The notes beneath the pieces were generated by a model. That model saw only the letters and a program-made list of their open reading frames with translations. It made no database searches and was not told the DNA's origin. The translations under genes and the position numbers were made by a program. Of a stretch of DNA of 64,000 nucleotides, positions 1 to 64,000 are shown in pieces. The stretch is from Kofleriaceae bacterium (lineage in GTDB: Bacteria > Myxococcota_A > Polyangia > Haliangiales > Haliangiaceae), in assembly GCA_018057825.1 (NCBI GenBank), contig JAGPCY010000042.1:1-64000 (forward strand), read 5' to 3'. Each line of letters opens with the position of its first letter. Position 1 is the stretch's first letter.

Positions 1-627
1 CCCTCACCTCGCCTCCAGCCAGCCTCGGTCGTGGGCACTGCCCGTGCGCGCAGGGCGCGCAGGGTGAGCCACCCCCGAGGAGCCGTCGTCCACGCCGCCC
101 TCGCGCGAGGTCATCGCGCCGCCATCGACCGGCGCAGCGCGGCGGCGAGCCGCATCGCCGCCCGGCGCAGCGCGGCGTCGACGAGCCGCATCGCCGTGCT
201 GGCCACCGCCCGGTGCAGCGCTGCGGCGATCTGCGTCGCCGAGCCGGCGCAGCGCAGCGTCGACGTGCTGCCTCGCCGAGCCGGCCACCGCCCGGCGCAG
301 CGCTGCGGCGAACTGCGTCGCCGAGCCGGCGCAGCGCTGTGTCGCCGAGCTGCCTCGCCGAGCTGGCCTCGCCCGACGCAGCGCCGCCGAGCCGCGTCGC
401 CGCGCACGCCCTCGCCCGGCGCACCGCGCCGACGAGCCGCGTCCCGAGCTGGCCATCGCCCGTCCGGGGCTCCGTGGTCGGGGTGCCCTCGCGACCTCCC
501 GCGCACCGTCCCGCGCCATCGGCCGCAGGCCGCACGCGGCGACGACCTACCGCGCGCTCGGCGGCCGACGTCACTGGCCGTGCGCGTCGGTCGCGGACGG
601 GCGAACCCCAACCACGGCGCCCACGAC
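1..627. other. Stretch without a convincing gene
   Basis: No reading frame here has recognisable protein features. The long open frames on both strands translate to Arg/Ala/Pro-rich sequence, which is what random very GC-rich DNA gives. The middle part is occupied by a degenerate tandem repeat (130-455). The stretch may be the downstream part of a gene or intergenic region that begins outside the window. Confidence 0.6.
130..455. repeat. Degenerate tandem repeat, period about 82 bp
   Basis: The core CGGCGCAGCGC, or a one-base variant, starts at 130, 163, 211, 245, 293, 327 and 374. Spacing alternates at about 33-34 and 47-48 bases, so every second core is 81-82 bases from its partner, giving about three and a half copies of an 82-bp unit with two cores each. 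A GCGTCGCCGAGC-like segment recurs between cores. Because 82 is not a multiple of three, a coding repeat is unlikely. Confidence 0.55.
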
Positions 628-949
628 ATGCTCGATGCCCAGTTTCTCGTCCTCGATCTCCTCCGCGCGCTGGAGCCGCTGTGCGTGCACCTGCAAACGC
701 GGTCCCCCCGCGCTCGCCGATCAGCTCCGGCGCGCGGCCACCTCGATCGGCCTCAACCTCTCCGAGGGCGTGCGCCGCACCGGCCGCGACAAGAAGCACT
801 CCTACCGCATCGCCGCCGCCGAGGCCCAGGAGACCAAGTTCGCCCTCGAGGTCGCCCTCGCCTGGCGCTGGCTCGACGAGCCCGCCGTCGCCACCGTCCG
901 CGTCCTCGCCGACCGCGTCGGCGCCGTGACCTACGCCCTCGCGCGCTAG
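628..949 (+). pseudogene. Four-helix bundle protein (S23/IVP-like), frameshifted
   Basis: Two frames must be joined to give a protein of the small four-helix-bundle family (S23 ribosomal-protein-like, often encoded in rRNA intervening sequences). The first part begins at ATG 628 (Met-Leu-Asp-Ala-Gln) and reads in frame 1 to about 703. The second part reads in frame 2 from about 710 to the stop at 949 and carries the family core: ALADQLRRAATSIGLNLSEG, then a Lys/Ser/Tyr segment and an Ala-rich helix. The join falls in a run of six C at 704-709. Removing one C restores a continuous protein of about 106 aa (Arg-Ser-Pro-Ala-Leu-Ala-Asp). Either this is a real inactivating +1 insertion or a homopolymer sequencing error. 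The cellular role of the family is poorly known. Confidence 0.7.
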
Positions 950-985
950 CCACCTCCGCGGGCCCTCGCGCCCGTATTCCTCCTC

Positions 986-1229
986 CTCCTCGGTATCCTC
1001 CTCGGACTCGGTCTCGGTCTCGGTCTCGGCCTCGGTCTCGGGTTCGGGCTCGGGCTCAGGTTCGGGTTCGGGTTCGGGATCGGGGTCGGGGTCGGGTTCG
1101 GGTTCCGGTTCCGGTTCCCGTTCCGGTTCCGGTTCCGGCCTCCGTCTCCGTCTCGGCCTCGGTCTCGGTCTCCGTCTCGGCCTCCGTCTCGGTCTCGGCC
1201 TCGGTCTCCGTCTCGCTCTCGGTCTCGGC
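986..1229. repeat. Hexanucleotide array 1 (CTCGGN/TTCGGG/TTCCGG)
   Basis: About forty near-contiguous hexamers related to CTCGGT run on the plus strand. The subtype changes along the array: CTCGGT/CTCGGC first, then TTCGGG and ATCGGG, then TTCCGG, then CTCCGT/CTCGGC again. One strand is strongly pyrimidine-rich at both ends. The array stops exactly at the stop codon (1230) of the minus-strand gene that follows, so it would form the 3' untranslated end of that transcript. It separates two convergent genes. Similar arrays occur at 35085-35220 and 56794-57008. Confidence 0.85.
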
Positions 1230-1406
1230 CTACCGCCGCCCCTTGTAGCCCATCATCCCCTGGATCACGCCCTCACTAGCCTCCGCCACCTCGGCGGCCT
1301 CGCGGGCGCGGTCGGCGCAGTCGGGGCACAGCTTCACGGCCTTACCGTCGACCTTCACGCTGACCAACTTCGGGACCTCGTCGTCGCACTCGCGGCAGGT
1401 GGGCAT
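1230..1406 (-). CDS. Small CxxC zinc-ribbon-like protein (58 aa)
   Basis: The predicted protein has 58 residues. Two Cys pairs (Cys4-x2-Asp-type CRECD near the start and CPDCAD at about 27-32) frame a short basic beta-like segment, as in small treble-clef or zinc-ribbon proteins. A charged Ala/Glu helix follows and the tail is Met-Met-Gly-Tyr-Lys-Gly-Arg-Arg. There is no signal peptide, so it is probably cytosolic. ATG 1406 is chosen because a TAAGAT -10 box (1419-1414) places the predicted transcript start at 1407, a nearly leaderless message. It is divergent from the TRAP transporter genes. I do not recognise a named family; zinc binding is an inference from the Cys spacing. Confidence 0.65.
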   Translation of the reverse strand: MPTCRECDDEVPKLVSVKVDGKAVKLCPDCADRAREAAEVAEASEGVIQGMMGYKGRR

Positions 1407-1413
1407 GGGCGCG

Positions 1414-1419
1414 ATCTTA
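1414..1419 (-). promoter_or_regulatory. -10 box of the small CxxC gene
   Basis: On the minus strand TAAGAT lies 7 bases before ATG 1406. A transcript starting 7 bases past the box would begin at 1407, essentially at the start codon. No clear -35 element is seen. Confidence 0.4.
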
Positions 1420-1451
1420 TCGCGGCGCGCGGCGAAATGACTGCGCCTCGG

Positions 1452-1481
1452 TTGAGGCCGGCTCGGTTCTGCCCGTACGAT
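1452..1481 (+). promoter_or_regulatory. Promoter, leaderless, for dctQ-like gene
   Basis: TTGAGG (1452-1457), an 18-base spacer and TACGAT (1476-1481) are followed by six bases and GTG 1488. The predicted transcription start is the G of the start codon. No Shine-Dalgarno sequence is present, which fits leaderless translation. This supports GTG 1488 over the upstream ATG 1437, which lies before the promoter. Confidence 0.5.
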
Positions 1482-1487
1482 CGCGCC

Positions 1488-2117
1488 GTGGCGAACGACG
1501 ACAGCCCCGCCCCTGGCGCCTTGCCGACCGCGACCGCGGTGGCGGGCGCCGATGACGTCGGCCCACCGGCCGATCCCCACGCGCCGGTCGAAGAGCCCGC
1601 GGCCGCCCGCGCCTTGCGCCAGGTCGACGAGGCGATCGGCGCCGGCGAGCGCCTGGTGATCTCGTTCATCTTCCTGTTCCTCATCTGCATCGGCGTCTAT
1701 CGCACCGCGGCCGACGTGCTGTGGAACGAGCGGCCCCTGTGGGCGGTCGAGGGCATCCGCGTCTCGGTGTTCGCGATCGCGATGCTGGGCGCGGCCTTCG
1801 CCACCCACCACAAGCGCAACTTCTCCCTCGATCTCCTGTCGAAGCTGTTCGCGCCGCGCGGCAAGGCGGTGCTCCGGGTGGCGCTCAATCTGGTGGCGAT
1901 CGGCGCCGCGGCGCTCCTGTGTTACGGCGGCTGGCTGGTCAAGAAGACCATCTCGATGGAGAAGGAGTACGACCTCGTGCCCAAGTGGGTGATCGGCTGG
2001 TTCATCCCGATCGCCGCCGGGCTCATCATCGTCCACCTGCTCCTGCACGTGGCGATCGAGCTGACCTACCTGGCCCGCGGCAAGGCCGCGCCCGAGCCCG
2101 AGCAGGCGGTGGCCTGA
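1488..2117 (+). CDS. dctQ: TRAP transporter small permease (DctQ family)
   Basis: This is the small membrane subunit of a tripartite ATP-independent periplasmic (TRAP) transporter, which with the large subunit drives sodium-linked uptake of organic acids. The 209-aa protein has an Ala/Pro-rich cytosolic N-terminus of about 50 residues, longer than usual. Four hydrophobic segments follow: near the VISFIFLFLICIG stretch, the VSVFAIAMLGAAF stretch, the VALNLVAIGAAALLCYGGW stretch, and the WVIGWFIPIAAGLIIVHLLL stretch with the family's conserved tail helix. It overlaps the large permease by one base (TGATG), so the two are translationally coupled. No DctP solute-binding protein is found in the window, so the substrate cannot be assigned. 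GTG 1488 is preferred on promoter position. Confidence 0.85.
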   Translation: MANDDSPAPGALPTATAVAGADDVGPPADPHAPVEEPAAARALRQVDEAIGAGERLVISFIFLFLICIGVYRTAADVLWNERPLWAVEGIRVSVFAIAMLGAAFATHHKRNFSLDLLSKLFAPRGKAVLRVALNLVAIGAAALLCYGGWLVKKTISMEKEYDLVPKWVIGWFIPIAAGLIIVHLLLHVAIELTYLARGKAAPEPEQAVA

Positions 2118-3913
2118 TGTACACCCTCGCGATCCTGCTCCTCATCCTGGCCTTCGCCAGCGGCGCCTCGCTGTGGGCGGTGATGATCCTGGCGACCGCC
2201 CTGGGCGCGCTGTCGATCGGCCGCGGCTTCGACGCCGATTTCGGCGGCGCGGTCTCCGAGTTCATCAAGCTCGGCACCGGCGACGCCGCCGACGTGTTCT
2301 CGACGATCCCGCTGTTCATCTTCGCCGGCTACATCATGGCGGCGTCGAAGACCGCCGACCGCCTGGTCAACGTGTCGAACGCGCTCCTGGGCTGGATCCC
2401 GGGGGGCCTGGGCCTGGTCACGATCCTGGCGTGCGCGGTGTTCACCACCTTCACCGGCGCCTCGGGCGTGACGATCGTCGCCCTGGGCGGCCTGCTCATG
2501 CCGGCCCTGGTCAAGCAGAAGTACCCCGAGCGGTTCGCCCTCGGCCTGGTCACCGGCACCGGCTCGATCGGCCTGCTCCTGCCGCCGGCCTTGCCGCTGT
2601 TCATCTTCGGCACGGTCCTCGGCCTGCAGCAGGAGCTGACCAAGCAGTGGGCGGCCCAGAACTATCTGTGGGAGTGGGACACCCAGCGCTTCATCTTCGC
2701 CGGCATCGGCCCGAGCATGGTGCTGTTCGCCTGCATGGCGGTCCTGGTGGTCGCGACCGCGATCGTGAAGAAGGTCCCGCGCGAGAAGTACGATCGCCCC
2801 GATCTGGGCAAGCACATCGCGCGGTCGATCATCGTCGCCCTGCCCGAGCTGGCGCTGCCGTTCCTCATCATCGGCGCCCTGGCGACCGGCTTCGGCGGCA
2901 TCGCCGAGATCGCGTCGCTCACCGTGCTCTATCTGATCTTCGTCGAGATGGTGGTGTTCCGCGACATCACCCCGCGGACCTTGTGGAACATCACGAAGGA
3001 GTCGCTGGCCCTGGTCGGCGCGATCTTCATCATCGTCTTCGCCTCGAGCGCGGTGACCAACTACCTGGTGACCGCCGGGGTGCCCGAGAAGCTGGTGGCC
3101 TGGACCCAGGACCACATCGACTCGCGGATCGGGTTCCTCCTGGCGCTCAACGTCCTTTTGATCCTGGTCGGGATGATGATGGACATCTTCTCGGCCATCC
3201 TCATCGTCCTGCCGCTGGTGGCGCCCATCGCCTTCCGCTACGGCGTCAACCCGTACCACCTGGGCGTGATCTTCCTGCTGAACCTCGAGATCGGCTACCT
3301 GACGCCGCCGGTCGGCCTGAATCTGTTCATCTCGAGCTTCAAGTTCCGGCGACCGGTGACCGAGGTGGTGTGGTCGGTCTTGCCGTTCATGGGCGCGATG
3401 TTCGTGGCCCTGGCGATCGTCACCGTGGTGCCGAGCGTGACCACCGAGCCGCCGCCCAAGCCGCGCGGCACCCTCGATGGCCTGGTCGCGGTCGTGAAGT
3501 CGTCCAAGCAGGCCGTGATCAACGTGAAGGAGGTCACGGCGCCCGACGGCAAGGTGTTCAAGCAGGCCGAGTGTGGCGCCATCATCGATGAGTTCGATCG
3601 CGACAAGTGCCTGCTCCTGTTCACCGAGGTCACCGAGTGCCGGCAGAAGGCCGACCCGGCCGAGGCCAAGGAGTGCGAGGACACGGCGATGAAGGAGTAC
3701 TTCGGCGAGACCGACGACGGCGGCAGCTTCGAGGACGACGGCGACGACGAGGGCGGCGGCGGCTTCGAGGCCGACGGTGACGACGACGAGGCCGCCGACG
3801 GCGACGCGACCGACGAGGACGCCGACGGTGACGCCGGGACCGCGCCGGCCGCCGACGGCGACGCGGGTGCAGCCGCGCCGGCCGCCGCGGACGCCGGCGC
3901 CGCCACGCCGTGA
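2117..3913 (+). CDS. dctM: TRAP transporter large permease (DctM family) with acidic C-terminal extension
   Basis: This is the large, transport-catalysing membrane subunit of a TRAP transporter. The first 440 or so residues show the usual chain of Gly-rich hydrophobic helices, including FTTFTGASGVTIVALGGLL, TGTGSIGLLLPPALPLFIFG and LEIGYLTPPVGLNLFI, which match the DctM core. The total of 598 aa exceeds the usual length of about 430. The additional C-terminal part holds a soluble segment with about four Cys (Ala-Glu-Cys-Gly, Asp-Lys-Cys-Leu, Thr-Glu-Cys-Arg, Lys-Glu-Cys-Glu) and then about 65 residues made almost only of Asp, Glu, Gly and Ala. The tail may be a periplasmic or cytosolic docking or cation-binding segment; that is a guess. 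The start ATG 2117 overlaps the dctQ stop. Confidence 0.85.
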   Translation: MYTLAILLLILAFASGASLWAVMILATALGALSIGRGFDADFGGAVSEFIKLGTGDAADVFSTIPLFIFAGYIMAASKTADRLVNVSNALLGWIPGGLGLVTILACAVFTTFTGASGVTIVALGGLLMPALVKQKYPERFALGLVTGTGSIGLLLPPALPLFIFGTVLGLQQELTKQWAAQNYLWEWDTQRFIFAGIGPSMVLFACMAVLVVATAIVKKVPREKYDRPDLGKHIARSIIVALPELALPFLIIGALATGFGGIAEIASLTVLYLIFVEMVVFRDITPRTLWNITKESLALVGAIFIIVFASSAVTNYLVTAGVPEKLVAWTQDHIDSRIGFLLALNVLLILVGMMMDIFSAILIVLPLVAPIAFRYGVNPYHLGVIFLLNLEIGYLTPPVGLNLFISSFKFRRPVTEVVWSVLPFMGAMFVALAIVTVVPSVTTEPPPKPRGTLDGLVAVVKSSKQAVINVKEVTAPDGKVFKQAECGAIIDEFDRDKCLLLFTEVTECRQKADPAEAKECEDTAMKEYFGETDDGGSFEDDGDDEGGGGFEADGDDDEAADGDATDEDADGDAGTAPAADGDAGAAAPAAADAGAATP

Positions 3914-3970
3914 ACGTGATCGGCGTCGCGACGGCGTCGCCTCGACCGAGGCCCCGGGTCCGGGGCGCCG

Positions 3971-3979
3971 TGCTATAGC
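3971..3979 (+). promoter_or_regulatory. Extended -10 promoter of the UbiA-family gene
   Basis: TGC-TATAGC is an extended -10 element whose end lies 12 bases before ATG 3992. No Shine-Dalgarno sequence intervenes; a leader of only about six bases is predicted. Confidence 0.45.
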
Positions 3980-3991
3980 CCGCCGCGCGCG

Positions 3992-4873
3992 ATGTCGCCC
4001 GTCCGAGCCGCGATCAAGACCCTGCGCCCGCACCAGTGGGTGAAGAACCTGTTCGTGGCGGCGCCGCTGGTGTTCGCCAAACACCTGGTCGATCACGGCT
4101 ACCTGGTGCGCGCCGCGCTGGCGGTGGCGGCGTTCTGCGCGCTGTCAGGGGCGGTCTACGCGATGAACGACGTCCTCGACGTCGCCGCCGATCGCCAGCA
4201 CCCGACCAAGCGCCACCGGCCGATCGCCGCGGGCTTCCTGGGCGAGCGCGCCGCGCTGTGGCTGGCCGCGGTCCTGGCGGTGGCCGGCCTGGGCACCGCG
4301 ACGGCGCTGGCGCCGTGGTGCGGCGGCTTCGCGGCGATCTACCTGGCGCAGAACCTGGCCTACAGCCTGCGCCTGAAGCAGGTCGCCTTCGTCGACGTCG
4401 TGCTGATCGCCGCCGGCTTCATCCTGCGGGTCGCGGCCGGCGGCGCCGCGATCGGCGTGACCCCGTCGACCTGGCTCCTGGCCTGCACCGGACTCCTGGC
4501 GATGTTCCTCGGCCTGGGCAAGCGCGCCCACGAGCTGGCCCTGGCGCGGGCCGCCGGCGGCGACGTCGCCGCGACCCGCGCGGCCTTGGCCGGCTACCGC
4601 CCGCGCGCGGTGCAGTGGGCGATGGTGATCCTGGCGGTGGCCACGATCGCCGCTTACGTCGCCTACACCCTCGACCCGCACACCGTCGAGTACTTCGGCA
4701 CGCGCGAGCTGGTGTGGAGCGCGCCGTTCGGCGCGATCGGTATCGGCCGGTTCGCGCACCTGGCGCTGCGCTCGCGCACCGCCGACAGCCCGACCGACGC
4801 CATGCTGCGCGACCCGCTGTTCCTGCTCAACCTCTTGGCGTGGGCGGTGGTGGTCGTGACCACGGTCTACTGA
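3992..4873 (+). CDS. UbiA-family prenyltransferase, decaprenyl-phosphate phosphoribosyltransferase-like
   Basis: This is an integral membrane prenyltransferase of 293 aa. The N-terminal motif Thr-Leu-Arg-Pro-His-Gln-Trp-Val-Lys-Asn, the Asp-rich motif NDVLDVAADRQHPTKRHRP and a second site with Asp-Val-Val-Leu place it with the UbiA branch that includes DprE-pathway decaprenylphosphoryl-5-phosphoribose synthase. That enzyme moves phosphoribose from PRPP to polyprenyl phosphate at the membrane, feeding arabinan or other wall sugars. About eight or nine hydrophobic helices are visible. No DprE1/E2 homologue is nearby, so the acceptor and product are uncertain and another polyprenyl-transfer role is possible. 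It is a single gene with its own promoter. Confidence 0.8.
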   Translation: MSPVRAAIKTLRPHQWVKNLFVAAPLVFAKHLVDHGYLVRAALAVAAFCALSGAVYAMNDVLDVAADRQHPTKRHRPIAAGFLGERAALWLAAVLAVAGLGTATALAPWCGGFAAIYLAQNLAYSLRLKQVAFVDVVLIAAGFILRVAAGGAAIGVTPSTWLLACTGLLAMFLGLGKRAHELALARAAGGDVAATRAALAGYRPRAVQWAMVILAVATIAAYVAYTLDPHTVEYFGTRELVWSAPFGAIGIGRFAHLALRSRTADSPTDAMLRDPLFLLNLLAWAVVVVTTVY

Positions 4874-4925
4874 GGGCCCGCCGCCGCGCACCGCGCCGCG
4901 CACCACGCCGGGCGCCGGCGCGCGC

Positions 4926-6068
4926 TCAGCGACAGAGCTGGTAGGTCGCGGCCGGGATGCGGTTCTGCTCCTGGGTGCAGGAGCCGCCGGCGCCGGCCGC
5001 CACGCGGAAGCGGGTGAGCGCGCGCCCGTCGTTGTCGAGGACCTCGGTCGAGCCCTGGGCGCCGGTCTCGAGGACGATCTCTCCCTCGGCGCGGAGGTTG
5101 CTCTTGTGGAGCTTGAGCCCACCGCCCTGGCCGCCGACCGACGCGCGGACGCGGATCGACGCCAGATCGTAGAACGCGACCCCCGAGGCCTCGAGCTGGC
5201 CTTGCCCGGCGGCGCCGGCGCCGACCTCGAGGAGCAGACCGCCCGGGGCGATCTGGGTCTCGCTCAGCCCGGCCATGCCGACCTGCTGGAGCTTGAGGAG
5301 CGAGCCGGCGCCCGCCAGGCGCACGGCCAGCAGGTCGCGCGCGATCAGGTTGGTCTCGCTGAGGTCGACCTGAGCGGTGGCGGCGGCGGTGATCGCGACC
5401 GCGCCCGCGTCGGCGGTGATCCACGCCTGCTTGACCGACAGCGTGGACTCGGCGCCAGTCATGGCGAGCTCGACGCCGCGCTCGCCGCGGACCCGCAGCT
5501 CGGCGAGCTGGGCGGTGAACTTCTGGCCGCCGCGGATCGTGACGGTGGTGGCCGCGGCCAGGGCCTCCTGCGCCATCGCCGGGAGATGGCCCTGTAGGTT
5601 GAGCTTGCCCTCAGCGCCGAAGGTCAGCGCGAGCGCGCCGGCGGAGGCCTCGAGGTTGGTGAAGCTGGTCTCGAGCGCGCTGCCGGTGCCGGCGAGCTGC
5701 ACGGCGATGGTCGGCGCCGACAGGAGCGTGCGGGTCAGCTTGAGCTCGGTGGTCGCGCGGCTGTCGATCACCAGCGGCCCGGCGAAGGTCAGCGAGACCC
5801 CTTCGGTCTCGAGCTTGGCGTTGGGGCCGAGGACGATCGTGCACCGGGTCGCGACCCGCTCGGTGGCCGGCGCGCGCGGGCCGGCGGCGATCTTCGTGGC
5901 TTGATCGAGGACGACCACGTGACCCGGGCTCGACTGGCAGGCGTCGCGCAGCTCGGCGGTGGTGCTCGGCTGGGCGGCGACGGTGGACGTGCCGAGGACG
6001 ACGAGCGCGAGGGTGGCGCCGCGCGCGAGGCGCGGCGAGACAGTGGGGAGCAGCGAAGAGAAGCGCAT
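4926..6068 (-). CDS. Exported repeat protein, predicted beta-helix (380 aa)
   Basis: The protein has a cleavable signal peptide (Arg-rich start, hydrophobic stretch LALVVLGTSTVAAQ, cleavage after Ala-Gln). The mature part is made of alternating short Val/Leu/Ile/Thr strands with Gly/Ala/Asn turns, the pattern of a right-handed beta-helix or solenoid. There are two Cys near the mature N-terminus (Asp-Ala-Cys and Thr-Arg-Cys) and two near the C-terminus (Ser-Cys-Thr and Leu-Cys-Arg), probably disulfides. No enzymatic motif is seen. ATG 6068 is chosen because AGGAG lies at a good distance upstream and the signal peptide begins there. It is divergent from a second exported repeat protein at 6634. 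I do not recognise a specific family. Confidence 0.7.
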   Translation of the reverse strand: MRFSSLLPTVSPRLARGATLALVVLGTSTVAAQPSTTAELRDACQSSPGHVVVLDQATKIAAGPRAPATERVATRCTIVLGPNAKLETEGVSLTFAGPLVIDSRATTELKLTRTLLSAPTIAVQLAGTGSALETSFTNLEASAGALALTFGAEGKLNLQGHLPAMAQEALAAATTVTIRGGQKFTAQLAELRVRGERGVELAMTGAESTLSVKQAWITADAGAVAITAAATAQVDLSETNLIARDLLAVRLAGAGSLLKLQQVGMAGLSETQIAPGGLLLEVGAGAAGQGQLEASGVAFYDLASIRVRASVGGQGGGLKLHKSNLRAEGEIVLETGAQGSTEVLDNDGRALTRFRVAAGAGGSCTQEQNRIPAATYQLCR

Positions 6069-6394
6069 GGGAAGAAACTCCTGGCGATGGAGCCGCGGCG
6101 AGATAGCCGGGGCGTGCGAACCGCCGACGCGACGCAAAGCACGAGGCGTGCCGCGCGCAAAGACGCTGCGACGCGCGTCCTTGGCCGGTCGGCTGTGCAG
6201 CGATCGGACAGCGCGATCGGCGCGACCGCGCCGATGAAGCGAGATCGGCTGTGGCGACGCGGACCAAACGGCCCCGCGCGGCGCGGCGGGCCGCGGCGCG
6301 CGCGCGCGCGTGGGCGGGCGAAGTGGCTCGTGGTTTCCGATAGCTGCGATCGATCCGGAGCGATCGCGCGCAACACGCGTCGGCGCCGCCGACA

Positions 6395-6480
6395 AGTTAC
6401 GTCGAATATCTCGACGCGATATCGTTGTTTTTTCAATTTGTGCAGATGTCGAACAGGTCCCATGGTGCGGATATCGAGCG
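6395..6480. promoter_or_regulatory. AT-rich divergent promoter region
   Basis: The 565-base gap between divergent exported-protein genes holds the lowest-GC patch seen in the window, including a run of six T at about 6427-6432. It contains the inverted repeat GTCGA-ATATC-TCGAC (6401-6415) and the palindrome CGATATCG (6417-6424), with a further GATATCGAGC near 6470. These look like operator half-sites or curved promoter DNA. The rest of the gap, 6069-6394, holds nothing recognisable. Confidence 0.45.
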
Positions 6481-6633
6481 GGGGAATGCTCGATCACACC
6501 GACGGTGAGAGCCTCACCGCCTGCGGCCTGTCGTGCGCCTGATCAACGCGCGACGGCCGGCAGGCGCGGCCCAGCCGACCGGGCGTGCTCCATCCATCGA
6601 AATTCACCACCACGTCCAGACACCCGAGGTCTC

Positions 6634-7785
6634 ATGTCGATCTTCTCCAAGACCGCCACCGTCGTCGTCTTCGTCTCGTCGCTCGCCGTCCTGGCCACGG
6701 CCCGGGACGCCGCCGCCCAGACCGCGTGCAACACCACGCTGTCGGGCACCTACGACAACATCACGGTGACCGGCGGGCTGTGTACGCTTTCAAACGCGAC
6801 CGTGCTGGGCAACGTCAGCGTGACCGCGGGCGGCCGCCTGACCACCACCGGCACGACCCAGATCAACGGCAGCGTCGAGGGCTTCGGCGCCGGCAACCTG
6901 ACCCTGACCAGCGGCACCGTGATGGGCGACGTCAGCGTGCTGAACTCGCAGAACATCACCGTCGGCACCGCCGCCAACATCGGCGCGCTGAACTCGACCA
7001 ACTCGGGGACCCTGACCCTGCGCGGCACGATCTCGAAGGTCACCGCGACCGACTCGATGGCGGTCAACATCACCGGCGCGACGATCGCCACCGGCGTCAT
7101 CATCGACGCCGGCAACGCCAACCTGACGATCTGCGGCGGCGCCACCGTCTCCGGCGGCATCTCGATGAGCAACACGGTCGGCTCGCTCTTGGTCGGCGTG
7201 ACCACCGGCTGTGGGGTCAGCACGATCAACGGCGCGGTGATCGTCTCGAAGGGCACCGGCGCGGTGCGCATGACCGGGACGATCATGAACGCCGCCGACG
7301 TGCTGGTCACCGAGCAGGCTGGCAACGTCATCTTGAACAGCCTGTCGCTCAGCGACCTGAACGTCGAGCTCCTGACCGGCGCCGTGACGTTGACGAGCGT
7401 CACGACCGATAGCGACACCAAGCTGGTGGCGATCAGCGGCACGACCTCGATCACCGGCTCGACCTTGGGCAGCGACGTCTCGATCGAGACCTCGGCCGCG
7501 GTCAACCTCACGGGCAACGACTTCACCAACGAGAGCGTGCTCATCAGCGGCGGCACCGGCACGTTGACGATCGCCAACAACCTGAACCTCGGGATCTCGG
7601 TGGTCGAGCGCGGCACGGTGTCGTTCACCGGCAACAACTTCTCGACCGCGTTCTTCTCGAAGAACGGCGCCCTGTCGGTGATCGGCAACACCGGGACGCT
7701 CCTCGACTGCGTCGACAACACTCCGGCCCCGACCGGCTCGAGCAACACCGTCACGACCAAGCTCGGCCAGTGCTCGGCGCTGTGA
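6634..7785 (+). CDS. Exported beta-solenoid repeat protein (383 aa)
   Basis: A signal peptide (hydrophobic stretch VVVFVSSLAVLATARDAAAQ, cleavage near Ala-Gln) precedes about 355 residues of regular Thr/Ser/Val/Asn-rich short strands. Examples are NVSVTAGGRLTTTGTTQING and repeated Ile-Thr-Gly, Asn-Ile-Thr-Val and Gly-Thr-Leu-Thr units, as in right-handed beta-helices. Cys pairs near the N-terminus (Ala-Cys-Asn, Leu-Cys-Thr) and in the middle and end are probably disulfides. The predicted location is the periplasm or cell surface. GAGGT stands seven or so bases before ATG 6634. It resembles its divergent neighbour in overall design, though the sequences are not obviously repeats of each other. 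Function is unknown; adhesin, matrix or polymer-forming roles are only possibilities. Confidence 0.7.
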   Translation: MSIFSKTATVVVFVSSLAVLATARDAAAQTACNTTLSGTYDNITVTGGLCTLSNATVLGNVSVTAGGRLTTTGTTQINGSVEGFGAGNLTLTSGTVMGDVSVLNSQNITVGTAANIGALNSTNSGTLTLRGTISKVTATDSMAVNITGATIATGVIIDAGNANLTICGGATVSGGISMSNTVGSLLVGVTTGCGVSTINGAVIVSKGTGAVRMTGTIMNAADVLVTEQAGNVILNSLSLSDLNVELLTGAVTLTSVTTDSDTKLVAISGTTSITGSTLGSDVSIETSAAVNLTGNDFTNESVLISGGTGTLTIANNLNLGISVVERGTVSFTGNNFSTAFFSKNGALSVIGNTGTLLDCVDNTPAPTGSSNTVTTKLGQCSAL

Positions 7786-7800
7786 CCGTGGCCTGAGCCG

Positions 7801-7838
7801 GGGCCGCAGGGAGGCGGCCCGGGCCGACGCGCGTCGGC
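7801..7838. terminator. Two consecutive GC-rich hairpins
   Basis: GGGCCGC-AGGGAG-GCGGCCC (7801-7820) is followed by the perfect 16-base palindrome GCCGACGCGCGTCGGC (7823-7838). There is no T tract. They lie after the stop of the exported repeat protein and just before the mevalonate operon promoter, so they could be a terminator, an operator, or both. Confidence 0.4.
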
Positions 7839-7847
7839 GTGGCCTCA

Positions 7848-7856
7848 TGCTAGAAG
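7848..7856 (+). promoter_or_regulatory. Extended -10 promoter of the mevalonate operon
   Basis: TGC-TAGAAG lies 7 bases before ATG 7864, which predicts a message that starts at the start codon. No Shine-Dalgarno sequence is present. Confidence 0.4.
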
Positions 7857-7863
7857 TCGGGCC

Positions 7864-8937
7864 ATGACCGTCGAGCCGCCCGCGATCGCCCGCCGCAAGG
7901 CCGACCATCTCGAGGTCGCGGCCTCGGGCGCCGCCGACTTCGCCCAGACCACGCTCCTCGAGCACGTCCACCTGGTCCACCAGGCCCTGCCCGAGCTGGC
8001 GATGGAGGAGCTCGACCTGGCGACCGCGCTGTGCGGTCGCACGCTGCGCGCGCCGGTGATGATCACCGGCATGACCGGCGGGGTCGGCGAGGCGGCGGCG
8101 ATCAACCGCGACCTGGCGGTGGCGGCGGCCGGCGCGGGCATCGCGATGGGCGTGGGCTCGCAGCGCGCGATGGCCGAGCACCCCGAGCTGACCGCGACCT
8201 TCCGGGTCAAGGACGCGGCCCCCGACCTGATGTTGATCGGCAACCTCGGCGTGGTCCAGGCCGGGGCGATGGGGGTCGCGCGCTGCGCCGAGCTGGTGAA
8301 GCAGATCGAGGCCGACGCACTGGCGATCCACCTGAACCCCGGCCAGGAGCTGATCCAGGTCGACGGTGATCGCGACTTCCGCGGCGCGGTCGACACGATC
8401 GCCCGCGTGGTCGACGGCGTCGGGGTGCCGGTGGTGGTCAAGGAGACCGGCTGTGGGCTGTCGGCCCAGGCCGCGGCGCGGCTGCGGGCGGTCGGCGTCA
8501 CCACCGTCGACGTCGCCGGCGCCGGCGGCACGAGCTGGATCGCGGTCGAGGCCCGGCGGGCGCCGGAGGGCAGCCCGGCCCGCGCCCTGGGCAGCGAGCT
8601 GGCCGACTGGGGCCTGCCGACGGCGGTGGCGACCGCGGCCTGCGCTAGCCACGGCCTGACGGTGATCGCGTCGGGCGGGATGCGGACCGGGCTCGACGTG
8701 GCCCGGGCGCTAGCGCTGGGCGCCGCGATCGGCGGCCTCGCGGCCCCGGCCTTGCGCGCGCAGCGGGCCGGCGGCGCCGAGGCGGTGGCCGCGTACCTGG
8801 CCGAGGTGATCGCGGCGATCCGCGCGGTCATGCTCCTGACCGGCGTGCGGCGGCCGACGGAGCTGGCGCGCGCGCCGCGCCACCTGGGGGCGCCGCTGCG
8901 GGCCTGGCTCGACGATCTCGGCGTGGCGCGGCCGTGA
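7864..8937 (+). CDS. fni: Type 2 isopentenyl-diphosphate delta-isomerase
   Basis: This FMN- and NAD(P)H-dependent enzyme interconverts IPP and DMAPP, the last common step of isoprenoid supply. The 357-aa length is typical. Family signatures run in order: Arg-Lys-Ala-Asp-His-Leu near residue 12 (substrate binding), the stretch PVMITGMTGG near 60-70, GIAMGVGSQRAM near 95-105, HLNPGQELIQ with the catalytic Gln region near 160, VVVKETGCGLS near 190, DVAGAGGTSW near 215 and ASGGMRTGLDVA near 270 for FMN phosphate binding. It is the first gene of the coupled mevalonate block and overlaps the next gene by four bases (GTGA). Identification is secure from multiple motifs. Confidence 0.95.
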   Translation: MTVEPPAIARRKADHLEVAASGAADFAQTTLLEHVHLVHQALPELAMEELDLATALCGRTLRAPVMITGMTGGVGEAAAINRDLAVAAAGAGIAMGVGSQRAMAEHPELTATFRVKDAAPDLMLIGNLGVVQAGAMGVARCAELVKQIEADALAIHLNPGQELIQVDGDRDFRGAVDTIARVVDGVGVPVVVKETGCGLSAQAAARLRAVGVTTVDVAGAGGTSWIAVEARRAPEGSPARALGSELADWGLPTAVATAACASHGLTVIASGGMRTGLDVARALALGAAIGGLAAPALRAQRAGGAEAVAAYLAEVIAAIRAVMLLTGVRRPTELARAPRHLGAPLRAWLDDLGVARP

Positions 8938-9866
8938 CGGAGCGGCCCGGGACCGCCGTCGGTCGCGGCGGCGGCAAGGTCATCGTCGCCGGCGAACACG
9001 CCGTCGTGTTCGGTCACGCCGCGGTCGCCGGCGCCCTCGATCGCGGGGTGCAGGCCTGTGCGGCGCGCCGGCCGGGGCCGCTGACCCTGGCGGTCGACGG
9101 CAGCTTCGCGGTCGCGGTGACCGCCGGCGACGATCATCCGGTCGCGGTCGCGCTGACCACGATCGCCGACGCGCTCGGGGTGACCGACGGGGTCGCGGTG
9201 ACCGCGACCGCCACGGTGCCGGCCGGCGCCGGGCTGGGCTCGTCGGCGGCGCTGACGGTGGCGATCGCGCGGGCGCTGGGGGCGGTGGTCGGTCGGCCCC
9301 TCGATCCCGACGCCGCGGCGGCGCTGGCCAACGCCGGCGAGCGGGCGTTTCACGGCACGCCCAGCGGCCTCGACGCGGCCCTGGCGGCCCGCGGCGGCTG
9401 GGGACGGTTCGTGCGCGGCGCCGGCCTGACCGCGATCGCGGCGCCGCCGCTGCCGCTGGTGATCGGGCTGTCGGGGCAGCCGCGGTCGACGGCGGCGATG
9501 GTCGCGCGGGTGGCGGCGGCGCGGGCCGCGGCGCCAGCGGCGATCGACGCGCGCCTGACCCGGCTGGGCGCCCTGGCCGAGGCGGTCGCCGCGGCCCTGC
9601 CCGACGGCGCCGCCGGCTGGCCCGCGATCGGCCTCGCGATGATCGAGGCCCACGACGAGCTGGCCGCGCTCGGGGTCTCGACGGCGCGGCTCGACGAGCT
9701 GGTCGCGGCAGCGCGCGGCGCCGGGGCGCTGGGCGCCAAGCTCACCGGCGGTGGCGGCGGCGGCGCGATCATCGCCCTGGCCCCCGACGATCCGGCGGCG
9801 GTGCTAGCGGCGTGGGCGGCGCGCGGCGCGCCCGGCTTCGTCACCTCGGTCGGAGGTCTCCCATGA
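8934..9866 (+). CDS. mvk: Mevalonate kinase
   Basis: This cytosolic GHMP-superfamily kinase phosphorylates mevalonate with ATP to mevalonate 5-phosphate. At 310 aa it has the three GHMP motifs: GKVIVAGEHAVVFGHAA at about 15-31, the Gly/Ser-rich phosphate loop PAGAGLGSSAAL at about 96-107, and the C-terminal KLTGGGGGGAII at about 268-279. His-Gly-Thr-Pro-Ser-Gly-Leu-Asp carries the conserved catalytic Asp region. The start GTG overlaps the IPP isomerase stop (GTGA), and the end overlaps the decarboxylase start, so the block is translationally coupled. Confidence 0.93.
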   Translation: MTERPGTAVGRGGGKVIVAGEHAVVFGHAAVAGALDRGVQACAARRPGPLTLAVDGSFAVAVTAGDDHPVAVALTTIADALGVTDGVAVTATATVPAGAGLGSSAALTVAIARALGAVVGRPLDPDAAAALANAGERAFHGTPSGLDAALAARGGWGRFVRGAGLTAIAAPPLPLVIGLSGQPRSTAAMVARVAAARAAAPAAIDARLTRLGALAEAVAAALPDGAAGWPAIGLAMIEAHDELAALGVSTARLDELVAAARGAGALGAKLTGGGGGGAIIALAPDDPAAVLAAWAARGAPGFVTSVGGLP

Positions 9867-10858
9867 TCGGCACCACCATCACCGCCCACGCCTGCGCCAA
9901 CATCGCGCTGGTCAAGTACTGGGGCAAGCGCGACGCCGCCCGCAACCTGCCGGCGGCGGGCAGCCTGTCGCTGACCCTCGACGCGCTCACCACCGTGACC
10001 TCGGTGCGCTTCGATCCGGCGCTGGCCACCGACGAGATGCGCCTGGGGGACGCCGCGGCCAGCCCGGCGGTCCTGGCCCGGACCAGCGCCTGGCTCGATC
10101 ACGTGCGTGGCCTCGCCGGCATCACCGCCCGGGCGGCGATCGACACCGTCAATCACTTCCCGACCGCGTCGGGGTTGGCGTCGTCGGCCTCGGGCTTCGC
10201 CGCCCTGGCGGTGGCGGCCAGTCGCGCCGCCGGCCTCGACCTCGACGGCGCCGCGCTGTCGCGCCTGGCCCGGCTCGGCTCGGGTTCGGCGGCGCGCTCG
10301 ATCTACGGCGGCCTGGTGCGCATGCACGCCGGGACCCGGGCCGACGGCGACGACGCGATCGCGACCCCGGTGGCGGCGGCGCCGGAGTTCGTGGCCGGGC
10401 TGCGCATGGTGATCGCCGAGGTCGGCGGCGGCGCGCCCAAGACCCACGGCTCCCGCGACGCCATGGATCACTGCGCCGCGACCTCGCCGCTCTACGCGGC
10501 GTGGGTGGCCTGCGTGCCCGACGATCTGCGCGCCGCTGAGGCCGCGATCGCCGCCGGTGACCTGGCGGCGCTGGGCGCGATCACCGAGGGCAGCGCGCTG
10601 GCGATGCACGCCGCGGCGATCGCGTCGCGGCCGACGGTGCTGTACTGGCAACCGGCCACCCTGGCGGCCCTGGCCGCGGTCCGGACCGCGCGCGCCGACG
10701 GCGTGCCGGCCTGGGCGACGATGGACGCCGGGCCCCACGTCAAGGTCCTGACCGACGCCGCCCACGCCGAGCTCGTGCGCGCGCGGGTCGCCGCGGTGCC
10801 GGGGGTGACCGCGGTCGCGATCGCCGCGGCCGGGCCGGCGGCGCAGGTCGCGCCATGA
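9863..10858 (+). CDS. mvaD: Diphosphomevalonate decarboxylase
   Basis: This enzyme carries out ATP-dependent decarboxylation of mevalonate diphosphate to IPP. The 331-aa protein starts with the family signature ACANIALVKYWGKRD, then NLPAAGSLSLTL, and has the phosphate loop FPTASGLASSASGFAAL near 95-111 and the segment Gly-Ser-Gly-Ser-Ala-Ala-Arg-Ser. The later Ala-Thr-Met-Asp-Ala-Gly-Pro motif is the C-terminal GHMP element. ATG 9863 is chosen because of the four-base ATGA overlap and a GGAGG ribosome binding site about seven bases before it. Together with mevalonate kinase and phosphomevalonate kinase it covers the lower mevalonate route. Confidence 0.93.
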   Translation: MIGTTITAHACANIALVKYWGKRDAARNLPAAGSLSLTLDALTTVTSVRFDPALATDEMRLGDAAASPAVLARTSAWLDHVRGLAGITARAAIDTVNHFPTASGLASSASGFAALAVAASRAAGLDLDGAALSRLARLGSGSAARSIYGGLVRMHAGTRADGDDAIATPVAAAPEFVAGLRMVIAEVGGGAPKTHGSRDAMDHCAATSPLYAAWVACVPDDLRAAEAAIAAGDLAALGAITEGSALAMHAAAIASRPTVLYWQPATLAALAAVRTARADGVPAWATMDAGPHVKVLTDAAHAELVRARVAAVPGVTAVAIAAAGPAAQVAP

Positions 10859-11775
10859 CCTGGTTCGCGAGCGCCCCGGGCAAGGTCATGCTGGCCGGCG
10901 AGTACGCCGTGCTCGACGGCGCGCCGGCGATCGTGGTGGCGGTCGATCGCCGGGCCGAGGCCCACCTGGTCGACGCTCCACCAGCGCCGTCGGAGTTCCT
11001 GGCCGCGGCCGCGGCGGTGGTGGCGCGCGAGGTCGGCGCAGAGGCGGCGGCCGCGCTGGCCCGGGTCGCGGTCGACTCGCGCGCGCTGGCCGATCGCGGC
11101 CTGAAGCTCGGCCTGGGGTCGTCGGCGGCGGCCACGGTCGCGGCGATCGGCGCGGCGCTCCACGCGGTCGGGCGGTTCGCGCCCGAGGTCGTCGGCGCGC
11201 TAGCGGCCACGGCGCACGCCGAGGCCCAGGCCCGGCGCGGCGCCGCCGGCAGCGGGGCCGATGTCGCGGCCGCGACCTGGGGCGGCGCGATCCGCTTTCA
11301 GGGCGGTCGGGTGACGCCGGTGACCTTGCCGCCCGGGCTCGCTCTCAGCTTCGCGTGGACCGGCGCCGTGGCCGACACCGCGACCCTGGTCGCGGCGGTC
11401 ACCGCGACCCGCGGACGCCCGGCGGTCGAAGCGGCGCTGCTCGCGATCGCCGACGCCAGCGCCGCGCTGGCCGAGGCCACGACCGCCGCCGCGGCCTTGA
11501 CCGCCTTGGCCGCTGCCGGCCGCGCGACCGCGGACCTCGGGCGCGCCGCCGAGGTCGCGCTGGTGCCACCGTCGGTGACGGCGCTGACCGCCGCGCTGAC
11601 GCCCCTCGGTGCGGTCGCCAAGACCACCGGCGCCGGCGGCGGCGACGTGATCGCGATCGCAGCCCCGACGTTGGTCGCGCCGTCCGCGGTGACCGACGCG
11701 ATCATCGGCGCCGGCCTGACCCCGCTGACCCTCGCGATCGATCCGCGTGGGGTCGCGATCACACCGGCGGCGTGA
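10855..11775 (+). CDS. Phosphomevalonate kinase (GHMP family)
   Basis: The 306-aa GHMP kinase starts with SAPGKVMLAGEYAVLDGAPA, the typical first motif of phosphomevalonate kinase, then has the phosphate loop GLKLGLGSSAAATVAA at about 82-97 and the third motif AKTTGAGGGDVIAIA at about 259-273. It should convert phosphomevalonate to diphosphomevalonate with ATP, filling the step between the two preceding gene products. It overlaps mvaD by four bases. It is somewhat shorter than many bacterial homologues. Assignment rests on motifs plus position; galactokinase or homoserine kinase is ruled out by context and by the Gly-Glu-Tyr-Ala-Val-Leu signature. Confidence 0.88.
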   Translation: MTWFASAPGKVMLAGEYAVLDGAPAIVVAVDRRAEAHLVDAPPAPSEFLAAAAAVVAREVGAEAAAALARVAVDSRALADRGLKLGLGSSAAATVAAIGAALHAVGRFAPEVVGALAATAHAEAQARRGAAGSGADVAAATWGGAIRFQGGRVTPVTLPPGLALSFAWTGAVADTATLVAAVTATRGRPAVEAALLAIADASAALAEATTAAAALTALAAAGRATADLGRAAEVALVPPSVTALTAALTPLGAVAKTTGAGGGDVIAIAAPTLVAPSAVTDAIIGAGLTPLTLAIDPRGVAITPAA

Positions 11776-11789
11776 CGCTCCGAGCTGGC

Positions 11790-11795
11790 TATACT
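11790..11795 (+). promoter_or_regulatory. -10 box of the lipoprotein gene
   Basis: TATACT is followed by six bases and GTG 11802, so transcription is predicted to start exactly at the start codon. A distinct -35 was not found. Confidence 0.45.
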
Positions 11796-11801
11796 GCGGC
11801 G

Positions 11802-13232
11802 GTGCTGCGCGCCTGGTCGCTCGCGTTGACGATGGCTTCGGCCGGGTGCCTGTCGACCCCGGGCCCGGCCGCGACCCCCGACGCCACCGACGCGCCGACC
11901 TCGATCGACGGGCCGGCCTGCCCCGACGGCGACAGCGACGGCTGGACGACCTGCGGCCGCTATCCCGACTGCGCCGACGGCGACGCGGCGATCCACCCTG
12001 GGGCCTTCGAGCGGATCGACGGCAGCGATCGCGACTGTGCGGCCGGCGAGCCGACCGCCGAGGCGCCGGTGCTGCTCTATCTGAACGCCGGCGGCCTGCA
12101 CACCTTCACCACCGCGACCGCGGTCTACCAGCTCGACCTGGCGCGCGGCGGCCAGCTCGCCAGCCTGCGCCTGGGTGGCACCGAGCACCTGTACCGCGGC
12201 GCGATCCTCGAGAACTTCGCCGGCGTCCTGGCCTGGAACCCGACCAACAACGTGTCGCGCTCGGTCGCCGCGAGCGGACCGGGCGTCACCGTGGTCAACA
12301 CCGGGCGTGGGGTCGCGCTGGTCGAGGTCGGCTGGACCGCCGGGCGCCTGACCGGGACCTCGCGCTTCACGATCACCGTCGATGGCCGCCTGGTCCGCGG
12401 CGACGACTTCACGGTCACGGCGGACGTCGGCCTGACCGGCGTCACCAGCTACACGTCCCTCGACGCGACGACGCTGATCGGGATCGCGTGGGAGGAGCTC
12501 GACGGCACGGTCAGCCCGACCCAGATCGGGATGGTGTCGAGCGACGCCTCGGAGTTCGCCCTGGCCGGCAACGCCGACGACGACGGCTTTCTGTGCGCCA
12601 ACTCCTCGGCCAATGAGCTCCTGTGGACGACGGCGGTGCCGATGACCGTCGGCGGCGCCGGCCAGCCGCGGCGCGGCCTGCGCGCCACCCGCAACCGCTC
12701 CGGCACCACCGGCCCCACCGAGCAGGTCGCGCTGCAATACGACTGGGAGTTCGCGCCGATCTCGGGCGGCCGACGGATCGGCTACGCGGCGCTGTGGGCC
12801 GGGCCGACGGTCGACACCGCGTGCCTCGCAGGCGAGAGCCGGATGCGCGCCTTCCGCGCGCCGCTGACCCTGGGAGACGGCGCGGGCTACGTCGTGTCCC
12901 CGCTGGCCGACCGCGACATCGACGGCGACGGCTTCATCGAGGACGGCGGGTTCTGGTCGATCACGCCGACCGGCGGCCCGGTGCGGTTCCACTTCACCGG
13001 CGCCGGCGTCCACGAGAACTGGAAGCTCATCCACCTGCGCGGACCGGGCTTCGAGCGCGACGTCGTCGTGGTGCGCGAGGCCGGCGACCAGACCCGGACC
13101 CGCCTCATCCACGGCCAGGACTACCTGGCCGATCCCGATAGCGACGGCGGGCTGTGGCTGTCGGTGCGCGGCCTGACCGGCGCCGACTTCCTCGAGATCT
13201 GGAGCCCGGCCGCCAGCGCCGCGGCGCCGTAA
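11802..13232 (+). CDS. Lipoprotein with MopE-like metal-binding motif (476 aa)
   Basis: The N-terminus is a lipoprotein signal (hydrophobic LALTMAS then Ala-Gly-Cys at about residue 16). A Pro/Ala/Thr linker leads to a motif of the MopE type: CPDGDSDGW, a Cys/Asp segment with Asp-Gly-Asp-Ala-Ala-Ile-His-Pro-Gly-Ala, and Asp-Gly-Ser-Asp-Arg-Asp-Cys near residues 44-83. The remaining 390 residues are beta-rich with no catalytic motif that I recognise; a second Asp-x-Asp-x-Asp-Gly loop (DRDIDGDGF) occurs near 370. It is probably an outer-membrane or surface protein. It sits between the lower-mevalonate genes and HMG-CoA reductase but has its own -10 box, so a metabolic role is not implied. Confidence 0.7.
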   Translation: MLRAWSLALTMASAGCLSTPGPAATPDATDAPTSIDGPACPDGDSDGWTTCGRYPDCADGDAAIHPGAFERIDGSDRDCAAGEPTAEAPVLLYLNAGGLHTFTTATAVYQLDLARGGQLASLRLGGTEHLYRGAILENFAGVLAWNPTNNVSRSVAASGPGVTVVNTGRGVALVEVGWTAGRLTGTSRFTITVDGRLVRGDDFTVTADVGLTGVTSYTSLDATTLIGIAWEELDGTVSPTQIGMVSSDASEFALAGNADDDGFLCANSSANELLWTTAVPMTVGGAGQPRRGLRATRNRSGTTGPTEQVALQYDWEFAPISGGRRIGYAALWAGPTVDTACLAGESRMRAFRAPLTLGDGAGYVVSPLADRDIDGDGFIEDGGFWSITPTGGPVRFHFTGAGVHENWKLIHLRGPGFERDVVVVREAGDQTRTRLIHGQDYLADPDSDGGLWLSVRGLTGADFLEIWSPAASAAAP

Positions 13233-13294
13233 CTTCGCGGCCCGGCCGACGTCCAAGCCGGCATGGCAGTTGACGCGCTCGAGCCGGGCCGGGG

Positions 13295-13323
13295 TGGACT
13301 TCGCGTGCCGCCGTGCGTAGTGT
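13295..13323 (+). promoter_or_regulatory. Promoter of HMG-CoA reductase gene
   Basis: TGGACT (13295-13300), a 17-base spacer and TAGTGT (13318-13323) are followed by eight bases and GTG 13332. The predicted transcript begins one base before the start codon. Confidence 0.45.
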
Positions 13324-13331
13324 CCCCGCGC

Positions 13332-14594
13332 GTGACGTCCCGCCTGCCCGGCTTCCACGCCAAGTCCGTCGAGGAGCGCCGCCGCTACCTGGCCGAGCTG
13401 GGGGTCGAGCTGGCCGCGCTCGACGACGGCCTGAGCCTGGCCGACGCCGCCGGGATGATCGAGAACGTGGTCGGCCGCTACGCCCTGCCGCTGGCGATCG
13501 CCACCAACTTCACCGTCGACGGCGTCGACGCCCTGGTGCCGATGGCGGTCGAGGAGCCGTCGATCGTGGCCGCCGCCTCGAACGCCGCGCGCATGGTGCG
13601 GGCCGGCGGCGGCTTCACCACCCGGGTCGCGCCGGCCATCGTCACCGGCCAGGTCCAGCTCGTCGAGATCGCCGATGTCGAGGCGGCCGAGGAGGCGCTC
13701 CTGGCCGCGGCGCCGGCGCTCCTGGCCCGGGCCCGGGCCTTGACCCCACGCCTGGTCGCCCGCGGCGGCGGTCCGGTCGCGGTCACGCCGCGGGTCCTGG
13801 CCAGCCATGGCCCCGACGGCGGCGTGGTGGTCGTCCACCTCGACGTCGACTGCTGCGACGCGATGGGCGCCAACATGGTGAACACGCTGTGCGAGCTGAT
13901 GGCGCCCGAGCTGGCGGCCCTGGCGCACGGCAAGGTCGGGCTGCGCATCCTCACCAACCTGACAGACCAGCGCACGGTGGCGGTCACCTGTCGCGTGCCC
14001 TTCGAGGCCCTGGGCGACGCCCGCACCGACGGCGCCACCGTGGCCGCCGGGATCGCCGCGGCCTCGCGGTTCGCCGAGGCCGATCGCTACCGCGCCGCGA
14101 CCCACAACAAGGGCGTGATGAACGGCCTCGACGCGGTGCTGGTCGCGACCGGCCAGGACTGGCGGGCGGTCGAGGCCGGCGCCCACGCCTGGGCGGCGCG
14201 CGACGGCTACGCGCCTCTGGCGACCTGGCGGATCGACGACGCGCACCTGCGCGGCGCCCTCGAGCTGCCGCTCGCGGTCGGCGTGGTCGGCGGCGCGCTC
14301 CACGTCCATCGCGGCGCGCGGGCGGCCCTGGCCCTGGCCGGGGTCACGACCGCGGCCCGCCTCGCGGCGCTGGCCGCCGCCGCCGGCCTGGCCTGCAACC
14401 TCGCCGCGCTGCGCGCCCTCGCGACCGACGGGATCCAACGCGGCCACATGGCGCTCCACGCCCGCGCGGTCGCTCGCGCCGCCGGGGCGGCCGGCGATCA
14501 GCTCGACGCCGTCGCCGCCGAGCTGGTCGCCGCGGGCGACATCCGCCCCGAGGCCGCGGCGGCGATCCTGCGCCAGCTCGTCGACGCCAGTTGA
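13332..14594 (+). CDS. mvaA: Hydroxymethylglutaryl-CoA reductase, class II
   Basis: This enzyme reduces HMG-CoA to mevalonate (or the reverse in degradative organisms). The 420-aa protein is typical of class II (bacterial) HMG-CoA reductases: ENVVGRYALP at 44-53, the catalytic Glu in Glu-Glu-Pro-Ser at 74-77, the Asp-containing dinucleotide motif DCCDAMGANMVN at 173-184, THNKGVMNG at 257-265 with the catalytic Lys, and the C-terminal Gly-His-Met-Ala-Leu-His at 371-376 with the catalytic His. GTG 13332 is preferred because the usual family start (Ser-Arg-Leu-Pro-Gly-Phe) follows directly and the promoter fits. With the upstream block it covers the pathway from HMG-CoA to IPP/DMAPP. HMG-CoA synthase is absent here. 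Confidence 0.93.
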   Translation: MTSRLPGFHAKSVEERRRYLAELGVELAALDDGLSLADAAGMIENVVGRYALPLAIATNFTVDGVDALVPMAVEEPSIVAAASNAARMVRAGGGFTTRVAPAIVTGQVQLVEIADVEAAEEALLAAAPALLARARALTPRLVARGGGPVAVTPRVLASHGPDGGVVVVHLDVDCCDAMGANMVNTLCELMAPELAALAHGKVGLRILTNLTDQRTVAVTCRVPFEALGDARTDGATVAAGIAAASRFAEADRYRAATHNKGVMNGLDAVLVATGQDWRAVEAGAHAWAARDGYAPLATWRIDDAHLRGALELPLAVGVVGGALHVHRGARAALALAGVTTAARLAALAAAAGLACNLAALRALATDGIQRGHMALHARAVARAAGAAGDQLDAVAAELVAAGDIRPEAAAAILRQLVDAS

Positions 14595-14659
14595 CCGACG
14601 TGGTCCGACGCGGCTCGCCTCGGTTGTCCGCGAAACCACCCCGGACCTGCTCCGCAACC

Positions 14660-14668
14660 TGCTAGCCT
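14660..14668 (+). promoter_or_regulatory. Extended -10 promoter of the squalene-synthase-like gene
   Basis: TGC-TAGCCT ends eight bases before GTG 14677. No Shine-Dalgarno sequence is present. Confidence 0.4.
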
Positions 14669-14676
14669 CTCGTCCT

Positions 14677-15639
14677 GTGATCCATCGCATCGGCGATCGC
14701 CGCGCCACCGCCCACGCCGTCCCGTTGCCGCCGCAGCTCGAGCTCGAGGCCTGCTATCGGTACTGCGAGGCGCTGTGCCGCGCCCACCACCACAACTTCC
14801 CGGTGGCGTCGATCTTCGCGCGCTCGAACCTCCGCCAGCACATCTTCGCGATCTTCGCCTTCGCCCGCGTCGCTGACGACTTCGCCGACGAGCCAGCCTA
14901 CGAGGGGCGGCGGGCCCGCGAGCTCGATCGCTGGGAGGAGCTGCTCCACCAGACCTACTTCGGTCGACCGCCGGAGCACCCGGTGTTCGTGGCCCTGGCC
15001 GCGACGATCAAGGCCCTGGCCCTGCCGATCACCGAGTTCACCCAGCTCCTGTCCGGGTTCCGGACCGATCTCGAGACCCGGCGCTACTCGACGTGGAACG
15101 ATCTGCGGTCGTACACCCGCGGCGCAGCCGAGCCGGTCGGCCACCTGCTCCTCTACATCGGCGGCTACCGCGCGCCCGAGCTCCACGCCTACGCCGACGA
15201 CCTGGCCACCGGGCTGGCCTTCGCCCGCCTGATCCAGGACATGCCGGCCGATCTGGCGCGCGGCCGGATCTACGTCCCGCTCGAGGACCTCCGGCACTTC
15301 GGCGTGACCGAGGCCGACGTCGAGGCCCGGCGCGCGACCCCGGCGGTCGGCGCGCTCTGCCGCTACGAGGTCGCGCGGACCCGGGCGCTCCTCGAGCGGG
15401 CCCGGCCCCTCGTCGACATGGTCGGGGCCGATCTCGCGGTCGAGCTGGCGCTCATGTGGCACGGCGGCGCGCGCATCCTCGACAAGATCGCCGACATCGG
15501 ACCGCGGCTGTTCTCCGAGCGGCCGCGCCTGCGCTCGGCCGACAAGGCGCTGGTGGTGTCGCGGGCCCTGGCCTGGCGCGGCGAGACCCTGGGGCCGCGG
15601 GCGATCGCCCTGGTCCGCCGGTCGTTTGCCGGCGGCTGA
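14677..15639 (+). CDS. hpnC: Squalene/phytoene synthase family, HpnC-like
   Basis: This is a trans-isoprenyl head-to-head synthase of 320 aa. The opening segment Tyr-Cys-Glu-Ala-Leu-Cys-Arg followed by His-His-His-Asn-Phe-Pro-Val-Ala is characteristic of HpnC, which works with HpnD and HpnE to make squalene for hopanoids or sterols. The first Asp-rich motif is Arg-Val-Ala-Asp-Asp-Phe-Ala-Asp-Glu (about 65-73). The second is FARLIQDMPADLARGRIYVP (about 185-204), where the usual Asp pair is Gln-Asp with a downstream Asp. HpnD and HpnE are not in the window. The position just after HMG-CoA reductase makes a triterpenoid role likely, but a phytoene synthase role is not excluded. Confidence 0.82.
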   Translation: MIHRIGDRRATAHAVPLPPQLELEACYRYCEALCRAHHHNFPVASIFARSNLRQHIFAIFAFARVADDFADEPAYEGRRARELDRWEELLHQTYFGRPPEHPVFVALAATIKALALPITEFTQLLSGFRTDLETRRYSTWNDLRSYTRGAAEPVGHLLLYIGGYRAPELHAYADDLATGLAFARLIQDMPADLARGRIYVPLEDLRHFGVTEADVEARRATPAVGALCRYEVARTRALLERARPLVDMVGADLAVELALMWHGGARILDKIADIGPRLFSERPRLRSADKALVVSRALAWRGETLGPRAIALVRRSFAGG

Positions 15640-15656
15640 CGGGGCGCTGGCGGCGA

Positions 15657-16865
15657 TCACGCCGCGTAGTCGGCGCGAGCCTGCTCGAGCAGCCGGAACC
15701 ACATGGACTTGATCGGCCCGTCGAGCCCGAAGGGCGCGATCGTCACGCGGTGGGCGCCGCCGGTGCGCTCGCACGACATCACGTTGGCCAGCATCGGCAC
15801 GCTGGTGCCGTCGATCTCGAGCACGATGTCGGTGAGCCAGTTGATCGACAGCGGCGCGGCGCAGTCGAACTCCAGCGTGCCCGCGGTCATGAGCACGGCG
15901 CGGCCCGCGGCGCGGTTGGCGCCGGCGGTCAACGCGAAGTGCACCGGCCAGCCGGTCGGCCGCACCGGCGCGGGCGCCAGGCCACCGTCCGACGGCAGCG
16001 TGGCGGCGAAGGTCGCCATGACCTCGCCGACCCGCGGCATGACCGTCGCGATGTGGGCCCGCTCGTCGGCCGACAGCCCGGCGACCTGATCGAGGCCGGC
16101 GATCCCGGCCGGCGACGACAGCGCGGCGATCACGCGATCGACGATCGCGACCAGCTCGACCAGCGGCCGGTGGGCGGCCGCGGCCAGGACCGGCTCGTGG
16201 TGCGCCGCGATCGCGTCGCGCAAGGGCGGCGCGACCTTCCACCGCTCGGCCAGGACCAGGCCCAGCTCCAGGTGGACCTCGTCGACCACCGCCGACCACG
16301 TCGGGTCGATCGCCGACGGCGGTCGCCCGGCGCACCGGGTCTCGAGGAGCCCGATGGCGATGACCGCGCCGAGATCGTGGATCAGGCCGGCGAGGAAGGC
16401 CTGATCGCGGTGCAGGCCGCGGCGGGCCGCCAGCTCCTGGGCGAAGACCGCCGACAGGAGCGCGTGACGCCAGCGCTCGCGGCGCAAGAGCGCCAGCGGC
16501 CCGGCCCGGACCGCGCCGGCGCCCAGCGACATCGCCAGGGCCAGGCGGGCCAGCTCGGCCGCGCCGATCTTCCACACCGCCTGCTCGAGGGTGACGACGC
16601 CCGCGCCCCGCGCGACGGTGGCGCTCGAGGCGGCGCGGATCACCGCCGCGGCCAGGGCGACATCGCGCCCGACGACCTCGGCCAGCTCGCGCACGCCGGC
16701 GCGGGGATCGGCCGCGAGCTCCTGCAACCGGGCCGCCACCGCCGGGTACGGCGGAACTTCGACCTTGCCGGCCGCGACCTGGCGGCGCAAGTAGGTGGCG
16801 AGCTCGGTGGGGGGCGTCGCGGTGGGCACCAACATCGCGGAAGGTGAATCGACCGCGCCCACCAT
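15657..16865 (-). CDS. HDOD domain protein with PilZ-like tail
   Basis: The 402-aa protein combines an N-terminal HDOD output domain (about 35-265) with a C-terminal beta-rich PilZ-like domain (about 290-395). HDOD features are Leu-Pro-x-Tyr-Pro-Ala-Val-like PPYPAVAARL near 38, the helix VVGRDVALAAAVIRAASSA near 64-82, and Ala-Gly-Leu-Ile-His-Asp-Leu-Gly-Ala near 160, a remnant of the HD phosphohydrolase motif without full metal ligands. Such proteins act as signalling scaffolds. The tail ends in IAPFGLDGPIKSMWFRLLEQ, like the last strand and helix of PilZ, but the N-terminal c-di-GMP-binding Arg motif is not clear. An alternative start is Met at 16835 (Met-Leu-Val-Pro). It runs convergent to hpnC with a 17-base gap. 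Confidence 0.72.
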   Translation of the reverse strand: MVGAVDSPSAMLVPTATPPTELATYLRRQVAAGKVEVPPYPAVAARLQELAADPRAGVRELAEVVGRDVALAAAVIRAASSATVARGAGVVTLEQAVWKIGAAELARLALAMSLGAGAVRAGPLALLRRERWRHALLSAVFAQELAARRGLHRDQAFLAGLIHDLGAVIAIGLLETRCAGRPPSAIDPTWSAVVDEVHLELGLVLAERWKVAPPLRDAIAAHHEPVLAAAAHRPLVELVAIVDRVIAALSSPAGIAGLDQVAGLSADERAHIATVMPRVGEVMATFAATLPSDGGLAPAPVRPTGWPVHFALTAGANRAAGRAVLMTAGTLEFDCAAPLSINWLTDIVLEIDGTSVPMLANVMSCERTGGAHRVTIAPFGLDGPIKSMWFRLLEQARADYAA

Positions 16866-16895
16866 CCGTTGAGGCCTCGGCGCGAGGCCGGCCCG

Positions 16896-17156
16896 CTACG
16901 ACAGCGACAGCCAGTGGTCGGCGGCGCCGCGCAGCCGCTTGGTGAAGCTGGCCGGGAAGCACTTGATCACGTACTCGACCGCCTGCTGCTTGAGCTCGGT
17001 GTCGAGGGGGTCCGGCACCTCCATGTTGCCGTCGTCGCTGTTGGGACGGATGCCCAGGCGCACGACCTCGGTCAGCCGCAGCACGTGCAAGCGGTTCATG
17101 AACAGCGCGTACGCGATCCCGACGAACAGCTCTTCTTGCGCGGAGTCGAGAGACAT
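16896..17156 (-). CDS. Small conserved-looking cytosolic protein (86 aa)
   Basis: The 86-residue protein has a helical N-terminal half (Gln-Glu-Glu-Leu-Phe-Val-Gly-Ile-Ala-Tyr-Ala-Leu-Phe-Met-Asn-Arg), an acidic middle (Asn-Ser-Asp-Asp-Gly-Asn-Met) and a basic helix near the end (Cys-Phe-Pro-Ala-Ser-Phe-Thr-Lys-Arg). Codon composition is less Ala/Arg-biased than random frames here, which supports a real gene. ATG 17156 follows a GATACC -10-like box on the minus strand (17172-17167) by ten bases. No signal peptide is present. I do not recognise the family. Confidence 0.6.
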   Translation of the reverse strand: MSLDSAQEELFVGIAYALFMNRLHVLRLTEVVRLGIRPNSDDGNMEVPDPLDTELKQQAVEYVIKCFPASFTKRLRGAADHWLSLS

Positions 17157-17190
17157 CGCCCCAAGGGGTATCACAGGTGACCGCGGCGCG

Positions 17191-18510
17191 TCACTCCCGC
17201 CGCCGACGCTCGGCCAGCGCCGCCAGCCGGGCCTTGAGCGAGGCCTCGAAGCCCGACTCGGTCGGCTGATACAGCCGGGTGCCGACCAGGGCGGCCGGCA
17301 GGTAGTCGGCCGGGACGTAGGCCCCGGCGAAGTCGTGGGGGTACCGGTAGCCGACGCCGTGGCCCAGGGCCCGGCCGGCCTGCGACTCCGGCCGCAGCTC
17401 GGGCGGCACCGGCAGCGCGCCGTGCTCGCGCACCGCCTTGCGGGCCGCGGCGTAGGTGGTGAGCGCGGTGTTCGACTTGGGCGCGCACGCCAGGTAGATC
17501 GCCGCCTGGGTCATGGCGAGCGCCCCCTCGGGCAGGCCGACCAGCTCGTAGGCGTGGAGCGCCGCGACCGCGATCCCCAGGGCCGCGGGATCGGCGTTGC
17601 CGACGTCCTCGGAGGCGAAGATCACCAGCCGGCGCAGGATGAAGCGCGGGTCGTCGCCGGCCTCGAGCATGCGGGTCATCCAGTAGGCCGCGGCGTCGGG
17701 GTCGGAGCCGCGCAGGCTCTTGATGAGCGCGCTGACCACGCCGTAGTGCTCGTCGCCGGCGCGGTCGTAGGTGAGGACCTTGCCCTGGGCGGCCTCGGCG
17801 ACGTGGGCGGCGGTGACCGCGACCGGAGCCACCCCGCCGGCCAGCTCGACCGCGGCCTCGAGGATGCCGAGGGCGCGGCGGGCGTCGCCGCCCGCGACCG
17901 CGACCACCTGCGCCAAGGCCTCGTCGGCGATCGCGACCTCGAGGGCGCCCAGCCCCCGCTCGGGGTCGGCCAGGGCCCGCCGGCACAGCGCGTCGATGAC
18001 CTCGTCGGTCAGGGCCTCGAGGCGGACCACCCGGGCCCGCGACAGGAGGGCGCTGACCACCCCGAACGACGGGTTCTCGGTGGTCGCGCCGACCAGGGTG
18101 ACGGTGCCGGCCTCGACGTGGGGCAAGAGCGCGTCCTGCTGGGTCTTCGAGAACCGGTGGATCTCGTCGATGAACAGGAGCGTGCGGCGGGCGTATTGAT
18201 CGCGCCGGCTGGCGGCCTCGGCCACCGCCTCCCGGACGTCCTTGACCCCGGCCTCGACCGCCGACAAGGTGACGAGGTGTGCGCGGATCGCCTCGGCGAT
18301 CAGCCGCGCCAGGGTGGTCTTTCCGGTCCCAGGCGGGCCCCACAGGAGGAGCGACGGGACCGAGCGGCCGGCGGCGAGCTGGCCCAGGAGCTTGCCGGGG
18401 CCCAGGAGGTGCTCCTGACCGGCGAACTCGGCCAGCGATCGCGGGCGCATACGCTCGGCGAGGGGCTGTCCGACGCGCCGCGCCGCGGCGTTTCGCGCAA
18501 AGAGATCCAC
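17191..18510 (-). CDS. rarA: Replication-associated recombination protein A (RarA/MgsA)
   Basis: This AAA+ ATPase of the clamp-loader clade acts at stalled replication forks and interacts with single-strand DNA-binding protein. The 439-aa length is typical. It opens with Pro-Leu-Ala-Glu-Arg-Met-Arg-Pro-Arg-Ser-Leu, has Walker A GPPGTGKT at 58-65, Walker B Leu-Leu-Phe-Ile-Asp-Glu-Ile-His at 111-118, sensor 1 with Gly-Ala-Thr-Thr-Glu-Asn-Pro-Ser at 141-148, Gly-Asp-Ala-Arg-Arg-Ala-Leu as sensor 2, and the C-terminal RarA tetramerisation domain (SALIKSLRGSDPDAAAYWM, then AYELVGLPEG). GTG 18510 is used because a TTGACT-17-CACTGT promoter lies just upstream. Confidence 0.93.
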   Translation of the reverse strand: MDLFARNAAARRVGQPLAERMRPRSLAEFAGQEHLLGPGKLLGQLAAGRSVPSLLLWGPPGTGKTTLARLIAEAIRAHLVTLSAVEAGVKDVREAVAEAASRRDQYARRTLLFIDEIHRFSKTQQDALLPHVEAGTVTLVGATTENPSFGVVSALLSRARVVRLEALTDEVIDALCRRALADPERGLGALEVAIADEALAQVVAVAGGDARRALGILEAAVELAGGVAPVAVTAAHVAEAAQGKVLTYDRAGDEHYGVVSALIKSLRGSDPDAAAYWMTRMLEAGDDPRFILRRLVIFASEDVGNADPAALGIAVAALHAYELVGLPEGALAMTQAAIYLACAPKSNTALTTYAAARKAVREHGALPVPPELRPESQAGRALGHGVGYRYPHDFAGAYVPADYLPAALVGTRLYQPTESGFEASLKARLAALAERRRRE

Positions 18511-18521
18511 GGCTGCCCCCG

Positions 18522-18550
18522 ACAGTGGCGGGGCCGCGACACCGAGTCAA
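18522..18550 (-). promoter_or_regulatory. Promoter of rarA
   Basis: On the minus strand TTGACT (18550-18545), a 17-base spacer and CACTGT (18527-18522) precede GTG 18510. The predicted leader is about five bases long. Confidence 0.4.
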
Positions 18551-18642
18551 TCGCGTCTCGCAGACGACACCCCCTGGTGACACGAAACCCGGCTACTCGA
18601 TCGGCCACAGGGTGCGACACGATCCGTGATCTCGTCGGGTTA

Positions 18643-18667
18643 GGCCTGCCCCCCGGGGGGGCCAGGC
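18643..18667. promoter_or_regulatory. GC hairpin upstream of the PilZ gene
   Basis: GGCCTGCCCCCC and GGGGGGGCCAGGC form a near-perfect inverted repeat with one mismatch, 30 bases before ATG 18697. It may be a leader hairpin or an operator. The rest of the 186-base divergent gap to rarA holds no other clear signal. Confidence 0.35.
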
Positions 18668-18696
18668 GTGGCATTGCCCTTGCTCTCCCTCCCGGC

Positions 18697-19161
18697 ATGA
18701 GCGCCCTCGACCGCGTGTACCAGTACCGGCTCCTCCTGGGTAAGTCGGCCTCGGGCGCCGGCCTCTCGTTCGACGAGATCGAGGCGCTCACCGCCCTGGA
18801 GGCGGCGTTCGCCGAGACCGCGGCCCCGTCGGTCGACGGCCGGCGGTTTCGCCGCGAGGCCGTGACCCTGCCGGCGCTCGTGCGCGGCGGCAAGCTCAAC
18901 GACGCGGTCACCGTCGCCGACATCGGCCCCGGCGGCATGGTGTGCGGCGCCGCCCCCTACGCCGAGGTCGGCGACGCGGTCGAGATCGTGATCGATGACG
19001 TCGAGCTCGCGCTCACCTACCGCTTCAAGGCCCGCGTGCAGTGGCGGCGCGAGGACGGCGACGACTACGCGCTCGGCTTCGCGTGGACCGGGACGCCGGT
19101 GCTCCTGCGCCACGGCCACTCGCTGGCCGCCGATCCGACGCTGGCCAAGCTGGCGGCGTGA
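18697..19161 (+). CDS. PilZ domain protein (154 aa)
   Basis: The N-terminal helical part of about 45 residues (Asp-Arg-Val-Tyr-Gln-Tyr-Arg-Leu) is followed by a PilZ-like beta-barrel: Arg-Arg-Phe-Arg-Arg-Glu near 50-55 as an Arg-rich switch, VTVADIGPGGMVCGAA near 75-90 matching the Asp-x-Ser-x-x-Gly region (here Asp-Ile-Gly-Pro-Gly-Gly), and RFKARVQWRREDGDDYALGF near 112-131. The family binds c-di-GMP in many members; here the Ser of the second motif is replaced, so binding is uncertain. In myxobacteria such proteins often act in motility or signalling. ATG 18697 begins a clean N-terminus. Confidence 0.75.
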   Translation: MSALDRVYQYRLLLGKSASGAGLSFDEIEALTALEAAFAETAAPSVDGRRFRREAVTLPALVRGGKLNDAVTVADIGPGGMVCGAAPYAEVGDAVEIVIDDVELALTYRFKARVQWRREDGDDYALGFAWTGTPVLLRHGHSLAADPTLAKLAA

Positions 19162-19169
19162 TCGCCCGA

Positions 19170-19178
19170 TGGTAGCCT
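19170..19178 (+). promoter_or_regulatory. Extended -10 promoter of the metalloprotease lipoprotein gene
   Basis: TGG-TAGCCT ends eight bases before ATG 19187. There is no Shine-Dalgarno sequence. Confidence 0.4.
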
Positions 19179-19186
19179 CGACGGCG

Positions 19187-21037
19187 ATGCGCGCCGTCCT
19201 CGCGATCGCCGTCGTCGGCCTGGCCGGCTGCTTCACCAACGCGCTGTCGAACGCCAACAAGTCGAAGCAGATCCAGCGCGAGGCGCTCGAGGACGCGCTG
19301 CCCGCGACCCTCGAGGTCCCCGAGCCGCTGCCGGGCACCGGGCGGACCGCGCGGGTCCGGGTGTGGGCCGCCGAGGACTACCGCACCCAGCACGTCCGGT
19401 GGCGGGCGCAGATCGAGGAGGAGCTCGACGACGTCAACCAGTTCCTGGTGCCGGCGGTCGGCATCAAGCTCGAGGCCGAGGCGATCGAGCCGTGGGAGGT
19501 GTCGACCGCCGATCGCGGCCTGGCCGAGCTCCTGACCGAGCTGGCCACCCACGACCCCGGCGACGACGTCGACTGGGTCATCGGCTACGGCTCCGGGCTG
19601 TCCTTGGTCGAGGGCAGCTTCGACCAGCTCGGGATGGCGCGACCGCTGGGGCGCCACCTGATGGTGCGCGGCTACTCGGTCGGCTCCGAGCGCGATCAGT
19701 TCGCGCGCGCCTACCCGTCGACCAGCGCCGCCGATCGCGATCGCGTGCTGGCGGCGCGCCGTCGCCACAAGCAGGCCACGGTCTTGATCCACGAGCTGGC
19801 CCACACCCTGGGCGTGCCCCACGAGCGCGAGCCGACCTGGCTCATGGCGACCAGCTACGCGACGACGATGTCGACCTTGTCGAAGCAGAGCCGCGCGGTC
19901 ATGCAGCTCGCCCTCGAGACCTGGCTGACGCCGCGGGCCAGCTTCGACCTGGCGTCCTTGGCCGCGCGCCTCACCAGCTACTTCGAGAGCAACCCCTGGG
20001 GCGGCTGGGAGCCCGACGATCACGGTCAGCTCGTCGCCGAGCTGCGCGCGGTGGTCAGCTCGGGGCGCGGCGCGTCGCCGTCGGGGCTGACCGGTCCGGC
20101 CCGCGAGCAGTACGAGCACGCGGTCCGCCTGGCCGCCAGCGGCAAGCCGGCCGAGGCCTTGGCCGAGCTCGAGGCCCTGGTCGCCGCGTACCCGGCGACG
20201 CCCGACGTGCGCCTGGCGATCTGCCAGGGCCGGATCGCCCTCGACGGACCGACCGCGGCGACCGCGAGCAAGGCGTGCGATCGCGCCCTCGAGGTCGCGC
20301 CCGACGATCCACGACCACATCTGGCCCTGGCCCAGGCGCTGGCCGGGCGCGGCGGTCCGGGCGATCGCGCGGCGGCGCTCGGCCGGCTGACCGCGGTCGA
20401 GGCGATGGCCGGCGGCCGCGCCGAGGTCTGGGCCGCGCTGGTCGAGCTGTACCAAGCCCAGCAGCTCGTGACCCTGACCGAGCGCGCCCTCGATCGGCTG
20501 GCCGCCGCCAAGCCGGGCGCCGACGCCGACGGCCGGGCCTGGCTCTTGCGGATCCGCGGGCGCTACGGCCTGCCGCCCGACGGCACCCGGTGGAAGATCG
20601 CGGTCACCGACGAGCCTGACTACGTCGCCGCGGTCCGCGAGCTGCTCGATCTGATCTACGCCGACAAGTTCGCCGACGCCAAGGCCAAGGCCAAGGCCGC
20701 CGAAAAGCGGTGGCCGGGGGCGCCCGGGGTGCTGGCGGCGCGCTGCGATCTGGCGCTGCGCCAGCAGCAGGCCGCGGCGGCGCGCGCGCTGTGCGACCAG
20801 GCGATCGCGGCGTGGAGCGGCGCGGCCTGGGCCCTGTACCTACGCGGCGTGCTCCTGGTCGGGAGCGGCAAGACCGCGCCGGCGATCGCGTCGCTACGCG
20901 CGGCGATCGCGGCCGAGCCGAGCCTGGCCCAGGCCTACCGCACCCTGGCCAAGGCCCTCGACCGCGCCGGCGATCGCGCGGGCCGCGAGGCGCTGGCGAT
21001 CGAGTATCAGGCGCGGTTCGGCGCGCGCCTGCCCTGA
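19187..21037 (+). CDS. Lipoprotein zinc metalloprotease with TPR repeats
   Basis: The 616-aa protein starts with a canonical lipobox (Val-Gly-Leu-Ala-Gly-Cys at about residue 15). Residues about 40-280 form a zincin domain with the full metzincin motif HELAHTLGVPHE (near 199-210), giving three His ligands and the catalytic Glu. Leu-Met-Ala-Thr shortly after may be the Met-turn. From about residue 300 to the end, Ala-rich helical pairs with Gly-Lys-Pro-Ala-Glu-Ala-Leu and Ala-Leu-Glu-Val-Ala-Pro-Asp-Asp-Pro-Arg-Pro patterns indicate tetratricopeptide repeats. It is probably an envelope-anchored peptidase whose TPRs recruit partners or substrates. It is followed at 33 bases by the FHA gene, which has its own -10 box. 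Confidence 0.82.
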   Translation: MRAVLAIAVVGLAGCFTNALSNANKSKQIQREALEDALPATLEVPEPLPGTGRTARVRVWAAEDYRTQHVRWRAQIEEELDDVNQFLVPAVGIKLEAEAIEPWEVSTADRGLAELLTELATHDPGDDVDWVIGYGSGLSLVEGSFDQLGMARPLGRHLMVRGYSVGSERDQFARAYPSTSAADRDRVLAARRRHKQATVLIHELAHTLGVPHEREPTWLMATSYATTMSTLSKQSRAVMQLALETWLTPRASFDLASLAARLTSYFESNPWGGWEPDDHGQLVAELRAVVSSGRGASPSGLTGPAREQYEHAVRLAASGKPAEALAELEALVAAYPATPDVRLAICQGRIALDGPTAATASKACDRALEVAPDDPRPHLALAQALAGRGGPGDRAAALGRLTAVEAMAGGRAEVWAALVELYQAQQLVTLTERALDRLAAAKPGADADGRAWLLRIRGRYGLPPDGTRWKIAVTDEPDYVAAVRELLDLIYADKFADAKAKAKAAEKRWPGAPGVLAARCDLALRQQQAAAARALCDQAIAAWSGAAWALYLRGVLLVGSGKTAPAIASLRAAIAAEPSLAQAYRTLAKALDRAGDRAGREALAIEYQARFGARLP

Positions 21038-21057
21038 GCCGGCGGCGCGCCGCGATC

Positions 21058-21063
21058 TATACT
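21058..21063 (+). promoter_or_regulatory. -10 box of the FHA-kinase operon
   Basis: TATACT is followed by six bases and GTG 21070, so transcription is predicted to begin at the start codon. Confidence 0.45.
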
Positions 21064-21069
21064 CGCGCG

Positions 21070-22248
21070 GTGAGCTTCCTCCGCCAGCTCTGGTCCTCGG
21101 ACCTGCGGGCCGCGCGCGCGGCCGAGGCGGCCGGTGACCCCGACGCGGCCGCGACCCACTACGGGCTGGCCGGCGATCGCGAGGGCGCGGTGCGCATGCA
21201 CCTGGCGCGGGCGGCGCGGGCCGCCGATCGGCTGACCGAGATCGCGTGCCTACGCGACGCGCTGCACTGGGCCGGCGACGAGCCGCCGCTCGTGGCTCGG
21301 ACCTCGGCGGCGCTGGGTCGCGCGCTGGCGGCCAAGGTCAAGGCCGAGGGCGTGGCCACCGCGCGCGATCGCGAGCGCCTGCGCGAGGCCGCGCAGCTCC
21401 TGGTCGCGGGCGGCGCGCATCGCGAGGCCGGCGAGGCCTATCGCGCGGTCGGCGATCTGGCGGCGGCCGCGGCCGCGTTCTCGGACGCCGGGTTGATCGA
21501 CAAGGTCGAGGCCACGCTCGGCGAGGACGAGGCCCGGGCCGCGCGCGAGCAGAGCGCCCGCGCGGCCTTCGCCGACTACCAGCTCGCGCTGAGCCTGGGC
21601 CGGCGCGGCGAGGCCAAGGCCGCGCTCATCGCCAGCCTGACCGCCGAGCCGTCGGACGATCGCCAGCGCCTGCTCGACGCGCTGTCGGCTGAGCTGATCA
21701 CCGGCGGCCGGGTCGAGCTGCGGCCGCGCGGGGGCGACCCGGTGATCGTCACGGCGCGCGCGGTGGTCGGCCTCGGCCGCGACGCGGTGTGCGAGCTGCC
21801 GCTACGGACCGGCGGGGTGTCGCGCCGCCACGCCGAGCTCGAGGTCAGCCCCGAGGGCTTCACGGTGCGCGACGCCGGCTCGCGCAACGGCACGCTGATC
21901 GGCGGGCTGCCGGTCGCCGGCCGGGTGCCGCTCGTCGAGCGCGGCGCGGTCGCGCTGGGCGAGGACTGCCGCCTCGACTACCAGGTCGTCGACGGCGCGC
22001 TGTACCTGCGGGTCGCGACCGGGCTCGATCGCGGCCGCCAGCTCGTGGTGACGCGGCCCGGGGTCGCGGTCGCGCTGGCGCCGGCCGGGCTGGCCTGCCA
22101 GGTCCGCTTCGTCGACGGCTCACCGTGGCTGGGCCGGACCGACGGGCCGTTGACGCTGGGCTCGACCAAGATCGGCGCCGGCCAGGTCCAGCTCATCGTC
22201 GGCGACGTGGTGACCTGGGACGACGTGCGGATCGACGTGACGGCATGA
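21070..22248 (+). CDS. FHA domain protein
   Basis: The 392-aa cytosolic protein has an Ala-rich helical N-terminal half (about 1-205), TPR-like, then a forkhead-associated domain at about 215-305: Val-Val-Gly-Leu-Gly-Arg-Asp-Ala, Gly-Val-Ser-Arg-Arg-His-Ala-Glu-Leu and Asp-Ala-Gly-Ser-Arg-Asn-Gly-Thr-Leu carry the conserved Arg, Ser, His and Asn that bind phosphothreonine. A further beta-rich part completes the C-terminus and may be a second, degenerate FHA fold (Gly-Leu-Asp-Arg-Gly-Arg-Gln-Leu). It overlaps the downstream Ser/Thr kinase gene by four bases (ATGA), so it is probably a partner or substrate of that kinase. Confidence 0.85.
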   Translation: MSFLRQLWSSDLRAARAAEAAGDPDAAATHYGLAGDREGAVRMHLARAARAADRLTEIACLRDALHWAGDEPPLVARTSAALGRALAAKVKAEGVATARDRERLREAAQLLVAGGAHREAGEAYRAVGDLAAAAAAFSDAGLIDKVEATLGEDEARAAREQSARAAFADYQLALSLGRRGEAKAALIASLTAEPSDDRQRLLDALSAELITGGRVELRPRGGDPVIVTARAVVGLGRDAVCELPLRTGGVSRRHAELEVSPEGFTVRDAGSRNGTLIGGLPVAGRVPLVERGAVALGEDCRLDYQVVDGALYLRVATGLDRGRQLVVTRPGVAVALAPAGLACQVRFVDGSPWLGRTDGPLTLGSTKIGAGQVQLIVGDVVTWDDVRIDVTA

Positions 22249-23672
22249 GCTGGTGGTCGCGGTTGTTCGGTCGTCCGGCGGCGCCCGCGCCGGCCCCGCC
22301 GCCCGCCGAGCCGGCGGTCTTGCGCGACGAGGACGACGTCTGGCTCGAGGCCCTGGCCGCGGCCTGCGGCGACGGCCGTCGCCACGACGAGCTAGCCGCG
22401 CCCGACACCCTGGCCCACCTCGACCGCTTGTGGCAGCGCGGCCACGAACGCCTGGCCACCGAGTGGCTCGAGAAGCTGATCGCGATCCCCGAGGCGCCGG
22501 CGGCCGCGGTCATCGACCTGCGCGCGGTCCTGGTCGATCGCCTCGAGGCCCGGGCCGAGCTCGAGCGCGCGGTGCCGCACCTGCGGGCCCTGGTCGACGT
22601 CGCCGGCCACGCGGTCCGGGCCAACTACCTTTTGGCCGAGCACTTCCGCAAGCTCGGCGACGACGCCGCGGCGCTGCGCCACTACGAGGCGGTCCTGGCC
22701 CGCGACGTCGACTACCCCAACGTGCGGGCGCGGGTCGAGCGCCTGCGGGCGGCGCGCGGCCTGACCGCGCCGTCGGTCGGCGAGACCATCGCCGGGGCCG
22801 ACGTCGTCGGCATCGGCGCCGGCGCGCGCTACCTCCTGGTCCGCGAGCTCGGGCGCGGCGCCACCGGCGTGGTCTACCTGGCCCGCGATCGCGAGCTCGA
22901 GCGCGAGGTCGCGGTCAAGCTCTTGCACCCGCACCTGGCCGGCGCCGGTCAGGCCGCGGCGGTCGAGCGCTTCTTCGACGAGGCCCGGCTGATGGCGTCG
23001 CTGCGCCACCCCAACGTGGTCGCGGTCCTCGACCTCGAGGAGCGAGCCCGGCGCCTGGTGCTCGAGCTGGCCGCCGGCGGCACCTTGCGCGACCTCCTGC
23101 GCGACCGCGGCCCGCGGACCGCGCGGCGGACCCTCGAGCGCCACGTGCAGATCTTGTCGGCGCTGGCGGCCGCGCACCAGCGCGGCGTGATCCACCGCGA
23201 CGTGAAGCCCGGCAACCTGATGTTCCGGCGCGACCCCGATCATCCCGGCGTCGAGATCATGCTGGGCGACTTCGGCGTGGCCCAGCTCCCGAGCGCCGAG
23301 CCGGCGCCGACCGGCGGCCGGCGCGCCGCCGAGGCGGTCGGCACCCTGGCCTACATGGGCCCGGCCCAGCGGCGCGGCGAACCCGCGGTGCCCGCCGACG
23401 ATCTCTACGCCGCGGCGGTGGTGCTCTACGAGATGCTGACCGGCCACCATCCGTGGTCGCGCGAGCAGCTCCTGGCCGGGACCCGGAGCCGCGGCGACTT
23501 CGCGCTGCCACCCGAGGTGCGCGCGCCGCTGCCGCCGGCGCTGGCAGCCGCGCTCCAGGATCACCTCGACCGCCTGGGCGATCCCGAGGGCGCGGCCCGA
23601 CCGACCACGGCGGCGGCGCTGGCCGAGGCCCTGGCCCTGCGCACCGAGGCGATCGCGCTGGCGCTGGCGTGA
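22245..23672 (+). CDS. Serine/threonine protein kinase (Hanks type)
   Basis: The 475-aa kinase has a helical N-terminal region of about 185 residues (TPR-like) and a C-terminal kinase domain. It shows Gly-Arg-Gly-Ala-Thr-Gly-Val-Val-Tyr as P-loop (about 205-213), Val-Ala-Val-Lys-Leu-Leu with the ATP Lys, HRDVKPGNLMF as catalytic loop (about 318-328), Asp-Phe-Gly-Val-Ala as DFG, and Gly-Thr-Leu-Ala-Tyr-Met-Gly-Pro-Ala-Gln, where the usual Ser-Pro-Glu of the activation segment is Gly-Pro-Ala. That change removes the conserved Glu and may alter substrate docking. No transmembrane helix is seen, so it is probably cytosolic. It is coupled to the FHA gene. Confidence 0.88.
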   Translation: MSWWSRLFGRPAAPAPAPPPAEPAVLRDEDDVWLEALAAACGDGRRHDELAAPDTLAHLDRLWQRGHERLATEWLEKLIAIPEAPAAAVIDLRAVLVDRLEARAELERAVPHLRALVDVAGHAVRANYLLAEHFRKLGDDAAALRHYEAVLARDVDYPNVRARVERLRAARGLTAPSVGETIAGADVVGIGAGARYLLVRELGRGATGVVYLARDRELEREVAVKLLHPHLAGAGQAAAVERFFDEARLMASLRHPNVVAVLDLEERARRLVLELAAGGTLRDLLRDRGPRTARRTLERHVQILSALAAAHQRGVIHRDVKPGNLMFRRDPDHPGVEIMLGDFGVAQLPSAEPAPTGGRRAAEAVGTLAYMGPAQRRGEPAVPADDLYAAAVVLYEMLTGHHPWSREQLLAGTRSRGDFALPPEVRAPLPPALAAALQDHLDRLGDPEGAARPTTAAALAEALALRTEAIALALA

Positions 23673-23685
23673 CCGGGCGCGGGCC

Positions 23686-25950
23686 TCACGCCGACGGCGC
23701 GGTCGCCGCCGGCCCGACCGCGGCGACGCGCGCCCGCAGGGCCGGCGCGCCGATCGGCTTGAGCAGCCAGCGCTCGGGGCCGAGCCGGTCGAGGAACTGC
23801 TGGGCGTCGGGGGTCGACACGCCGCCGGTCATGAAGACGAAGTGCGCGATCGCGGGATCGCCGGCGGCCTCGAGCTCGCGGTAGAGCTGGATGCCGGTGA
23901 CGTCGGGCATCATGACGTCGCACAGGACCACGTCGAAGTGGCGGCGAGCCAGCGCCGCCCGGGCGGCCCGGCCGCTGTCCGCGACCTCGACGTCGCAGCC
24001 GGCCAGGACCCGGGCCAGGCTGCGCGCTACTGGCGCCTCGTCGTCGACGATCAGCACGCCGAGCCGGGCCGGGACCGCGACCGGCGCCGGCGCCGGCGCC
24101 ACCGCCACCGGACCGTTCGCGCACGGCAGGTAGACCCGGAAGGTGGTGCCGACGCCGACCTCGCTGTCGACCTCGATCCGGCCGCCGTGGTCGGCGATGA
24201 TGCCCTGCGAGATCGACAGGCCCAGGCCGGTGCCCTGGCCGACGTCCTTGGTGGTGAAGAACGGCTCGAAGATCCGATCGAGCACCTCGCGCGACATGCC
24301 GCAGCCGGTGTCGGCGACCTCGACGACCACCTCGCCACCGACCGTGCGACCGGTCAGGCGGATGCGCTGGTGCGCGGCGTCGCCGTCGGGGAGCGCCTGG
24401 GCGGCGTTGACGATCAGGTTGAGGAACACCTGGAACAGCCGGCCCTCGCTGGCCATCACCGGCGACAGCCCGTCGACATCGATCACCACCTGGGCGCGGT
24501 GCTTGAGCTGCGGTCCAGCCATGGCCGCGCACCGCCGCAAGGTCTCGCGCAGATCGATCCGCGCGACCTCGCCGCCGCGATCGCGCGCCAGCGACATCAG
24601 GTCGCGGACCACGTCGCGGATCCGGACCGCGCCGAGCTGGAGATCGGCCAGCATCTCGAGCGGCTCGCGGGCCGCCTCGGGCGAGGGCGCCAGCCGCCGG
24701 ATCGCGGGCTCGAGCAGCTCGGCGTTGGACATCACGTACAGGAGCGGATTGTTGATCTCGTGGGCGGTGCCAGCGGCCAGGGTGCCGACCGCGACCAGGC
24801 GATCGGCGGTGGCCAGGCGGCGCTGCAGCTCGCGCTCGGTCGAGACGTCGCGGATGAGGAGCACCCGCGTGCCGCGCGAGCCCGGCGGCGCCGGCACGGC
24901 CTTGACCGACGCCACCACCGGCGCCGCGCCGGGGCGGACCAGGCGCAGCTCGCGTGGGCCGTCGTCGTCGGCCAGCAGGCGATCGAGGGTGGCGCGGTCG
25001 CCCTCGACCACGAACTCGCGCACGTCGACGACCCGCAGGACCCCGACCCGGAGCGGCTCGCCGGGGGGCCCAAGCAGCCGGGTCGCGGCCGGGTTGGCGT
25101 CGAGGACCCGAGCGCCGGCGCACACGACGACGCCCTCGCCGGTGGCGGCCACCAGGTGGCGGAACCGGGTGTTGCTGCGCGCCAGGCGCTCGCGGGCGCG
25201 GGCCAGCGCGATCTCCTGCTCGCCGAGCTGGACCCGCTTGTCCGCCAGGCGCTCCTCGAAGATCTCCTGCTGGCGGGCGGCGTGGCGCAGCTCGTAGCTC
25301 GCCGACAGCGGCGCGAAGCCGACGTAGACGTACTCGAGGACGAACACCGAGCCGAGGACCCCGGCGCCCATGAGCGAGTCGTGGAGCGCGGCCGCGACGA
25401 ACAACCCGAGGGCGATCAGGTAGCCGGTGCGACGGCCGACCAGGGCCGGCGGCATCGCTCGCAGGCGCCGCCGCAGCCCGATGCCGGCGAAGACGCTGGC
25501 CACCGGCAGGACGACCATCGTCAACCAGCCCGGGTGTCCGCCCAGGTGGACGTGACCGAAGGCGTCGCGATGCACCTCGATCGGCCCATCGACCAGCCAC
25601 GGCGTGGCCACGCCGATCGTCAAGAGCGCCGCCCCGATCGCGAGGGCCACGAAGCTGCGACGCGACACCGGCTGGCCACCGATCACCTCGACCGCGGCGA
25701 ACGCGAACCCGGGCATCAAGAGCCCGATCCCGTACTGCACCCGGATCGCCGTCAGCGCCAGGTCGGGCGGCGCCTCGAGGTGGACGACCCGCGCGACCGC
25801 GAAGACCAGCCCGCAGACCGTGATGCCCAGCATCGGCCACTGCGGGTGACTGGGCCGCAGTCGCCAGGCGACGGCCTGGCGCAGCGCGGCGAGCCCAAGG
25901 GCGCCGATGACGGCGAGGGTCCCGAACACCTCGGGGTGCGCGACGCGCAT
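23686..25950 (-). CDS. Hybrid sensor histidine kinase with C-terminal receiver
   Basis: The 754-aa membrane kinase has about seven hydrophobic helices in the first 215 residues, a short coiled linker, a PAS-like domain (about 265-365), and a kinase core with His397 in Ala-His-Glu-Ile-Asn-Asn-Pro-Leu. The N box is Asn-Leu-Ile-Val-Asn-Ala-Ala-Gln, G1 is Asp-Thr-Gly-Cys-Gly-Met, the F box is Phe-Glu-Pro-Phe-Phe-Thr-Thr-Lys and G2 is Gly-Thr-Gly-Leu-Gly-Leu-Ser-Ile. The receiver has Asp-Asp near 635 and phospho-acceptor Asp678 in Cys-Asp-Val-Met-Met-Pro-Asp, then Leu-Leu-Lys-Pro. ATG 25950 is favoured by a GATAGT -10 box. It runs convergent to the Ser/Thr kinase gene. The signal sensed is unknown. 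Confidence 0.9.
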   Translation of the reverse strand: MRVAHPEVFGTLAVIGALGLAALRQAVAWRLRPSHPQWPMLGITVCGLVFAVARVVHLEAPPDLALTAIRVQYGIGLLMPGFAFAAVEVIGGQPVSRRSFVALAIGAALLTIGVATPWLVDGPIEVHRDAFGHVHLGGHPGWLTMVVLPVASVFAGIGLRRRLRAMPPALVGRRTGYLIALGLFVAAALHDSLMGAGVLGSVFVLEYVYVGFAPLSASYELRHAARQQEIFEERLADKRVQLGEQEIALARARERLARSNTRFRHLVAATGEGVVVCAGARVLDANPAATRLLGPPGEPLRVGVLRVVDVREFVVEGDRATLDRLLADDDGPRELRLVRPGAAPVVASVKAVPAPPGSRGTRVLLIRDVSTERELQRRLATADRLVAVGTLAAGTAHEINNPLLYVMSNAELLEPAIRRLAPSPEAAREPLEMLADLQLGAVRIRDVVRDLMSLARDRGGEVARIDLRETLRRCAAMAGPQLKHRAQVVIDVDGLSPVMASEGRLFQVFLNLIVNAAQALPDGDAAHQRIRLTGRTVGGEVVVEVADTGCGMSREVLDRIFEPFFTTKDVGQGTGLGLSISQGIIADHGGRIEVDSEVGVGTTFRVYLPCANGPVAVAPAPAPVAVPARLGVLIVDDEAPVARSLARVLAGCDVEVADSGRAARAALARRHFDVVLCDVMMPDVTGIQLYRELEAAGDPAIAHFVFMTGGVSTPDAQQFLDRLGPERWLLKPIGAPALRARVAAVGPAATAPSA

Positions 25951-25958
25951 TGCCAACC

Positions 25959-25964
25959 ACTATC
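25959..25964 (-). promoter_or_regulatory. -10 box of the histidine kinase gene
   Basis: GATAGT on the minus strand lies eight bases before ATG 25950. The predicted transcript begins at about 25952. It suggests the kinase is transcribed separately from the ATPase operon that ends at 26007. Confidence 0.35.
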
Positions 25965-26006
25965 GCGCAAAACCCGGCGAGAGTCCCGTACCGATGGGGT
26001 AGGCCC

Positions 26007-28262
26007 TCACCCAGGCAGGGCGATCACCGTGAGCCCCGGGTCAGCCCGGGGCGCTTCGTCCGCGGTGACGATCCCGATCGCCCGATCGCGCAGCCCGGGG
26101 TCGGCGGCCATGCGCACCGCGAGCGGCGCGACCACGACCTCCTCGAGCAGTCGGCGCAGCGGCCGGGCCCCGAGGACCGGATCGACGCCGCGGGCCGCCA
26201 GGGTGGCGCGCGCCGCCGGGGACGCCCACAAGGTCAGGCCGCGGCCGAGCATGCCGGGCCGGGTCCGCAGCTTGGCGAGCTCGAGGTCGACGATCTGCTC
26301 GATCGCCGCCGCGCGCAGGCGGTGGAAGCCGACGACGTGATCGAGGCGCGCGGTGAACTCGGGTCGGAAGTGCGCGCGCACCGCAGCCGCGTAGTCCGGC
26401 TCCGCGGCGCCCGCGAACCCGACGCCGCCGCCCCGGGTCACGCCCAGGTTCGAGGTCATCACGATCACGCACATGCGCAGATCGACCAGCCGACCGAGGG
26501 CGTCGGTCAGCCGGCCTTCGCCGAGGACCGCGAGGAGCAGATCGAAGACCTCGGGGTGGGCCTTCTCCAGCTCGTCGAGCAGGATCACCGCCAGCGGCTG
26601 CCGACGCACCGCCTCGACCAGCGAGGTGCCGCCGGCGCCGACCTCGAGGAGCCGGGTCGCCGACCCCGGCGTCATGTACTCCGATAGATCGATCCGGATC
26701 AGGCGCTCGCCGTCGCCGAACAGGTAGCGCGCGATCTGCTTGGCCAGCTCGGTCTTGCCGACCCCGGTGGGACCGACGAAGAGGAGCGACGCCACCGGCC
26801 GCTCGGGGTCGTCGAGGCCGACGCGGAACCGGACCAGGGCCCGCGCCACGACCGCGCACGCGTGATCCTGCCCGACGACCCCGGCGGCCAAGGCCTCCGC
26901 GATCGCTGCCGCGCCGATCGGGCGATCGTCGGCGACCAGCTCGACCGGCAACCCCGACCACCGGGCGAAGGCGGCGGTCACGTCGCGCGGCAGGACCATC
27001 GTCGGCGGCGGGCTGGCGTCCTGACACCACCAGTCGAGGAGCGCCAGGGCCTTGCCGGGGAAGCGCTGATCGCGGCGGAACCCGGCGCACAGCGCCAGGA
27101 GCCGTCGCACCGCCGCCGGGTGCAGCTCGACCTCGGGGCGCTTGCGCCGCAGGTAGGCCAGGGCGATCGGCGCGACCTCGTCGGGGCCGGGCTCGTCGAG
27201 GCGGACCACCGCGAAGGCGTCGACCAGCGCCGGGTGGCGGCGGCGCAGGCGGGCCAGCTCCGACGGCGAGCACTCGGCGATCAGCCGCAGCTCGCCGGCG
27301 ACCACCGCCGGCAACCACAGCTCGGCGATCGACGCGCCGTCGCCCTGGGCCGCGGCCAGCTCGGCCAGGCGATCGACGAACAGCCAGTCGTCGGTGCCGC
27401 CCAGCTCGCGCGCCACCGCCAGGCAGCGCTCCTGCCACATGCCGAGGTAGGTCATGCCGGCGGTCAGGTGGGCCGCCGAGGTCGCCCACAGCCGTCGCCG
27501 CCGCGGCCCGTCGCCGAGGTGCTTGGCCAGGCGGCGGACCAGCGCGCTCTTGCCGACCCCGGGCTCGCCGACCAGGAGCACCGAGCGCGGCGGCACAGCG
27601 TCGACAGCGGCCACGACCGAGGTGGCCGCGGCCAGCTCGCCGACCGGCGGCGCGAGCTGGCGCCGCCGCAGCTTGCCGGTCCAGTCGTCGGCGACCGCGG
27701 CCACGGTCGGCGGCGGCGGGTCGGCGGCGTCGTCGTCGCGATCGTCGTCGGCGGCGAACCGGGCCGGCGCCCACGGCTCGATCCACTCGCGGACCCCGGC
27801 GCGCAGATCGAGGACGTCGTGGGGCGCGGTGCCGAGGACCGCCGCCGCGACCGCGGCGCGGATCACCTCGGCGGCGTCGTCGAGGGCCTCGAGGGCCAGC
27901 GACCAGCCGAACCGCGGCACCAGGACCCGCACGACCGGGCCGTCGTCGTAGGCGGCGAAGGCCACGCGCAGCGGCACGACCCGGCTGCCGATCACCCAGG
28001 TGCCCTCGGCGGCGACCCGCGGCCGCAGCTCGATCGCGACCCGGCGCAGGCCGAGCTCCTCGGTGAAGCGGTACAGGTCGAGGTCGCCGTCGGCCGCCGC
28101 CGCGACCAGGGCCGGCTCGAGCGCGGCCAGCACCTCGTCGACGGTGTCGCCCCACGCCGCCGGCGCCGGCGGCGCGAACAGCCGCGCCCGCCGCCGCATC
28201 AGCACCCCGACCAGCTTGCCGCCGTCGTGCTCGGTCAGGAACACCCGGAAGCTCGGCTTCAT
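26007..28262 (-). CDS. ClpA/ClpB-like double AAA+ ATPase 1 (751 aa)
   Basis: Third and last gene of a coupled ATPase operon. Residues 1-150 form a beta-rich N-domain that is not the usual Clp-N repeat but resembles those of its two neighbours in layout. AAA+ module 1: Walker A Gly-Glu-Pro-Gly-Val-Gly-Lys-Ser (232-239), pore-loop-like Thr-Tyr-Leu-Gly (271-274), and degenerate Walker B Trp-Leu-Phe-Val-Asp-Arg-Leu lacking the catalytic Glu. Module 2 is complete: Walker A GPTGVGKT (497-504), Walker B ILLDELEKAHPEV (560-572), sensor 1 Thr-Ser-Asn-Leu-Gly, Arg finger in FRPEFTARLD and sensor 2 Gly-Ala-Arg-Pro-Leu-Arg-Arg near 698-704. Unlike the neighbours it has no long C-terminal extension. Probably an unfoldase or disaggregase subunit that works with the other two; no protease partner or ClpP-binding loop is visible. 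Confidence 0.82.
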   Translation of the reverse strand: MKPSFRVFLTEHDGGKLVGVLMRRRARLFAPPAPAAWGDTVDEVLAALEPALVAAAADGDLDLYRFTEELGLRRVAIELRPRVAAEGTWVIGSRVVPLRVAFAAYDDGPVVRVLVPRFGWSLALEALDDAAEVIRAAVAAAVLGTAPHDVLDLRAGVREWIEPWAPARFAADDDRDDDAADPPPPTVAAVADDWTGKLRRRQLAPPVGELAAATSVVAAVDAVPPRSVLLVGEPGVGKSALVRRLAKHLGDGPRRRRLWATSAAHLTAGMTYLGMWQERCLAVARELGGTDDWLFVDRLAELAAAQGDGASIAELWLPAVVAGELRLIAECSPSELARLRRRHPALVDAFAVVRLDEPGPDEVAPIALAYLRRKRPEVELHPAAVRRLLALCAGFRRDQRFPGKALALLDWWCQDASPPPTMVLPRDVTAAFARWSGLPVELVADDRPIGAAAIAEALAAGVVGQDHACAVVARALVRFRVGLDDPERPVASLLFVGPTGVGKTELAKQIARYLFGDGERLIRIDLSEYMTPGSATRLLEVGAGGTSLVEAVRRQPLAVILLDELEKAHPEVFDLLLAVLGEGRLTDALGRLVDLRMCVIVMTSNLGVTRGGGVGFAGAAEPDYAAAVRAHFRPEFTARLDHVVGFHRLRAAAIEQIVDLELAKLRTRPGMLGRGLTLWASPAARATLAARGVDPVLGARPLRRLLEEVVVAPLAVRMAADPGLRDRAIGIVTADEAPRADPGLTVIALPG

Positions 28263-31200
28263 TGACGGCTCCAGCGCACGTGCCACAGCGCGCGCACGAT
28301 CTCGGCCAGGCTGGCCCCGGTCAGGCGCGTCGCCCAGCCCAGGCCAAAGTCCTCGACGTCGGCGGTGATCCCGTCGCCAGCCCGGGCCGCGGGCGCGTAG
28401 GTCATGGTCCGCACCGCCGGCAGCAGGGCCTCGGGGTTGGCCGGGGCGGCGCGGCCAGCAGCGACCGCGGCCTCGAAGGCCGTCACCCGCGCGACGTGCT
28501 CGGTGAGCAGCGCGGCGAGCTCGGCCGCGCCGGGGCGGACCTCGACCCGATAGACCTCGGGCGCGTCGACCAGCGAGCGGAAGAAGTGGGTGCCGTGCTC
28601 GGCCCGGTAGGCGGCGCGGGCGAACACCTCGCGGACCACGAAGCCGCGGGTGACGTCGCCGACCGCCGGCGCCACCAGCTCGCGGAGCCGGCCGTCGACG
28701 CCGCGGGCCATGGCTTGATCGGCGATCCCGCGCAAGGCCTCGAGGAGCCCCCAGCCGAGCCCGGGTCGGGTCTCGCCGACCGGCGTGACCAAGACGGTCA
28801 CCGCGTGGGCCTCGGGATCGGTGAGCTCGTCGGTGTGGGCCAGGAGCAGCGTGGCCCGGGCCAGCGCGGCGAGGAGGACCGGCTGCGGCGAGGCCGCGCG
28901 GGTCCGCCGATCGAGGCTGCGGCGATCGAAGGCCGGTCCGGGACGGGGCCCCGACCAGCCGGCGACCGAGCGGCGCTCGGGCCGCCAGCCCTCGAGATCG
29001 TGGAGCTCGTAGCCCTCGGTCGCCGCCGGCAGCCGGCGCTGGCCGGCCAGCGCGGCCCGCAGCTCGACCAGCTCGTCGCCGTAGCGCTCGATGAAGTAGC
29101 GGACCTCGTCGGCGTGCGGCGCGCCGCGCACCGCGGCCAGGGCGCGGCCGACCGCGTCGTCGGCCAGCGCGGCGTCGATCCGGCGGGCCATCGCCTCGGC
29201 CAGCGGCGCCAGCGCCGCCGCCGCCAGCTCGCGGGCGGCGATGAGCGGATACTCGCCGCCGCGGGTCGCCAGCTCGGGGACCTGCTCGAGCTGGACCGCG
29301 ATCGCGCCGGCGTCGTCGCGCAAGCGCGCCACCGTCATGCGCGCCGGCGGCGCCGTGGTCAGGGCCTCGGCCAGCGCGGTCGCGACGTGATCCTCGAGCC
29401 AGCGCTTGACCGTGCGGGCGCCGAACCGCGGATCGAAGGCCTGGGCCACCGCGCGCTCGCGCACCGCGCGCCCGGCGTAGACGAAGACGTCGCGCTCGCG
29501 CAGGCCGCGCCGGCCCAGGAGCTTGGCCAGCTCCTTGTCGACCACCCGCGCCGCGGTCTCGGCGGTGAGCGGACGAAACGGCACCACCCGATCGATCCGG
29601 TTCCACAGCTCGGGCGGGAAGAACTCGCGCACCGCGGTCGCGATCTGCCCGAGCACGGCGGCCGCGCCGTCGCCGAAGCCGATCGGCGCGCCGACCCGGG
29701 CCCCCAGGTTCGAGGTCATGACGATCACGGCGTGGCGGAAGCTCGCGACCTCGCCGTCGGCGTCGGTCAGGCGGCCCTCGTCGAAGAGCTGGAGGAGCAG
29801 GCCGAGCACCGACGGGTGGGCCTTCTCGATCTCGTCGAGCAGGACCACCGCGAACGGCTGCTCGCGGATGCGCGAGGTGAGGAGCCCGGCCGGCGCGAAC
29901 CGATCGCCGACCAGGCGGGCCACCGCGTCGGGCCCGGCCAGCTCGCTCATGTCGAAGCGGACCAGGCGCTGGACGTCGCCGTAGAGGTAGCTGGCCAGGG
30001 CGGTGGCCAGCTCGGTCTTGCCGGTGCCGGTCGGCCCGGTGAACAGGTACACGCCCAGGGTGCGGCCGGGGTCGGCGAGCCCGGCCCGGACCCGCACGAC
30101 GACGTCGGTCGCGACCTCGACCGCCTCGTCTTGCCCGATGACCCGGGCCGCGAAGTGGGCGCGGACCTCGGCGGGATCGAGGGGCTCGTCGAGCGTGATC
30201 AGCCGCTCGGCCAGGCCGGTGTCGCGCGCCACCGCGGCCACCGCGTCGGCCGGCGTGACCTCGACCCGCGCCCCCGACGCGCCGGGCGGCGCCACCGCCA
30301 CCTTGCGCAAGAGCTCGATGGCCGCGCCGGGCATCGCCGTCCACGGGTAGAGCGCCGCCGCCAGCTCGGTGGCGGTGCGCGGCGTGAACGGGTGGATCTC
30401 GACCGGGCGCTCGGCCTCGAGGCGACGGACCTCGGCCAGGAGCAACGCCGCGGTGTCGGCCGCGCCGGTCGGCTCGACCGCGACCCGGGCGAACAGGGTC
30501 GCGAAGGTCGGGGCGTCATCCTCGAGGCGCGCCCACTGCTCGCGGGTCGCGGTCGCGACCACCACCAGCTCGCCGCGCTGGATCGGACCGTGGAGAAAGT
30601 CGGCGAACGAGCGCTCGGACTGCCGGGTCACGCCGAGCCGGCCGAACAGGTGCAGGTCGTCGAACCACAGGATGCCGCGATGGCGGCGGGCCTCGGTCAC
30701 CAGCGCCAGCAGCCGCTCCTCCCAGTCACCCAGGTAGCTCATGCCGGCGATCAGGCGCTGGCCGGCCAGGCGCCACACCCGGTGGATGCGATCGGTATTG
30801 CGGTGGAGCACCCAGCCGTCGTCGTCAAGGCGATCGCCGATCCATCGCGCCAGCAGCGTCGAGCGTCCGGATCCCGGACGACCGATGAGCACGGTCGGGC
30901 GCGGTCGTTCGCCGCCCAGCAAGCGGCGGAGCTGCCGGCGGTAGGTCGGGCGCGGCACGCCGAGCGGCAAGGTGCCGTCGATCGCGCGCGCGGTCTGATC
31001 GATCGCGAGCTGGGCCAGGCGATCGCTCGGGCCGTGGCCGAGGCCGGCGCGCTGCTTGCCCGCCCGCGCCGCCTGGGCGCGATCGAGGAGCGTCTTGGGC
31101 GCCAGCTCGAGGCCGAGCTGGATCAGCCGCTCCTTGCCGACGCTCTTGCGGGCCTCGATCGCGGCGCTGCCGTCGTGGCGCCAGGCCCGGCGGACGAAGT

Positions 31201-31597
31201 GCGGCGCCAGGCGTTCGGCCTCGGCGGCGTCCTCGGCGTCGAACCAGGCCTGCGGATCGGAGGGGTGAAACACCAGCAGGCGCTGCCCGGCCGAGGTGAA
31301 CCAGCGCGGCTCGAGCACGAACGGGAAGCGCCCGCCGATCCGGCCGCCGCGGCCCGGCAACTGCAGATCGAGCGACAGCGGGTGCAGCCGCGTGCCGGGC
31401 GCGCGCTCGAGGAGCTCGAGCTCGACCGGCTCGAGGGCGCGCACCGCGTCGCCCAGGGCCTTGGCCAGCGCGTCGCGCAGGCGCAGCTCGCTCTTGCCGG
31501 CCAGCGGCGCGACCAGCCCCGGGCGGACCAGGGGGATCCAGGTCAGCGCGCCCTCGTGGCGGCGCTCGAACACCGTGACGGTGAAGGTCCGCTTCAC
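28259..31597 (-). CDS. ClpA/ClpB-like double AAA+ ATPase 2 with release-factor-like C-terminus (1112 aa)
   Basis: Second gene of the operon; GTG 31597 overlaps the stop of gene 1 of the operon and its own stop overlaps the next ATG. A beta-rich N-domain (1-140) precedes module 1. There Walker A is Gly-Arg-Pro-Gly-Ser-Gly-Arg-Ser (239-246), with Arg in place of the essential Lys, the pore loop is Ser-Tyr-Leu-Gly (287-290), and Walker B is Trp-Phe-Asp-Asp-Leu-His. Module 2 is intact: GPTGTGKT (521-528), VVLLDEIEKAHPSV (584-597), Thr-Ser-Asn-Leu-Gly, an Arg finger in Leu-Trp-Asn-Arg-Ile-Asp, and Phe-Gly-Ala-Arg-Thr-Val-Lys-Arg. Residues about 790-1112 contain a helical stretch, then a segment whose order and spacing recall a class I release factor PCRF domain (Ala-Tyr-Arg-Ala-Glu-His-Gly-Thr-His near 996-1004) and the release factor C-terminal end (Val-Arg-Thr-Met-Thr-Tyr near 1062). 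No GGQ is present. The similarity is weak on its own and is supported by the paralogue. Confidence 0.78.
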   Translation of the reverse strand: MKRTFTVTVFERRHEGALTWIPLVRPGLVAPLAGKSELRLRDALAKALGDAVRALEPVELELLERAPGTRLHPLSLDLQLPGRGGRIGGRFPFVLEPRWFTSAGQRLLVFHPSDPQAWFDAEDAAEAERLAPHFVRRAWRHDGSAAIEARKSVGKERLIQLGLELAPKTLLDRAQAARAGKQRAGLGHGPSDRLAQLAIDQTARAIDGTLPLGVPRPTYRRQLRRLLGGERPRPTVLIGRPGSGRSTLLARWIGDRLDDDGWVLHRNTDRIHRVWRLAGQRLIAGMSYLGDWEERLLALVTEARRHRGILWFDDLHLFGRLGVTRQSERSFADFLHGPIQRGELVVVATATREQWARLEDDAPTFATLFARVAVEPTGAADTAALLLAEVRRLEAERPVEIHPFTPRTATELAAALYPWTAMPGAAIELLRKVAVAPPGASGARVEVTPADAVAAVARDTGLAERLITLDEPLDPAEVRAHFAARVIGQDEAVEVATDVVVRVRAGLADPGRTLGVYLFTGPTGTGKTELATALASYLYGDVQRLVRFDMSELAGPDAVARLVGDRFAPAGLLTSRIREQPFAVVLLDEIEKAHPSVLGLLLQLFDEGRLTDADGEVASFRHAVIVMTSNLGARVGAPIGFGDGAAAVLGQIATAVREFFPPELWNRIDRVVPFRPLTAETAARVVDKELAKLLGRRGLRERDVFVYAGRAVRERAVAQAFDPRFGARTVKRWLEDHVATALAEALTTAPPARMTVARLRDDAGAIAVQLEQVPELATRGGEYPLIAARELAAAALAPLAEAMARRIDAALADDAVGRALAAVRGAPHADEVRYFIERYGDELVELRAALAGQRRLPAATEGYELHDLEGWRPERRSVAGWSGPRPGPAFDRRSLDRRTRAASPQPVLLAALARATLLLAHTDELTDPEAHAVTVLVTPVGETRPGLGWGLLEALRGIADQAMARGVDGRLRELVAPAVGDVTRGFVVREVFARAAYRAEHGTHFFRSLVDAPEVYRVEVRPGAAELAALLTEHVARVTAFEAAVAAGRAAPANPEALLPAVRTMTYAPAARAGDGITADVEDFGLGWATRLTGASLAEIVRALWHVRWSRQ

Positions 31598-34500
31598 GGC
31601 GCGACCTCGCCGTCGTCGCCGTCGTCGGCGGCGGCCTGGCCGAGCGCCGTCGGGTACAGCTCGTCGACGGTCAGGCCGCGCGCCAGCCCGGCGGCGATCA
31701 CCGCCAGGCCGATCTCCTCGAGGCGCTCGCCGTGCTCGGCGACCGGCACCTCGAGCGGCGCACCGGCGACCTCGACCTGCTCGCGATAGACCCGGTCGAC
31801 GGCGCCGCGCGGGCTCGTCGCCGGCGCCGCCAGCGTGGCCAGCTCGCGCCATTGCTCGTCGGTGAACTCGGTGGACAGGGCCATCACCCGCACCACCAGG
31901 TGGCAGGGATCGATCTTGGCCACGCCGTGGAAGCGATGGACCCCGGCCTCGAGGCCGAGCACCACTGCCGCGCCCGGCCCGCGGATCCGCACGAGGATGT
32001 TGCGCAGGCCGCCGCCCGGCGTGATCTTGCCGGCCAGCCACGCGCGATCGCGCGGCGGCCCCCAGACGCGCTCGACCGGCCAGCTCGGCGCGCGATCGTT
32101 GTGGCCGTGACCGGTGATCGTCCAACCGCGCCGCGCCGCGGTCGCCAGGACGCTCCCCAGCCAGCTCGCCAGCGCCGCCGGGTGCTCGGGCGCCGACAAG
32201 GTCAGGGTGATCTCGTCGCGGGCCTCGCGCCGCGCCACCGCCAACCAGAACATCGCCCGGGCGAAGTCGCGCGCCAGCGCCGGCACCTCGGCCACCGTCG
32301 CCGCGACGTCGTCGCCGGCCAGGGCCGCGGCGATCGCCAGCTCCTCGACGACCGCCAGCTCGCCCTGGGCCGCGGTCGCCGCCGCCCAGGCCTGGTCGAG
32401 GCGCGCCAGCTCGATCGCCAGCTGCTGGACCTGGGCGCTGGCGAGGGCCGGGCGACGCTTGCCCTTGCGACCGGCGCCGGGCTGGGCGTCGCCGCGCGCG
32501 AGCTGAGCGCGCAGCCAGTCGCGCTGGGTCCGGACGTCGGTCGCCAGATCGCGCGCCATCCAGCCATCGGCCTCGCGCCGGGCCGCCGCGGCGAGGAGCG
32601 CGCCCTTGGCGTTGCGCCGACCACCGGCGCCGCCGCGCCGCCACACCGCGACGGTCACGCCGTGGGCCGACGGGCTGGCCCCGAGGTGCGCGCCCGACGG
32701 GAGGTCGAGGTCGGCCTCCTCGCCGTCGGCGCGGACCACCACCAGCGCGCCGTGGGCGTCCTTGCCGAGCCGCGCGAGCAGCCGGGCCAGGGGCGTGACC
32801 AGGGCGGCGTCGAGGTGGCGGCGCAGGGCCCGCGCGCCCCAGGCCGCGGCGTAGCCGCCGGCCGCCAGCGTGGCGATCGCGCGATCGCTCACGTCGAGGC
32901 CGAGGTTGGCCTGGACCAGGCCGCGCCGCTCGGCCAGCTCGCCGATCGCGAGGCGGGCCACCGCGGCGATCTGCTCGCCGTCGAGGTGATGGAACGGGAT
33001 GATCGCGTCGAGTCGATTGAGCAGCTCGGGCCGGAAGGCCGCGGTGACCGCGGCCCGATAGCGGGCCAGCTCGCGGGTCCGCTCGTCGGTGGCGACCCGC
33101 GCCGCCAGGCCGATCGGCTGGGCGCGCTCGTGGCCCCCCAGGTTCGACGTCAGGATCAGGATCGCGTTGTGGAAGTACGCGGTGCGGCCGCGGGCGTCGG
33201 TCAGGCGGCCCTCGCCGGCGACCTGCAAGAGCAGATCGTGGACCGCCGGGTGGGCCTTCTCGATCTCGTCGAGCAAGACCACCGCGAACGGTTGCTGCCG
33301 CAGGCGCGCGGTCAGGAGGCCGTCGCCCGACGCGCTGCCGCGGATCAGGCGCTCGGCCGCCCACGGATCGGCGTACTCGCTCATGTCGAAGCGGACCAGG
33401 CGGGCCTCATCGCCGAACAGGAGCTGGGCCAGGCGCTTGGCCAGCTCGGTCTTGCCGACCCCGGTCGGCCCGGCGAACAGAAACGTCGCCAGCGGTTTGT
33501 CGGCCGGCTGGAGCTGGGCCTTGACCGTGCACAGCACCTCGGCGACCCGGGCCACCGCCTCGGCCTGCCCGACCATGCGGCGGCCCAGGGCCTCGCACAG
33601 CTCGGCGGCGAGCAGCGGTCGATCGTCGCGCAGGAGCATGGCCGGCACGCCGGTGGCGGCGGCGAAGCCGTCGTAGACCGCGTCGGCGCCGAGCAGGCGG
33701 GGCGCGCCGTCGGGCCCGACCTCACCGTCGGCGGCGGCGCGCAGCTCGTCGAGCAGCTCGACCGCCTTGCCGGGGAACGCCCGGTACGGCAGGTACCGGC
33801 GCGCGAGCTCGACCGCGGCCGCGATCGCCCGCGCGTCGAGCTGCGGTCGACGCGCCTCGGCCCGACGCCAGTGCGCCGCCCGCGCGGTCAAGGCCGCGAT
33901 CGTCGTCGCCGGATCGAGGGGCGCGATCGCGAGCTGGGTCATCGCGCCGACCAGCGCGACCTCGCGGCGCTCGGCGCGCGCCAGGGCCGCCGGGGTCAGC
34001 TCGGCCACCACCCGGACCCGCCCCTCGACGACGAACCGCCGCACGATCGCGGTCAAGGCCAGCCCGCCGTCCTCGACCCGCTCGCGAAACAGGCTGGCGA
34101 AGTCCTCGAAGTAGAGCGCCGCGTCGAGGGCCTCGGCGGCCGCGAACAGCTCGGTCACCCGCTTCTCGGCCTCGCCGAAACCCGACGCGCCGGCCACCAG
34201 GTGGGCCAGGGTCACGACCCAGGTCGGGCGCGCGGTCGCGGTCCGGCCCCAGGCGAGGACCAGCGCGGTCTTGCCGACGCCGGCGTCGCCGCACAAGAGC
34301 ACCGCGAGCCGATCGCGTCCCCCCAGGAGCGCGTCCAGGCTCGCGGCCTCGCGCTCGCGGCCGACCAGGGGCGCCGCGCCACCGCGCACGCGGTCCGCCA
34401 ACGGCGCCGCCAGCTCGTCGAGGGTCGCGCGGGCCCGGCGACGGGCCTCGGCCGCCAGGCGGGCCGCGGTCGCCGCCTCGGTGGCCGCGAAGCGCACCGT

Positions 34501-34995
34501 CACCGGCAGCGGCGCCACGGTCAGCTCGAGGGGCGGCAACAGCCGCCGCCAGTCGTCGCCGTCGAGCTCGGCGGCCGCCGCCAGCCGGGCCAGCTCCCGC
34601 GCTGCCACCTCCGCCAGCTCGTCCTTGCGGTCGACGAAGAACGCCGCGCCCAGCGCCGGCACCAGCGCCAGGCGATCGCGACCGTCGCCGTAGGGGATGA
34701 GCACGCACGCCACCTCGACCGGGCGCGGCGGGCGCGCGCGGGTCGGCGCCCCGGGATCGAGGGCGACCTCGAAGGCGGTGGCCTCGACGCCGGCGGGCAG
34801 GAAGTAGCGCGCGACCGCGGCCGGCGCCTCGGTGGCCAGGTGATGCGCGAGGAAGACCCGGACCTCCTCGCGGGCGCCGTCGTCGTCGCCGAACGCGCAC
34901 AGCTCGGGGGCGACGACCGGCGCGCAGGTCGTCGCGCCGGACGGGACCACCCGCTCGATCGTCCAGGTGGTCACGATCGACTGGCGCTCGCTCAT
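31594..34995 (-). CDS. ClpA/ClpB-like double AAA+ ATPase 3 fused to a PCRF (release factor) domain, no GGQ (1133 aa)
   Basis: First gene of the operon. N-domain 1-170 is beta-rich. Module 1: Walker A Gly-Asp-Ala-Gly-Val-Gly-Lys-Thr (236-243), a degenerate pore region (Ala-Ser-Gly-Phe-Gly-Glu), and Walker B Leu-Tyr-Phe-Glu-Asp-Phe. Module 2 is complete: GPTGVGKT (509-516), VVLLDEIEKAHPAV (572-585), Thr-Ser-Asn-Leu-Gly, Arg finger at 661 (Leu-Leu-Asn-Arg-Leu-Asp) and Gly-Ala-Arg-Ala-Leu-Arg-Arg (720-726). After a linker, residues 800-920 are helical like release factor domain 1. Residues 927-1026 match the PCRF fold: Arg-Asp-Glu-Ile-Thr-Leu-Thr, Arg-Gly-Trp, then LVRIRGPGAAVVLGLEAGVH(R) ending in the hallmark Gly-Val-His-Arg. 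The GGQ peptidyl-hydrolysis loop is absent. ATG 34995 is used; GTG 35013 is an alternative start closer to the promoter. Confidence 0.82.
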   Translation of the reverse strand: MSERQSIVTTWTIERVVPSGATTCAPVVAPELCAFGDDDGAREEVRVFLAHHLATEAPAAVARYFLPAGVEATAFEVALDPGAPTRARPPRPVEVACVLIPYGDGRDRLALVPALGAAFFVDRKDELAEVAARELARLAAAAELDGDDWRRLLPPLELTVAPLPVTVRFAATEAATAARLAAEARRRARATLDELAAPLADRVRGGAAPLVGREREAASLDALLGGRDRLAVLLCGDAGVGKTALVLAWGRTATARPTWVVTLAHLVAGASGFGEAEKRVTELFAAAEALDAALYFEDFASLFRERVEDGGLALTAIVRRFVVEGRVRVVAELTPAALARAERREVALVGAMTQLAIAPLDPATTIAALTARAAHWRRAEARRPQLDARAIAAAVELARRYLPYRAFPGKAVELLDELRAAADGEVGPDGAPRLLGADAVYDGFAAATGVPAMLLRDDRPLLAAELCEALGRRMVGQAEAVARVAEVLCTVKAQLQPADKPLATFLFAGPTGVGKTELAKRLAQLLFGDEARLVRFDMSEYADPWAAERLIRGSASGDGLLTARLRQQPFAVVLLDEIEKAHPAVHDLLLQVAGEGRLTDARGRTAYFHNAILILTSNLGGHERAQPIGLAARVATDERTRELARYRAAVTAAFRPELLNRLDAIIPFHHLDGEQIAAVARLAIGELAERRGLVQANLGLDVSDRAIATLAAGGYAAAWGARALRRHLDAALVTPLARLLARLGKDAHGALVVVRADGEEADLDLPSGAHLGASPSAHGVTVAVWRRGGAGGRRNAKGALLAAAARREADGWMARDLATDVRTQRDWLRAQLARGDAQPGAGRKGKRRPALASAQVQQLAIELARLDQAWAAATAAQGELAVVEELAIAAALAGDDVAATVAEVPALARDFARAMFWLAVARREARDEITLTLSAPEHPAALASWLGSVLATAARRGWTITGHGHNDRAPSWPVERVWGPPRDRAWLAGKITPGGGLRNILVRIRGPGAAVVLGLEAGVHRFHGVAKIDPCHLVVRVMALSTEFTDEQWRELATLAAPATSPRGAVDRVYREQVEVAGAPLEVPVAEHGERLEEIGLAVIAAGLARGLTVDELYPTALGQAAADDGDDGEVAP

Positions 34996-35025
34996 CGCCC
35001 ACCGCGGCGGCACAGCATCGAGGTG

Positions 35026-35034
35026 ATGCTACCA
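35026..35034 (-). promoter_or_regulatory. Extended -10 promoter of the ATPase operon
   Basis: On the minus strand TGG-TAGCAT (35034-35026) lies 12 bases before GTG 35013 and 30 before ATG 34995. It is the only promoter-like signal seen before the three coupled ATPase genes, so they are probably one transcript. Confidence 0.4.
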
Positions 35035-35084
35035 GCTCGGGCGGTGGCGCTGGCTCGGAGGGAGGGACGGTCGCGCGCGGAGGA

Positions 35085-35220
35085 GAGGCCGAGACCGAGG
35101 CCGAGACCGAGACCGAGCCCGAGGCGGAGACCGAGACCGAGACCGAGGCGGAGACCGAGACCGAGACCGAGACCGAGGCCGAGGCCGAGGCCGAGGGCGA
35201 GACCGAGGCCGAGACCGAGG
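35085..35220. repeat. Hexanucleotide array 2 (GAGACC/GAGGCC)
   Basis: About 22 contiguous hexamers of the type GAGACC, GAGGCC and GAGGCG form an almost pure purine strand apart from the CC or CG pair. The array ends three bases beyond the stop codon (35224) of the minus-strand exonuclease gene and lies about 50 bases above the ATPase operon promoter. It is the complement type of array 1. Confidence 0.85.
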
Positions 35221-35223
35221 GCG

Positions 35224-36372
35224 CTACGGCGCGGCGGCGGGCGGCGGACCGAAGGTGGCGCGGACCCAGGCCTGAAACTCCGGCTCGGTCAGCTCGGCGG
35301 CCTTGCGGCAGGCCTCGGTGACGTGGCCCGGGAAGTCCTTGTCGGCCATCCATCGCAGGTAGCTGCGCTCGATCTGCGACAGCGGCGTGCCGCTGTGCTT
35401 GCCGAACGCCAGGATCACGCGCTCGCCTTGCCACTGCAGGTGGCGCGACGGACCGACCCAGTTGGGCCGCGCCGGATCGCACACCCCGGCGACCCCGCGC
35501 CAGTCGTGATCGTCGAGGCCGAAGGTCCGCAACATCCCGGCCAGCACCCGCCCGGTGGCGGCGACGTCGGCCTCGGCCGAGTGGGCCGACGCGAAGCCGG
35601 TGCCGACGAAGCGCAGGTGGGCGTGGGACAGGCTGCGCGGCTCGCACTGCTGCCACAGCCGGAACGGATCGACGATGGTCTTGGCGGACCAGTCGGGCAG
35701 CGGCCGACCGATCCGCTCGAACTCGGCCGACACCATGTCGATGTCGAAGATCAGGTTGTAGCCGACCACGACCTCGGCGGCGGCGAAGACCGCGAAGATC
35801 TCGTCGGCGATCTCGCCGAACCGTGGGCAGTCGGCCAGGTCGTCCATCGAGATGCCGTGGACCGCCTGGGCCCCGGGCGAGATCGCGACGTCGGGCTTGA
35901 TCCGCCAGGTGCGGTGCGGCGCGGCCTCGGACAGGCCGAACTGCACGCACAGCTCGATGACCTGATCGCGGCGGCGATCGGTGCCGGTGGTCTCGACGTC
36001 GAAGACGATGACCCCACGCTCGGGGCGGACCTCGGCGCGCGGGGCGAGCTCGACCGCCGCCGCCTCGACGCGCGCGACCGGCGCCTCGACGCGCGCCACC
36101 GGCGCCTCGACGCGCACGACCGGCGCCTCGACGCGCGCCACCGCCGCCTCGACCGGCACCGCGGGCAGCTCCGGCGCCACCGCCGGCACCGCGGTCGCGA
36201 TCGCCGCCTCGGCCACCGCCACCGCCTTGCGCTTGTTCTTCGGCAGACCCGGCCGGGTCGTGGCCTTGGTCCGGGGCGCCGGGGGCGGCACCAGCTCGAC
36301 CTGCACCGGCTCGGGCCGGGGCGTCGGCACCGCCCAGGCGGCACCGAAAAGCGGCAAGGTCTCGCTGCGCAT
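35224..36372 (-). CDS. DEDD-family 3'-5' exonuclease with DUF3820-like C-terminus
   Basis: The 382-aa protein has a low-complexity N-terminal region (1-115) with about four copies of a seven-residue unit Val-Ala-Arg-Val-Glu-Ala-Pro, then a DnaQ/RNase T-type exonuclease domain (about 117-290). Motif I is Val-Phe-Asp-Val-Glu-Thr-Thr-Gly, motif II Gly-Tyr-Asn-Leu-Ile-Phe-Asp and motif III His-Ser-Ala-Glu-Ala-Asp-Val, giving the four acidic residues and the His of the DEDDh class. The C-terminal part, Phe-Gly-Lys-His-Ser-Gly-Thr-Pro-Leu through Tyr-Leu-Arg-Trp-Met, resembles DUF3820 (fused to exonuclease domains elsewhere). It probably trims DNA or RNA 3' ends. It is upstream of, and in the same orientation as, the ATPase operon, though a repeat array and a promoter lie between them. 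Confidence 0.85.
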   Translation of the reverse strand: MRSETLPLFGAAWAVPTPRPEPVQVELVPPPAPRTKATTRPGLPKNKRKAVAVAEAAIATAVPAVAPELPAVPVEAAVARVEAPVVRVEAPVARVEAPVARVEAAAVELAPRAEVRPERGVIVFDVETTGTDRRRDQVIELCVQFGLSEAAPHRTWRIKPDVAISPGAQAVHGISMDDLADCPRFGEIADEIFAVFAAAEVVVGYNLIFDIDMVSAEFERIGRPLPDWSAKTIVDPFRLWQQCEPRSLSHAHLRFVGTGFASAHSAEADVAATGRVLAGMLRTFGLDDHDWRGVAGVCDPARPNWVGPSRHLQWQGERVILAFGKHSGTPLSQIERSYLRWMADKDFPGHVTEACRKAAELTEPEFQAWVRATFGPPPAAAP

Positions 36373-36487
36373 CGTGCTGAGGTGGACCCTACCCGCTCCC
36401 TCTGACAGCGATTGCGCGGACTTGCACCCGACCTCGGGAATTCCTCAAGGGTTTCGATCGTGTGGATCGCGCGGCGGCCCCGCGCGG

Positions 36488-36516
36488 TTGACGCGCCCGA
36501 TCGGCTCTCCGATGCT
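36488..36516 (+). promoter_or_regulatory. Promoter, near-leaderless, of the small lipoprotein gene
   Basis: TTGACG (36488-36493), a 17-base spacer and GATGCT (36511-36516) are followed by seven bases and ATG 36524. The predicted start of transcription is one base before the start codon. Confidence 0.5.
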
Positions 36517-36523
36517 CGGGCCG

Positions 36524-37147
36524 ATGCGCGTCGCCGTCCTGGCCCTGGCCCTGTGCGCCTGCAAGGTGCGCGAGCTCCCCCCGATCGAATCGACCTACGC
36601 CGACACCTTCGACCGGGTGTCGATCGGCGCCGACTACAACCAGACCGGCCGCGGCTTCCGCATCGTCGACGGCGCGCTCAACGCCCGCGGCGCCCACAAC
36701 CAGCCGCTATGGCTGGCCAAGCGCCTGCCGCCCGGCGATCTGCAGATCGACTTCGACACCTGGTCGTCGTCGCCCGAGGGCGACATCAAGATCGAGGTGT
36801 TCGGCGACGGCAAGTCCTACGACCCCGATGGCAACCGCTACCTCGCCACCAGCTACGTCGTGGTCTTCGGCGCGTGGAAGAACTCGCGCTCGATCATCGC
36901 CCGCATGGACGAGCACGGTAAGGAGCTGGTCGCGCGATCCGACGTCAAGGTCGTGCCCAACCAGCGCTACCACTGGCGCCTGGTGCGGCGCGGCCGGGTC
37001 CTCGAGTGGTTCATCGACGATCTGACGACCCCGTTTCTGCGCTTCGACGACCCCCAGCCCCTGGTCGGCCCCGGCCACGAGTACTTCGGCTTCGGCAACT
37101 GGGAGACCGACACCTACTTCGACAACCTGGTCATCAAGCGACTGTGA
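36524..37147 (+). CDS. Lipoprotein with a lectin-like beta-sandwich (207 aa)
   Basis: The signal region is Val-Ala-Val-Leu-Ala-Leu-Ala-Leu-Cys-Ala-Cys, so one of the two Cys is the probable lipidation site. The mature domain is beta-rich, with Asp-Thr-Phe-Asp-Arg near the start, FRIVDGALNARGAHNQPLWL, a Glu-Gly-Asp-Ile-Lys strand, and the end segment FGNWETDTYFDNLVIKRL. This last pattern (Phe-Asp-Asn-Leu-x-Ile) is typical of laminin-G/concanavalin-like or DUF1080-type sugar-binding folds. No catalytic motif is seen. It is probably envelope-anchored and carbohydrate-binding, which remains an inference from fold-like motifs. ATG 36524 is preferred to ATG 36512, which lies within the -10 box. Confidence 0.7.
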   Translation: MRVAVLALALCACKVRELPPIESTYADTFDRVSIGADYNQTGRGFRIVDGALNARGAHNQPLWLAKRLPPGDLQIDFDTWSSSPEGDIKIEVFGDGKSYDPDGNRYLATSYVVVFGAWKNSRSIIARMDEHGKELVARSDVKVVPNQRYHWRLVRRGRVLEWFIDDLTTPFLRFDDPQPLVGPGHEYFGFGNWETDTYFDNLVIKRL

Positions 37148-37210
37148 TCGGGCCCGCCGGGGCATCGAGGATCCCGACCGCCGCGGGGTGAGCTGTCGCG
37201 CCGGATCCGC

Positions 37211-37216
37211 TATCCT
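37211..37216 (+). promoter_or_regulatory. -10 box of the giant kinase gene
   Basis: TATCCT lies 15 bases before ATG 37232; a leader of about nine bases is predicted, with no Shine-Dalgarno sequence. Confidence 0.35.
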
Positions 37217-37231
37217 CACGCGTCGACCGCG

Positions 37232-40200
37232 ATGGAGCAGTTCGGGAAATACTCGCTGATCTCGAAGATCGGCACCGGAGGCATGGCCGAGGTCTACCTG
37301 GCCCGGACCGCCGTGGCCCAGGGCCTGGCCAAGACCCTGGTGATCAAGAAGATCCATCCGGCCTACGCCAAGAGCCGGCAGTTCGTCGCCATGTTCGTCG
37401 ACGAGGCCAAGATCGCGCTCGGCCTCAACCACCCCAACATCGTCCAGGTCTTCGACTTCGGCGCGGTCGGCGAGACCTACTTCCTGGCGATGGAGAACGT
37501 CGAGGGGATGGATCTCCTGCGCCTCTTGTCGGACTGCGCGCGCGAGCGGCGGCGCATCCCGTTTGGGCTGTCGGCCTACGTGGTGTGGCAGCTCGCCAAG
37601 GGCCTCGACTACGCCCACAAGAAGGCCGACGAGTTCGGTGAGCCCCTCGGCATCGTCCACCGCGACATCTCGCCCCAAAACGTCCTGGTGTCGTGGGACG
37701 GCGCGGTCAAGATCGTCGACTTCGGCATCGCCCGGGCCCGCCACGTCACCGAGGACGAGGGCGTCATCAAGGGCAAGTTCGCGTACATGTCGCCCGAGCA
37801 GGCCCGCGGCGAGCCGGTCGACTGTCGGTCCGACGTGTTCTCGGCCGGCATCGTGCTCTACGAGCTGGTCACCGGTCGGCCGCTGTTCGCCGGCCGCGGC
37901 AAGGAGGCCCTCGAGCAGGTCAAGGCCGGCGCCATCCCGCCGGCGCGCGACGCCGTGCCCGACGTGCCGCCGTCCCTCGAGCGGATCCTCTTGCGCGCGC
38001 TGGCCTACCACCGCGACGACCGCTACCCGAGCGCGCGCGACCTCCAGCTCGACCTCGGCAAGTTCCAGCTCGAGTGGGGCCACGCCAACGACCTGCTGCT
38101 CGACTCGACCGCGCTCGCCAGCTTCCTGGCCACCGTGGTCCCCGAGGAGCGGCGCCACCCGCGGCCGCGCCCCCACCGCGGCGCCGGCGGCACCCCGGCC
38201 GGGCCGACCACCGGGTCCCTCGGCTCGCTGGGTTCCCTGGGGTCCCTGGCCAGCGGCAGCGCCGCCGCCGCGCCGGCCGCCGAGGTCCGCCGCCCCCGCG
38301 AGCCGCGCGAGCTGCGCGAGCGCAAGTACGTCTACGTCGTCGAGGGCGTGATCCGCGGCGTCACCGCCCTCGAGCGCCGGCTCGGCCCGGCCGGCGCGAC
38401 CCGGGTGGTCGACGAGTTCCGCCGGGTCGCCAAGGACATCGCCTTCAAGCACGACGCCCTCGAGGATCGCGGCGAGCGCGACCTCGACAGCGTCCGCCTG
38501 GTGATCGGCCTGCCGCTGGCCAGCGAGGACGACGCCAGCCGCACGATCCGCCTGGCCCTGGCGCTGGTCGACGCCCTCGACGGCATCGGCTCCGACGTCG
38601 AGCCCGAGCTGCGGCTGGCGATCGGCATCCAGCGCGGCGCCGCGACCGTGATCCGCCGCGGCGCCGACCACAGCTTCGAGGTCGAGGCCACCACCGCCGG
38701 GTTCGCCGCCCACCTGGCGCGGTTCGCCGGGCCGGCCGAGATCCTGGTCGGCGGCCGGGTCTTCCGCAGCGCGCGCGCCGAGTGGAACTTCGAGGCCCTG
38801 GCCGCGATCGATCTGCCGGCCGGCACCGACGTCGGCGCCCGGGTCGACGAGGACACCGAGCCCGGCATCAAGCGGGCCCGGGTCTATCGCCTGCGCGGCC
38901 CGCGCGGGCGCGGCGCCGGACCACGCGAGCGCGGCGCCGCGACGACGCTCCTCGGCCGCGACCTCGAGCTCAAGTACCTGCGCGACGCCTACCGCGACGC
39001 CCGGGTGGCGCGGCGCAAGCACCAGATCGCGATCGTCGGCGATCACGGCGTCGGCAAGCGCAGCCTGGTGGCCGCGTTCCTCGCCACCCTGGCGCCCGGC
39101 GAGGCCTACGTGCTGCGCACCACGACCCGGGTCGGCACGGCGATGACGCCCTACGGCGTGATCGCGGATCTGACCCGCGAGATCCTTGGCCTGGCCGACG
39201 GCGCCGAGTCCCACGAGATCCAGCGCCGCCTGACCATGGCGCTGCCACTGCTGTACGCCGGCGAGGAGGACAGCCGCGAGGCCCGGGCGGCGCTGGCCGC
39301 GGTCTCGCTCCTCCTCGGGCTGCGCGGCCCCGAGGCCGGCGACGGCGATCCGGCCGAGCAGCGCACCCGCCTGCTCGCGCTCATGACCCGGGTCGAGCAT
39401 CACCTCGAGGCCGAGCGCCCGCTGATCATCGTCGGCGAGGACGTCCACTGGTGCGATCAGGAGAGCATGGACCTGTTCGCGGCCATGCTCGCGGTGCCGA
39501 CCAGCCGCCCGGTCCTGGGCCTGGTCACGACCCGCCCCGATCGCCGGATCCTCGAGGCGGCGGCGGCCACCGGCGGCGAGCTCCTGCACCTCGACGAGCT
39601 CGATCCGGCCGCCCGGGCCGCGCTGGTCGCCAGCCGGTTCGCGCCCGACGACGACGTCGCCGAGCTGGCCGAGCAGATCCTGGCCCGCTCCGGCGGCAAC
39701 CCGTTCTTCATCCTCGAGCAGCTCGACGCCCTGGCCGAGCGCGGGATCATCGCCCCGGCCCCCGAGCACCCCGGGCGCTACCGCTGGGTCGAGCGCGACG
39801 CGCCGCTGCAGGTGCCGACCTCGGTCGAGGATCTGCTGATCACGCGGATCGATCGCCTGCCCGAGCGCGAGAAGCAGACGGTGCTGTGCGCCGCGGTGCT
39901 CGGCCGGGTGGTGGCGCCGCCGGCGGTCGCCGCGATCCTCGGCCGCCAGGTCAAGCCCGAGCTCGACGAGCTGGTCCGGCGCGGCCTGGTGGTGCCCCAC
40001 GAGGGCGAGTACCGCTTCAAGAACGACACGATCATGACCGTGGCCTACGGCCTGGTCCCGGCCGAGGATCGCACCCGGCTGCACCGCGTGGCCGCCGAGC
40101 GCATCGCCACCGGCCCGGGCTACCGGCCGGGCGCCGACGACGCCCACATCGCCCGGCACCTCGAGCTGGCCGGCGACGCGGTGGCGGCCGCCGATCGCTA

Positions 40201-41593
40201 CCTGCGCGCCGCCACCCACGCGATCGACGTCGGCGGCAACGCCGACGCGTTCCGCCAGTTGAGCCGCGCGCTCAAGCTCCTGCCGCCCGGCGATCACGCG
40301 CGCCGGTTTCAGGCCCGCCGGCAGCGCGAGGAGATCCTGCGCCGGCTGGCCCGTCGCCCGCAGCAGCTCCGCGAGCTGGCCGCGCTGCGCAAGGAGGCCG
40401 AGGCCCTGGGCGATCCGCAGAAGCAGGCCCTGGCCCACGCGCTGTCGGCGCAGTTCTACATCGACGTCGGCAAGGCCCCGGCGGCCCAGCGCGCGGTCGC
40501 GCCGGCGCTGCAGTTCGCGCGCGACGCCGGCGACAAGCTGGCCGAGGCCGACGCCCTGCGGCTGCGCTCGGCGATCGCGCGCCTGGTCGGCTCCAACGAC
40601 GACTCGCTCAAGCTGTGCGAGCAGGCGCTGGCGCTCACCGCCGAGGCCGGCGACGGCTCCCCCGCCCTCACCACCCGGGCGTTGATCTTGAACGAGCAGG
40701 GCACGACCCTGTGGAACATGGGCCGCCTCGAGGCGGCGATCGAGGCCTACGCCGAGGCGCTGGTCATCTACCGCGCGCTGCGCTTGCCGCGGCAAGAGGC
40801 GCGCGCGCTCAACAACATGGGCATCGTGTTCTCGTGCCTGGGCGAGTACGAGGAGGCCCTGGCCCACTACAAGTCGAGCCTGAAGCTCGACCAGCAGCTC
40901 GGCGATCGCTCGGGAGTCGCGCTCAAGCTCGGCAACATCGGCCAGGCCTACGCCGACCTCGGCGAGCTCGATCGCGCCGAGAGCTACCTGGCCAAGGCCT
41001 TCAAGCTCGGCGAACAGACCGGCGATCCGTCGAGCGTGGCCGACGCCGCGATCTCGTGGGGCCAGGCCAAGCTCGCGCGCGGCGATCTGGCCGGCGCCCT
41101 GGCGCTCCTCGAGCGCGGCCGCGAGCTGGCGAGCGAGAACCGCGAGCGCTTCCAGGAGATCCGCGGCCTCGAGTACATCGCGCTGGCCCAGCTCGAGGCC
41201 GGCCAGGCACCCGAGGGCGCCCTCGAGCTGGCGCGCTCGGCCACCGAGCTGGCGCGGCGCATGCCCATGATGGTCGGCGTGATCTACGGCCTGGCCATCA
41301 CCGGCCTGGCGCTCTTGCGCCTGGGCGATCACGCCGGCGCGGTCGCCGCCACCGCCGAGGCGGTCGAGCTCCAGGCCCAGCACAGCCGCCCCGAGGGCGC
41401 CGAGCACATCTGGTACTGGCACGGCCTGGCGTTGGCCGGCGCCGGCCGCCGCAGCGAGGCCCGCGCCGCCCTCGAGCGCGCCAAGGCCGAGGTCGCGACC
41501 AAGGCCAGCCGGCTGCGCGATCCGGCGCTGCGCGCCGCGTACCTCGGCACCAAGACCGCCCGCGCCGTCGCCGCCGCCCTCGGCGAGGAGTGA
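37232..41593 (+). CDS. Giant Ser/Thr kinase with cyclase-like, ATPase and TPR domains (1453 aa)
   Basis: A PknK-like signalling protein. Kinase domain 1-290: Gly-Thr-Gly-Gly-Met-Ala-Glu-Val-Tyr P-loop (14-22), Lys39 or Lys40, HRDISPQNVLV catalytic loop (143-153), Asp-Phe-Gly (163-165), and Ser-Pro-Glu activation end. An Ala/Gly/Pro linker follows (about 310-355). Residues 365-540 resemble a class III nucleotidyl cyclase fold (Tyr-Val-Val-Glu-Gly-Val-Ile start, ALALVDALDG, EVEATTAGFAAHLARFAG) but lack clear metal-binding Asp residues. A STAND/AAA_16-type ATPase begins at LLGRDLELKYLRDAY (about 573), with Walker A GDHGVGKRSL (about 604) and Walker B Ile-Ile-Val-Gly-Glu-Asp-Val-His-Trp (about 730). 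About 480 C-terminal residues are TPR repeats, such as ALNNMGIVFSCLGEYEEALA. No membrane helix is seen. The architecture is common in myxobacteria; targets are unknown. Confidence 0.88.
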   Translation: MEQFGKYSLISKIGTGGMAEVYLARTAVAQGLAKTLVIKKIHPAYAKSRQFVAMFVDEAKIALGLNHPNIVQVFDFGAVGETYFLAMENVEGMDLLRLLSDCARERRRIPFGLSAYVVWQLAKGLDYAHKKADEFGEPLGIVHRDISPQNVLVSWDGAVKIVDFGIARARHVTEDEGVIKGKFAYMSPEQARGEPVDCRSDVFSAGIVLYELVTGRPLFAGRGKEALEQVKAGAIPPARDAVPDVPPSLERILLRALAYHRDDRYPSARDLQLDLGKFQLEWGHANDLLLDSTALASFLATVVPEERRHPRPRPHRGAGGTPAGPTTGSLGSLGSLGSLASGSAAAAPAAEVRRPREPRELRERKYVYVVEGVIRGVTALERRLGPAGATRVVDEFRRVAKDIAFKHDALEDRGERDLDSVRLVIGLPLASEDDASRTIRLALALVDALDGIGSDVEPELRLAIGIQRGAATVIRRGADHSFEVEATTAGFAAHLARFAGPAEILVGGRVFRSARAEWNFEALAAIDLPAGTDVGARVDEDTEPGIKRARVYRLRGPRGRGAGPRERGAATTLLGRDLELKYLRDAYRDARVARRKHQIAIVGDHGVGKRSLVAAFLATLAPGEAYVLRTTTRVGTAMTPYGVIADLTREILGLADGAESHEIQRRLTMALPLLYAGEEDSREARAALAAVSLLLGLRGPEAGDGDPAEQRTRLLALMTRVEHHLEAERPLIIVGEDVHWCDQESMDLFAAMLAVPTSRPVLGLVTTRPDRRILEAAAATGGELLHLDELDPAARAALVASRFAPDDDVAELAEQILARSGGNPFFILEQLDALAERGIIAPAPEHPGRYRWVERDAPLQVPTSVEDLLITRIDRLPEREKQTVLCAAVLGRVVAPPAVAAILGRQVKPELDELVRRGLVVPHEGEYRFKNDTIMTVAYGLVPAEDRTRLHRVAAERIATGPGYRPGADDAHIARHLELAGDAVAAADRYLRAATHAIDVGGNADAFRQLSRALKLLPPGDHARRFQARRQREEILRRLARRPQQLRELAALRKEAEALGDPQKQALAHALSAQFYIDVGKAPAAQRAVAPALQFARDAGDKLAEADALRLRSAIARLVGSNDDSLKLCEQALALTAEAGDGSPALTTRALILNEQGTTLWNMGRLEAAIEAYAEALVIYRALRLPRQEARALNNMGIVFSCLGEYEEALAHYKSSLKLDQQLGDRSGVALKLGNIGQAYADLGELDRAESYLAKAFKLGEQTGDPSSVADAAISWGQAKLARGDLAGALALLERGRELASENRERFQEIRGLEYIALAQLEAGQAPEGALELARSATELARRMPMMVGVIYGLAITGLALLRLGDHAGAVAATAEAVELQAQHSRPEGAEHIWYWHGLALAGAGRRSEARAALERAKAEVATKASRLRDPALRAAYLGTKTARAVAAALGEE

Positions 41594-41626
41594 ACGGACC
41601 GGCGCGGGCGCGCCGCGGGCGATCGA

Positions 41627-41663
41627 TGCAGGCCGGCGCCTGCAGTGCAGGCTGGCCCCTGCA
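41627..41663. repeat. Two tandem 18-bp palindromes, 19-bp period
   Basis: TGCAGGCCGGCGCCTGCA (41627-41644) and TGCAGGCTGGCCCCTGCA (41646-41663) are separated by a single G. Arms are seven and six bases long. Side-by-side palindromes about two helical turns apart suggest paired operator sites or a double hairpin. They lie in the 162-base gap between the giant kinase and the following lipoprotein gene; no other element is seen in the gap. Confidence 0.6.
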
Positions 41664-41755
41664 GGCGGCGCGCGACCACCGGCGAAGATCCGTCGCGCCG
41701 ACGGCACCTTCCCTCGGTCGGAGCGATCGGCGCCGGCCTTGCAAGCGCGGTCGGG

Positions 41756-44071
41756 GTGGCAAACCTCCGCTCGATCGGCATCCCCTGGGCGATCGCGATC
41801 GCGCTGGTGGCGCTCGGCGCCTGTCGCGACGACGACGTCGGCGCGGCGTCGCGCACCTGCTGGATCGACGTCGACGGACGCACGATCTGTGTGGTCGACG
41901 ATGGCGGCCCCGGTCCCGGCGACGACGCGGCGAGCTGCGACGGCGGCGGCGAGCCGACCGGCGACGGCGGCGGCGAGCCCCCGGGCGACGGCGGCGGCGA
42001 GCCTCCCGGCGACGCTCGCGACGGTGGCGATGCCCGCGATGGCGGCGACGCCGGTGACGCGCGCGACGGCGGCCTCGACGCGGTCCCGTGCGAGGTCGAC
42101 GGGTGCGACGGCGGCCCCGGCGACGGCGGCACCGGCGACGGCGGCCCCGGCGATGGCGGCCCCGGCGACGGCGGCACCGACGGCGGCCCCGGCGACGGCG
42201 GCATGGACGGCGGCCCCGGCGACGGCGGCACCGACGGCGGCCCCGGCGACGGCGGCCCCGGCGATGGCGGCATGGACGGCGGCCCCGGCGACGGCGGCAC
42301 CGACGGTGGGCCGACCGACGCCGGCGTCGATGCCCCGCGGGACGCCAGCCCCGACGCGCCCGACGCCGGGACCTGCGGCAACGGGGTGTGCGAGTACACC
42401 GTCGACAACACCGGCACCTGCCCGACGGTCACCGCCGGCAGCGAGACGCCGCAGAACTGCGCGGCCGACTGCAACTGCTGCGACTACAGCATCGACATCT
42501 GCGGGCAGTTCGGCAACGGCACCTGCAACTACGACGAGCTCGAGACCACCTGCACCGGGCGGCGGACCTGGTGCGCGTGGGGCCCCGACCACGTCTCGGA
42601 CTGCTGCGGCGACGGCTACTGCGACGCCGACGCCAAGCACGCGCTGTATCCCGATCGGCCCGGCTGCGGCGCGGCCTCCGGTCCGCCGACCTACGACCGC
42701 GGCCGCAACAACTGCGAGGCCGACCGACCGCTGCGCGAGCAGACCGGCGAGGATCTGATCAACTGTCCGAGCGACTGCCCGTGTGAAGGCGCCAACGGCT
42801 ACGACAGCGGCGCCGACGGGGTCTGTCAGTTCTGCAACGGCGCGCTCGGCGAGTCGTGCGACTTCGGCGCCCAGGACTGGGGCGGCGACGGCGTGCCCAA
42901 GACCTGCGACGACACCTGCGTCAACGACAGCGGCGCCAGCGACTTCGACGGTCGGAGCCGACGGTGGGAGAAGGCCGGGCAGTGCTCGGACTGCGATCCG
43001 TGCACCGATGGCTACGATCCGGCCGGTCAGTTCAACAACGCCCGCTGGGGTCAGGGCGCGGCGACCGAGGGCGCCGGCTGCGATCATCGGGTCGACTGCG
43101 ACGGCAACTTCTCGGGTTGGTGCGCCTGGGGCCCCGACAGCTTCCCCGACTGCTGGAACGACGCCGAGGAGACCTCGACCACCGCCGCGCGGGCCTTCGG
43201 CTTCTGCGACCCCGACGTGGTCCACGTCCGGGGCAGCGGGCGCGGCCAGTACCTGTTCGCCGATCCCAACGGCGACGCGGTCTGGGCCACGAGCTGTCCG
43301 GGCCCGATGATGACGTCGAGCTACACCCTGGTCGCCGGCGAGAACGTCTACAACGGCTACGCCCGTGGGTTCCTCGGCGACCTCGGCCCGTACCGCGACG
43401 CCCCCGAGTTCTTCAGCCTCGACTGCTGCGGCTTCGACCCCGACGGCGACCACGAGCCCGACCCGACGCCGCACCAGGGCGACGGCTTCTCGCCGACCGA
43501 CGAATGCGACGCCGGGACCTGCGTCGATCCGCCCGACGCCGGGCCGGACGCGCCGCCGGACGCCGGACCGGACGCCCCGTGGGACGCCGGCGTCGACGCG
43601 CCGTGGGACGCTGGCGTCGACGCGCCCTGGGACGGCGGCCCGGACGCGCCGTGGGACGCCGGCGTCGACGCGCCGTCGGATGCCCGCGACGGCGGCGATG
43701 CCGGCGATGCCGGTGATGCCGGTGACGCCCGCGACGGCGGCGATGCGGGCGATGCCGGCGATGCCCGCGACGGCGGCGATGCCGGTGACGCCGGTGACGC
43801 CCGCGATGGCGGCGACGCTGGCGATGCCCGCGACGGCGGCGATGCCGGCGATGCCCGCGACGGCGGCGGCCCCGGCGATGGCGGCGCCGGCGACGGCGGG
43901 CCCTCGCACTGCTCGCCGGTCACCGCCGACGCCAGCACGGCGCGCGAGAGCCAGCGCACCCTCGACGGCGGCTGCGGCTGTGGCGCCGGCGGCGCGCCGA
44001 CCTCGACCTGGGCGGTGGGCGGCCTGGCCGCGGCGCTCCTGGCCCGCCGCCGCCGCCGGAGGACGCCGTGA
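41756..44071 (+). CDS. Cys-rich lipoprotein with MYXO-CTERM tail and Gly/Asp repeats (771 aa)
   Basis: GTG 41756 is chosen because it starts a signal with hydrophobic WAIAIALVALGAC and a lipobox-like Leu-Gly-Ala-Cys. The mature protein has two low-complexity tracts: Asp-Gly-Gly-Pro-Gly-Asp-Gly-Gly units (about 110-185) and Arg-Asp-Gly-Gly-Asp-Ala-Gly-Asp-Ala units (about 640-715), with Pro-Asp-Ala-Gly-x-Asp-Ala-Pro-Trp repeats before the latter. Between them, about 420 residues contain many Cys pairs (Cys-Gly-Asp-Gly-Tyr-Cys, Cys-Asp-Pro-Cys). The C-terminus has Gly-Cys-Gly-Cys-Gly-Ala, a hydrophobic helix and Arg-rich end, the MYXO-CTERM sorting signal. It is surface exposed; a calcium- or metal-binding role is possible from the Asp content. 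No enzymatic domain is recognised. Confidence 0.8.
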   Translation: MANLRSIGIPWAIAIALVALGACRDDDVGAASRTCWIDVDGRTICVVDDGGPGPGDDAASCDGGGEPTGDGGGEPPGDGGGEPPGDARDGGDARDGGDAGDARDGGLDAVPCEVDGCDGGPGDGGTGDGGPGDGGPGDGGTDGGPGDGGMDGGPGDGGTDGGPGDGGPGDGGMDGGPGDGGTDGGPTDAGVDAPRDASPDAPDAGTCGNGVCEYTVDNTGTCPTVTAGSETPQNCAADCNCCDYSIDICGQFGNGTCNYDELETTCTGRRTWCAWGPDHVSDCCGDGYCDADAKHALYPDRPGCGAASGPPTYDRGRNNCEADRPLREQTGEDLINCPSDCPCEGANGYDSGADGVCQFCNGALGESCDFGAQDWGGDGVPKTCDDTCVNDSGASDFDGRSRRWEKAGQCSDCDPCTDGYDPAGQFNNARWGQGAATEGAGCDHRVDCDGNFSGWCAWGPDSFPDCWNDAEETSTTAARAFGFCDPDVVHVRGSGRGQYLFADPNGDAVWATSCPGPMMTSSYTLVAGENVYNGYARGFLGDLGPYRDAPEFFSLDCCGFDPDGDHEPDPTPHQGDGFSPTDECDAGTCVDPPDAGPDAPPDAGPDAPWDAGVDAPWDAGVDAPWDGGPDAPWDAGVDAPSDARDGGDAGDAGDAGDARDGGDAGDAGDARDGGDAGDAGDARDGGDAGDARDGGDAGDARDGGGPGDGGAGDGGPSHCSPVTADASTARESQRTLDGGCGCGAGGAPTSTWAVGGLAAALLARRRRRRTP

Positions 44072-44100
44072 TCGCGACCCGCACTCCTGGAGGTGTCTCG

Positions 44101-47100
44101 ATGCGCACGATCTCATCAGCCGCGATCGCCCTCGCCGCGCTCGCCTGCAGCGACGGTCCCGATCCCGATCCCGATCCGACCCCGACCGGACCGGTCGCGC
44201 TGGTGTGGCCGGTCGCGCGCGGCGACGTCATGGCCCGGGTCAACGCGGTCGCCGAGCGCCTGGGCCTGCCCCCGGTGCGCAACGACGGCACCGAGCTGAC
44301 CAGCGACGACGGCGATCGCCGGCTCCTGGCCGACTACCTGACCGGCCGCATCCGCCTCTACGCCCAGACCCCGATCGGCCTGCCGATCACCGACGACGAC
44401 GACGCCATCGACGCCGCCGCGGCCTACCTCGACGAGCTCGGCCTCTTGCCGGCCGGCAACGACGCGTGCCGCTGCGCCGCCGGCCTGGTCCCCAGCGACG
44501 ATCCGACCTGCGCCGGGATCGCCGTCGCCCCCGGGCCGCGCAGCGCCTGGAAGAGCTGCGCGACCCTGGCGGTGCGCGTGGTCGGCATGACCTCGGACCT
44601 CTTGCCGCCCGAGCGCATGACCGCGCCTCTCGAGATGCTCGAGGCCGCCGAGGGCGCCGCGCCGACCCCGACCCCCGAGCCGGTCGAGATCGCCTTCACG
44701 CCGCGCCTGCCGATCGTGCGCGCGGTCGACGGCACGATCGCGCTCGGCGAGATCAGCGGCGGCCACGCCGACCTGGTCGTGCGGTTCGCGCCCGGCGCCG
44801 GCATCGTCGCGGTCGACGCCCGGTTCCAGCCGCCCGGCCCGACGCCGATCGAGCTCCCCCTGCGGTCCCGCGAGGACGCGGCCGCCGAGCTGACCGAGCC
44901 CGATTCGCCGCCGCCCGATCTAACGACGTGGTCGCTCGGCTACTACTCGCGCGGCCTGGTCACGACCTCGGAGCACGACAACACGCCCCACCCGCTGGCC
45001 TTCTACCACCCGCTGTACCTCCAGCTCATCGACGGCACCAACGTGGCGGTGCGCGCCGCCGTGGCCTCGAGCTTCCTGCCGCGGCTCGTCGCCGCCGAGC
45101 TGCCCGAGGTCTACGACGCCGCCAGCGCCGCTCCGTTGACGGTGTGGTTCGACGGCGACAGCGGCGCCGGCGCGCCGACCGTGACCTGGAGCGTCCGCGA
45201 CCCCGAGCTCGGCCTGCGGACCCTGGCCACCACCGTCGCGACCCTCGACCCCGAGCACCCCGGGACCTGGAAGGCGGCCCTGACCCCGCCGCCGCCCGAC
45301 GGCGATCACCTGTTGACGCTCGCGATCGCCGACGCCCGCGGCACCCACTACGTGCTCGACGATCTGCCGGTGTCGGTGAGCAACTCGTCGACCGCGCGCG
45401 GGGCGGCCACGCCGTGGCGCAGCCACAACGTCGGCTGGCGCGCCTGTGGCCCGCTGGCGTTCTGCCACTCCGACGACGTCAAGGTCACCGCGGTGTGCCT
45501 CGACGGCAACTGCCGCACCGGCCCGGTCGGGGTCAAGGTCGAGATCGCCGGCGACCGCCCGCAGATCGGCCGCACCAACAACGTCTTCATCAAGGACCTG
45601 GCGGTCCTGCAGTTCCACCTCGACCTCAAGCTGCGCATCCCGGAGCGCAAGAAGGATCTGGCGCGCGGCTGGGCCGAGGACTGGCCGTTGCCCGGCGATC
45701 CCGACGCCATCGTGATCGGCGGCCAGCGCTACAAGGAGTTCTGGATCCGCACCGACACCTGCAAGCTCGACGGCGCCAACACCTACTCGTGCTCGGTGGT
45801 GCCCAACACCGCCCGCAACCCGCAGCCGGCGCCGGCCAACCCGCATCGCAAGATGGGCATGCGCTGCCCGGCCGAGTTCGGCCACCCCAACGAGCAGGGC
45901 GCCGAGGACAGCGCCCGCTGCACCGAGCCGACCGTGATCGGCAGCGGCTTCGCGTACCGCCGGGTGTTCACCGGGATGCCCGGACGCCTGACCTTGACCA
46001 CCAGCTACCAGATGGCCAGCGAGTCGACCGGTCCGGCGGTGTCGACCTACCTGGTCGATCTGGCCAAGGGCACCGTCTTGCGCCTGGTGCGCGCCAACAC
46101 CAACCGCTTCGACCCCACGATCACCGCGCGCACCGCGACGATGCTCAAGCGGGTCGGCACCCTGGCCCCGGCGGTCAAGCCCGAGACGCGCTGGCACTGG
46201 GAGGGCGACAAGCCGCGGACCAGCCCCGACGCGATGAAGGTCTACGGCGGCATGGAGGTCGAGTGCTACAACGCCCTCGAGGTCTGCCGGCAGGCCAACG
46301 GCTACGACCCGCGGCGGTTCCCGTGGAACCACGGCGGCGCGGTGCGGCGGCCGGTCTACGTCGAGGCCGCCAACCCGACGATGATCCGGCCGTGGGAGCT
46401 CGGGCAGCAGGCCAGCGCGCCGATGTCGATGGCCGATCGCATGGAGGGGAACAACCACCCGTACTGTCCCCACGAGCTGTACAAGGTCCTGAAGGAGCGC
46501 TTCTGCCCGTGCCCCGACGACGGCTCGCCGTGCACGCAGACCGGGGGCGACGCCAGCGAGCGCCCCAACCCGATGTTGCCCGTGGTCGAGGTCCGCCTCG
46601 GTCTGTACCAGCGGATGACGCCGTTCGAGGCCGGCCACGCCACGACCGCGCTGGTGACCGAGATGAAGAGCCTGCCCGAGATGATGATGGCGCTCGAGGG
46701 TCACCGCGGCGCCAAGGCCGAGTCGGCCATCCCGTCGTTCGCCTACCTGAACAACATCGTCGGCGTCGCCAACACCTACAAGGGCTGGCTCTTGTTCCTG
46801 TTCCCGGCGCTCGGGCCGGGCCTGACCGCCGCCTGGGCCGGCGCCCTGGCGGCCCGCGCGACCTTCGACGCCCTGACCGACTGGATCGACGTCTTCCACT
46901 GGTACGAGCCGATGAACTCGGTGGCCCTGGTGCGGCCGCAGAGCAACGTGACGGCGGTGGCGCCGGTCAACGGCTTCATCAACGCCTTCTACAACGCCGC
47001 CCTCGGCACCGTGCCGCAGTACGCGCCGAGCGTGCCGATCGGTCCGCCCGGCACGATCGGCTGGGGCGACAAGACCCGCTTCCCGCGCGTGATCCCGCCG

Positions 47101-47568
47101 GTCGGCGCCGCCGCGGTGCCACCCGCCTTCGACCAGCAGGGCTTCTGGCAGAACCTGCACTTCAAGAGCGTGCCGATCGCCGACTCGAGCACGACCTCGT
47201 GGATCGTGGTCCCGGGCTGTCAGTCGCTGTTCCCGATCCGCAAGGTCGTGAACCGCCTGGGGGACTGGATCTGGTCCTGGGATCGCACGCTGTGCGTCCA
47301 CCACCACGAGAGCTGGTTCAACTTCGCGCCCAAGCAGTCCAACCACGACCTGGCCTGGATCATCGGGCCCCAGACCGCAGGTCCCAACCCCGATCGGGTC
47401 GGCGCGATCGCCGGCCAGCCGATCCGCGTCCCCGGCGTGGGCGGCGCCCCCAACACGGTCAACCCGCTGCACTTCTGGCAGTTCACCGTCGGCCGCGCGA
47501 CCTCGAACTTCGACACCACCACGTTCAACACCGAGTTCTTCTTCTCGCAAGGTCCAACCGGCTGGTGA
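44101..47568 (+). CDS. Very large exported lipoprotein-like protein of unknown function (1155 aa)
   Basis: ATG 44101 follows a strong GGAGG by six bases. The N-terminus is hydrophobic and ends in Ala-Leu-Ala-Cys-Ser-Asp, a non-canonical but plausible lipobox, followed by an Asp-Pro-Asp-Pro linker. The rest is globular, with an Ig-like or beta-sandwich stretch at about 290-430 (WSVRDPELGLRTL and similar strands) and about 20 scattered Cys. A Trp/His-rich segment (Cys-Val-His-His-His-Glu-Ser-Trp) occurs near 1065. Near the middle-to-end region there is one hydrophobic run, WLLFLFPALGPGLTAAWAGA (about 897-916), which may be a membrane or buried helix. No known domain could be named. It sits 29 bases after the MYXO-CTERM gene, in the same orientation, so the two are probably cotranscribed. 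Confidence 0.75.
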   Translation: MRTISSAAIALAALACSDGPDPDPDPTPTGPVALVWPVARGDVMARVNAVAERLGLPPVRNDGTELTSDDGDRRLLADYLTGRIRLYAQTPIGLPITDDDDAIDAAAAYLDELGLLPAGNDACRCAAGLVPSDDPTCAGIAVAPGPRSAWKSCATLAVRVVGMTSDLLPPERMTAPLEMLEAAEGAAPTPTPEPVEIAFTPRLPIVRAVDGTIALGEISGGHADLVVRFAPGAGIVAVDARFQPPGPTPIELPLRSREDAAAELTEPDSPPPDLTTWSLGYYSRGLVTTSEHDNTPHPLAFYHPLYLQLIDGTNVAVRAAVASSFLPRLVAAELPEVYDAASAAPLTVWFDGDSGAGAPTVTWSVRDPELGLRTLATTVATLDPEHPGTWKAALTPPPPDGDHLLTLAIADARGTHYVLDDLPVSVSNSSTARGAATPWRSHNVGWRACGPLAFCHSDDVKVTAVCLDGNCRTGPVGVKVEIAGDRPQIGRTNNVFIKDLAVLQFHLDLKLRIPERKKDLARGWAEDWPLPGDPDAIVIGGQRYKEFWIRTDTCKLDGANTYSCSVVPNTARNPQPAPANPHRKMGMRCPAEFGHPNEQGAEDSARCTEPTVIGSGFAYRRVFTGMPGRLTLTTSYQMASESTGPAVSTYLVDLAKGTVLRLVRANTNRFDPTITARTATMLKRVGTLAPAVKPETRWHWEGDKPRTSPDAMKVYGGMEVECYNALEVCRQANGYDPRRFPWNHGGAVRRPVYVEAANPTMIRPWELGQQASAPMSMADRMEGNNHPYCPHELYKVLKERFCPCPDDGSPCTQTGGDASERPNPMLPVVEVRLGLYQRMTPFEAGHATTALVTEMKSLPEMMMALEGHRGAKAESAIPSFAYLNNIVGVANTYKGWLLFLFPALGPGLTAAWAGALAARATFDALTDWIDVFHWYEPMNSVALVRPQSNVTAVAPVNGFINAFYNAALGTVPQYAPSVPIGPPGTIGWGDKTRFPRVIPPVGAAAVPPAFDQQGFWQNLHFKSVPIADSSTTSWIVVPGCQSLFPIRKVVNRLGDWIWSWDRTLCVHHHESWFNFAPKQSNHDLAWIIGPQTAGPNPDRVGAIAGQPIRVPGVGGAPNTVNPLHFWQFTVGRATSNFDTTTFNTEFFFSQGPTGW

Positions 47569-47622
47569 GCCGGCCGGGCGATCGCGCTGGACCCGCGATC
47601 GCCGCGGTGCGATCCTGCGGCC

Positions 47623-49005
47623 ATGAGGATGGGACCCTCGTCGACGTTGGCCGCGGTGTGCCTGATCAGCGCGGCCTGCGGCGCCGCGGACGAGCGGATC
47701 GATCCCGGCGACCTCGCGCTGCGCGATCTGCTCGGGGTGATGCCCCAGGTGGTCGCGGGCTGGGACGAGGCGCAGCGCGCCGCGGCCCGCCAGGTGCTGG
47801 CCGCCGGGCTGACGGCCGGGCCCGAGGTGGTGTTGCTCGCGCCGCTGGCCGACGACGAGGCCGCGCTCGTGCGCGCGGTCGCGGTCAGCGACGCCGCCCT
47901 CGACGACCGCGGCGAGGACGCCCGCGGCCTGATGGTGGTGAGCGCCCCGCGCACCGAGCTCCGGGTGGTCGCCGGCCCGCACGCGACCGCGCTCCTCGAC
48001 GCGGCGACCGCGCCGCCGGCGGTCGAGCTCGTCGCCGTGCCTCGGGCCTGGCCGTGCCCGGCGGCGCCGTGCGACCTGGCGGTGCTGGCGGCGCTGGCCG
48101 CCGACGCCGCCCCCGACGCGGCTGCGGTGCGGGTTCAGCCGGTGGCGCAGCTCGCGGTGATCGCGGCGTTGACCGACGGCCCCGACGGTGCGCCGACCCT
48201 GCTGGTCAACCCGGTGGTGACCGCGGTCGGCGTGCCGATCGGCGTCGACCGCGCGGGTCCGGGTGGCGCGGCGGGCGCGGGCGGCACGAGCGACGAGCCC
48301 GCCGCGGCCTCGATCGCGCCGCCGCCGCTGGTCCGCGGGAGCTGGACCTACGGCGCCACCCGCGACGGCTGCGCCAGCCAGGTCGCGGCCGACTGCACGA
48401 CCTGCCTGAGCGGCGGCCTGTGCGAGCCGGTGTGGCCGTCGGTGTCGGGGATGCAAGCGTGCACCACCCTGGCCGCCGACGCGCCGAGGAACTACGAGCT
48501 GGTGTGCGTCAACCTGGCGGTGTCGCTGGCCGACGTGCGCGCCTGCCTCCAAGATCGCGCGCCGAGCTGCGCGATCGACGTCGACGCGATCGACCTGCCC
48601 GCCGAGCTGACCAACAACGCGGTCTTCGTCGACGATGGCGGGTGCCGCTCCGCCCTCGACGACTGCCTGGCCCAGCTCTACGGCGCTGGCGATGGCGGCG
48701 GCGACGGCTGCGGCGCGTGCGATGGCTGCGACTGTGACAGCGGCGGCGACCCCAACGTCGATAACAGCGGCTGCAACGACGACGGCTGTAACGGCGGAAG
48801 CTGCAGCGGCGGCGACTGCGGCGGCAACGGCGGGGACTGCGGCGGCGGTGGCGGCGGCGGGAGCTGTCAGGTGGCCGGCCCGACCCGACGGGGCCCGGGG
48901 CTCGGCGTCGCGCTGGCCTGGGTCCTGCTCCCGGTGCCGGTCGCGTGGCGTGCGCGGCGCCGGGCGCGGTCGGCGGCCCGACGCGTGGCGCCGGCCCCGC
49001 CGTGA
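47623..49005 (+). CDS. Exported protein with Gly/Cys-rich region and MYXO-CTERM-like tail (460 aa)
   Basis: The signal sequence ends Ile-Ser-Ala-Ala-Cys-Gly (possible lipobox near residue 19). The mature part is Ala-rich, helical, with Cys near residues 145-150 and a Cys-containing domain at about 245-345 (Asp-Cys-Thr-Thr-Cys-Leu-Ser-Gly). A Gly/Cys/Asp-rich stretch (about 350-418) reads like Cys-Gly-Ala-Cys-Asp-Gly-Cys-Asp-Cys and (Gly)n-Ser-Cys. The end is a hydrophobic helix (LGVALAWVLLPVPVAW) plus an Arg cluster, as in C-terminal protein-sorting signals whose Cys may be lipid-modified. It overlaps the next gene, an Lgt-like membrane protein, by four bases (GTGA), so the two are made together. 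Confidence 0.78.
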   Translation: MRMGPSSTLAAVCLISAACGAADERIDPGDLALRDLLGVMPQVVAGWDEAQRAAARQVLAAGLTAGPEVVLLAPLADDEAALVRAVAVSDAALDDRGEDARGLMVVSAPRTELRVVAGPHATALLDAATAPPAVELVAVPRAWPCPAAPCDLAVLAALAADAAPDAAAVRVQPVAQLAVIAALTDGPDGAPTLLVNPVVTAVGVPIGVDRAGPGGAAGAGGTSDEPAAASIAPPPLVRGSWTYGATRDGCASQVAADCTTCLSGGLCEPVWPSVSGMQACTTLAADAPRNYELVCVNLAVSLADVRACLQDRAPSCAIDVDAIDLPAELTNNAVFVDDGGCRSALDDCLAQLYGAGDGGGDGCGACDGCDCDSGGDPNVDNSGCNDDGCNGGSCSGGDCGGNGGDCGGGGGGGSCQVAGPTRRGPGLGVALAWVLLPVPVAWRARRRARSAARRVAPAPP

Positions 49006-49832
49006 GACCCCACGTCGTCGCCTGGCTCGAGGGCTGGGTCTCGCCGGCGGTCGCCCAGGTGCTGGCGCCGACCTGGTTCACGATGGTCGGCCTGGCCGGG
49101 CTCCTCACGCTCGTGGTGCTGTCGCGGCAGGCGCGGCGCGATGGCGTCGATCGCGGCGCGGTCGCGACCGTCGCCCTGAGCGCCTACCTGGCGGCGGTGC
49201 TCGGCGGCCTCGTGATCCCGGCGCTCATCGCGCTGGTCGAGCGCGCCCTCGACGGTCAGCCGCTGCGCCCGCGCCTGGTCGGCATGACCTCGTTCTGGGG
49301 GTACCTGGCCGGCGCGGTCGCGGCGGTCGAGACCTGTCGTCGCACCGCGCTGCCCCTGGGCTGGCTCGCCGATCGCGCGACCCCGATGCTCGGGGTGTCG
49401 CTGGCGCTCATCCGCACCGGTTGTTTTCTGGCTGGCTGCGACCACGGCAAGATCACGGGCGTCGCCTGGGCGGTGCGGTTCCCGGCCGGCAGCCCGGCCT
49501 GGCGCGATCACGTCGAGCGCGGCCTGGTGCCGGTGACCCGCGACCAGTCGTTGCCGGTCCACCCGACCCAGCTCTACGAGGCGCTCGTCGGCGTGGCGAT
49601 CGCGGTGGTCGCCGCGTGGCTCACGCGCCGGCGCGCGGCGGTCGGCAGCGGCCGGGTCTTCATCGGCGCCGCGCTGGCGTACTGCGCCGCCCGCCTGGGG
49701 ATCGAGGCCGTGCGCGGCGATCGCGTCCGCGGCTTCGCGCTCGGCCTGTCGAGCGGGCAGCTCTTCGCCCTCGCGGTCCTCGTCGCGGTGCCCCTGATCT
49801 GGCTGGCGCGGCGCCGGGTCGGCGCGCGTTGA
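49002..49832 (+). CDS. Prolipoprotein diacylglyceryl transferase-like membrane protein
   Basis: The 276-aa membrane protein has about seven hydrophobic helices. Two Lgt-family motifs are visible: Ala-Leu-Ile-Arg-Thr-Gly-Cys-Phe-Leu-Ala-Gly-Cys-Asp-His-Gly-Lys (about 131-146) in place of the canonical Arg-x-Gly-Asn-Phe-x-Asn-Gly-Glu, and Val-His-Pro-Thr-Gln-Leu-Tyr-Glu-Ala (about 185-193). A His-containing first-loop motif is not obvious. Lgt moves diacylglycerol from phosphatidylglycerol to the lipobox Cys; this divergent paralogue is unlikely to be the housekeeping enzyme. Its translational coupling to a protein with a Cys-bearing C-terminal sorting tail suggests it may modify that protein's Cys; this is an inference. 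Confidence 0.8.
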   Translation: MRPHVVAWLEGWVSPAVAQVLAPTWFTMVGLAGLLTLVVLSRQARRDGVDRGAVATVALSAYLAAVLGGLVIPALIALVERALDGQPLRPRLVGMTSFWGYLAGAVAAVETCRRTALPLGWLADRATPMLGVSLALIRTGCFLAGCDHGKITGVAWAVRFPAGSPAWRDHVERGLVPVTRDQSLPVHPTQLYEALVGVAIAVVAAWLTRRRAAVGSGRVFIGAALAYCAARLGIEAVRGDRVRGFALGLSSGQLFALAVLVAVPLIWLARRRVGAR

Positions 49833-49857
49833 CCGTCCGCGCGGCGTCGGCGATCGC

Positions 49858-50598
49858 TCACCGTCGCTTCATGTGCAGGATGAAGTGCCCGGTCAAGACG
49901 TAGGCGGCCCAGCGATTGGCGGTGAACATCCAGCCCAGGCGTCCCAGCCGGGTGTACGAGGTCCACGAGATCCGCGGTCGCTCGAACCCGACCGCGGACG
50001 CCTCGCGGGCCCACACCTCGGGCGGCTGGTGCTTCTCCCACTCGATGCTCTTGCTGATCGGGTGGCGCAGCCCGAGGCGCGGGAACAGGTTGCGCGAGCT
50101 ACAGTCGGCGATGATCAGATCGGCGCCCGGGCGCGACAGGTCGGCGACCTGGGTGAACACCGCCCGGTAGGCGCGGCGCGCCGCCTCGCTGCGCTCGAGC
50201 TCGATGCACGCGGCCTCCTCGACGTGATTGATCGAGTTGTGGAAGATCACGACGTCGAAGGAGCGCGGCGGCGCGACGTAGCTCTGCAGGGTCGTGGGCT
50301 CGATGTGGGCGTTGTCGATGCCGAGCTCGGCCGCGAGGCCGCTGAACACCGCGCCGGTGCCGCTGGTGGCGCCCGCGGCTTCGGGATCGAGGCAGATCGC
50401 CTCGGCGGCGCCCGCCGCGACCGCCAGGAAGCTGCACGTGCCTAGACCGCCGCCGACGTCGAGGACCCGACGGCCGCGGAAGTCGACGCCGCGAAACAGC
50501 GCCGCGTGGTAGCGGTCGAAGCCGCCGCGCGACGACCAGCGCCCGCGCTCGACCAGGGTCCGCCGGATTTGGTCCTCGTTCTTGCGCTCGGGCTTCAT
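49858..50598 (-). CDS. SAM-dependent methyltransferase, class I
   Basis: The 246-aa protein has the Rossmann-fold motif I Arg-Val-Leu-Asp-Val-Gly-Gly-Gly-Leu-Gly-Thr at about 43-53, an acidic residue at the end of strand 2 (Ile-Cys-Leu-Asp-Pro-Glu) and motif IV Phe-Asp-Val-Val-Ile-Phe-His-Asn-Ser-Ile near 115, followed by Asn-His-Val-Glu-Glu. The C-terminus has a Trp/Tyr-rich segment with a hydrophobic end. The substrate is unknown. It is convergent with the Lgt-like gene (25-base gap) and has a TATCCT box nine bases before ATG 50598. Confidence 0.85.
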   Translation of the reverse strand: MKPERKNEDQIRRTLVERGRWSSRGGFDRYHAALFRGVDFRGRRVLDVGGGLGTCSFLAVAAGAAEAICLDPEAAGATSGTGAVFSGLAAELGIDNAHIEPTTLQSYVAPPRSFDVVIFHNSINHVEEAACIELERSEAARRAYRAVFTQVADLSRPGADLIIADCSSRNLFPRLGLRHPISKSIEWEKHQPPEVWAREASAVGFERPRISWTSYTRLGRLGWMFTANRWAAYVLTGHFILHMKRR

Positions 50599-50607
50599 GG
50601 CGGTCGG

Positions 50608-50613
50608 AGGATA
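50608..50613 (-). promoter_or_regulatory. -10 box of the methyltransferase gene
   Basis: TATCCT on the minus strand lies nine bases before ATG 50598; the predicted transcript starts at about 50601, only a few bases from the start codon. Confidence 0.35.
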
Positions 50614-50706
50614 CGGCGCGGGCCAGGCGATGCGAAGGGCGCGAGCCGTCGGTCGTCGTGCCTCGTGGACGCCGGCGGCGCGCCGCCGAGCGCGCGGCGC
50701 GCGGCG

Positions 50707-50715
50707 TGGTAGATC
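50707..50715 (+). promoter_or_regulatory. Extended -10 promoter of the OB-fold lipoprotein gene
   Basis: TGG-TAGATC ends six bases before ATG 50722, predicting transcription from the start codon. No Shine-Dalgarno sequence is present. Confidence 0.4.
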
Positions 50716-50721
50716 CGCGGC

Positions 50722-51597
50722 ATGAAGCCCTCGCGCCTCGCCCCTCTCGTCCTCGGCGCCGGCCTGTCGGCCGCCTCGCTCGGTACCCTCGGCGCGCTCG
50801 GCGCGGTCGGCGCGCTCGCCCTCGGTGGGTGCAAGAAGGAGCCCGGCCCCAAGGGCTACGACCCCGGGACGACCACGGCGCCCGCGCCGGCTCCGGCGCC
50901 GACCCCGCCCCCGACCGCGGCCGCGACCGCGACCGCGCCACCGACGCCCTCGGCCCCGGCGCCGGCGGGCGCCACCGCTCCGGGCAAGGTCCTCGAGACC
51001 ATGAACGCCGGCGGCTACACCTACGCCAAGCTCGACGTCGGCGGCGAGCAGGTCTGGGTCGCCGGGCCCGAGACCAAGCTGGCGGTCGGCGACGCCCTGG
51101 CCCCGGTCGGCGGGACGCTCATGACCAACTTCACGAGCAACACGCTCAACCGCACCTTCGATCGCATCTACTTCGTGGGCGCGTTGACCCTGGTCGGAGC
51201 GCCGGCGGCGGCGGCCGTCGGTCCCCACGCCGCCGCGCCGGGCTCCGCCGCCGGCGGCGCTCGCCCCGCGGTCCCCGGGGCGCCGACCGAGCCGATGGCC
51301 CCGGCGCCCGGCGGCCAGAGCATCGCCGCGATGCTGGCGGCCCCGGCCGCGCTGGCCGGCAAGGCGGTCGCGGTCCGCGGCAAGGTCGTCAAGTGGAACG
51401 GGAACATCCTCGGCCGTCACTGGCTCCACCTCCACGACGGCACCGGCGATCTGACGGTCACCACCGCCGAGACCGCCGCCCCGGTCGCGATCGGCGAGAT
51501 CGTCGTCGCCCGCGGCACCCTGGCGGTGAACAAGGACTTCGGCTCCGGCTACACCTATCCGGTGATCGTCCTTGACGCGACCCTTTCGCCGCAGTGA
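50722..51597 (+). CDS. Lipoprotein with NrfJ-like OB-fold domain (291 aa)
   Basis: The signal is unusually long, with repeated Leu/Gly/Ala, and ends Leu-Ala-Leu-Gly-Gly-Cys-Lys-Lys at about residue 37. A Pro/Ala/Thr linker follows. Residues 90-155 (VLETMNAGGYTYAKLDVGGE, then Val-Trp-Val-Ala-Gly-Pro) resemble the small domain of NrfJ/DsbE-like periplasmic proteins. A second Ala/Pro linker leads to an OB-fold at about 215-290: Gly-Lys-Ala-Val-Ala-Val-Arg-Gly-Lys-Val-Val-Lys-Trp, Trp-Leu-His-Leu-His-Asp-Gly-Thr-Gly, and an Ile-Val-Val-Ala-Arg-Gly-Thr strand. It is probably an envelope protein; partners may be cytochromes or metal centres. The next gene encodes a Sco copper-chaperone-like protein, consistent with a copper or respiratory context. 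Confidence 0.75.
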   Translation: MKPSRLAPLVLGAGLSAASLGTLGALGAVGALALGGCKKEPGPKGYDPGTTTAPAPAPAPTPPPTAAATATAPPTPSAPAPAGATAPGKVLETMNAGGYTYAKLDVGGEQVWVAGPETKLAVGDALAPVGGTLMTNFTSNTLNRTFDRIYFVGALTLVGAPAAAAVGPHAAAPGSAAGGARPAVPGAPTEPMAPAPGGQSIAAMLAAPAALAGKAVAVRGKVVKWNGNILGRHWLHLHDGTGDLTVTTAETAAPVAIGEIVVARGTLAVNKDFGSGYTYPVIVLDATLSPQ

Positions 51598-51670
51598 CGC
51601 CCGCCGCAGTGACGCTGCCCCCGGGGACGCTCGCCGCCGGGGCCCGCGGATCCCCATCGGGCGCGCCGGG

Positions 51671-51679
51671 TGCTACACG
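51671..51679 (+). promoter_or_regulatory. Extended -10 promoter of the Sco-like gene
   Basis: TGC-TACACG ends six bases before ATG 51686, which predicts a leaderless message. Confidence 0.4.
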
Positions 51680-51685
51680 TCGGCC

Positions 51686-52339
51686 ATGGCCAGCCCCCCC
51701 GCGTCCTCGCCGCGCCGTCTGCGCGGCCGTACGGTGTTCCTCGCGATCGTCGGGGTGATCGTGGTGCTGGTGGTCCCCACGGTGGTCTTCCCGACCATCC
51801 TGTTCCCACCCGATCCGCCGGCGTTCACCGACGACGCCCCGCTGCCGGCGTTCGCGCTGACCGACCACACCGGCCGCGCCTTCACCCAGGCCGAGCTGGC
51901 CGGCCACGTCACGATCGTCAACTTCATCTTCACCCGCTGCGACAGCGTGTGTCCGCGCAGCTCGATGAAGATGCACGGCGTCCAGGAGCGCACCGACGAC
52001 GAGCCGTCGATCAAGCTGATCTCGATCACGATCGATCCCGACCACGACACCGTGCCGGTGCTCGCCGAGTACGCCGCGACCTTCCGCGCCGACCCGACGC
52101 GCTGGCGGTTCGTGCGCGGCGAGCCGGCCGCGACCCGGGCCCTGATCGAGGGCGCCATGATGGTCGGCTACGACAAGGTCGGCACGCTGCGCTCGGGCGC
52201 GCCCGACATCTCCCACAGCGGCCACTTCGTGCTGATCGATCGCCGCGGCCACCTGCGCGGCTACTACGACTCCGACGACGACGGCCGGATCGAGACCCTC
52301 TTGCGTCACGCCCGCTGGCTGGCCCGGCAACGGTCGTGA
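51686..52339 (+). CDS. SCO1/SenC family protein
   Basis: The 217-aa protein is anchored by one N-terminal helix (about 18-40). The thioredoxin-like periplasmic domain has the copper-binding Cys-x-x-x-Cys pair (Cys85, Cys89 in Arg-Cys-Asp-Ser-Val-Cys-Pro) and the distal His in Ile-Ser-His-Ser-Gly-His-Phe (His177). These match Sco proteins, which deliver copper to or reduce the CuA centre of cytochrome c oxidase. Ile-Thr-Ile-Asp-Pro-Asp-His-Asp-Thr is also a family feature. No oxidase genes are in the window. ATG 51686 is used on promoter position. Confidence 0.9.
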   Translation: MASPPASSPRRLRGRTVFLAIVGVIVVLVVPTVVFPTILFPPDPPAFTDDAPLPAFALTDHTGRAFTQAELAGHVTIVNFIFTRCDSVCPRSSMKMHGVQERTDDEPSIKLISITIDPDHDTVPVLAEYAATFRADPTRWRFVRGEPAATRALIEGAMMVGYDKVGTLRSGAPDISHSGHFVLIDRRGHLRGYYDSDDDGRIETLLRHARWLARQRS

Positions 52340-52343
52340 TGGG

Positions 52344-52372
52344 TTGACCGCGGGCCACGCCCCGCCGACACT
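52344..52372 (+). promoter_or_regulatory. Promoter, leaderless, of the cation exchanger gene
   Basis: TTGACC (52344-52349), a 17-base spacer and GACACT (52367-52372) are followed by six bases and GTG 52379. The predicted transcript starts at the start codon, and there is no Shine-Dalgarno sequence. Confidence 0.5.
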
Positions 52373-52378
52373 GGCGCG

Positions 52379-53332
52379 GTGAGCCTCGAGACCTTCCTCG
52401 CCCTGGCGCGGCTCGGGCTCGGCCTCGGGGTCTTGTTCGTGGGTGCGGTCTGGCTGTCGCGCGGCTCGGAGACCCTGGCCCGCACGCTCGGCGTGCCGCA
52501 GCTCGTGATCGGCCTGACCGTCGCCGCCTACGGCACCTCGGCGCCCGAGCTGGCGGTGTCGACCGAGGCCGCCGCCGACCACCTGACGCCGATCGCCCTG
52601 GGCAACGTGATCGGCTCGTGCGTTGCCAACATCAGCCTGATCCTCGGCCTGACCGCGCTCCTGGCGCCGCCGCGCATCGACGGCTACCTGATCCGGCGCG
52701 AGATCCCGATCCTCCTCGGCTCGGTGATCGCGGTGCCGATCACCCTGGCCGACGGCATCATCACCCGCCTCGAGGGCGGCATCCTGGTCGGCTGCGCGGT
52801 GGTGTTCACGATCGCGTCGTTGGCGGTGACCGGGCGGGCGATCGCCGACGACGACGTCCTGACCCAGGCCCCGGTCGAGCGCGGCTCGCGGATCGGGGCG
52901 CTGGTGGTGAGCGGGCTCGGCGTGCTGCTCCTGGTGGTGGGGAGCCAGCTCTTCATCGGTGGCGCCCGCGCGGCGGCCGGCCAGTGGGGCATCTCCGACC
53001 GCATGCTGGGCATGACCCTGGTCGCCCTCGGCACCTCGCTGCCCGAGCTCATGACCGCGGTGGTCAGCTCGATGCGCGGCCAGGGCGCGATCGCGATCGG
53101 CACCCTGGTCGGCTCGAACTTGCTGAACGTCTTCCTGGTCCTCGGCACGGTGGCCTACCTGAACCCGGTCCGGGTCGGCGAGCGCATGCACGTGGTCGAC
53201 GCGGTTGGGCTCGCGGTGATCACGCTCCTGGGGGTCGCGGTGATGCGCGGCCGGCGCCAGATCACCCGGACCGAAGGTGGGGTGCTGGTCGCCGCGTACG
53301 TCGGGTTCCTGGTCGCCGCCTCGGCGCTGTGA
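52379..53332 (+). CDS. Sodium/calcium exchanger family protein (CaCA, YrbG-like)
   Basis: The 317-aa membrane antiporter has about ten hydrophobic helices. The two inverted alpha repeats show the family signature: Gly-Thr-Ser-Ala-Pro-Glu-Leu then GNVIGSCVANI (about 52-88), and Gly-Thr-Ser-Leu-Pro-Glu-Leu then GTLVGSNLLNV (about 221-251). The Glu and Ser/Asn residues form the cation site. It exchanges Na+ (or K+/H+) for Ca2+. A short Asp/Glu-containing cytosolic loop separates the halves. It is a single gene with its own promoter. Confidence 0.92.
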   Translation: MSLETFLALARLGLGLGVLFVGAVWLSRGSETLARTLGVPQLVIGLTVAAYGTSAPELAVSTEAAADHLTPIALGNVIGSCVANISLILGLTALLAPPRIDGYLIRREIPILLGSVIAVPITLADGIITRLEGGILVGCAVVFTIASLAVTGRAIADDDVLTQAPVERGSRIGALVVSGLGVLLLVVGSQLFIGGARAAAGQWGISDRMLGMTLVALGTSLPELMTAVVSSMRGQGAIAIGTLVGSNLLNVFLVLGTVAYLNPVRVGERMHVVDAVGLAVITLLGVAVMRGRRQITRTEGGVLVAAYVGFLVAASAL

Positions 53333-53420
53333 GGGTGCGGCGGCGGCTCCTCACCCGCCGTGATGGGGTGCCAGGGGGGGCGGGTTGGCGGCCTCGGCGG
53401 TGCCGGGCTACCACCGGGGC

Positions 53421-54830
53421 ATGCGGCGCGCCCAGCTCGGGGTCGTGATCGCGGCCGCCCTCGCGGTCGCGACCGGGCGCGCCCATGGCCAGGCCGAGGT
53501 CTGGGACGGCGCCGGCCGCGGGTACATCCACGTCCCGGGGCTGGCCGCCGGCGGTGGCGGCCTGCCGTCGCGGGTGATCTTCGTCAACGACTGCAAGCCC
53601 AACGGCTGCCCGATCGTGCCCGGCAACTTCCGCCTGGCCGACGACTCGCGACAGAACATCTCGTCGATCGTCCGCCCGGTCTCGACCAGCGATCCCTACG
53701 CCACCCGACGGCTGGCGCCGTACACCGGCACCGCCGCCGCCTGGCAGGCCACGATCGATTGCGTGCGCGCGGCCTACGCGCCCTTCGACGTCACGGTGGT
53801 GACGACCGAGCCGCCGCCGTCGACCTCGTACTTCGAGGTCATGGCCGCCGGCCTGCCGGCCGACATCGGGTTCCCGTCGAGCGTGGTCGGGGTCGCGTCG
53901 TTCGCGTGCGGCGTCATCCCCAACGCGATCTCCTTCGCGTTCCTCAACCGCAACCCGGGCAACGTCCTCGACGCGTGCTGGACGGTGGCCCAGCAGGCCG
54001 CCCACAGCGTCGGCCTGGCCCACGAGGTCCTGCCCGGCGACGTGATGAGCGCGTCGTTCAGCCCGCCCGAGAAGACCTTCCGCAACCAGCTCGCGTGCAT
54101 CGGCGCCACCGGGTGCTGCGAGCCGTCGCAGGAGTGCGCGTGCGGCGTCACTGACCAGAACTCCTTCGCGGCGCTGGTCGGCCTGTTCGGCCCGGCGGGT
54201 CCGACGCCGCCTGCCCTGACCCTGCACCGCCCGGCCGCCAACGCCGTCGTCGCGCCGGGGTTCGCGGTCGAGGTCGCGATCGCCGACGCCAACGGGATCG
54301 ATCACGCCGAGCTGCGCATCGACGACGTCGCGGTCCAGACCGTGCGCGACGGTGGGCCGACCTGGAGCTTCCAGGCCCCCGCGGCCCTGGCCCCCGGACC
54401 CCACACGGTCGCGATCCACGCCGTCGATCGCCTCGGCACCTCCGCCACCCTGGCGACCGAGGTGACCGTGGCGCCCGGCTGCGACGACCACGCCGACTGT
54501 GCCGACCACGGCCCTGGCCTGGTGTGCGCCGATGGTCGCTGCCTGGCCGGCCCCGACGTCCCCGGCGGCCTGGGCGCGCCGTGCGCCACGCCGGACGACT
54601 GCGTGGCCGGGCGCTGCGCCGAGGTCGACGGCGCGCGCCTGTGCGCCGAGGCCTGTCCGGCCGCCGGGTGCGGCGAGGGCGCGGCCTGCGTGACCGCCAG
54701 CGACGGCGACGAGGTGTGCTGGCCGAGCGAGGCCGCCGGCTGCGGCTGCACCACGGGCGGCGGCGCGCCGATCGCGCCGATCGCGATCGGCCTCGGGCTG
54801 GCCGCACTTCTCGGCCGTCGCCGACGGTGA
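53421..54830 (+). CDS. MYXO-CTERM protein with degenerate metzincin motif (469 aa)
   Basis: A signal peptide (cleavage near Arg-Ala-His-Gly-Gln) is followed by a metzincin-like domain (about 35-255). The usual HExxHxxGxxH is here Gln-Gln-Ala-Ala-His-Ser-Val-Gly-Leu-Ala-His: the first His and the catalytic Glu are both Gln, while the other two His, Gly and the Met-turn (Gly-Asp-Val-Met-Ser) remain. An Ig-like domain follows (about 260-355: DHAELRIDDVAVQTV, FQAPAALAPGPHTVAIH). A Cys-rich EGF/DUF-like region (about 355-445) precedes Gly-Cys-Gly-Cys-Thr-Thr-Gly, a helix and the Arg-rich end, the MYXO-CTERM signal. It probably binds rather than cuts. TACCAC (53409-53414) may be its -10 box, six bases before ATG 53421. 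Confidence 0.82.
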   Translation: MRRAQLGVVIAAALAVATGRAHGQAEVWDGAGRGYIHVPGLAAGGGGLPSRVIFVNDCKPNGCPIVPGNFRLADDSRQNISSIVRPVSTSDPYATRRLAPYTGTAAAWQATIDCVRAAYAPFDVTVVTTEPPPSTSYFEVMAAGLPADIGFPSSVVGVASFACGVIPNAISFAFLNRNPGNVLDACWTVAQQAAHSVGLAHEVLPGDVMSASFSPPEKTFRNQLACIGATGCCEPSQECACGVTDQNSFAALVGLFGPAGPTPPALTLHRPAANAVVAPGFAVEVAIADANGIDHAELRIDDVAVQTVRDGGPTWSFQAPAALAPGPHTVAIHAVDRLGTSATLATEVTVAPGCDDHADCADHGPGLVCADGRCLAGPDVPGGLGAPCATPDDCVAGRCAEVDGARLCAEACPAAGCGEGAACVTASDGDEVCWPSEAAGCGCTTGGGAPIAPIAIGLGLAALLGRRRR

Positions 54831-54889
54831 GCGGCGTGCCCTGGGCCACGCTGGCGCCCCGACGCGCCGCCGCGCCGTCGGGCCTGCGG

Positions 54890-54895
54890 TAGACT
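54890..54895 (+). promoter_or_regulatory. -10 box of the DUF455/ATP-grasp pair
   Basis: TAGACT lies four bases before ATG 54900. A transcript would begin at or just inside the start codon. Confidence 0.35.
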
Positions 54896-54899
54896 CGCG

Positions 54900-55736
54900 A
54901 TGTTGTCCGATCCCGCGCACGCCTTCGCCCGCGCCGTGGTCCTGGCCGAGACCCTCGACGGCAAGCTGGCGCCCGCGCCGCGCGGGCTCGGGGTCGCCGC
55001 CGAGCCGGGCCCGCCCGAGTGGCTGCCGACCCCGGGCCGGCCCCCCGGCCTCGAGATGCGCCCCGGGCGCGAGGTCAGCGTGCCGCCCATCGAGGGGATG
55101 CGCGACCCGGCGCAGCGGGCCCGCATCCTCCACGCGATGGCCAACCACGAGCTGCAAGCCGCCGAGCTGTTCGCCTGGGCGCTGTGCGGCTTCGCCGACG
55201 CGCCGCGGCCGTTCCGCGCCGGGCTGTGGAAGATCTTGGCCGACGAGCAGGACCACTGCCGGCGCTACTTCGCGCGCGCCGCGGACCTCGGCCGTCGCCC
55301 CTTCGACTGTCCGGTGTCCGGACACTTCTGGAACCACCGCGAGCGCATGTCCACGCCGCTCGGCTTCGTCTGCACGATGGGCCTGACCTTCGAGAACGCC
55401 AACCTCGACCTGGCCCGGGCCTACGCCGAGGCGGCGCGGGCCGCCGGCGACCCCGAGACCGGGCAGCTCATCGACCAGGTCGCCGACGACGAGATCGATC
55501 ACGTCCGCTTCGCGGCCACCTGGCTGGGCAAGCTGGCGCCCGACGAGACCGCCCTGGCCGCGTACCAGCGGGTGGTCGCGCCGCCCCTGGGCCTGGCCCG
55601 GGCCCGCGGCGTCGAGCTCGACGTCGCCGCGCGTCGCGCCGCCAACCTCGACGACGAGTTCATCGCCGCCCTGGCCGCGACCACGCCGGTGCGCCCGGGC
55701 GGCGGGCCGCGCGCCCGGACCCCGCGGCCGACGTGA
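54900..55736 (+). CDS. DUF455 family ferritin-like protein (278 aa)
   Basis: The helical protein has the metal-ligand pattern of a ferritin-like di-iron family. Asn-His-Glu-Leu-Gln-Ala-Ala-Glu-Leu (about 81-89), Asp-Glu-Gln-Asp-His-Cys-Arg-Arg (about 116-123), Phe-Glu-Asn-Ala-Asn-Leu (about 165) and Asp-Asp-Glu-Ile-Asp-His-Val-Arg (about 194-201) match the DUF455 (PF04305) family. Glu and His ligands are present in all four helices. The reaction is unknown; ferritin-like oxidases can hydroxylate or oxidise tRNA bases or metabolites. It overlaps the downstream ATP-grasp gene by four bases (GTGA), so the two act together. N-terminal Pro-rich segment residues 40-60 are not part of the core. Confidence 0.8.
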   Translation: MLSDPAHAFARAVVLAETLDGKLAPAPRGLGVAAEPGPPEWLPTPGRPPGLEMRPGREVSVPPIEGMRDPAQRARILHAMANHELQAAELFAWALCGFADAPRPFRAGLWKILADEQDHCRRYFARAADLGRRPFDCPVSGHFWNHRERMSTPLGFVCTMGLTFENANLDLARAYAEAARAAGDPETGQLIDQVADDEIDHVRFAATWLGKLAPDETALAAYQRVVAPPLGLARARGVELDVAARRAANLDDEFIAALAATTPVRPGGGPRARTPRPT

Positions 55737-56773
55737 TCGTCGCCAACCTCGACTGCGAGGTCGAGTGGAGCGGCGGCCCGGCGCTGCCGGCGGCGGTGAC
55801 CGCGCGGCTGGCGCTCCTGGCGACGACGCTCCGGGTGTTCGCGGTCGACGGCGCGCCGCTGTGGCTGCCGGGCCCGGTCGCGCCGCGCGCCGTGACCGCC
55901 GACGGACCGCAGCCCCGGTTGTGCGGTGGACCGCGGCCGCGCGCGCCGGCGCTGGCGTGGGGCGCGAGCGTGGGCTTCGACGCCGCGCCGGCCGCGCCGC
56001 CGTCGCCGGTCACCGACTGGCGCGCCCTCCTCGGCCCGCCGCCGCCGGTGGCGATCGCCCGCGCGGTCAACGATCGCCGGTTCGCCCTGACCCTGGCCGA
56101 CCAGCTCGGGGTCGCGCTGCCCGGCGCGCGCGTGATCGCCTCCCTCGACGAGCTGCGCGCCCACCTGGCCGCCGGCGGCGCCGACGCCAGCCCGACCGGC
56201 GCGTGGGTGGCCAAGGCGCCGCTGACCGCCGCCGGTCGCGATCGCGTCCGCCGCCGCGGCGCCGAGCTCGACGACGCCACCGCCACCCGCGTGAGCCGCC
56301 TCCTCGCGATCCACGGCACCCTGGTGGTCGAGCCGTGGATGGCGCGCACCGTCGATCTCGGACAGGGCGGCGTGGTGCTGGGCCCCGACGACGTCCGGCT
56401 CCTGCCGCCGCACCGCGGGGTGTGCGACAGCGCCGGCGTGATCCGCGCCCTCGCGATCGACGACGAGCTCGAGGTCGAGCCGACCGACCTGGCCCGGCTG
56501 GCGGAGGTGGTCGGCGCGGTCGGCGTCGCCCTCGGGCGCGCCGGCTACTGCGGCCCCTTCGTCGTCGACGCCTTCGTCCACGCTGGCGGCCTCCACCCGC
56601 TGGGCGAGATCAACGCACGCCTGACCTTCGGACTGGTCGCCCGGGCCTGGGCCGAGCACCTGGGCACGCCCCTCACCCTCGGGCTCGGCGGACCACCGCC
56701 GGCCAACGCGCGGCCCCTGGCCCTCGCCCCCGACGGCAGCGCCGCCGCCTGGTGGGCACCACACGGAGCCTGA
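55733..56773 (+). CDS. ATP-grasp-like protein (346 aa)
   Basis: GTG 55733 overlaps the DUF455 stop. The N-terminal 100 residues are a variable Pro/Ala-rich segment that includes a conserved-looking start (Ile-Val-Ala-Asn-Leu-Asp-Cys-Glu). The rest looks like an ATP-grasp fold: Gly-Ala-Trp-Val-Ala-Lys-Ala-Pro near 160-167 (ATP-binding Lys), the strand Gly-Thr-Leu-Val-Val-Glu-Pro-Trp-Met near 197-205, and Pro-Leu-Gly-Glu-Ile-Asn-Ala-Arg-Leu-Thr near 290-299 (metal-binding Glu and Asn). ATP-grasp enzymes join a carboxylate to an amine or similar group. The substrate is unknown. Coupling to DUF455 suggests a two-step modification. Confidence 0.72.
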   Translation: MIVANLDCEVEWSGGPALPAAVTARLALLATTLRVFAVDGAPLWLPGPVAPRAVTADGPQPRLCGGPRPRAPALAWGASVGFDAAPAAPPSPVTDWRALLGPPPPVAIARAVNDRRFALTLADQLGVALPGARVIASLDELRAHLAAGGADASPTGAWVAKAPLTAAGRDRVRRRGAELDDATATRVSRLLAIHGTLVVEPWMARTVDLGQGGVVLGPDDVRLLPPHRGVCDSAGVIRALAIDDELEVEPTDLARLAEVVGAVGVALGRAGYCGPFVVDAFVHAGGLHPLGEINARLTFGLVARAWAEHLGTPLTLGLGGPPPANARPLALAPDGSAAAWWAPHGA

Positions 56774-56793
56774 CCGCTCGCGCGCCCGTCGAC

Positions 56794-57008
56794 CTCGGAC
56801 TCGGCCTCGGACTCGGACTCGGCCTCGGACTCGGCCTCGGACTCGGCCTCGGACTCGGATTCGGATTCGGCCTCGGACTCGGATTCGGACTCGGACTCGG
56901 ATCCCGATCCCGAACCCGATCCCGAACCCGATCCCGATCCCGAACCCGATCCCGAACCCGATCCCGATCCCGAACCCGATCCCGATCCCGATCCCGATCC
57001 CGACCCCG
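56794..57008. repeat. Hexanucleotide array 3 (CTCGGA/CTCGGC then GATCCC/GAACCC)
   Basis: About 22 hexamers of CTCGGA/CTCGGC/TTCGGA type (56794-56930) switch abruptly to GATCCC/GAACCC hexamers (to about 57000). The array lies between the convergent ATP-grasp and pgk genes and ends about ten bases beyond the pgk stop codon. It is of the same kind as arrays 1 and 2. Confidence 0.85.
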
Positions 57009-57018
57009 CCCCCGAGGT

Positions 57019-58215
<1,197 letters not shown>

Positions 58216-58285
58216 GGCGGTCTCTCGCAGAGAAAGAGGAAGGGGGCCCCGCGCGCCGGGAACGACGCGCGCGGCGCGGATCGAG

Positions 58286-58304
58286 CCGTCGGGCAACCCG
58301 ACGG
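58286..58304 (-). terminator. Perfect hairpin between gap and pgk
   Basis: CCGTCGGG-CAA-CCCGACGG forms an eight-base-pair stem with a three-base loop in the 120-base gap. There is no T tract. It may attenuate transcription, cut the mRNA or stabilise the upstream gap message. Confidence 0.4.
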
Positions 58305-58335
58305 AGGCGGCCGGCCCGAGGGCCAGCCACCGGAG

Positions 58336-59340
<1,005 letters not shown>

Positions 59341-59624
59341 GGAGCTCTCCGTGGTGAAGTCGGCGCCACCCTACTCCCCTGGCCCGGCCGTGTCGACCGC
59401 ACCAGCGCGGCGATCTGCCCACGCCAGCGACGGCGGACACCCGCGCAGCGGCCGGTCGATCGCCAGCCCGACCGAGCGCCTCACCGCTCGCTCCGGCCGA
59501 CCCTCGCGCCCCGCGCCGCGCCGGCTGATCATCGGTCCCGGCGCCCGTCGCCGGTCACGTCGTGACGCGCCCGCGACGCCCTCCGCCTCCGGTCAGGACT
59601 CGTGTCGTCGCCGAGCCCGTTCGC

Positions 59625-59834
59625 TCAGGGCGAGACCTCGACGCGCGCAGCGTCGCTCGACATCTTCTGGGTGACCTCGCTGATCAGCTCGGTGGCGAGC
59701 GACACGATCTGCCGCTCGTCGAACCCTTGGCTGCGCAGGTCGCGGTAAAGCGACTTCGCGAGGATGCGGACGGCGCGGTTGCGCTCGGAGGTTCCCTGGC
59801 TCACGCCGGTCCGAGTGAGCAGATGCCGTGCCAT
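59625..59834 (-). CDS. Small helical protein (69 aa)
   Basis: The 69-residue protein is mostly helical: Asn-Arg-Ala-Val-Arg-Ile-Leu-Ala-Lys-Ser-Leu-Tyr-Arg-Asp-Leu and Gln-Ile-Val-Ser-Leu-Ala-Thr-Glu-Leu-Ile. The sequence has a normal composition in contrast to random GC-rich frames. ATG 59834 starts it; a TTAGGG directly precedes the codon and no clear ribosome binding site or promoter is seen. I do not recognise the family; it may be a regulator. The 284-base stretch between it and gap (59341-59624) holds no gene that I can support, nor does the 170-base stretch after it (59835-60004). Confidence 0.6.
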   Translation of the reverse strand: MARHLLTRTGVSQGTSERNRAVRILAKSLYRDLRSQGFDERQIVSLATELISEVTQKMSSDAARVEVSP

Positions 59835-60004
59835 CCCTAACCCGTCAGAAAGTCGACAGGCGACCGGGGCCCGGGCCCCCGACCCATGCGTAACGCCGCA
59901 CCCCGATGCGCACCTCGCTACGCACCTCGAGGACGAATGGCCGAACCGATCGACCACCTCGACCTGCTCCGCGAGGCGCCTTCGCGAACCGTTCGGGGCC
60001 CTCG

Positions 60005-62974
60005 CTACGGGCAGGCGGTCGCGGTCGGCACGCAGACGTCGCCGCAGGCGCGGGTCCCAGTCGGACAGCAGTAGCCGTTGGAGCACGTGCTGCCGCCGCC
60101 GCAGACGTTGCCGCACGCGCCGCAGTTGCTGGCGCTGGTCGCCGGGTTGATGCACAGCCCGCCACATTCGATCTGACCGGCCGGGCACGCCAGCGCGCAG
60201 CACCGGAAGCCGGCGTTGGCGAACGTGTACGTGCTCGGCACGACCGTCAGATCGAAGTCGCAGGTGAGGCCCGGCTGGTAGTTGTCGAAGGAGCCGCCGC
60301 GCAGCGTGTAGACGGTCTGGCCGGCCACCACGCGCGGGTCGTTGACCCACTCCTTCAGGTTGCCCGACAGATCGGCGGCCGGCGCCGCCGGCTCGGCCAC
60401 GCAACCGGCCAAGGCGCCGGTCGCCACGGCCTGGTCCTCGTTGACCCCGCCGGCCACCGGATCGAAGTCGCTGCCGTTGCAGGTCGTGGCGCCGTAGGTG
60501 TTGCCGTAGGGGAAGGTCCGGTTGCTCGCGCCCTCGCAGAACCGACCCCACTCGTCGACGGTGACCTGGCCGCTGCCGTTGCGGGTCACGCGGCATAGCC
60601 GCATGCCGGCGGCGGCGCAGGCGGCCTGGACCGTGGCCAGGTTGGCCGTCGCCCACGGCATCCGGTTGGCGACCGAGCACGACCGCGATCCGACGATGCC
60701 CGGCGCCGCGGCGGTGGCGTCGGGCCGGCTGGCCTCATAGCGGTACATGACGATGCTCTGGCCGCCGATCGTGAGCGGGCCGACCACCGCGTCGCGGACC
60801 CCGGCGAAGCCGTCGGCGTCGTAAGGCTCGTCGGCGTGACCGTCGCAGTCGTCGTCGCGGTTGTTGCAGGTCTCGGCAGCGGGCGCGGCGCCCGGCGTGG
60901 TGATGTTGCAGGTCAGGCCGGTCTGGGCGGCGTTGCACACCAGGGCCCCGGTGCCGCGGCAGGCTCCGAGGCGGCGCACCGTCCCGAAGCTTCCGTCCTG
61001 GCTACACGCCGAGCCCTTGAGCGGGTAGACCTCATCGGCGCCGCCGTCGCAGTCGTTGTCGCGACCATCGCAGCGGGTCTCCTCGAGCACCGGATCGCCG
61101 TTGCCCTGGGTCTCGACGTCGGGGTCGGCGTAGATGCAGTCCCAGCCGGCCGCGCCGGTGCAGGTCGGGGTCGTGCCGGCGCACTCGCCGGCGGTGCGGC
61201 AGAAGTTGGCCGGACGGATGAGGCCCGAGTCGGCGTTGTCGACCAGCCCGTCGCAGTCGTTGTCGACACCGTCGCACACCTCCTGGCCGGAGAACGTGCA
61301 GGCGTACTCGCAGCCGTCGGCCGGGTTGCCGTTCAAGTTGACCCAGCCGCCCAGGCAGGCCGCGACCGTGCACGACCCGGCCGCGCACCCGGCCACCGCG
61401 TGCGGCAAGTTGCACGCCGTGCAGTTGCCGCAGTAGCGCGGGTCGTTCTGCTTGTCGAAGCCGTCGTCGGCGGTGCCGTCGCAGTCGTCGTCGAGGTTGT
61501 TGCACGACTCCGCGGCCGGGCCGACGTCGCCGACGCAATCGAGGGTGCCCAGGGTGCAGGTCGTGGTGCCGGCGGTGCACTCGCCGGTGCCGGTGCCGCA
61601 GCTGGCGCCGCCGCCCGGGTTGCCGTCGTCGATCGCCCCGTCGCAGTCGTTGTCGACGCCGTCGCAGGTCTCGACCCCGCCATTGGACGGCACGCAGCCG
61701 TACTCGCAGCCGTCGCCAGGCAGGCCGTTCAGGTCGAAGAAGTTGGGGAGACAGGCGCCGAGCTGGCAGGTCGAGGCCGCGCACACCGCGGTGGCGTTGG
61801 CGAAGCTGCAGGTCCGGCCGCAGGCCCCGCAGTTGTTGGGATCGTTGGTCAGGTTGAAGCCCTCGTCGACCACTCGGTTGCAGTTGTTGTCGACGCCATC
61901 GCAGCGCTCGACCCCGGTCGCGACGCAGGCGTACTCGCAGCCGTTGGCCGGGTTGCCGTCGGAGTCGATGAAGCCGAAGTTGCAGGCCGCGACCGTGCAA
62001 GCGCCAGCGGCGCAGCCGGCGGTGGCGTTGGCGACCACGCACGGCGAGCAGCCGCCGCAGTGCAGCGGATCGTTCTGCTTGTCGAAGCCGTCGTCGCTCG
62101 TCCCGTCGCAGTCGTCGTCCAGATCGTTGCACACCTCGGCGCCGCCGCCGGTGGCGCCGACGCAGAACAGGACGCCGTTCTGGCAGGTGGCGGTGCCGGG
62201 GCTGCACACGCCGACGTCCGTGCCGCACGACGCGCCGCCGCCGGGGTTGCCGTCGTCGACGGTGCCGTCGCAGTCGTTGTCGACGCCGTCGCAGGTCTCG
62301 ACCCCGCCGCCGGTCGGCGTGCATTGATACTCGCAGCCGGGCACCGCGGGATCGACGTCGACGAACCCGGGATCGCAGGCCGCGACCTCGCAGACCCCCG
62401 ACCGGCACTCGGCGCTGGCGTGCAGCAGGTTGCAGGCGTTGCCGCACCGGCCGCAGTTGGCCTCGTCGGTCTGGAGGTTGAAGCCCTCGTCGCTGACGTT
62501 GTCGCAGTCGTTGTCGCGACCATCACAGGCCTCGACGCCGCCGCCGGTCGGGATGCAGAAGTACTCGCAGCCCGGCGTGCCAGGCTCGGTGTCGTTCCAC
62601 CCCGGCTGGCACGCGCCGGGCTCGCACACCCCGGCGTTGCAGGTGCCGAAGGCCCGCGGGTAGGTGCAGGCGCGACCGCAGGTGCCGCAGTTGTTGGGAT
62701 CGGCCTGGAGGTTGAACCCGTCGTCGATCATGCCGTCGCAGTCGTCGTCGGCGTCGTTGCACACCTCGGCCCGCGGCACGCAGGTGGGCGCGTCGACCGC
62801 GTCGACCGCGGCGTCGATCGCCACCGAGCCATCGCCGTCATCGGCGTCGACCTGGGCATCGCCGCCGCCGTCGCGGCCACCGCCGCCGCCCAGGTTGTAG
62901 GGGTTGACGTCGCACGCGACCAGCCCGGCGGTGAGCGCCGCCAGGACCACTAGCCGCAGCCCCGCGCCGATCAC
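60005..62974 (-). CDS. MopE-type Cys-rich lipoprotein with FGE-sulfatase-like domain (989 aa)
   Basis: GTG 62974 overlaps the upstream gene (GTGA) and begins a lipoprotein signal ending Gly-Leu-Val-Ala-Cys. An Asp/Gly/Ala linker leads to about ten repeats of the type Cys-Asp-Gly-x-Asp-Asn-Asp-Cys-Asp-Gly, the MopE putative metal-binding motif, each in a Cys-rich module of about 60-90 residues (Asn-Cys-Gly-x-Cys-Gly-Arg). Residues about 740-935 form a formylglycine-generating-enzyme-like domain: Arg-Tyr-Glu-Ala-Ser, Trp-Gly-Arg-Phe-Cys-Glu-Gly, Asp-Leu-Ser-Gly-Asn-Leu-Lys-Glu-Trp-Val and Thr-Leu-Arg-Gly-Gly-Ser-Phe. It probably works as a binding or structural domain here. A final Cys-rich module (Cys-Gly-Gly-Leu-Cys-Ile) ends the protein. 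Surface location is likely. Confidence 0.85.
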   Translation of the reverse strand: MIGAGLRLVVLAALTAGLVACDVNPYNLGGGGGRDGGGDAQVDADDGDGSVAIDAAVDAVDAPTCVPRAEVCNDADDDCDGMIDDGFNLQADPNNCGTCGRACTYPRAFGTCNAGVCEPGACQPGWNDTEPGTPGCEYFCIPTGGGVEACDGRDNDCDNVSDEGFNLQTDEANCGRCGNACNLLHASAECRSGVCEVAACDPGFVDVDPAVPGCEYQCTPTGGGVETCDGVDNDCDGTVDDGNPGGGASCGTDVGVCSPGTATCQNGVLFCVGATGGGAEVCNDLDDDCDGTSDDGFDKQNDPLHCGGCSPCVVANATAGCAAGACTVAACNFGFIDSDGNPANGCEYACVATGVERCDGVDNNCNRVVDEGFNLTNDPNNCGACGRTCSFANATAVCAASTCQLGACLPNFFDLNGLPGDGCEYGCVPSNGGVETCDGVDNDCDGAIDDGNPGGGASCGTGTGECTAGTTTCTLGTLDCVGDVGPAAESCNNLDDDCDGTADDGFDKQNDPRYCGNCTACNLPHAVAGCAAGSCTVAACLGGWVNLNGNPADGCEYACTFSGQEVCDGVDNDCDGLVDNADSGLIRPANFCRTAGECAGTTPTCTGAAGWDCIYADPDVETQGNGDPVLEETRCDGRDNDCDGGADEVYPLKGSACSQDGSFGTVRRLGACRGTGALVCNAAQTGLTCNITTPGAAPAAETCNNRDDDCDGHADEPYDADGFAGVRDAVVGPLTIGGQSIVMYRYEASRPDATAAAPGIVGSRSCSVANRMPWATANLATVQAACAAAGMRLCRVTRNGSGQVTVDEWGRFCEGASNRTFPYGNTYGATTCNGSDFDPVAGGVNEDQAVATGALAGCVAEPAAPAADLSGNLKEWVNDPRVVAGQTVYTLRGGSFDNYQPGLTCDFDLTVVPSTYTFANAGFRCCALACPAGQIECGGLCINPATSASNCGACGNVCGGGSTCSNGYCCPTGTRACGDVCVPTATACP

Positions 62975-64000
62975 GACCGACCTCCGCCGGCGCGGCGCGA
63001 CCGCCGTCGACCGAAGGCCAGGAGCGCCAGGGCGAGCGCCCACGGCGCAGCCCCGCCGCCACCGGCCGCGCACCCGCCGCCGGCCGCGGTCACTCGATCG
63101 ACGTTGGGCACGTCCGGGTCACCGCACACCGGGCGGCCGCCGGGATCGACCGCGCACTCCTGGCCGGTCGGGCAGTTGGTCTGGAGGCACGGATCGGCGA
63201 TGCACTCGCCGCTGGTGAGGACGCAGACCTCGCCGGGGTTGCACTGCACGCCGGTGCACCGCGGGTTGACGCAGTCGCCGGTGGACGGGTCGCACACCTG
63301 GCCGCCGGTGCAGGTGACGTCGGCGCAGGCGTCGGCCATGCAGGTCCCACCGACGCAGGTCTGGCCGTTCGGGCAGCCCGCGCCGCACCCGCTCATGCAG
63401 GTGCCGTTCGTGCACACCTCGTCGGGCTGACACGGGTTGGGATCGCACGGGTTGTCCTGGCACTGGCCGACGCCCTCGCCGTCGGCGATGCACAGCTCAC
63501 CGGGCATACACCGGGCCGGCAGATCGAAGCAGTCGAGGCACTCGCCGAGCCGGCACTCCTCGCCGGTCCGGCAGGTCACGCCCTCGCACAGATCGCGGCA
63601 CGTCCGGGTCGCGGGATCGCACACCTCGTCGGCCTCGCAGGTGACGCCGTTGCACGGGTCGGGCACGCAGTAGTTGCCCGGCACCGGCACGTCGTCGAGG
63701 CGCTCGCACAGGAAGCCGCCCGGGCACGGGAACTCGCCGGCGCCACAGGGCTCGACGCAGGTGCCGGCCGCGCACGCGCTGGTCGGCGACGGGCAGGTCG
63801 CGAAGTCGTCGGCGTTGCCGTCGCAGTCGTTGTCCAGACCATCGCAGATCTCCGGGCTCGGGCCCTGGTAGCCGATGCAGTCGAGGCCACCCGCCACGCA
63901 CTCGGTCGAGCCGAACTCGCACTCGCCGATGTCCATGTTGGCCTCGAAGCCAGGCTCGACGCAGGCCTGCTCCTCGCCGGGCAGCGGCGACCCGGGCGGG
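62971..64000 (-). CDS. Cys-rich MYXO-CTERM surface protein, 5' end outside window
   Basis: The frame stays open past the window edge, so the N-terminus is missing; at least 342 residues are present. The visible part has one MopE-type motif (Cys-Asp-Gly-Leu-Asp-Asn-Asp-Cys-Asp-Gly), then repeated short Cys modules such as Cys-Gly-Ala-Gly-Glu-Phe-Pro-Cys, Cys-x-Pro-Gly-Glu-x-Cys and Cys-Val-Gly-Gly-Thr-Cys, similar to EGF-like or Stig1-type repeats. The C-terminus Ala-Ala-Gly-Gly-Gly-Cys-Ala, a hydrophobic helix and Arg-rich end is a MYXO-CTERM sorting signal. It overlaps the downstream MopE lipoprotein gene by four bases, so both are produced together. Internal Met at 63936 is not the start. 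Confidence 0.85.
   Translation of the reverse strand, partial: PPGSPLPGEEQACVEPGFEANMDIGECEFGSTECVAGGLDCIGYQGPSPEICDGLDNDCDGNADDFATCPSPTSACAAGTCVEPCGAGEFPCPGGFLCERLDDVPVPGNYCVPDPCNGVTCEADEVCDPATRTCRDLCEGVTCRTGEECRLGECLDCFDLPARCMPGELCIADGEGVGQCQDNPCDPNPCQPDEVCTNGTCMSGCGAGCPNGQTCVGGTCMADACADVTCTGGQVCDPSTGDCVNPRCTGVQCNPGEVCVLTSGECIADPCLQTNCPTGQECAVDPGGRPVCGDPDVPNVDRVTAAGGGCAAGGGGAAPWALALALLAFGRRRSRRAGGGRS

Follow-up and report, generated by a model that had tools for sequence, protein, structure and literature searches.

Why should an Hsp100-like ATPase end in what looks like part of a class I release factor? This question is raised by a locus of a Kofleriaceae bacterium (GCA_018057825.1, contig JAGPCY010000042.1), of which the first 64,000 nucleotides, here called the window, were analysed. 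Genes A, B and C at this locus each encode a double AAA+ ATPase of the Hsp100/Clp type (Pfam AAA_2 at E 1e-37 or better, and ClpB_D2-small). A and B each carry a C-terminal extension of about 370 aa, and C carries none. The genes are placed as follows:

31594..34995, minus strand: gene A, Hsp100-like double AAA+ ATPase with a C-terminal release-factor-like module (1133 aa; ATG at 34995, stop at 31594)
28259..31597, minus strand: gene B, Hsp100-like ATPase whose release-factor-like module is the second of the operon and more diverged than that of A (1112 aa)
26007..28262, minus strand: gene C, Hsp100-like ATPase without a C-terminal head (751 aa)

The stop of A and the start of B share four bases (GTGA), as do the stop of B and the start of C (ATGA). 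Because of these overlaps, A, B and C very probably form a single transcript with coupled translation. Myxococcota conserve A-B(-C) as a unit: A adjoins B in all 20 neighbourhoods fetched from this phylum and C comes next in 16, the four in which C was not seen being one contig end (L064) and three apparent absences (L066, L068 and L075). These neighbourhoods contained no fourth conserved gene beyond A-B-C, and no conserved translation gene lies nearby. The N-terminal domains of the three proteins are mutually homologous (E 1e-7 between A and B, 6e-7 between A and C). That of A has no match in Pfam or among PDB sequences, and that of C has no PDB sequence match.

34381..34995, minus strand: N-terminal domain of A (residues 1-205), homologous to its counterparts in B and C
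30953-31597, minus strand: N-terminal domain of B, homologous to those of A and C
27648-28262, minus strand: N-terminal domain of C, homologous to those of A and B

A DnaQ-type 3'-5' exonuclease gene lies just upstream of A (35224-36372, minus strand, after a gap of 229 bp). It also adjoins A at one locus from the same genus (L058) and at no other locus. Elsewhere in the window, an FHA-domain protein (20710-22248, plus strand) is followed by a protein kinase-like gene (~22250-23670), a signalling pair unrelated to the operon. A secreted-looking protein with long Asp/Gly/Ala/Pro repeats (41645-44071, plus strand) has a C-terminal tail resembling the myxobacterial MYXO-CTERM sorting signal (GCGCG...hydrophobic...RRRRR).

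We then focused on the module that raised the question, the C-terminal head of A, which divides as follows:

32230..32628, minus strand: helical bundle resembling release factor domain 1 (A residues 790-922), from profile and model comparison
31876..32229, minus strand: fold resembling release factor domain 2, PCRF (A residues 923-1040), from profile and model, with EAGVHRF at 31930-31950
32050..32082, minus strand: WPVERVWGPPR, an insertion relative to release factors and the best-conserved motif in the A head
31597..31875, minus strand: C-terminal remainder (A residues 1041-1133), a diverged counterpart of release factor domain 3/4 without GGQ and with low model confidence

The motifs on which the earlier note had based its release factor assignment are present where it had placed them, with RDEITLTL (its Arg-Asp-Glu-Ile-Thr-Leu) at residue 926 (32220), IRGPGA, and EAGVHRF, which contains its EAGVHR, at residue 1016 (31950). 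Gene A alone matches Pfam PCRF (PF03462) at E 0.058 with 13.6 bits, below the cut-off of 24. Among 28 homologues of A from Myxococcota genomes, seven match this family individually, the best at E 6e-4. When a profile of the A head was searched against all PDB sequences, seven of the eight matches were class I release factors (best E 0.019). Comparison of the A-head profile with a profile of 21 RF1/RF2 sequences (hhalign) gave E 8.2e-9 and a probability of 96% over 171 columns, spanning release factor residues 11-194, whereas controls with reversed profiles and with the N-domains of the same proteins gave E 0.1-0.7. The structure prediction agrees with this. An AlphaFold model of A residues 750-1133 reached a pLDDT of 70.8, with a core at 80-94, and when the PDB was searched with it by Foldseek, the 19 top-ranking matches were all release factors or PrfH (best E 1.5e-5). 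By VIA, the model scored Z 10.8 over 245 residues against RF2 (1gqe), and a few helical-bundle proteins scored high too, as the bundle alone would predict. The part of the model after the bundle still scored Z 9.5 against RF1 (2b3t; 123 residues, 2.9 A; model 174-360 corresponding to RF1 104-353). Profile and model thus bore out the release factor match when the check proposed in the earlier note was made, and A residues ~790-1133 are almost certainly homologous to class I release factors. Of the domains claimed there (1 and 2/4), domains 1 and 2 are homologous and kept; the rest has diverged and the domain that should carry GGQ looks eroded. That so many comparisons arise by chance or convergence is barely conceivable. 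The single-sequence Pfam match is weak, as such a resemblance might be, but profile, fold and intermediate-sequence evidence agree and the reversed controls are clean.

The A head has lost the elements with which a release factor works. In the release-factor context, GGQ occurs in none of the 24 A heads and none of the 21 B heads, in line with its reported absence from the A head, and in 21 of 21 release factors from the same phylum; stray GGQ strings lie elsewhere. The codon-reading loop that follows HR (PxT in RF1, SPF in RF2) is likewise absent from the A (0/24) and B heads (0/21) and present in 20/21 release factors, and the tip of helix alpha5 (G-x-G-G-x-E, as a strict pattern) was found in 0/24, 0/21 and 14/21, respectively. 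By comparison, 19/24 A heads retain the E-x-G-x-H turn of domain 2. Conservation in the A head is highest in WPxxRxWGPPR, a stretch that release factors lack. As GGQ, the PxT/SPF loop and the alpha5 tip motif are all absent, the A head is, judging by its residues, not a working release factor. The genome also encodes its own RF1 and RF2. A role as an alternative release or rescue factor is very improbable: class I homology and the presence of PrfH among the fold matches would fit it, but none of the three motifs that such a factor would need is found in the A or B heads. With the codon-reading loop and alpha5 tip lost, codon-directed docking on the ribosome is unlikely as well.

Gene B, next in the operon, adds something that the earlier note did not contain, a second release-factor-like module:

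28262..29356, minus strand: C-terminal module of B (residues 748-1112), with E-x-G-x-H at 28586-28600

The B head matches the release factor profile at E 6e-5 in profile-profile comparison and keeps the E-x-G-x-H turn in 18/21 sequences. No release factors were seen in its own PDB and Pfam searches, and an AlphaFold model made from two sequences reached a pLDDT of only 34.5. Its profile matches identify the B head as a second, more diverged release-factor copy.

The origin of both heads is revealed by their relatives. We searched 379 genomes, all from Myxococcota, with the A-head profile and found strong A-type matches in 32. The weaker matches included true release factors (L239, L241 and L242), a reciprocal confirmation, and additional Hsp100 proteins ending in a release-factor part. 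In these single-chain proteins (L231, L233 and L246-L271) the release-factor part is much less eroded than in A and B. With one of them as query, strong members of 900-950 aa were found in about 17 genomes, partial ones counted, and the search for the same fusion elsewhere thus came to about 20 Myxococcota genomes once G077, G180 and G301 were added. Pfam PCRF was over the cut-off in three of the single-chain members scanned (E 2.9e-12, 2.4e-8 and 1.8e-10) and just below it in two more. Their heads align with RF1/RF2 at E 1.8e-22 over release factor residues 17-345 (hhalign), whereas the reversed control gave 0.03. Domains 1 and 2 are retained in them, together with an eroded domain 3 (RALKxxGQ in place of the RASGAGGQ of release factors) and the release factor tail (R-Y...KD), and 26 of the 70 conserved release factor columns survive, mostly structural glycines and the E-G-HR turn. 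A heads match single-chain heads at E 2e-7 and B heads at E 9e-7, the latter over 168 columns that reach the release factor tail. Because the single-chain fusions carry a nearly full-length release factor, these intermediates settle the class I release factor origin of the A and B heads. As they keep a remnant of domain 3, erosion of the GGQ domain looks more likely than a neat excision. We had also considered the region after domain 2 of A as domain 4, with domain 3 cleanly deleted, and rejected this, since the single-chain relatives show an eroded domain 3. Taken together, profiles and model show A and B to bear retired class I release factors that kept the fold, with stop-codon reading and peptidyl-tRNA hydrolysis predicted to be lost.

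In a tree of D2 domains, the A, B, C and single-chain types form separate clades with 97-100% support, and jointly they are set apart from 20 canonical proteins of the ClpA/ClpB type, also from Myxococcota. The heads are retained across great divergence in A, B and the single-chain types. No conserved neighbour was found for the single-chain genes. More diverged Hsp100 clusters of the same family occur at L235, L236 and L237; L236 consists of three consecutive Hsp100 genes, and one L237 protein still matches the release factor profile (4e-4). A scan of genome contigs for a signature DNA pattern, by which alone phyla other than Myxococcota were covered, returned at least six true homologues among the matches listed, all from Myxococcota, with Enhygromyxa salina SWB007, a Sandaracinus MAG and Polyangiaceae MAGs among the named hosts. 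No A-head homologues were found in plasmids, phages or viral contigs. In six A homologues (L087, L145, L005, L009, L010 and L026) the last ~30 residues match the C-terminal domain of ribosomal protein L7/L12 (PF00542 positions 8-37, E down to 1.1e-7). This end is absent from the A of the window, and where it occurs it may be a weak pointer to the ribosomal factor site.

What the heads are attached to bears on what they might do. The two ATPase domains of A are:

33661..34380, minus strand: D1 of A (residues 206-445), which retains Walker A (GDAGVGKT) and has lost the Walker B Glu and the pore aromatic
32761..33660, minus strand: D2 of A (residues 446-745), Walker A and B, Arg finger and sensor-2 kept, GYVG missing, IGL at the ClpP-loop place

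A, B and C all align end to end with ClpA, without an M-domain-type gap; D1-D2 (181-753) corresponds to ClpA 157-731, and it aligns with ClpB in two pieces only. The Walker A of D1 is retained for the most part in A, B and C, and the Walker B Glu is replaced (FDDL/FEDF in A, (E/D)DLH in B, VDRL in C); most B and C proteins still have the pore aromatic (YLG), which most A proteins lack. In D2, both Walker motifs and the Arg finger are near-invariant in all three. Each of the 20 Clp controls contains the D2 pore loop GYVG, which is absent from the A, B and C sets and equally from the single-chain and diverged members. In ClpA and ClpB this loop (pore loop 1) grips the threaded polypeptide. As the D2 ATPase motifs are intact and GYVG is missing, D2 is expected to hydrolyse ATP and canonical threading by D2 is not expected, with D1 probably only binding ATP. 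The complete second AAA+ motor described in the earlier note is therefore complete in its ATPase motifs and not in its pore. The suggestion that the protein docks on the ribosome as an unfoldase and pulls nascent chains finds no support in that form, because the D2 pore loop is missing, the head lies at the C-terminal side, which is the exit side of a ClpA/ClpB ring, and the ribosomal A site is far from the nascent-chain exit.

We propose instead that A, B and C subunits may form one hetero-oligomeric Hsp100 ring of two to three subunit types, as would be expected from their separate clades (each of A, B and C with 100% support), co-occurrence, fixed order and, in the window, 4-base overlaps. 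The release-factor heads of A and B would be its targeting parts and would bring the ring to the ribosomal factor-binding site or to a usual partner of release factors. Conformational changes driven by ATP cycles in D2 would in turn evict the target or remodel it, without threading a chain through the pore, as the missing D2 loop suggests. In this broad form, a non-threading remodeller docked through its heads at the factor site or to a release-factor partner, the proposal is tentative and has somewhat less than an even chance. The narrower version is doubtful, namely that the hetero-oligomer, or its one-protein counterpart elsewhere in Myxococcota, docks at the factor site and there acts without threading on a stalled factor, a ribosomal protein or a subunit, which it would remodel or evict. 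The single-chain intermediates linked to both A and B, heads conserved over great divergence, D2 motifs intact beside a missing pore loop, and the short match to the C-terminal domain of L7/L12, another element of the factor site, at the end of six A relatives all argue for docking. Against it, no residue known to read stop codons or contact the decoding centre is retained, only the 26 of 70 conserved columns survive even in the single-chain type, the top motif of the A head is not of release factor origin, the head sits where the ring presumably has its exit, and translation genes are missing from the conserved neighbourhood.

These same losses could mean that the fold was kept as a scaffold only, the head binding a non-ribosomal partner (for assembly, as adaptor, or as substrate of an Hsp100-type remodeller) with no involvement of the ribosome. 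Such repurposing away from the ribosome is a real possibility, nearly as likely as docking at the factor site. It would account for the loss of all decoding and catalytic elements, for the newness of WPxxRxWGPPR as the strongest conserved motif, for a B head beyond the reach of PDB and Pfam searches and for the lack of translation genes nearby. A bare scaffold, however, would need less than the single-chain relatives keep, which is domains 1 and 2, the GQ remnant and the tail, and the L7/L12-type motif of the six A relatives also speaks against it. The motor itself allows a further reading, in which the ring docks ClpP and the head would pick substrates for degradation. At the place of the ClpP loop of ClpA/ClpC, an [IVL]G[FL] tripeptide (IGF/IGL/VGF type) is near-invariant in B and C, variable in A and present in most single-chain members, and the D1 pore aromatic kept in B and C would also suit an unfoldase. 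Partnership with ClpP is nonetheless improbable: no member has the D2 pore loop, the D1 Walker B Glu is lost, and the C-terminal head would occupy the face that ClpP needs.

In our literature searches, with subscription papers and preprints outside their scope, we found no description of a release factor-Hsp100 fusion. Both parts are of known kinds; their combination appears undescribed, as do the A-B-C unit and the single-chain form. Translation termination and ATP-driven remodelling, two central machines, are here joined in a single polypeptide, and the path by which a release factor loses decoding and catalysis can be traced from the single-chain type to A and on to B. The Hsp100 family, for its part, shed its threading loop yet retained the ATPase. 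Should the heads still be able to locate the ribosome, the family would count as a new AAA+ machine directed at ribosomes; otherwise it would offer a striking example of a translation factor turned into a binding module.

Like RF1 and RF2 (PF03462 PCRF and PF00472), the heads have the domain 1 bundle, the beta-alpha-beta fold of domain 2 and the E-x-G-x-HR turn, and the single-chain relatives retain the release factor tail. Unlike them, the A and B heads are without GGQ, PxT/SPF and the alpha5 tip motif and sit behind an Hsp100, and the A head bears the WPxxRxWGPPR insertion. PrfH is a free protein with a GGQ domain. It is an unusual class I release factor that was reduced and put to another use (PMC1586002). 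PrfH-ribosome structures are among the fold matches of the A head, but that head belongs to an ATPase and PrfH does not. With ClpA and ClpB, the proteins A, B and C share the D1-D2-D2-small architecture and the catalytic motifs of D2. They differ in that no Clp N-domain was found in them, in the absence of an M-domain-type insertion, the D1 Walker B Glu and GYVG, and in forming a separate clade. Torsins remodel without canonical pore loops. They are AAA+ proteins of the Clp/Hsp100 kind that form hetero-oligomers with LAP1/LULL1 (PMC4999309). Although eukaryotic, with a single AAA+ domain and no release-factor head, unlike A, B and C, torsins provide a precedent for an Hsp100-like ATPase in a mixed ring that has no canonical threading loop.
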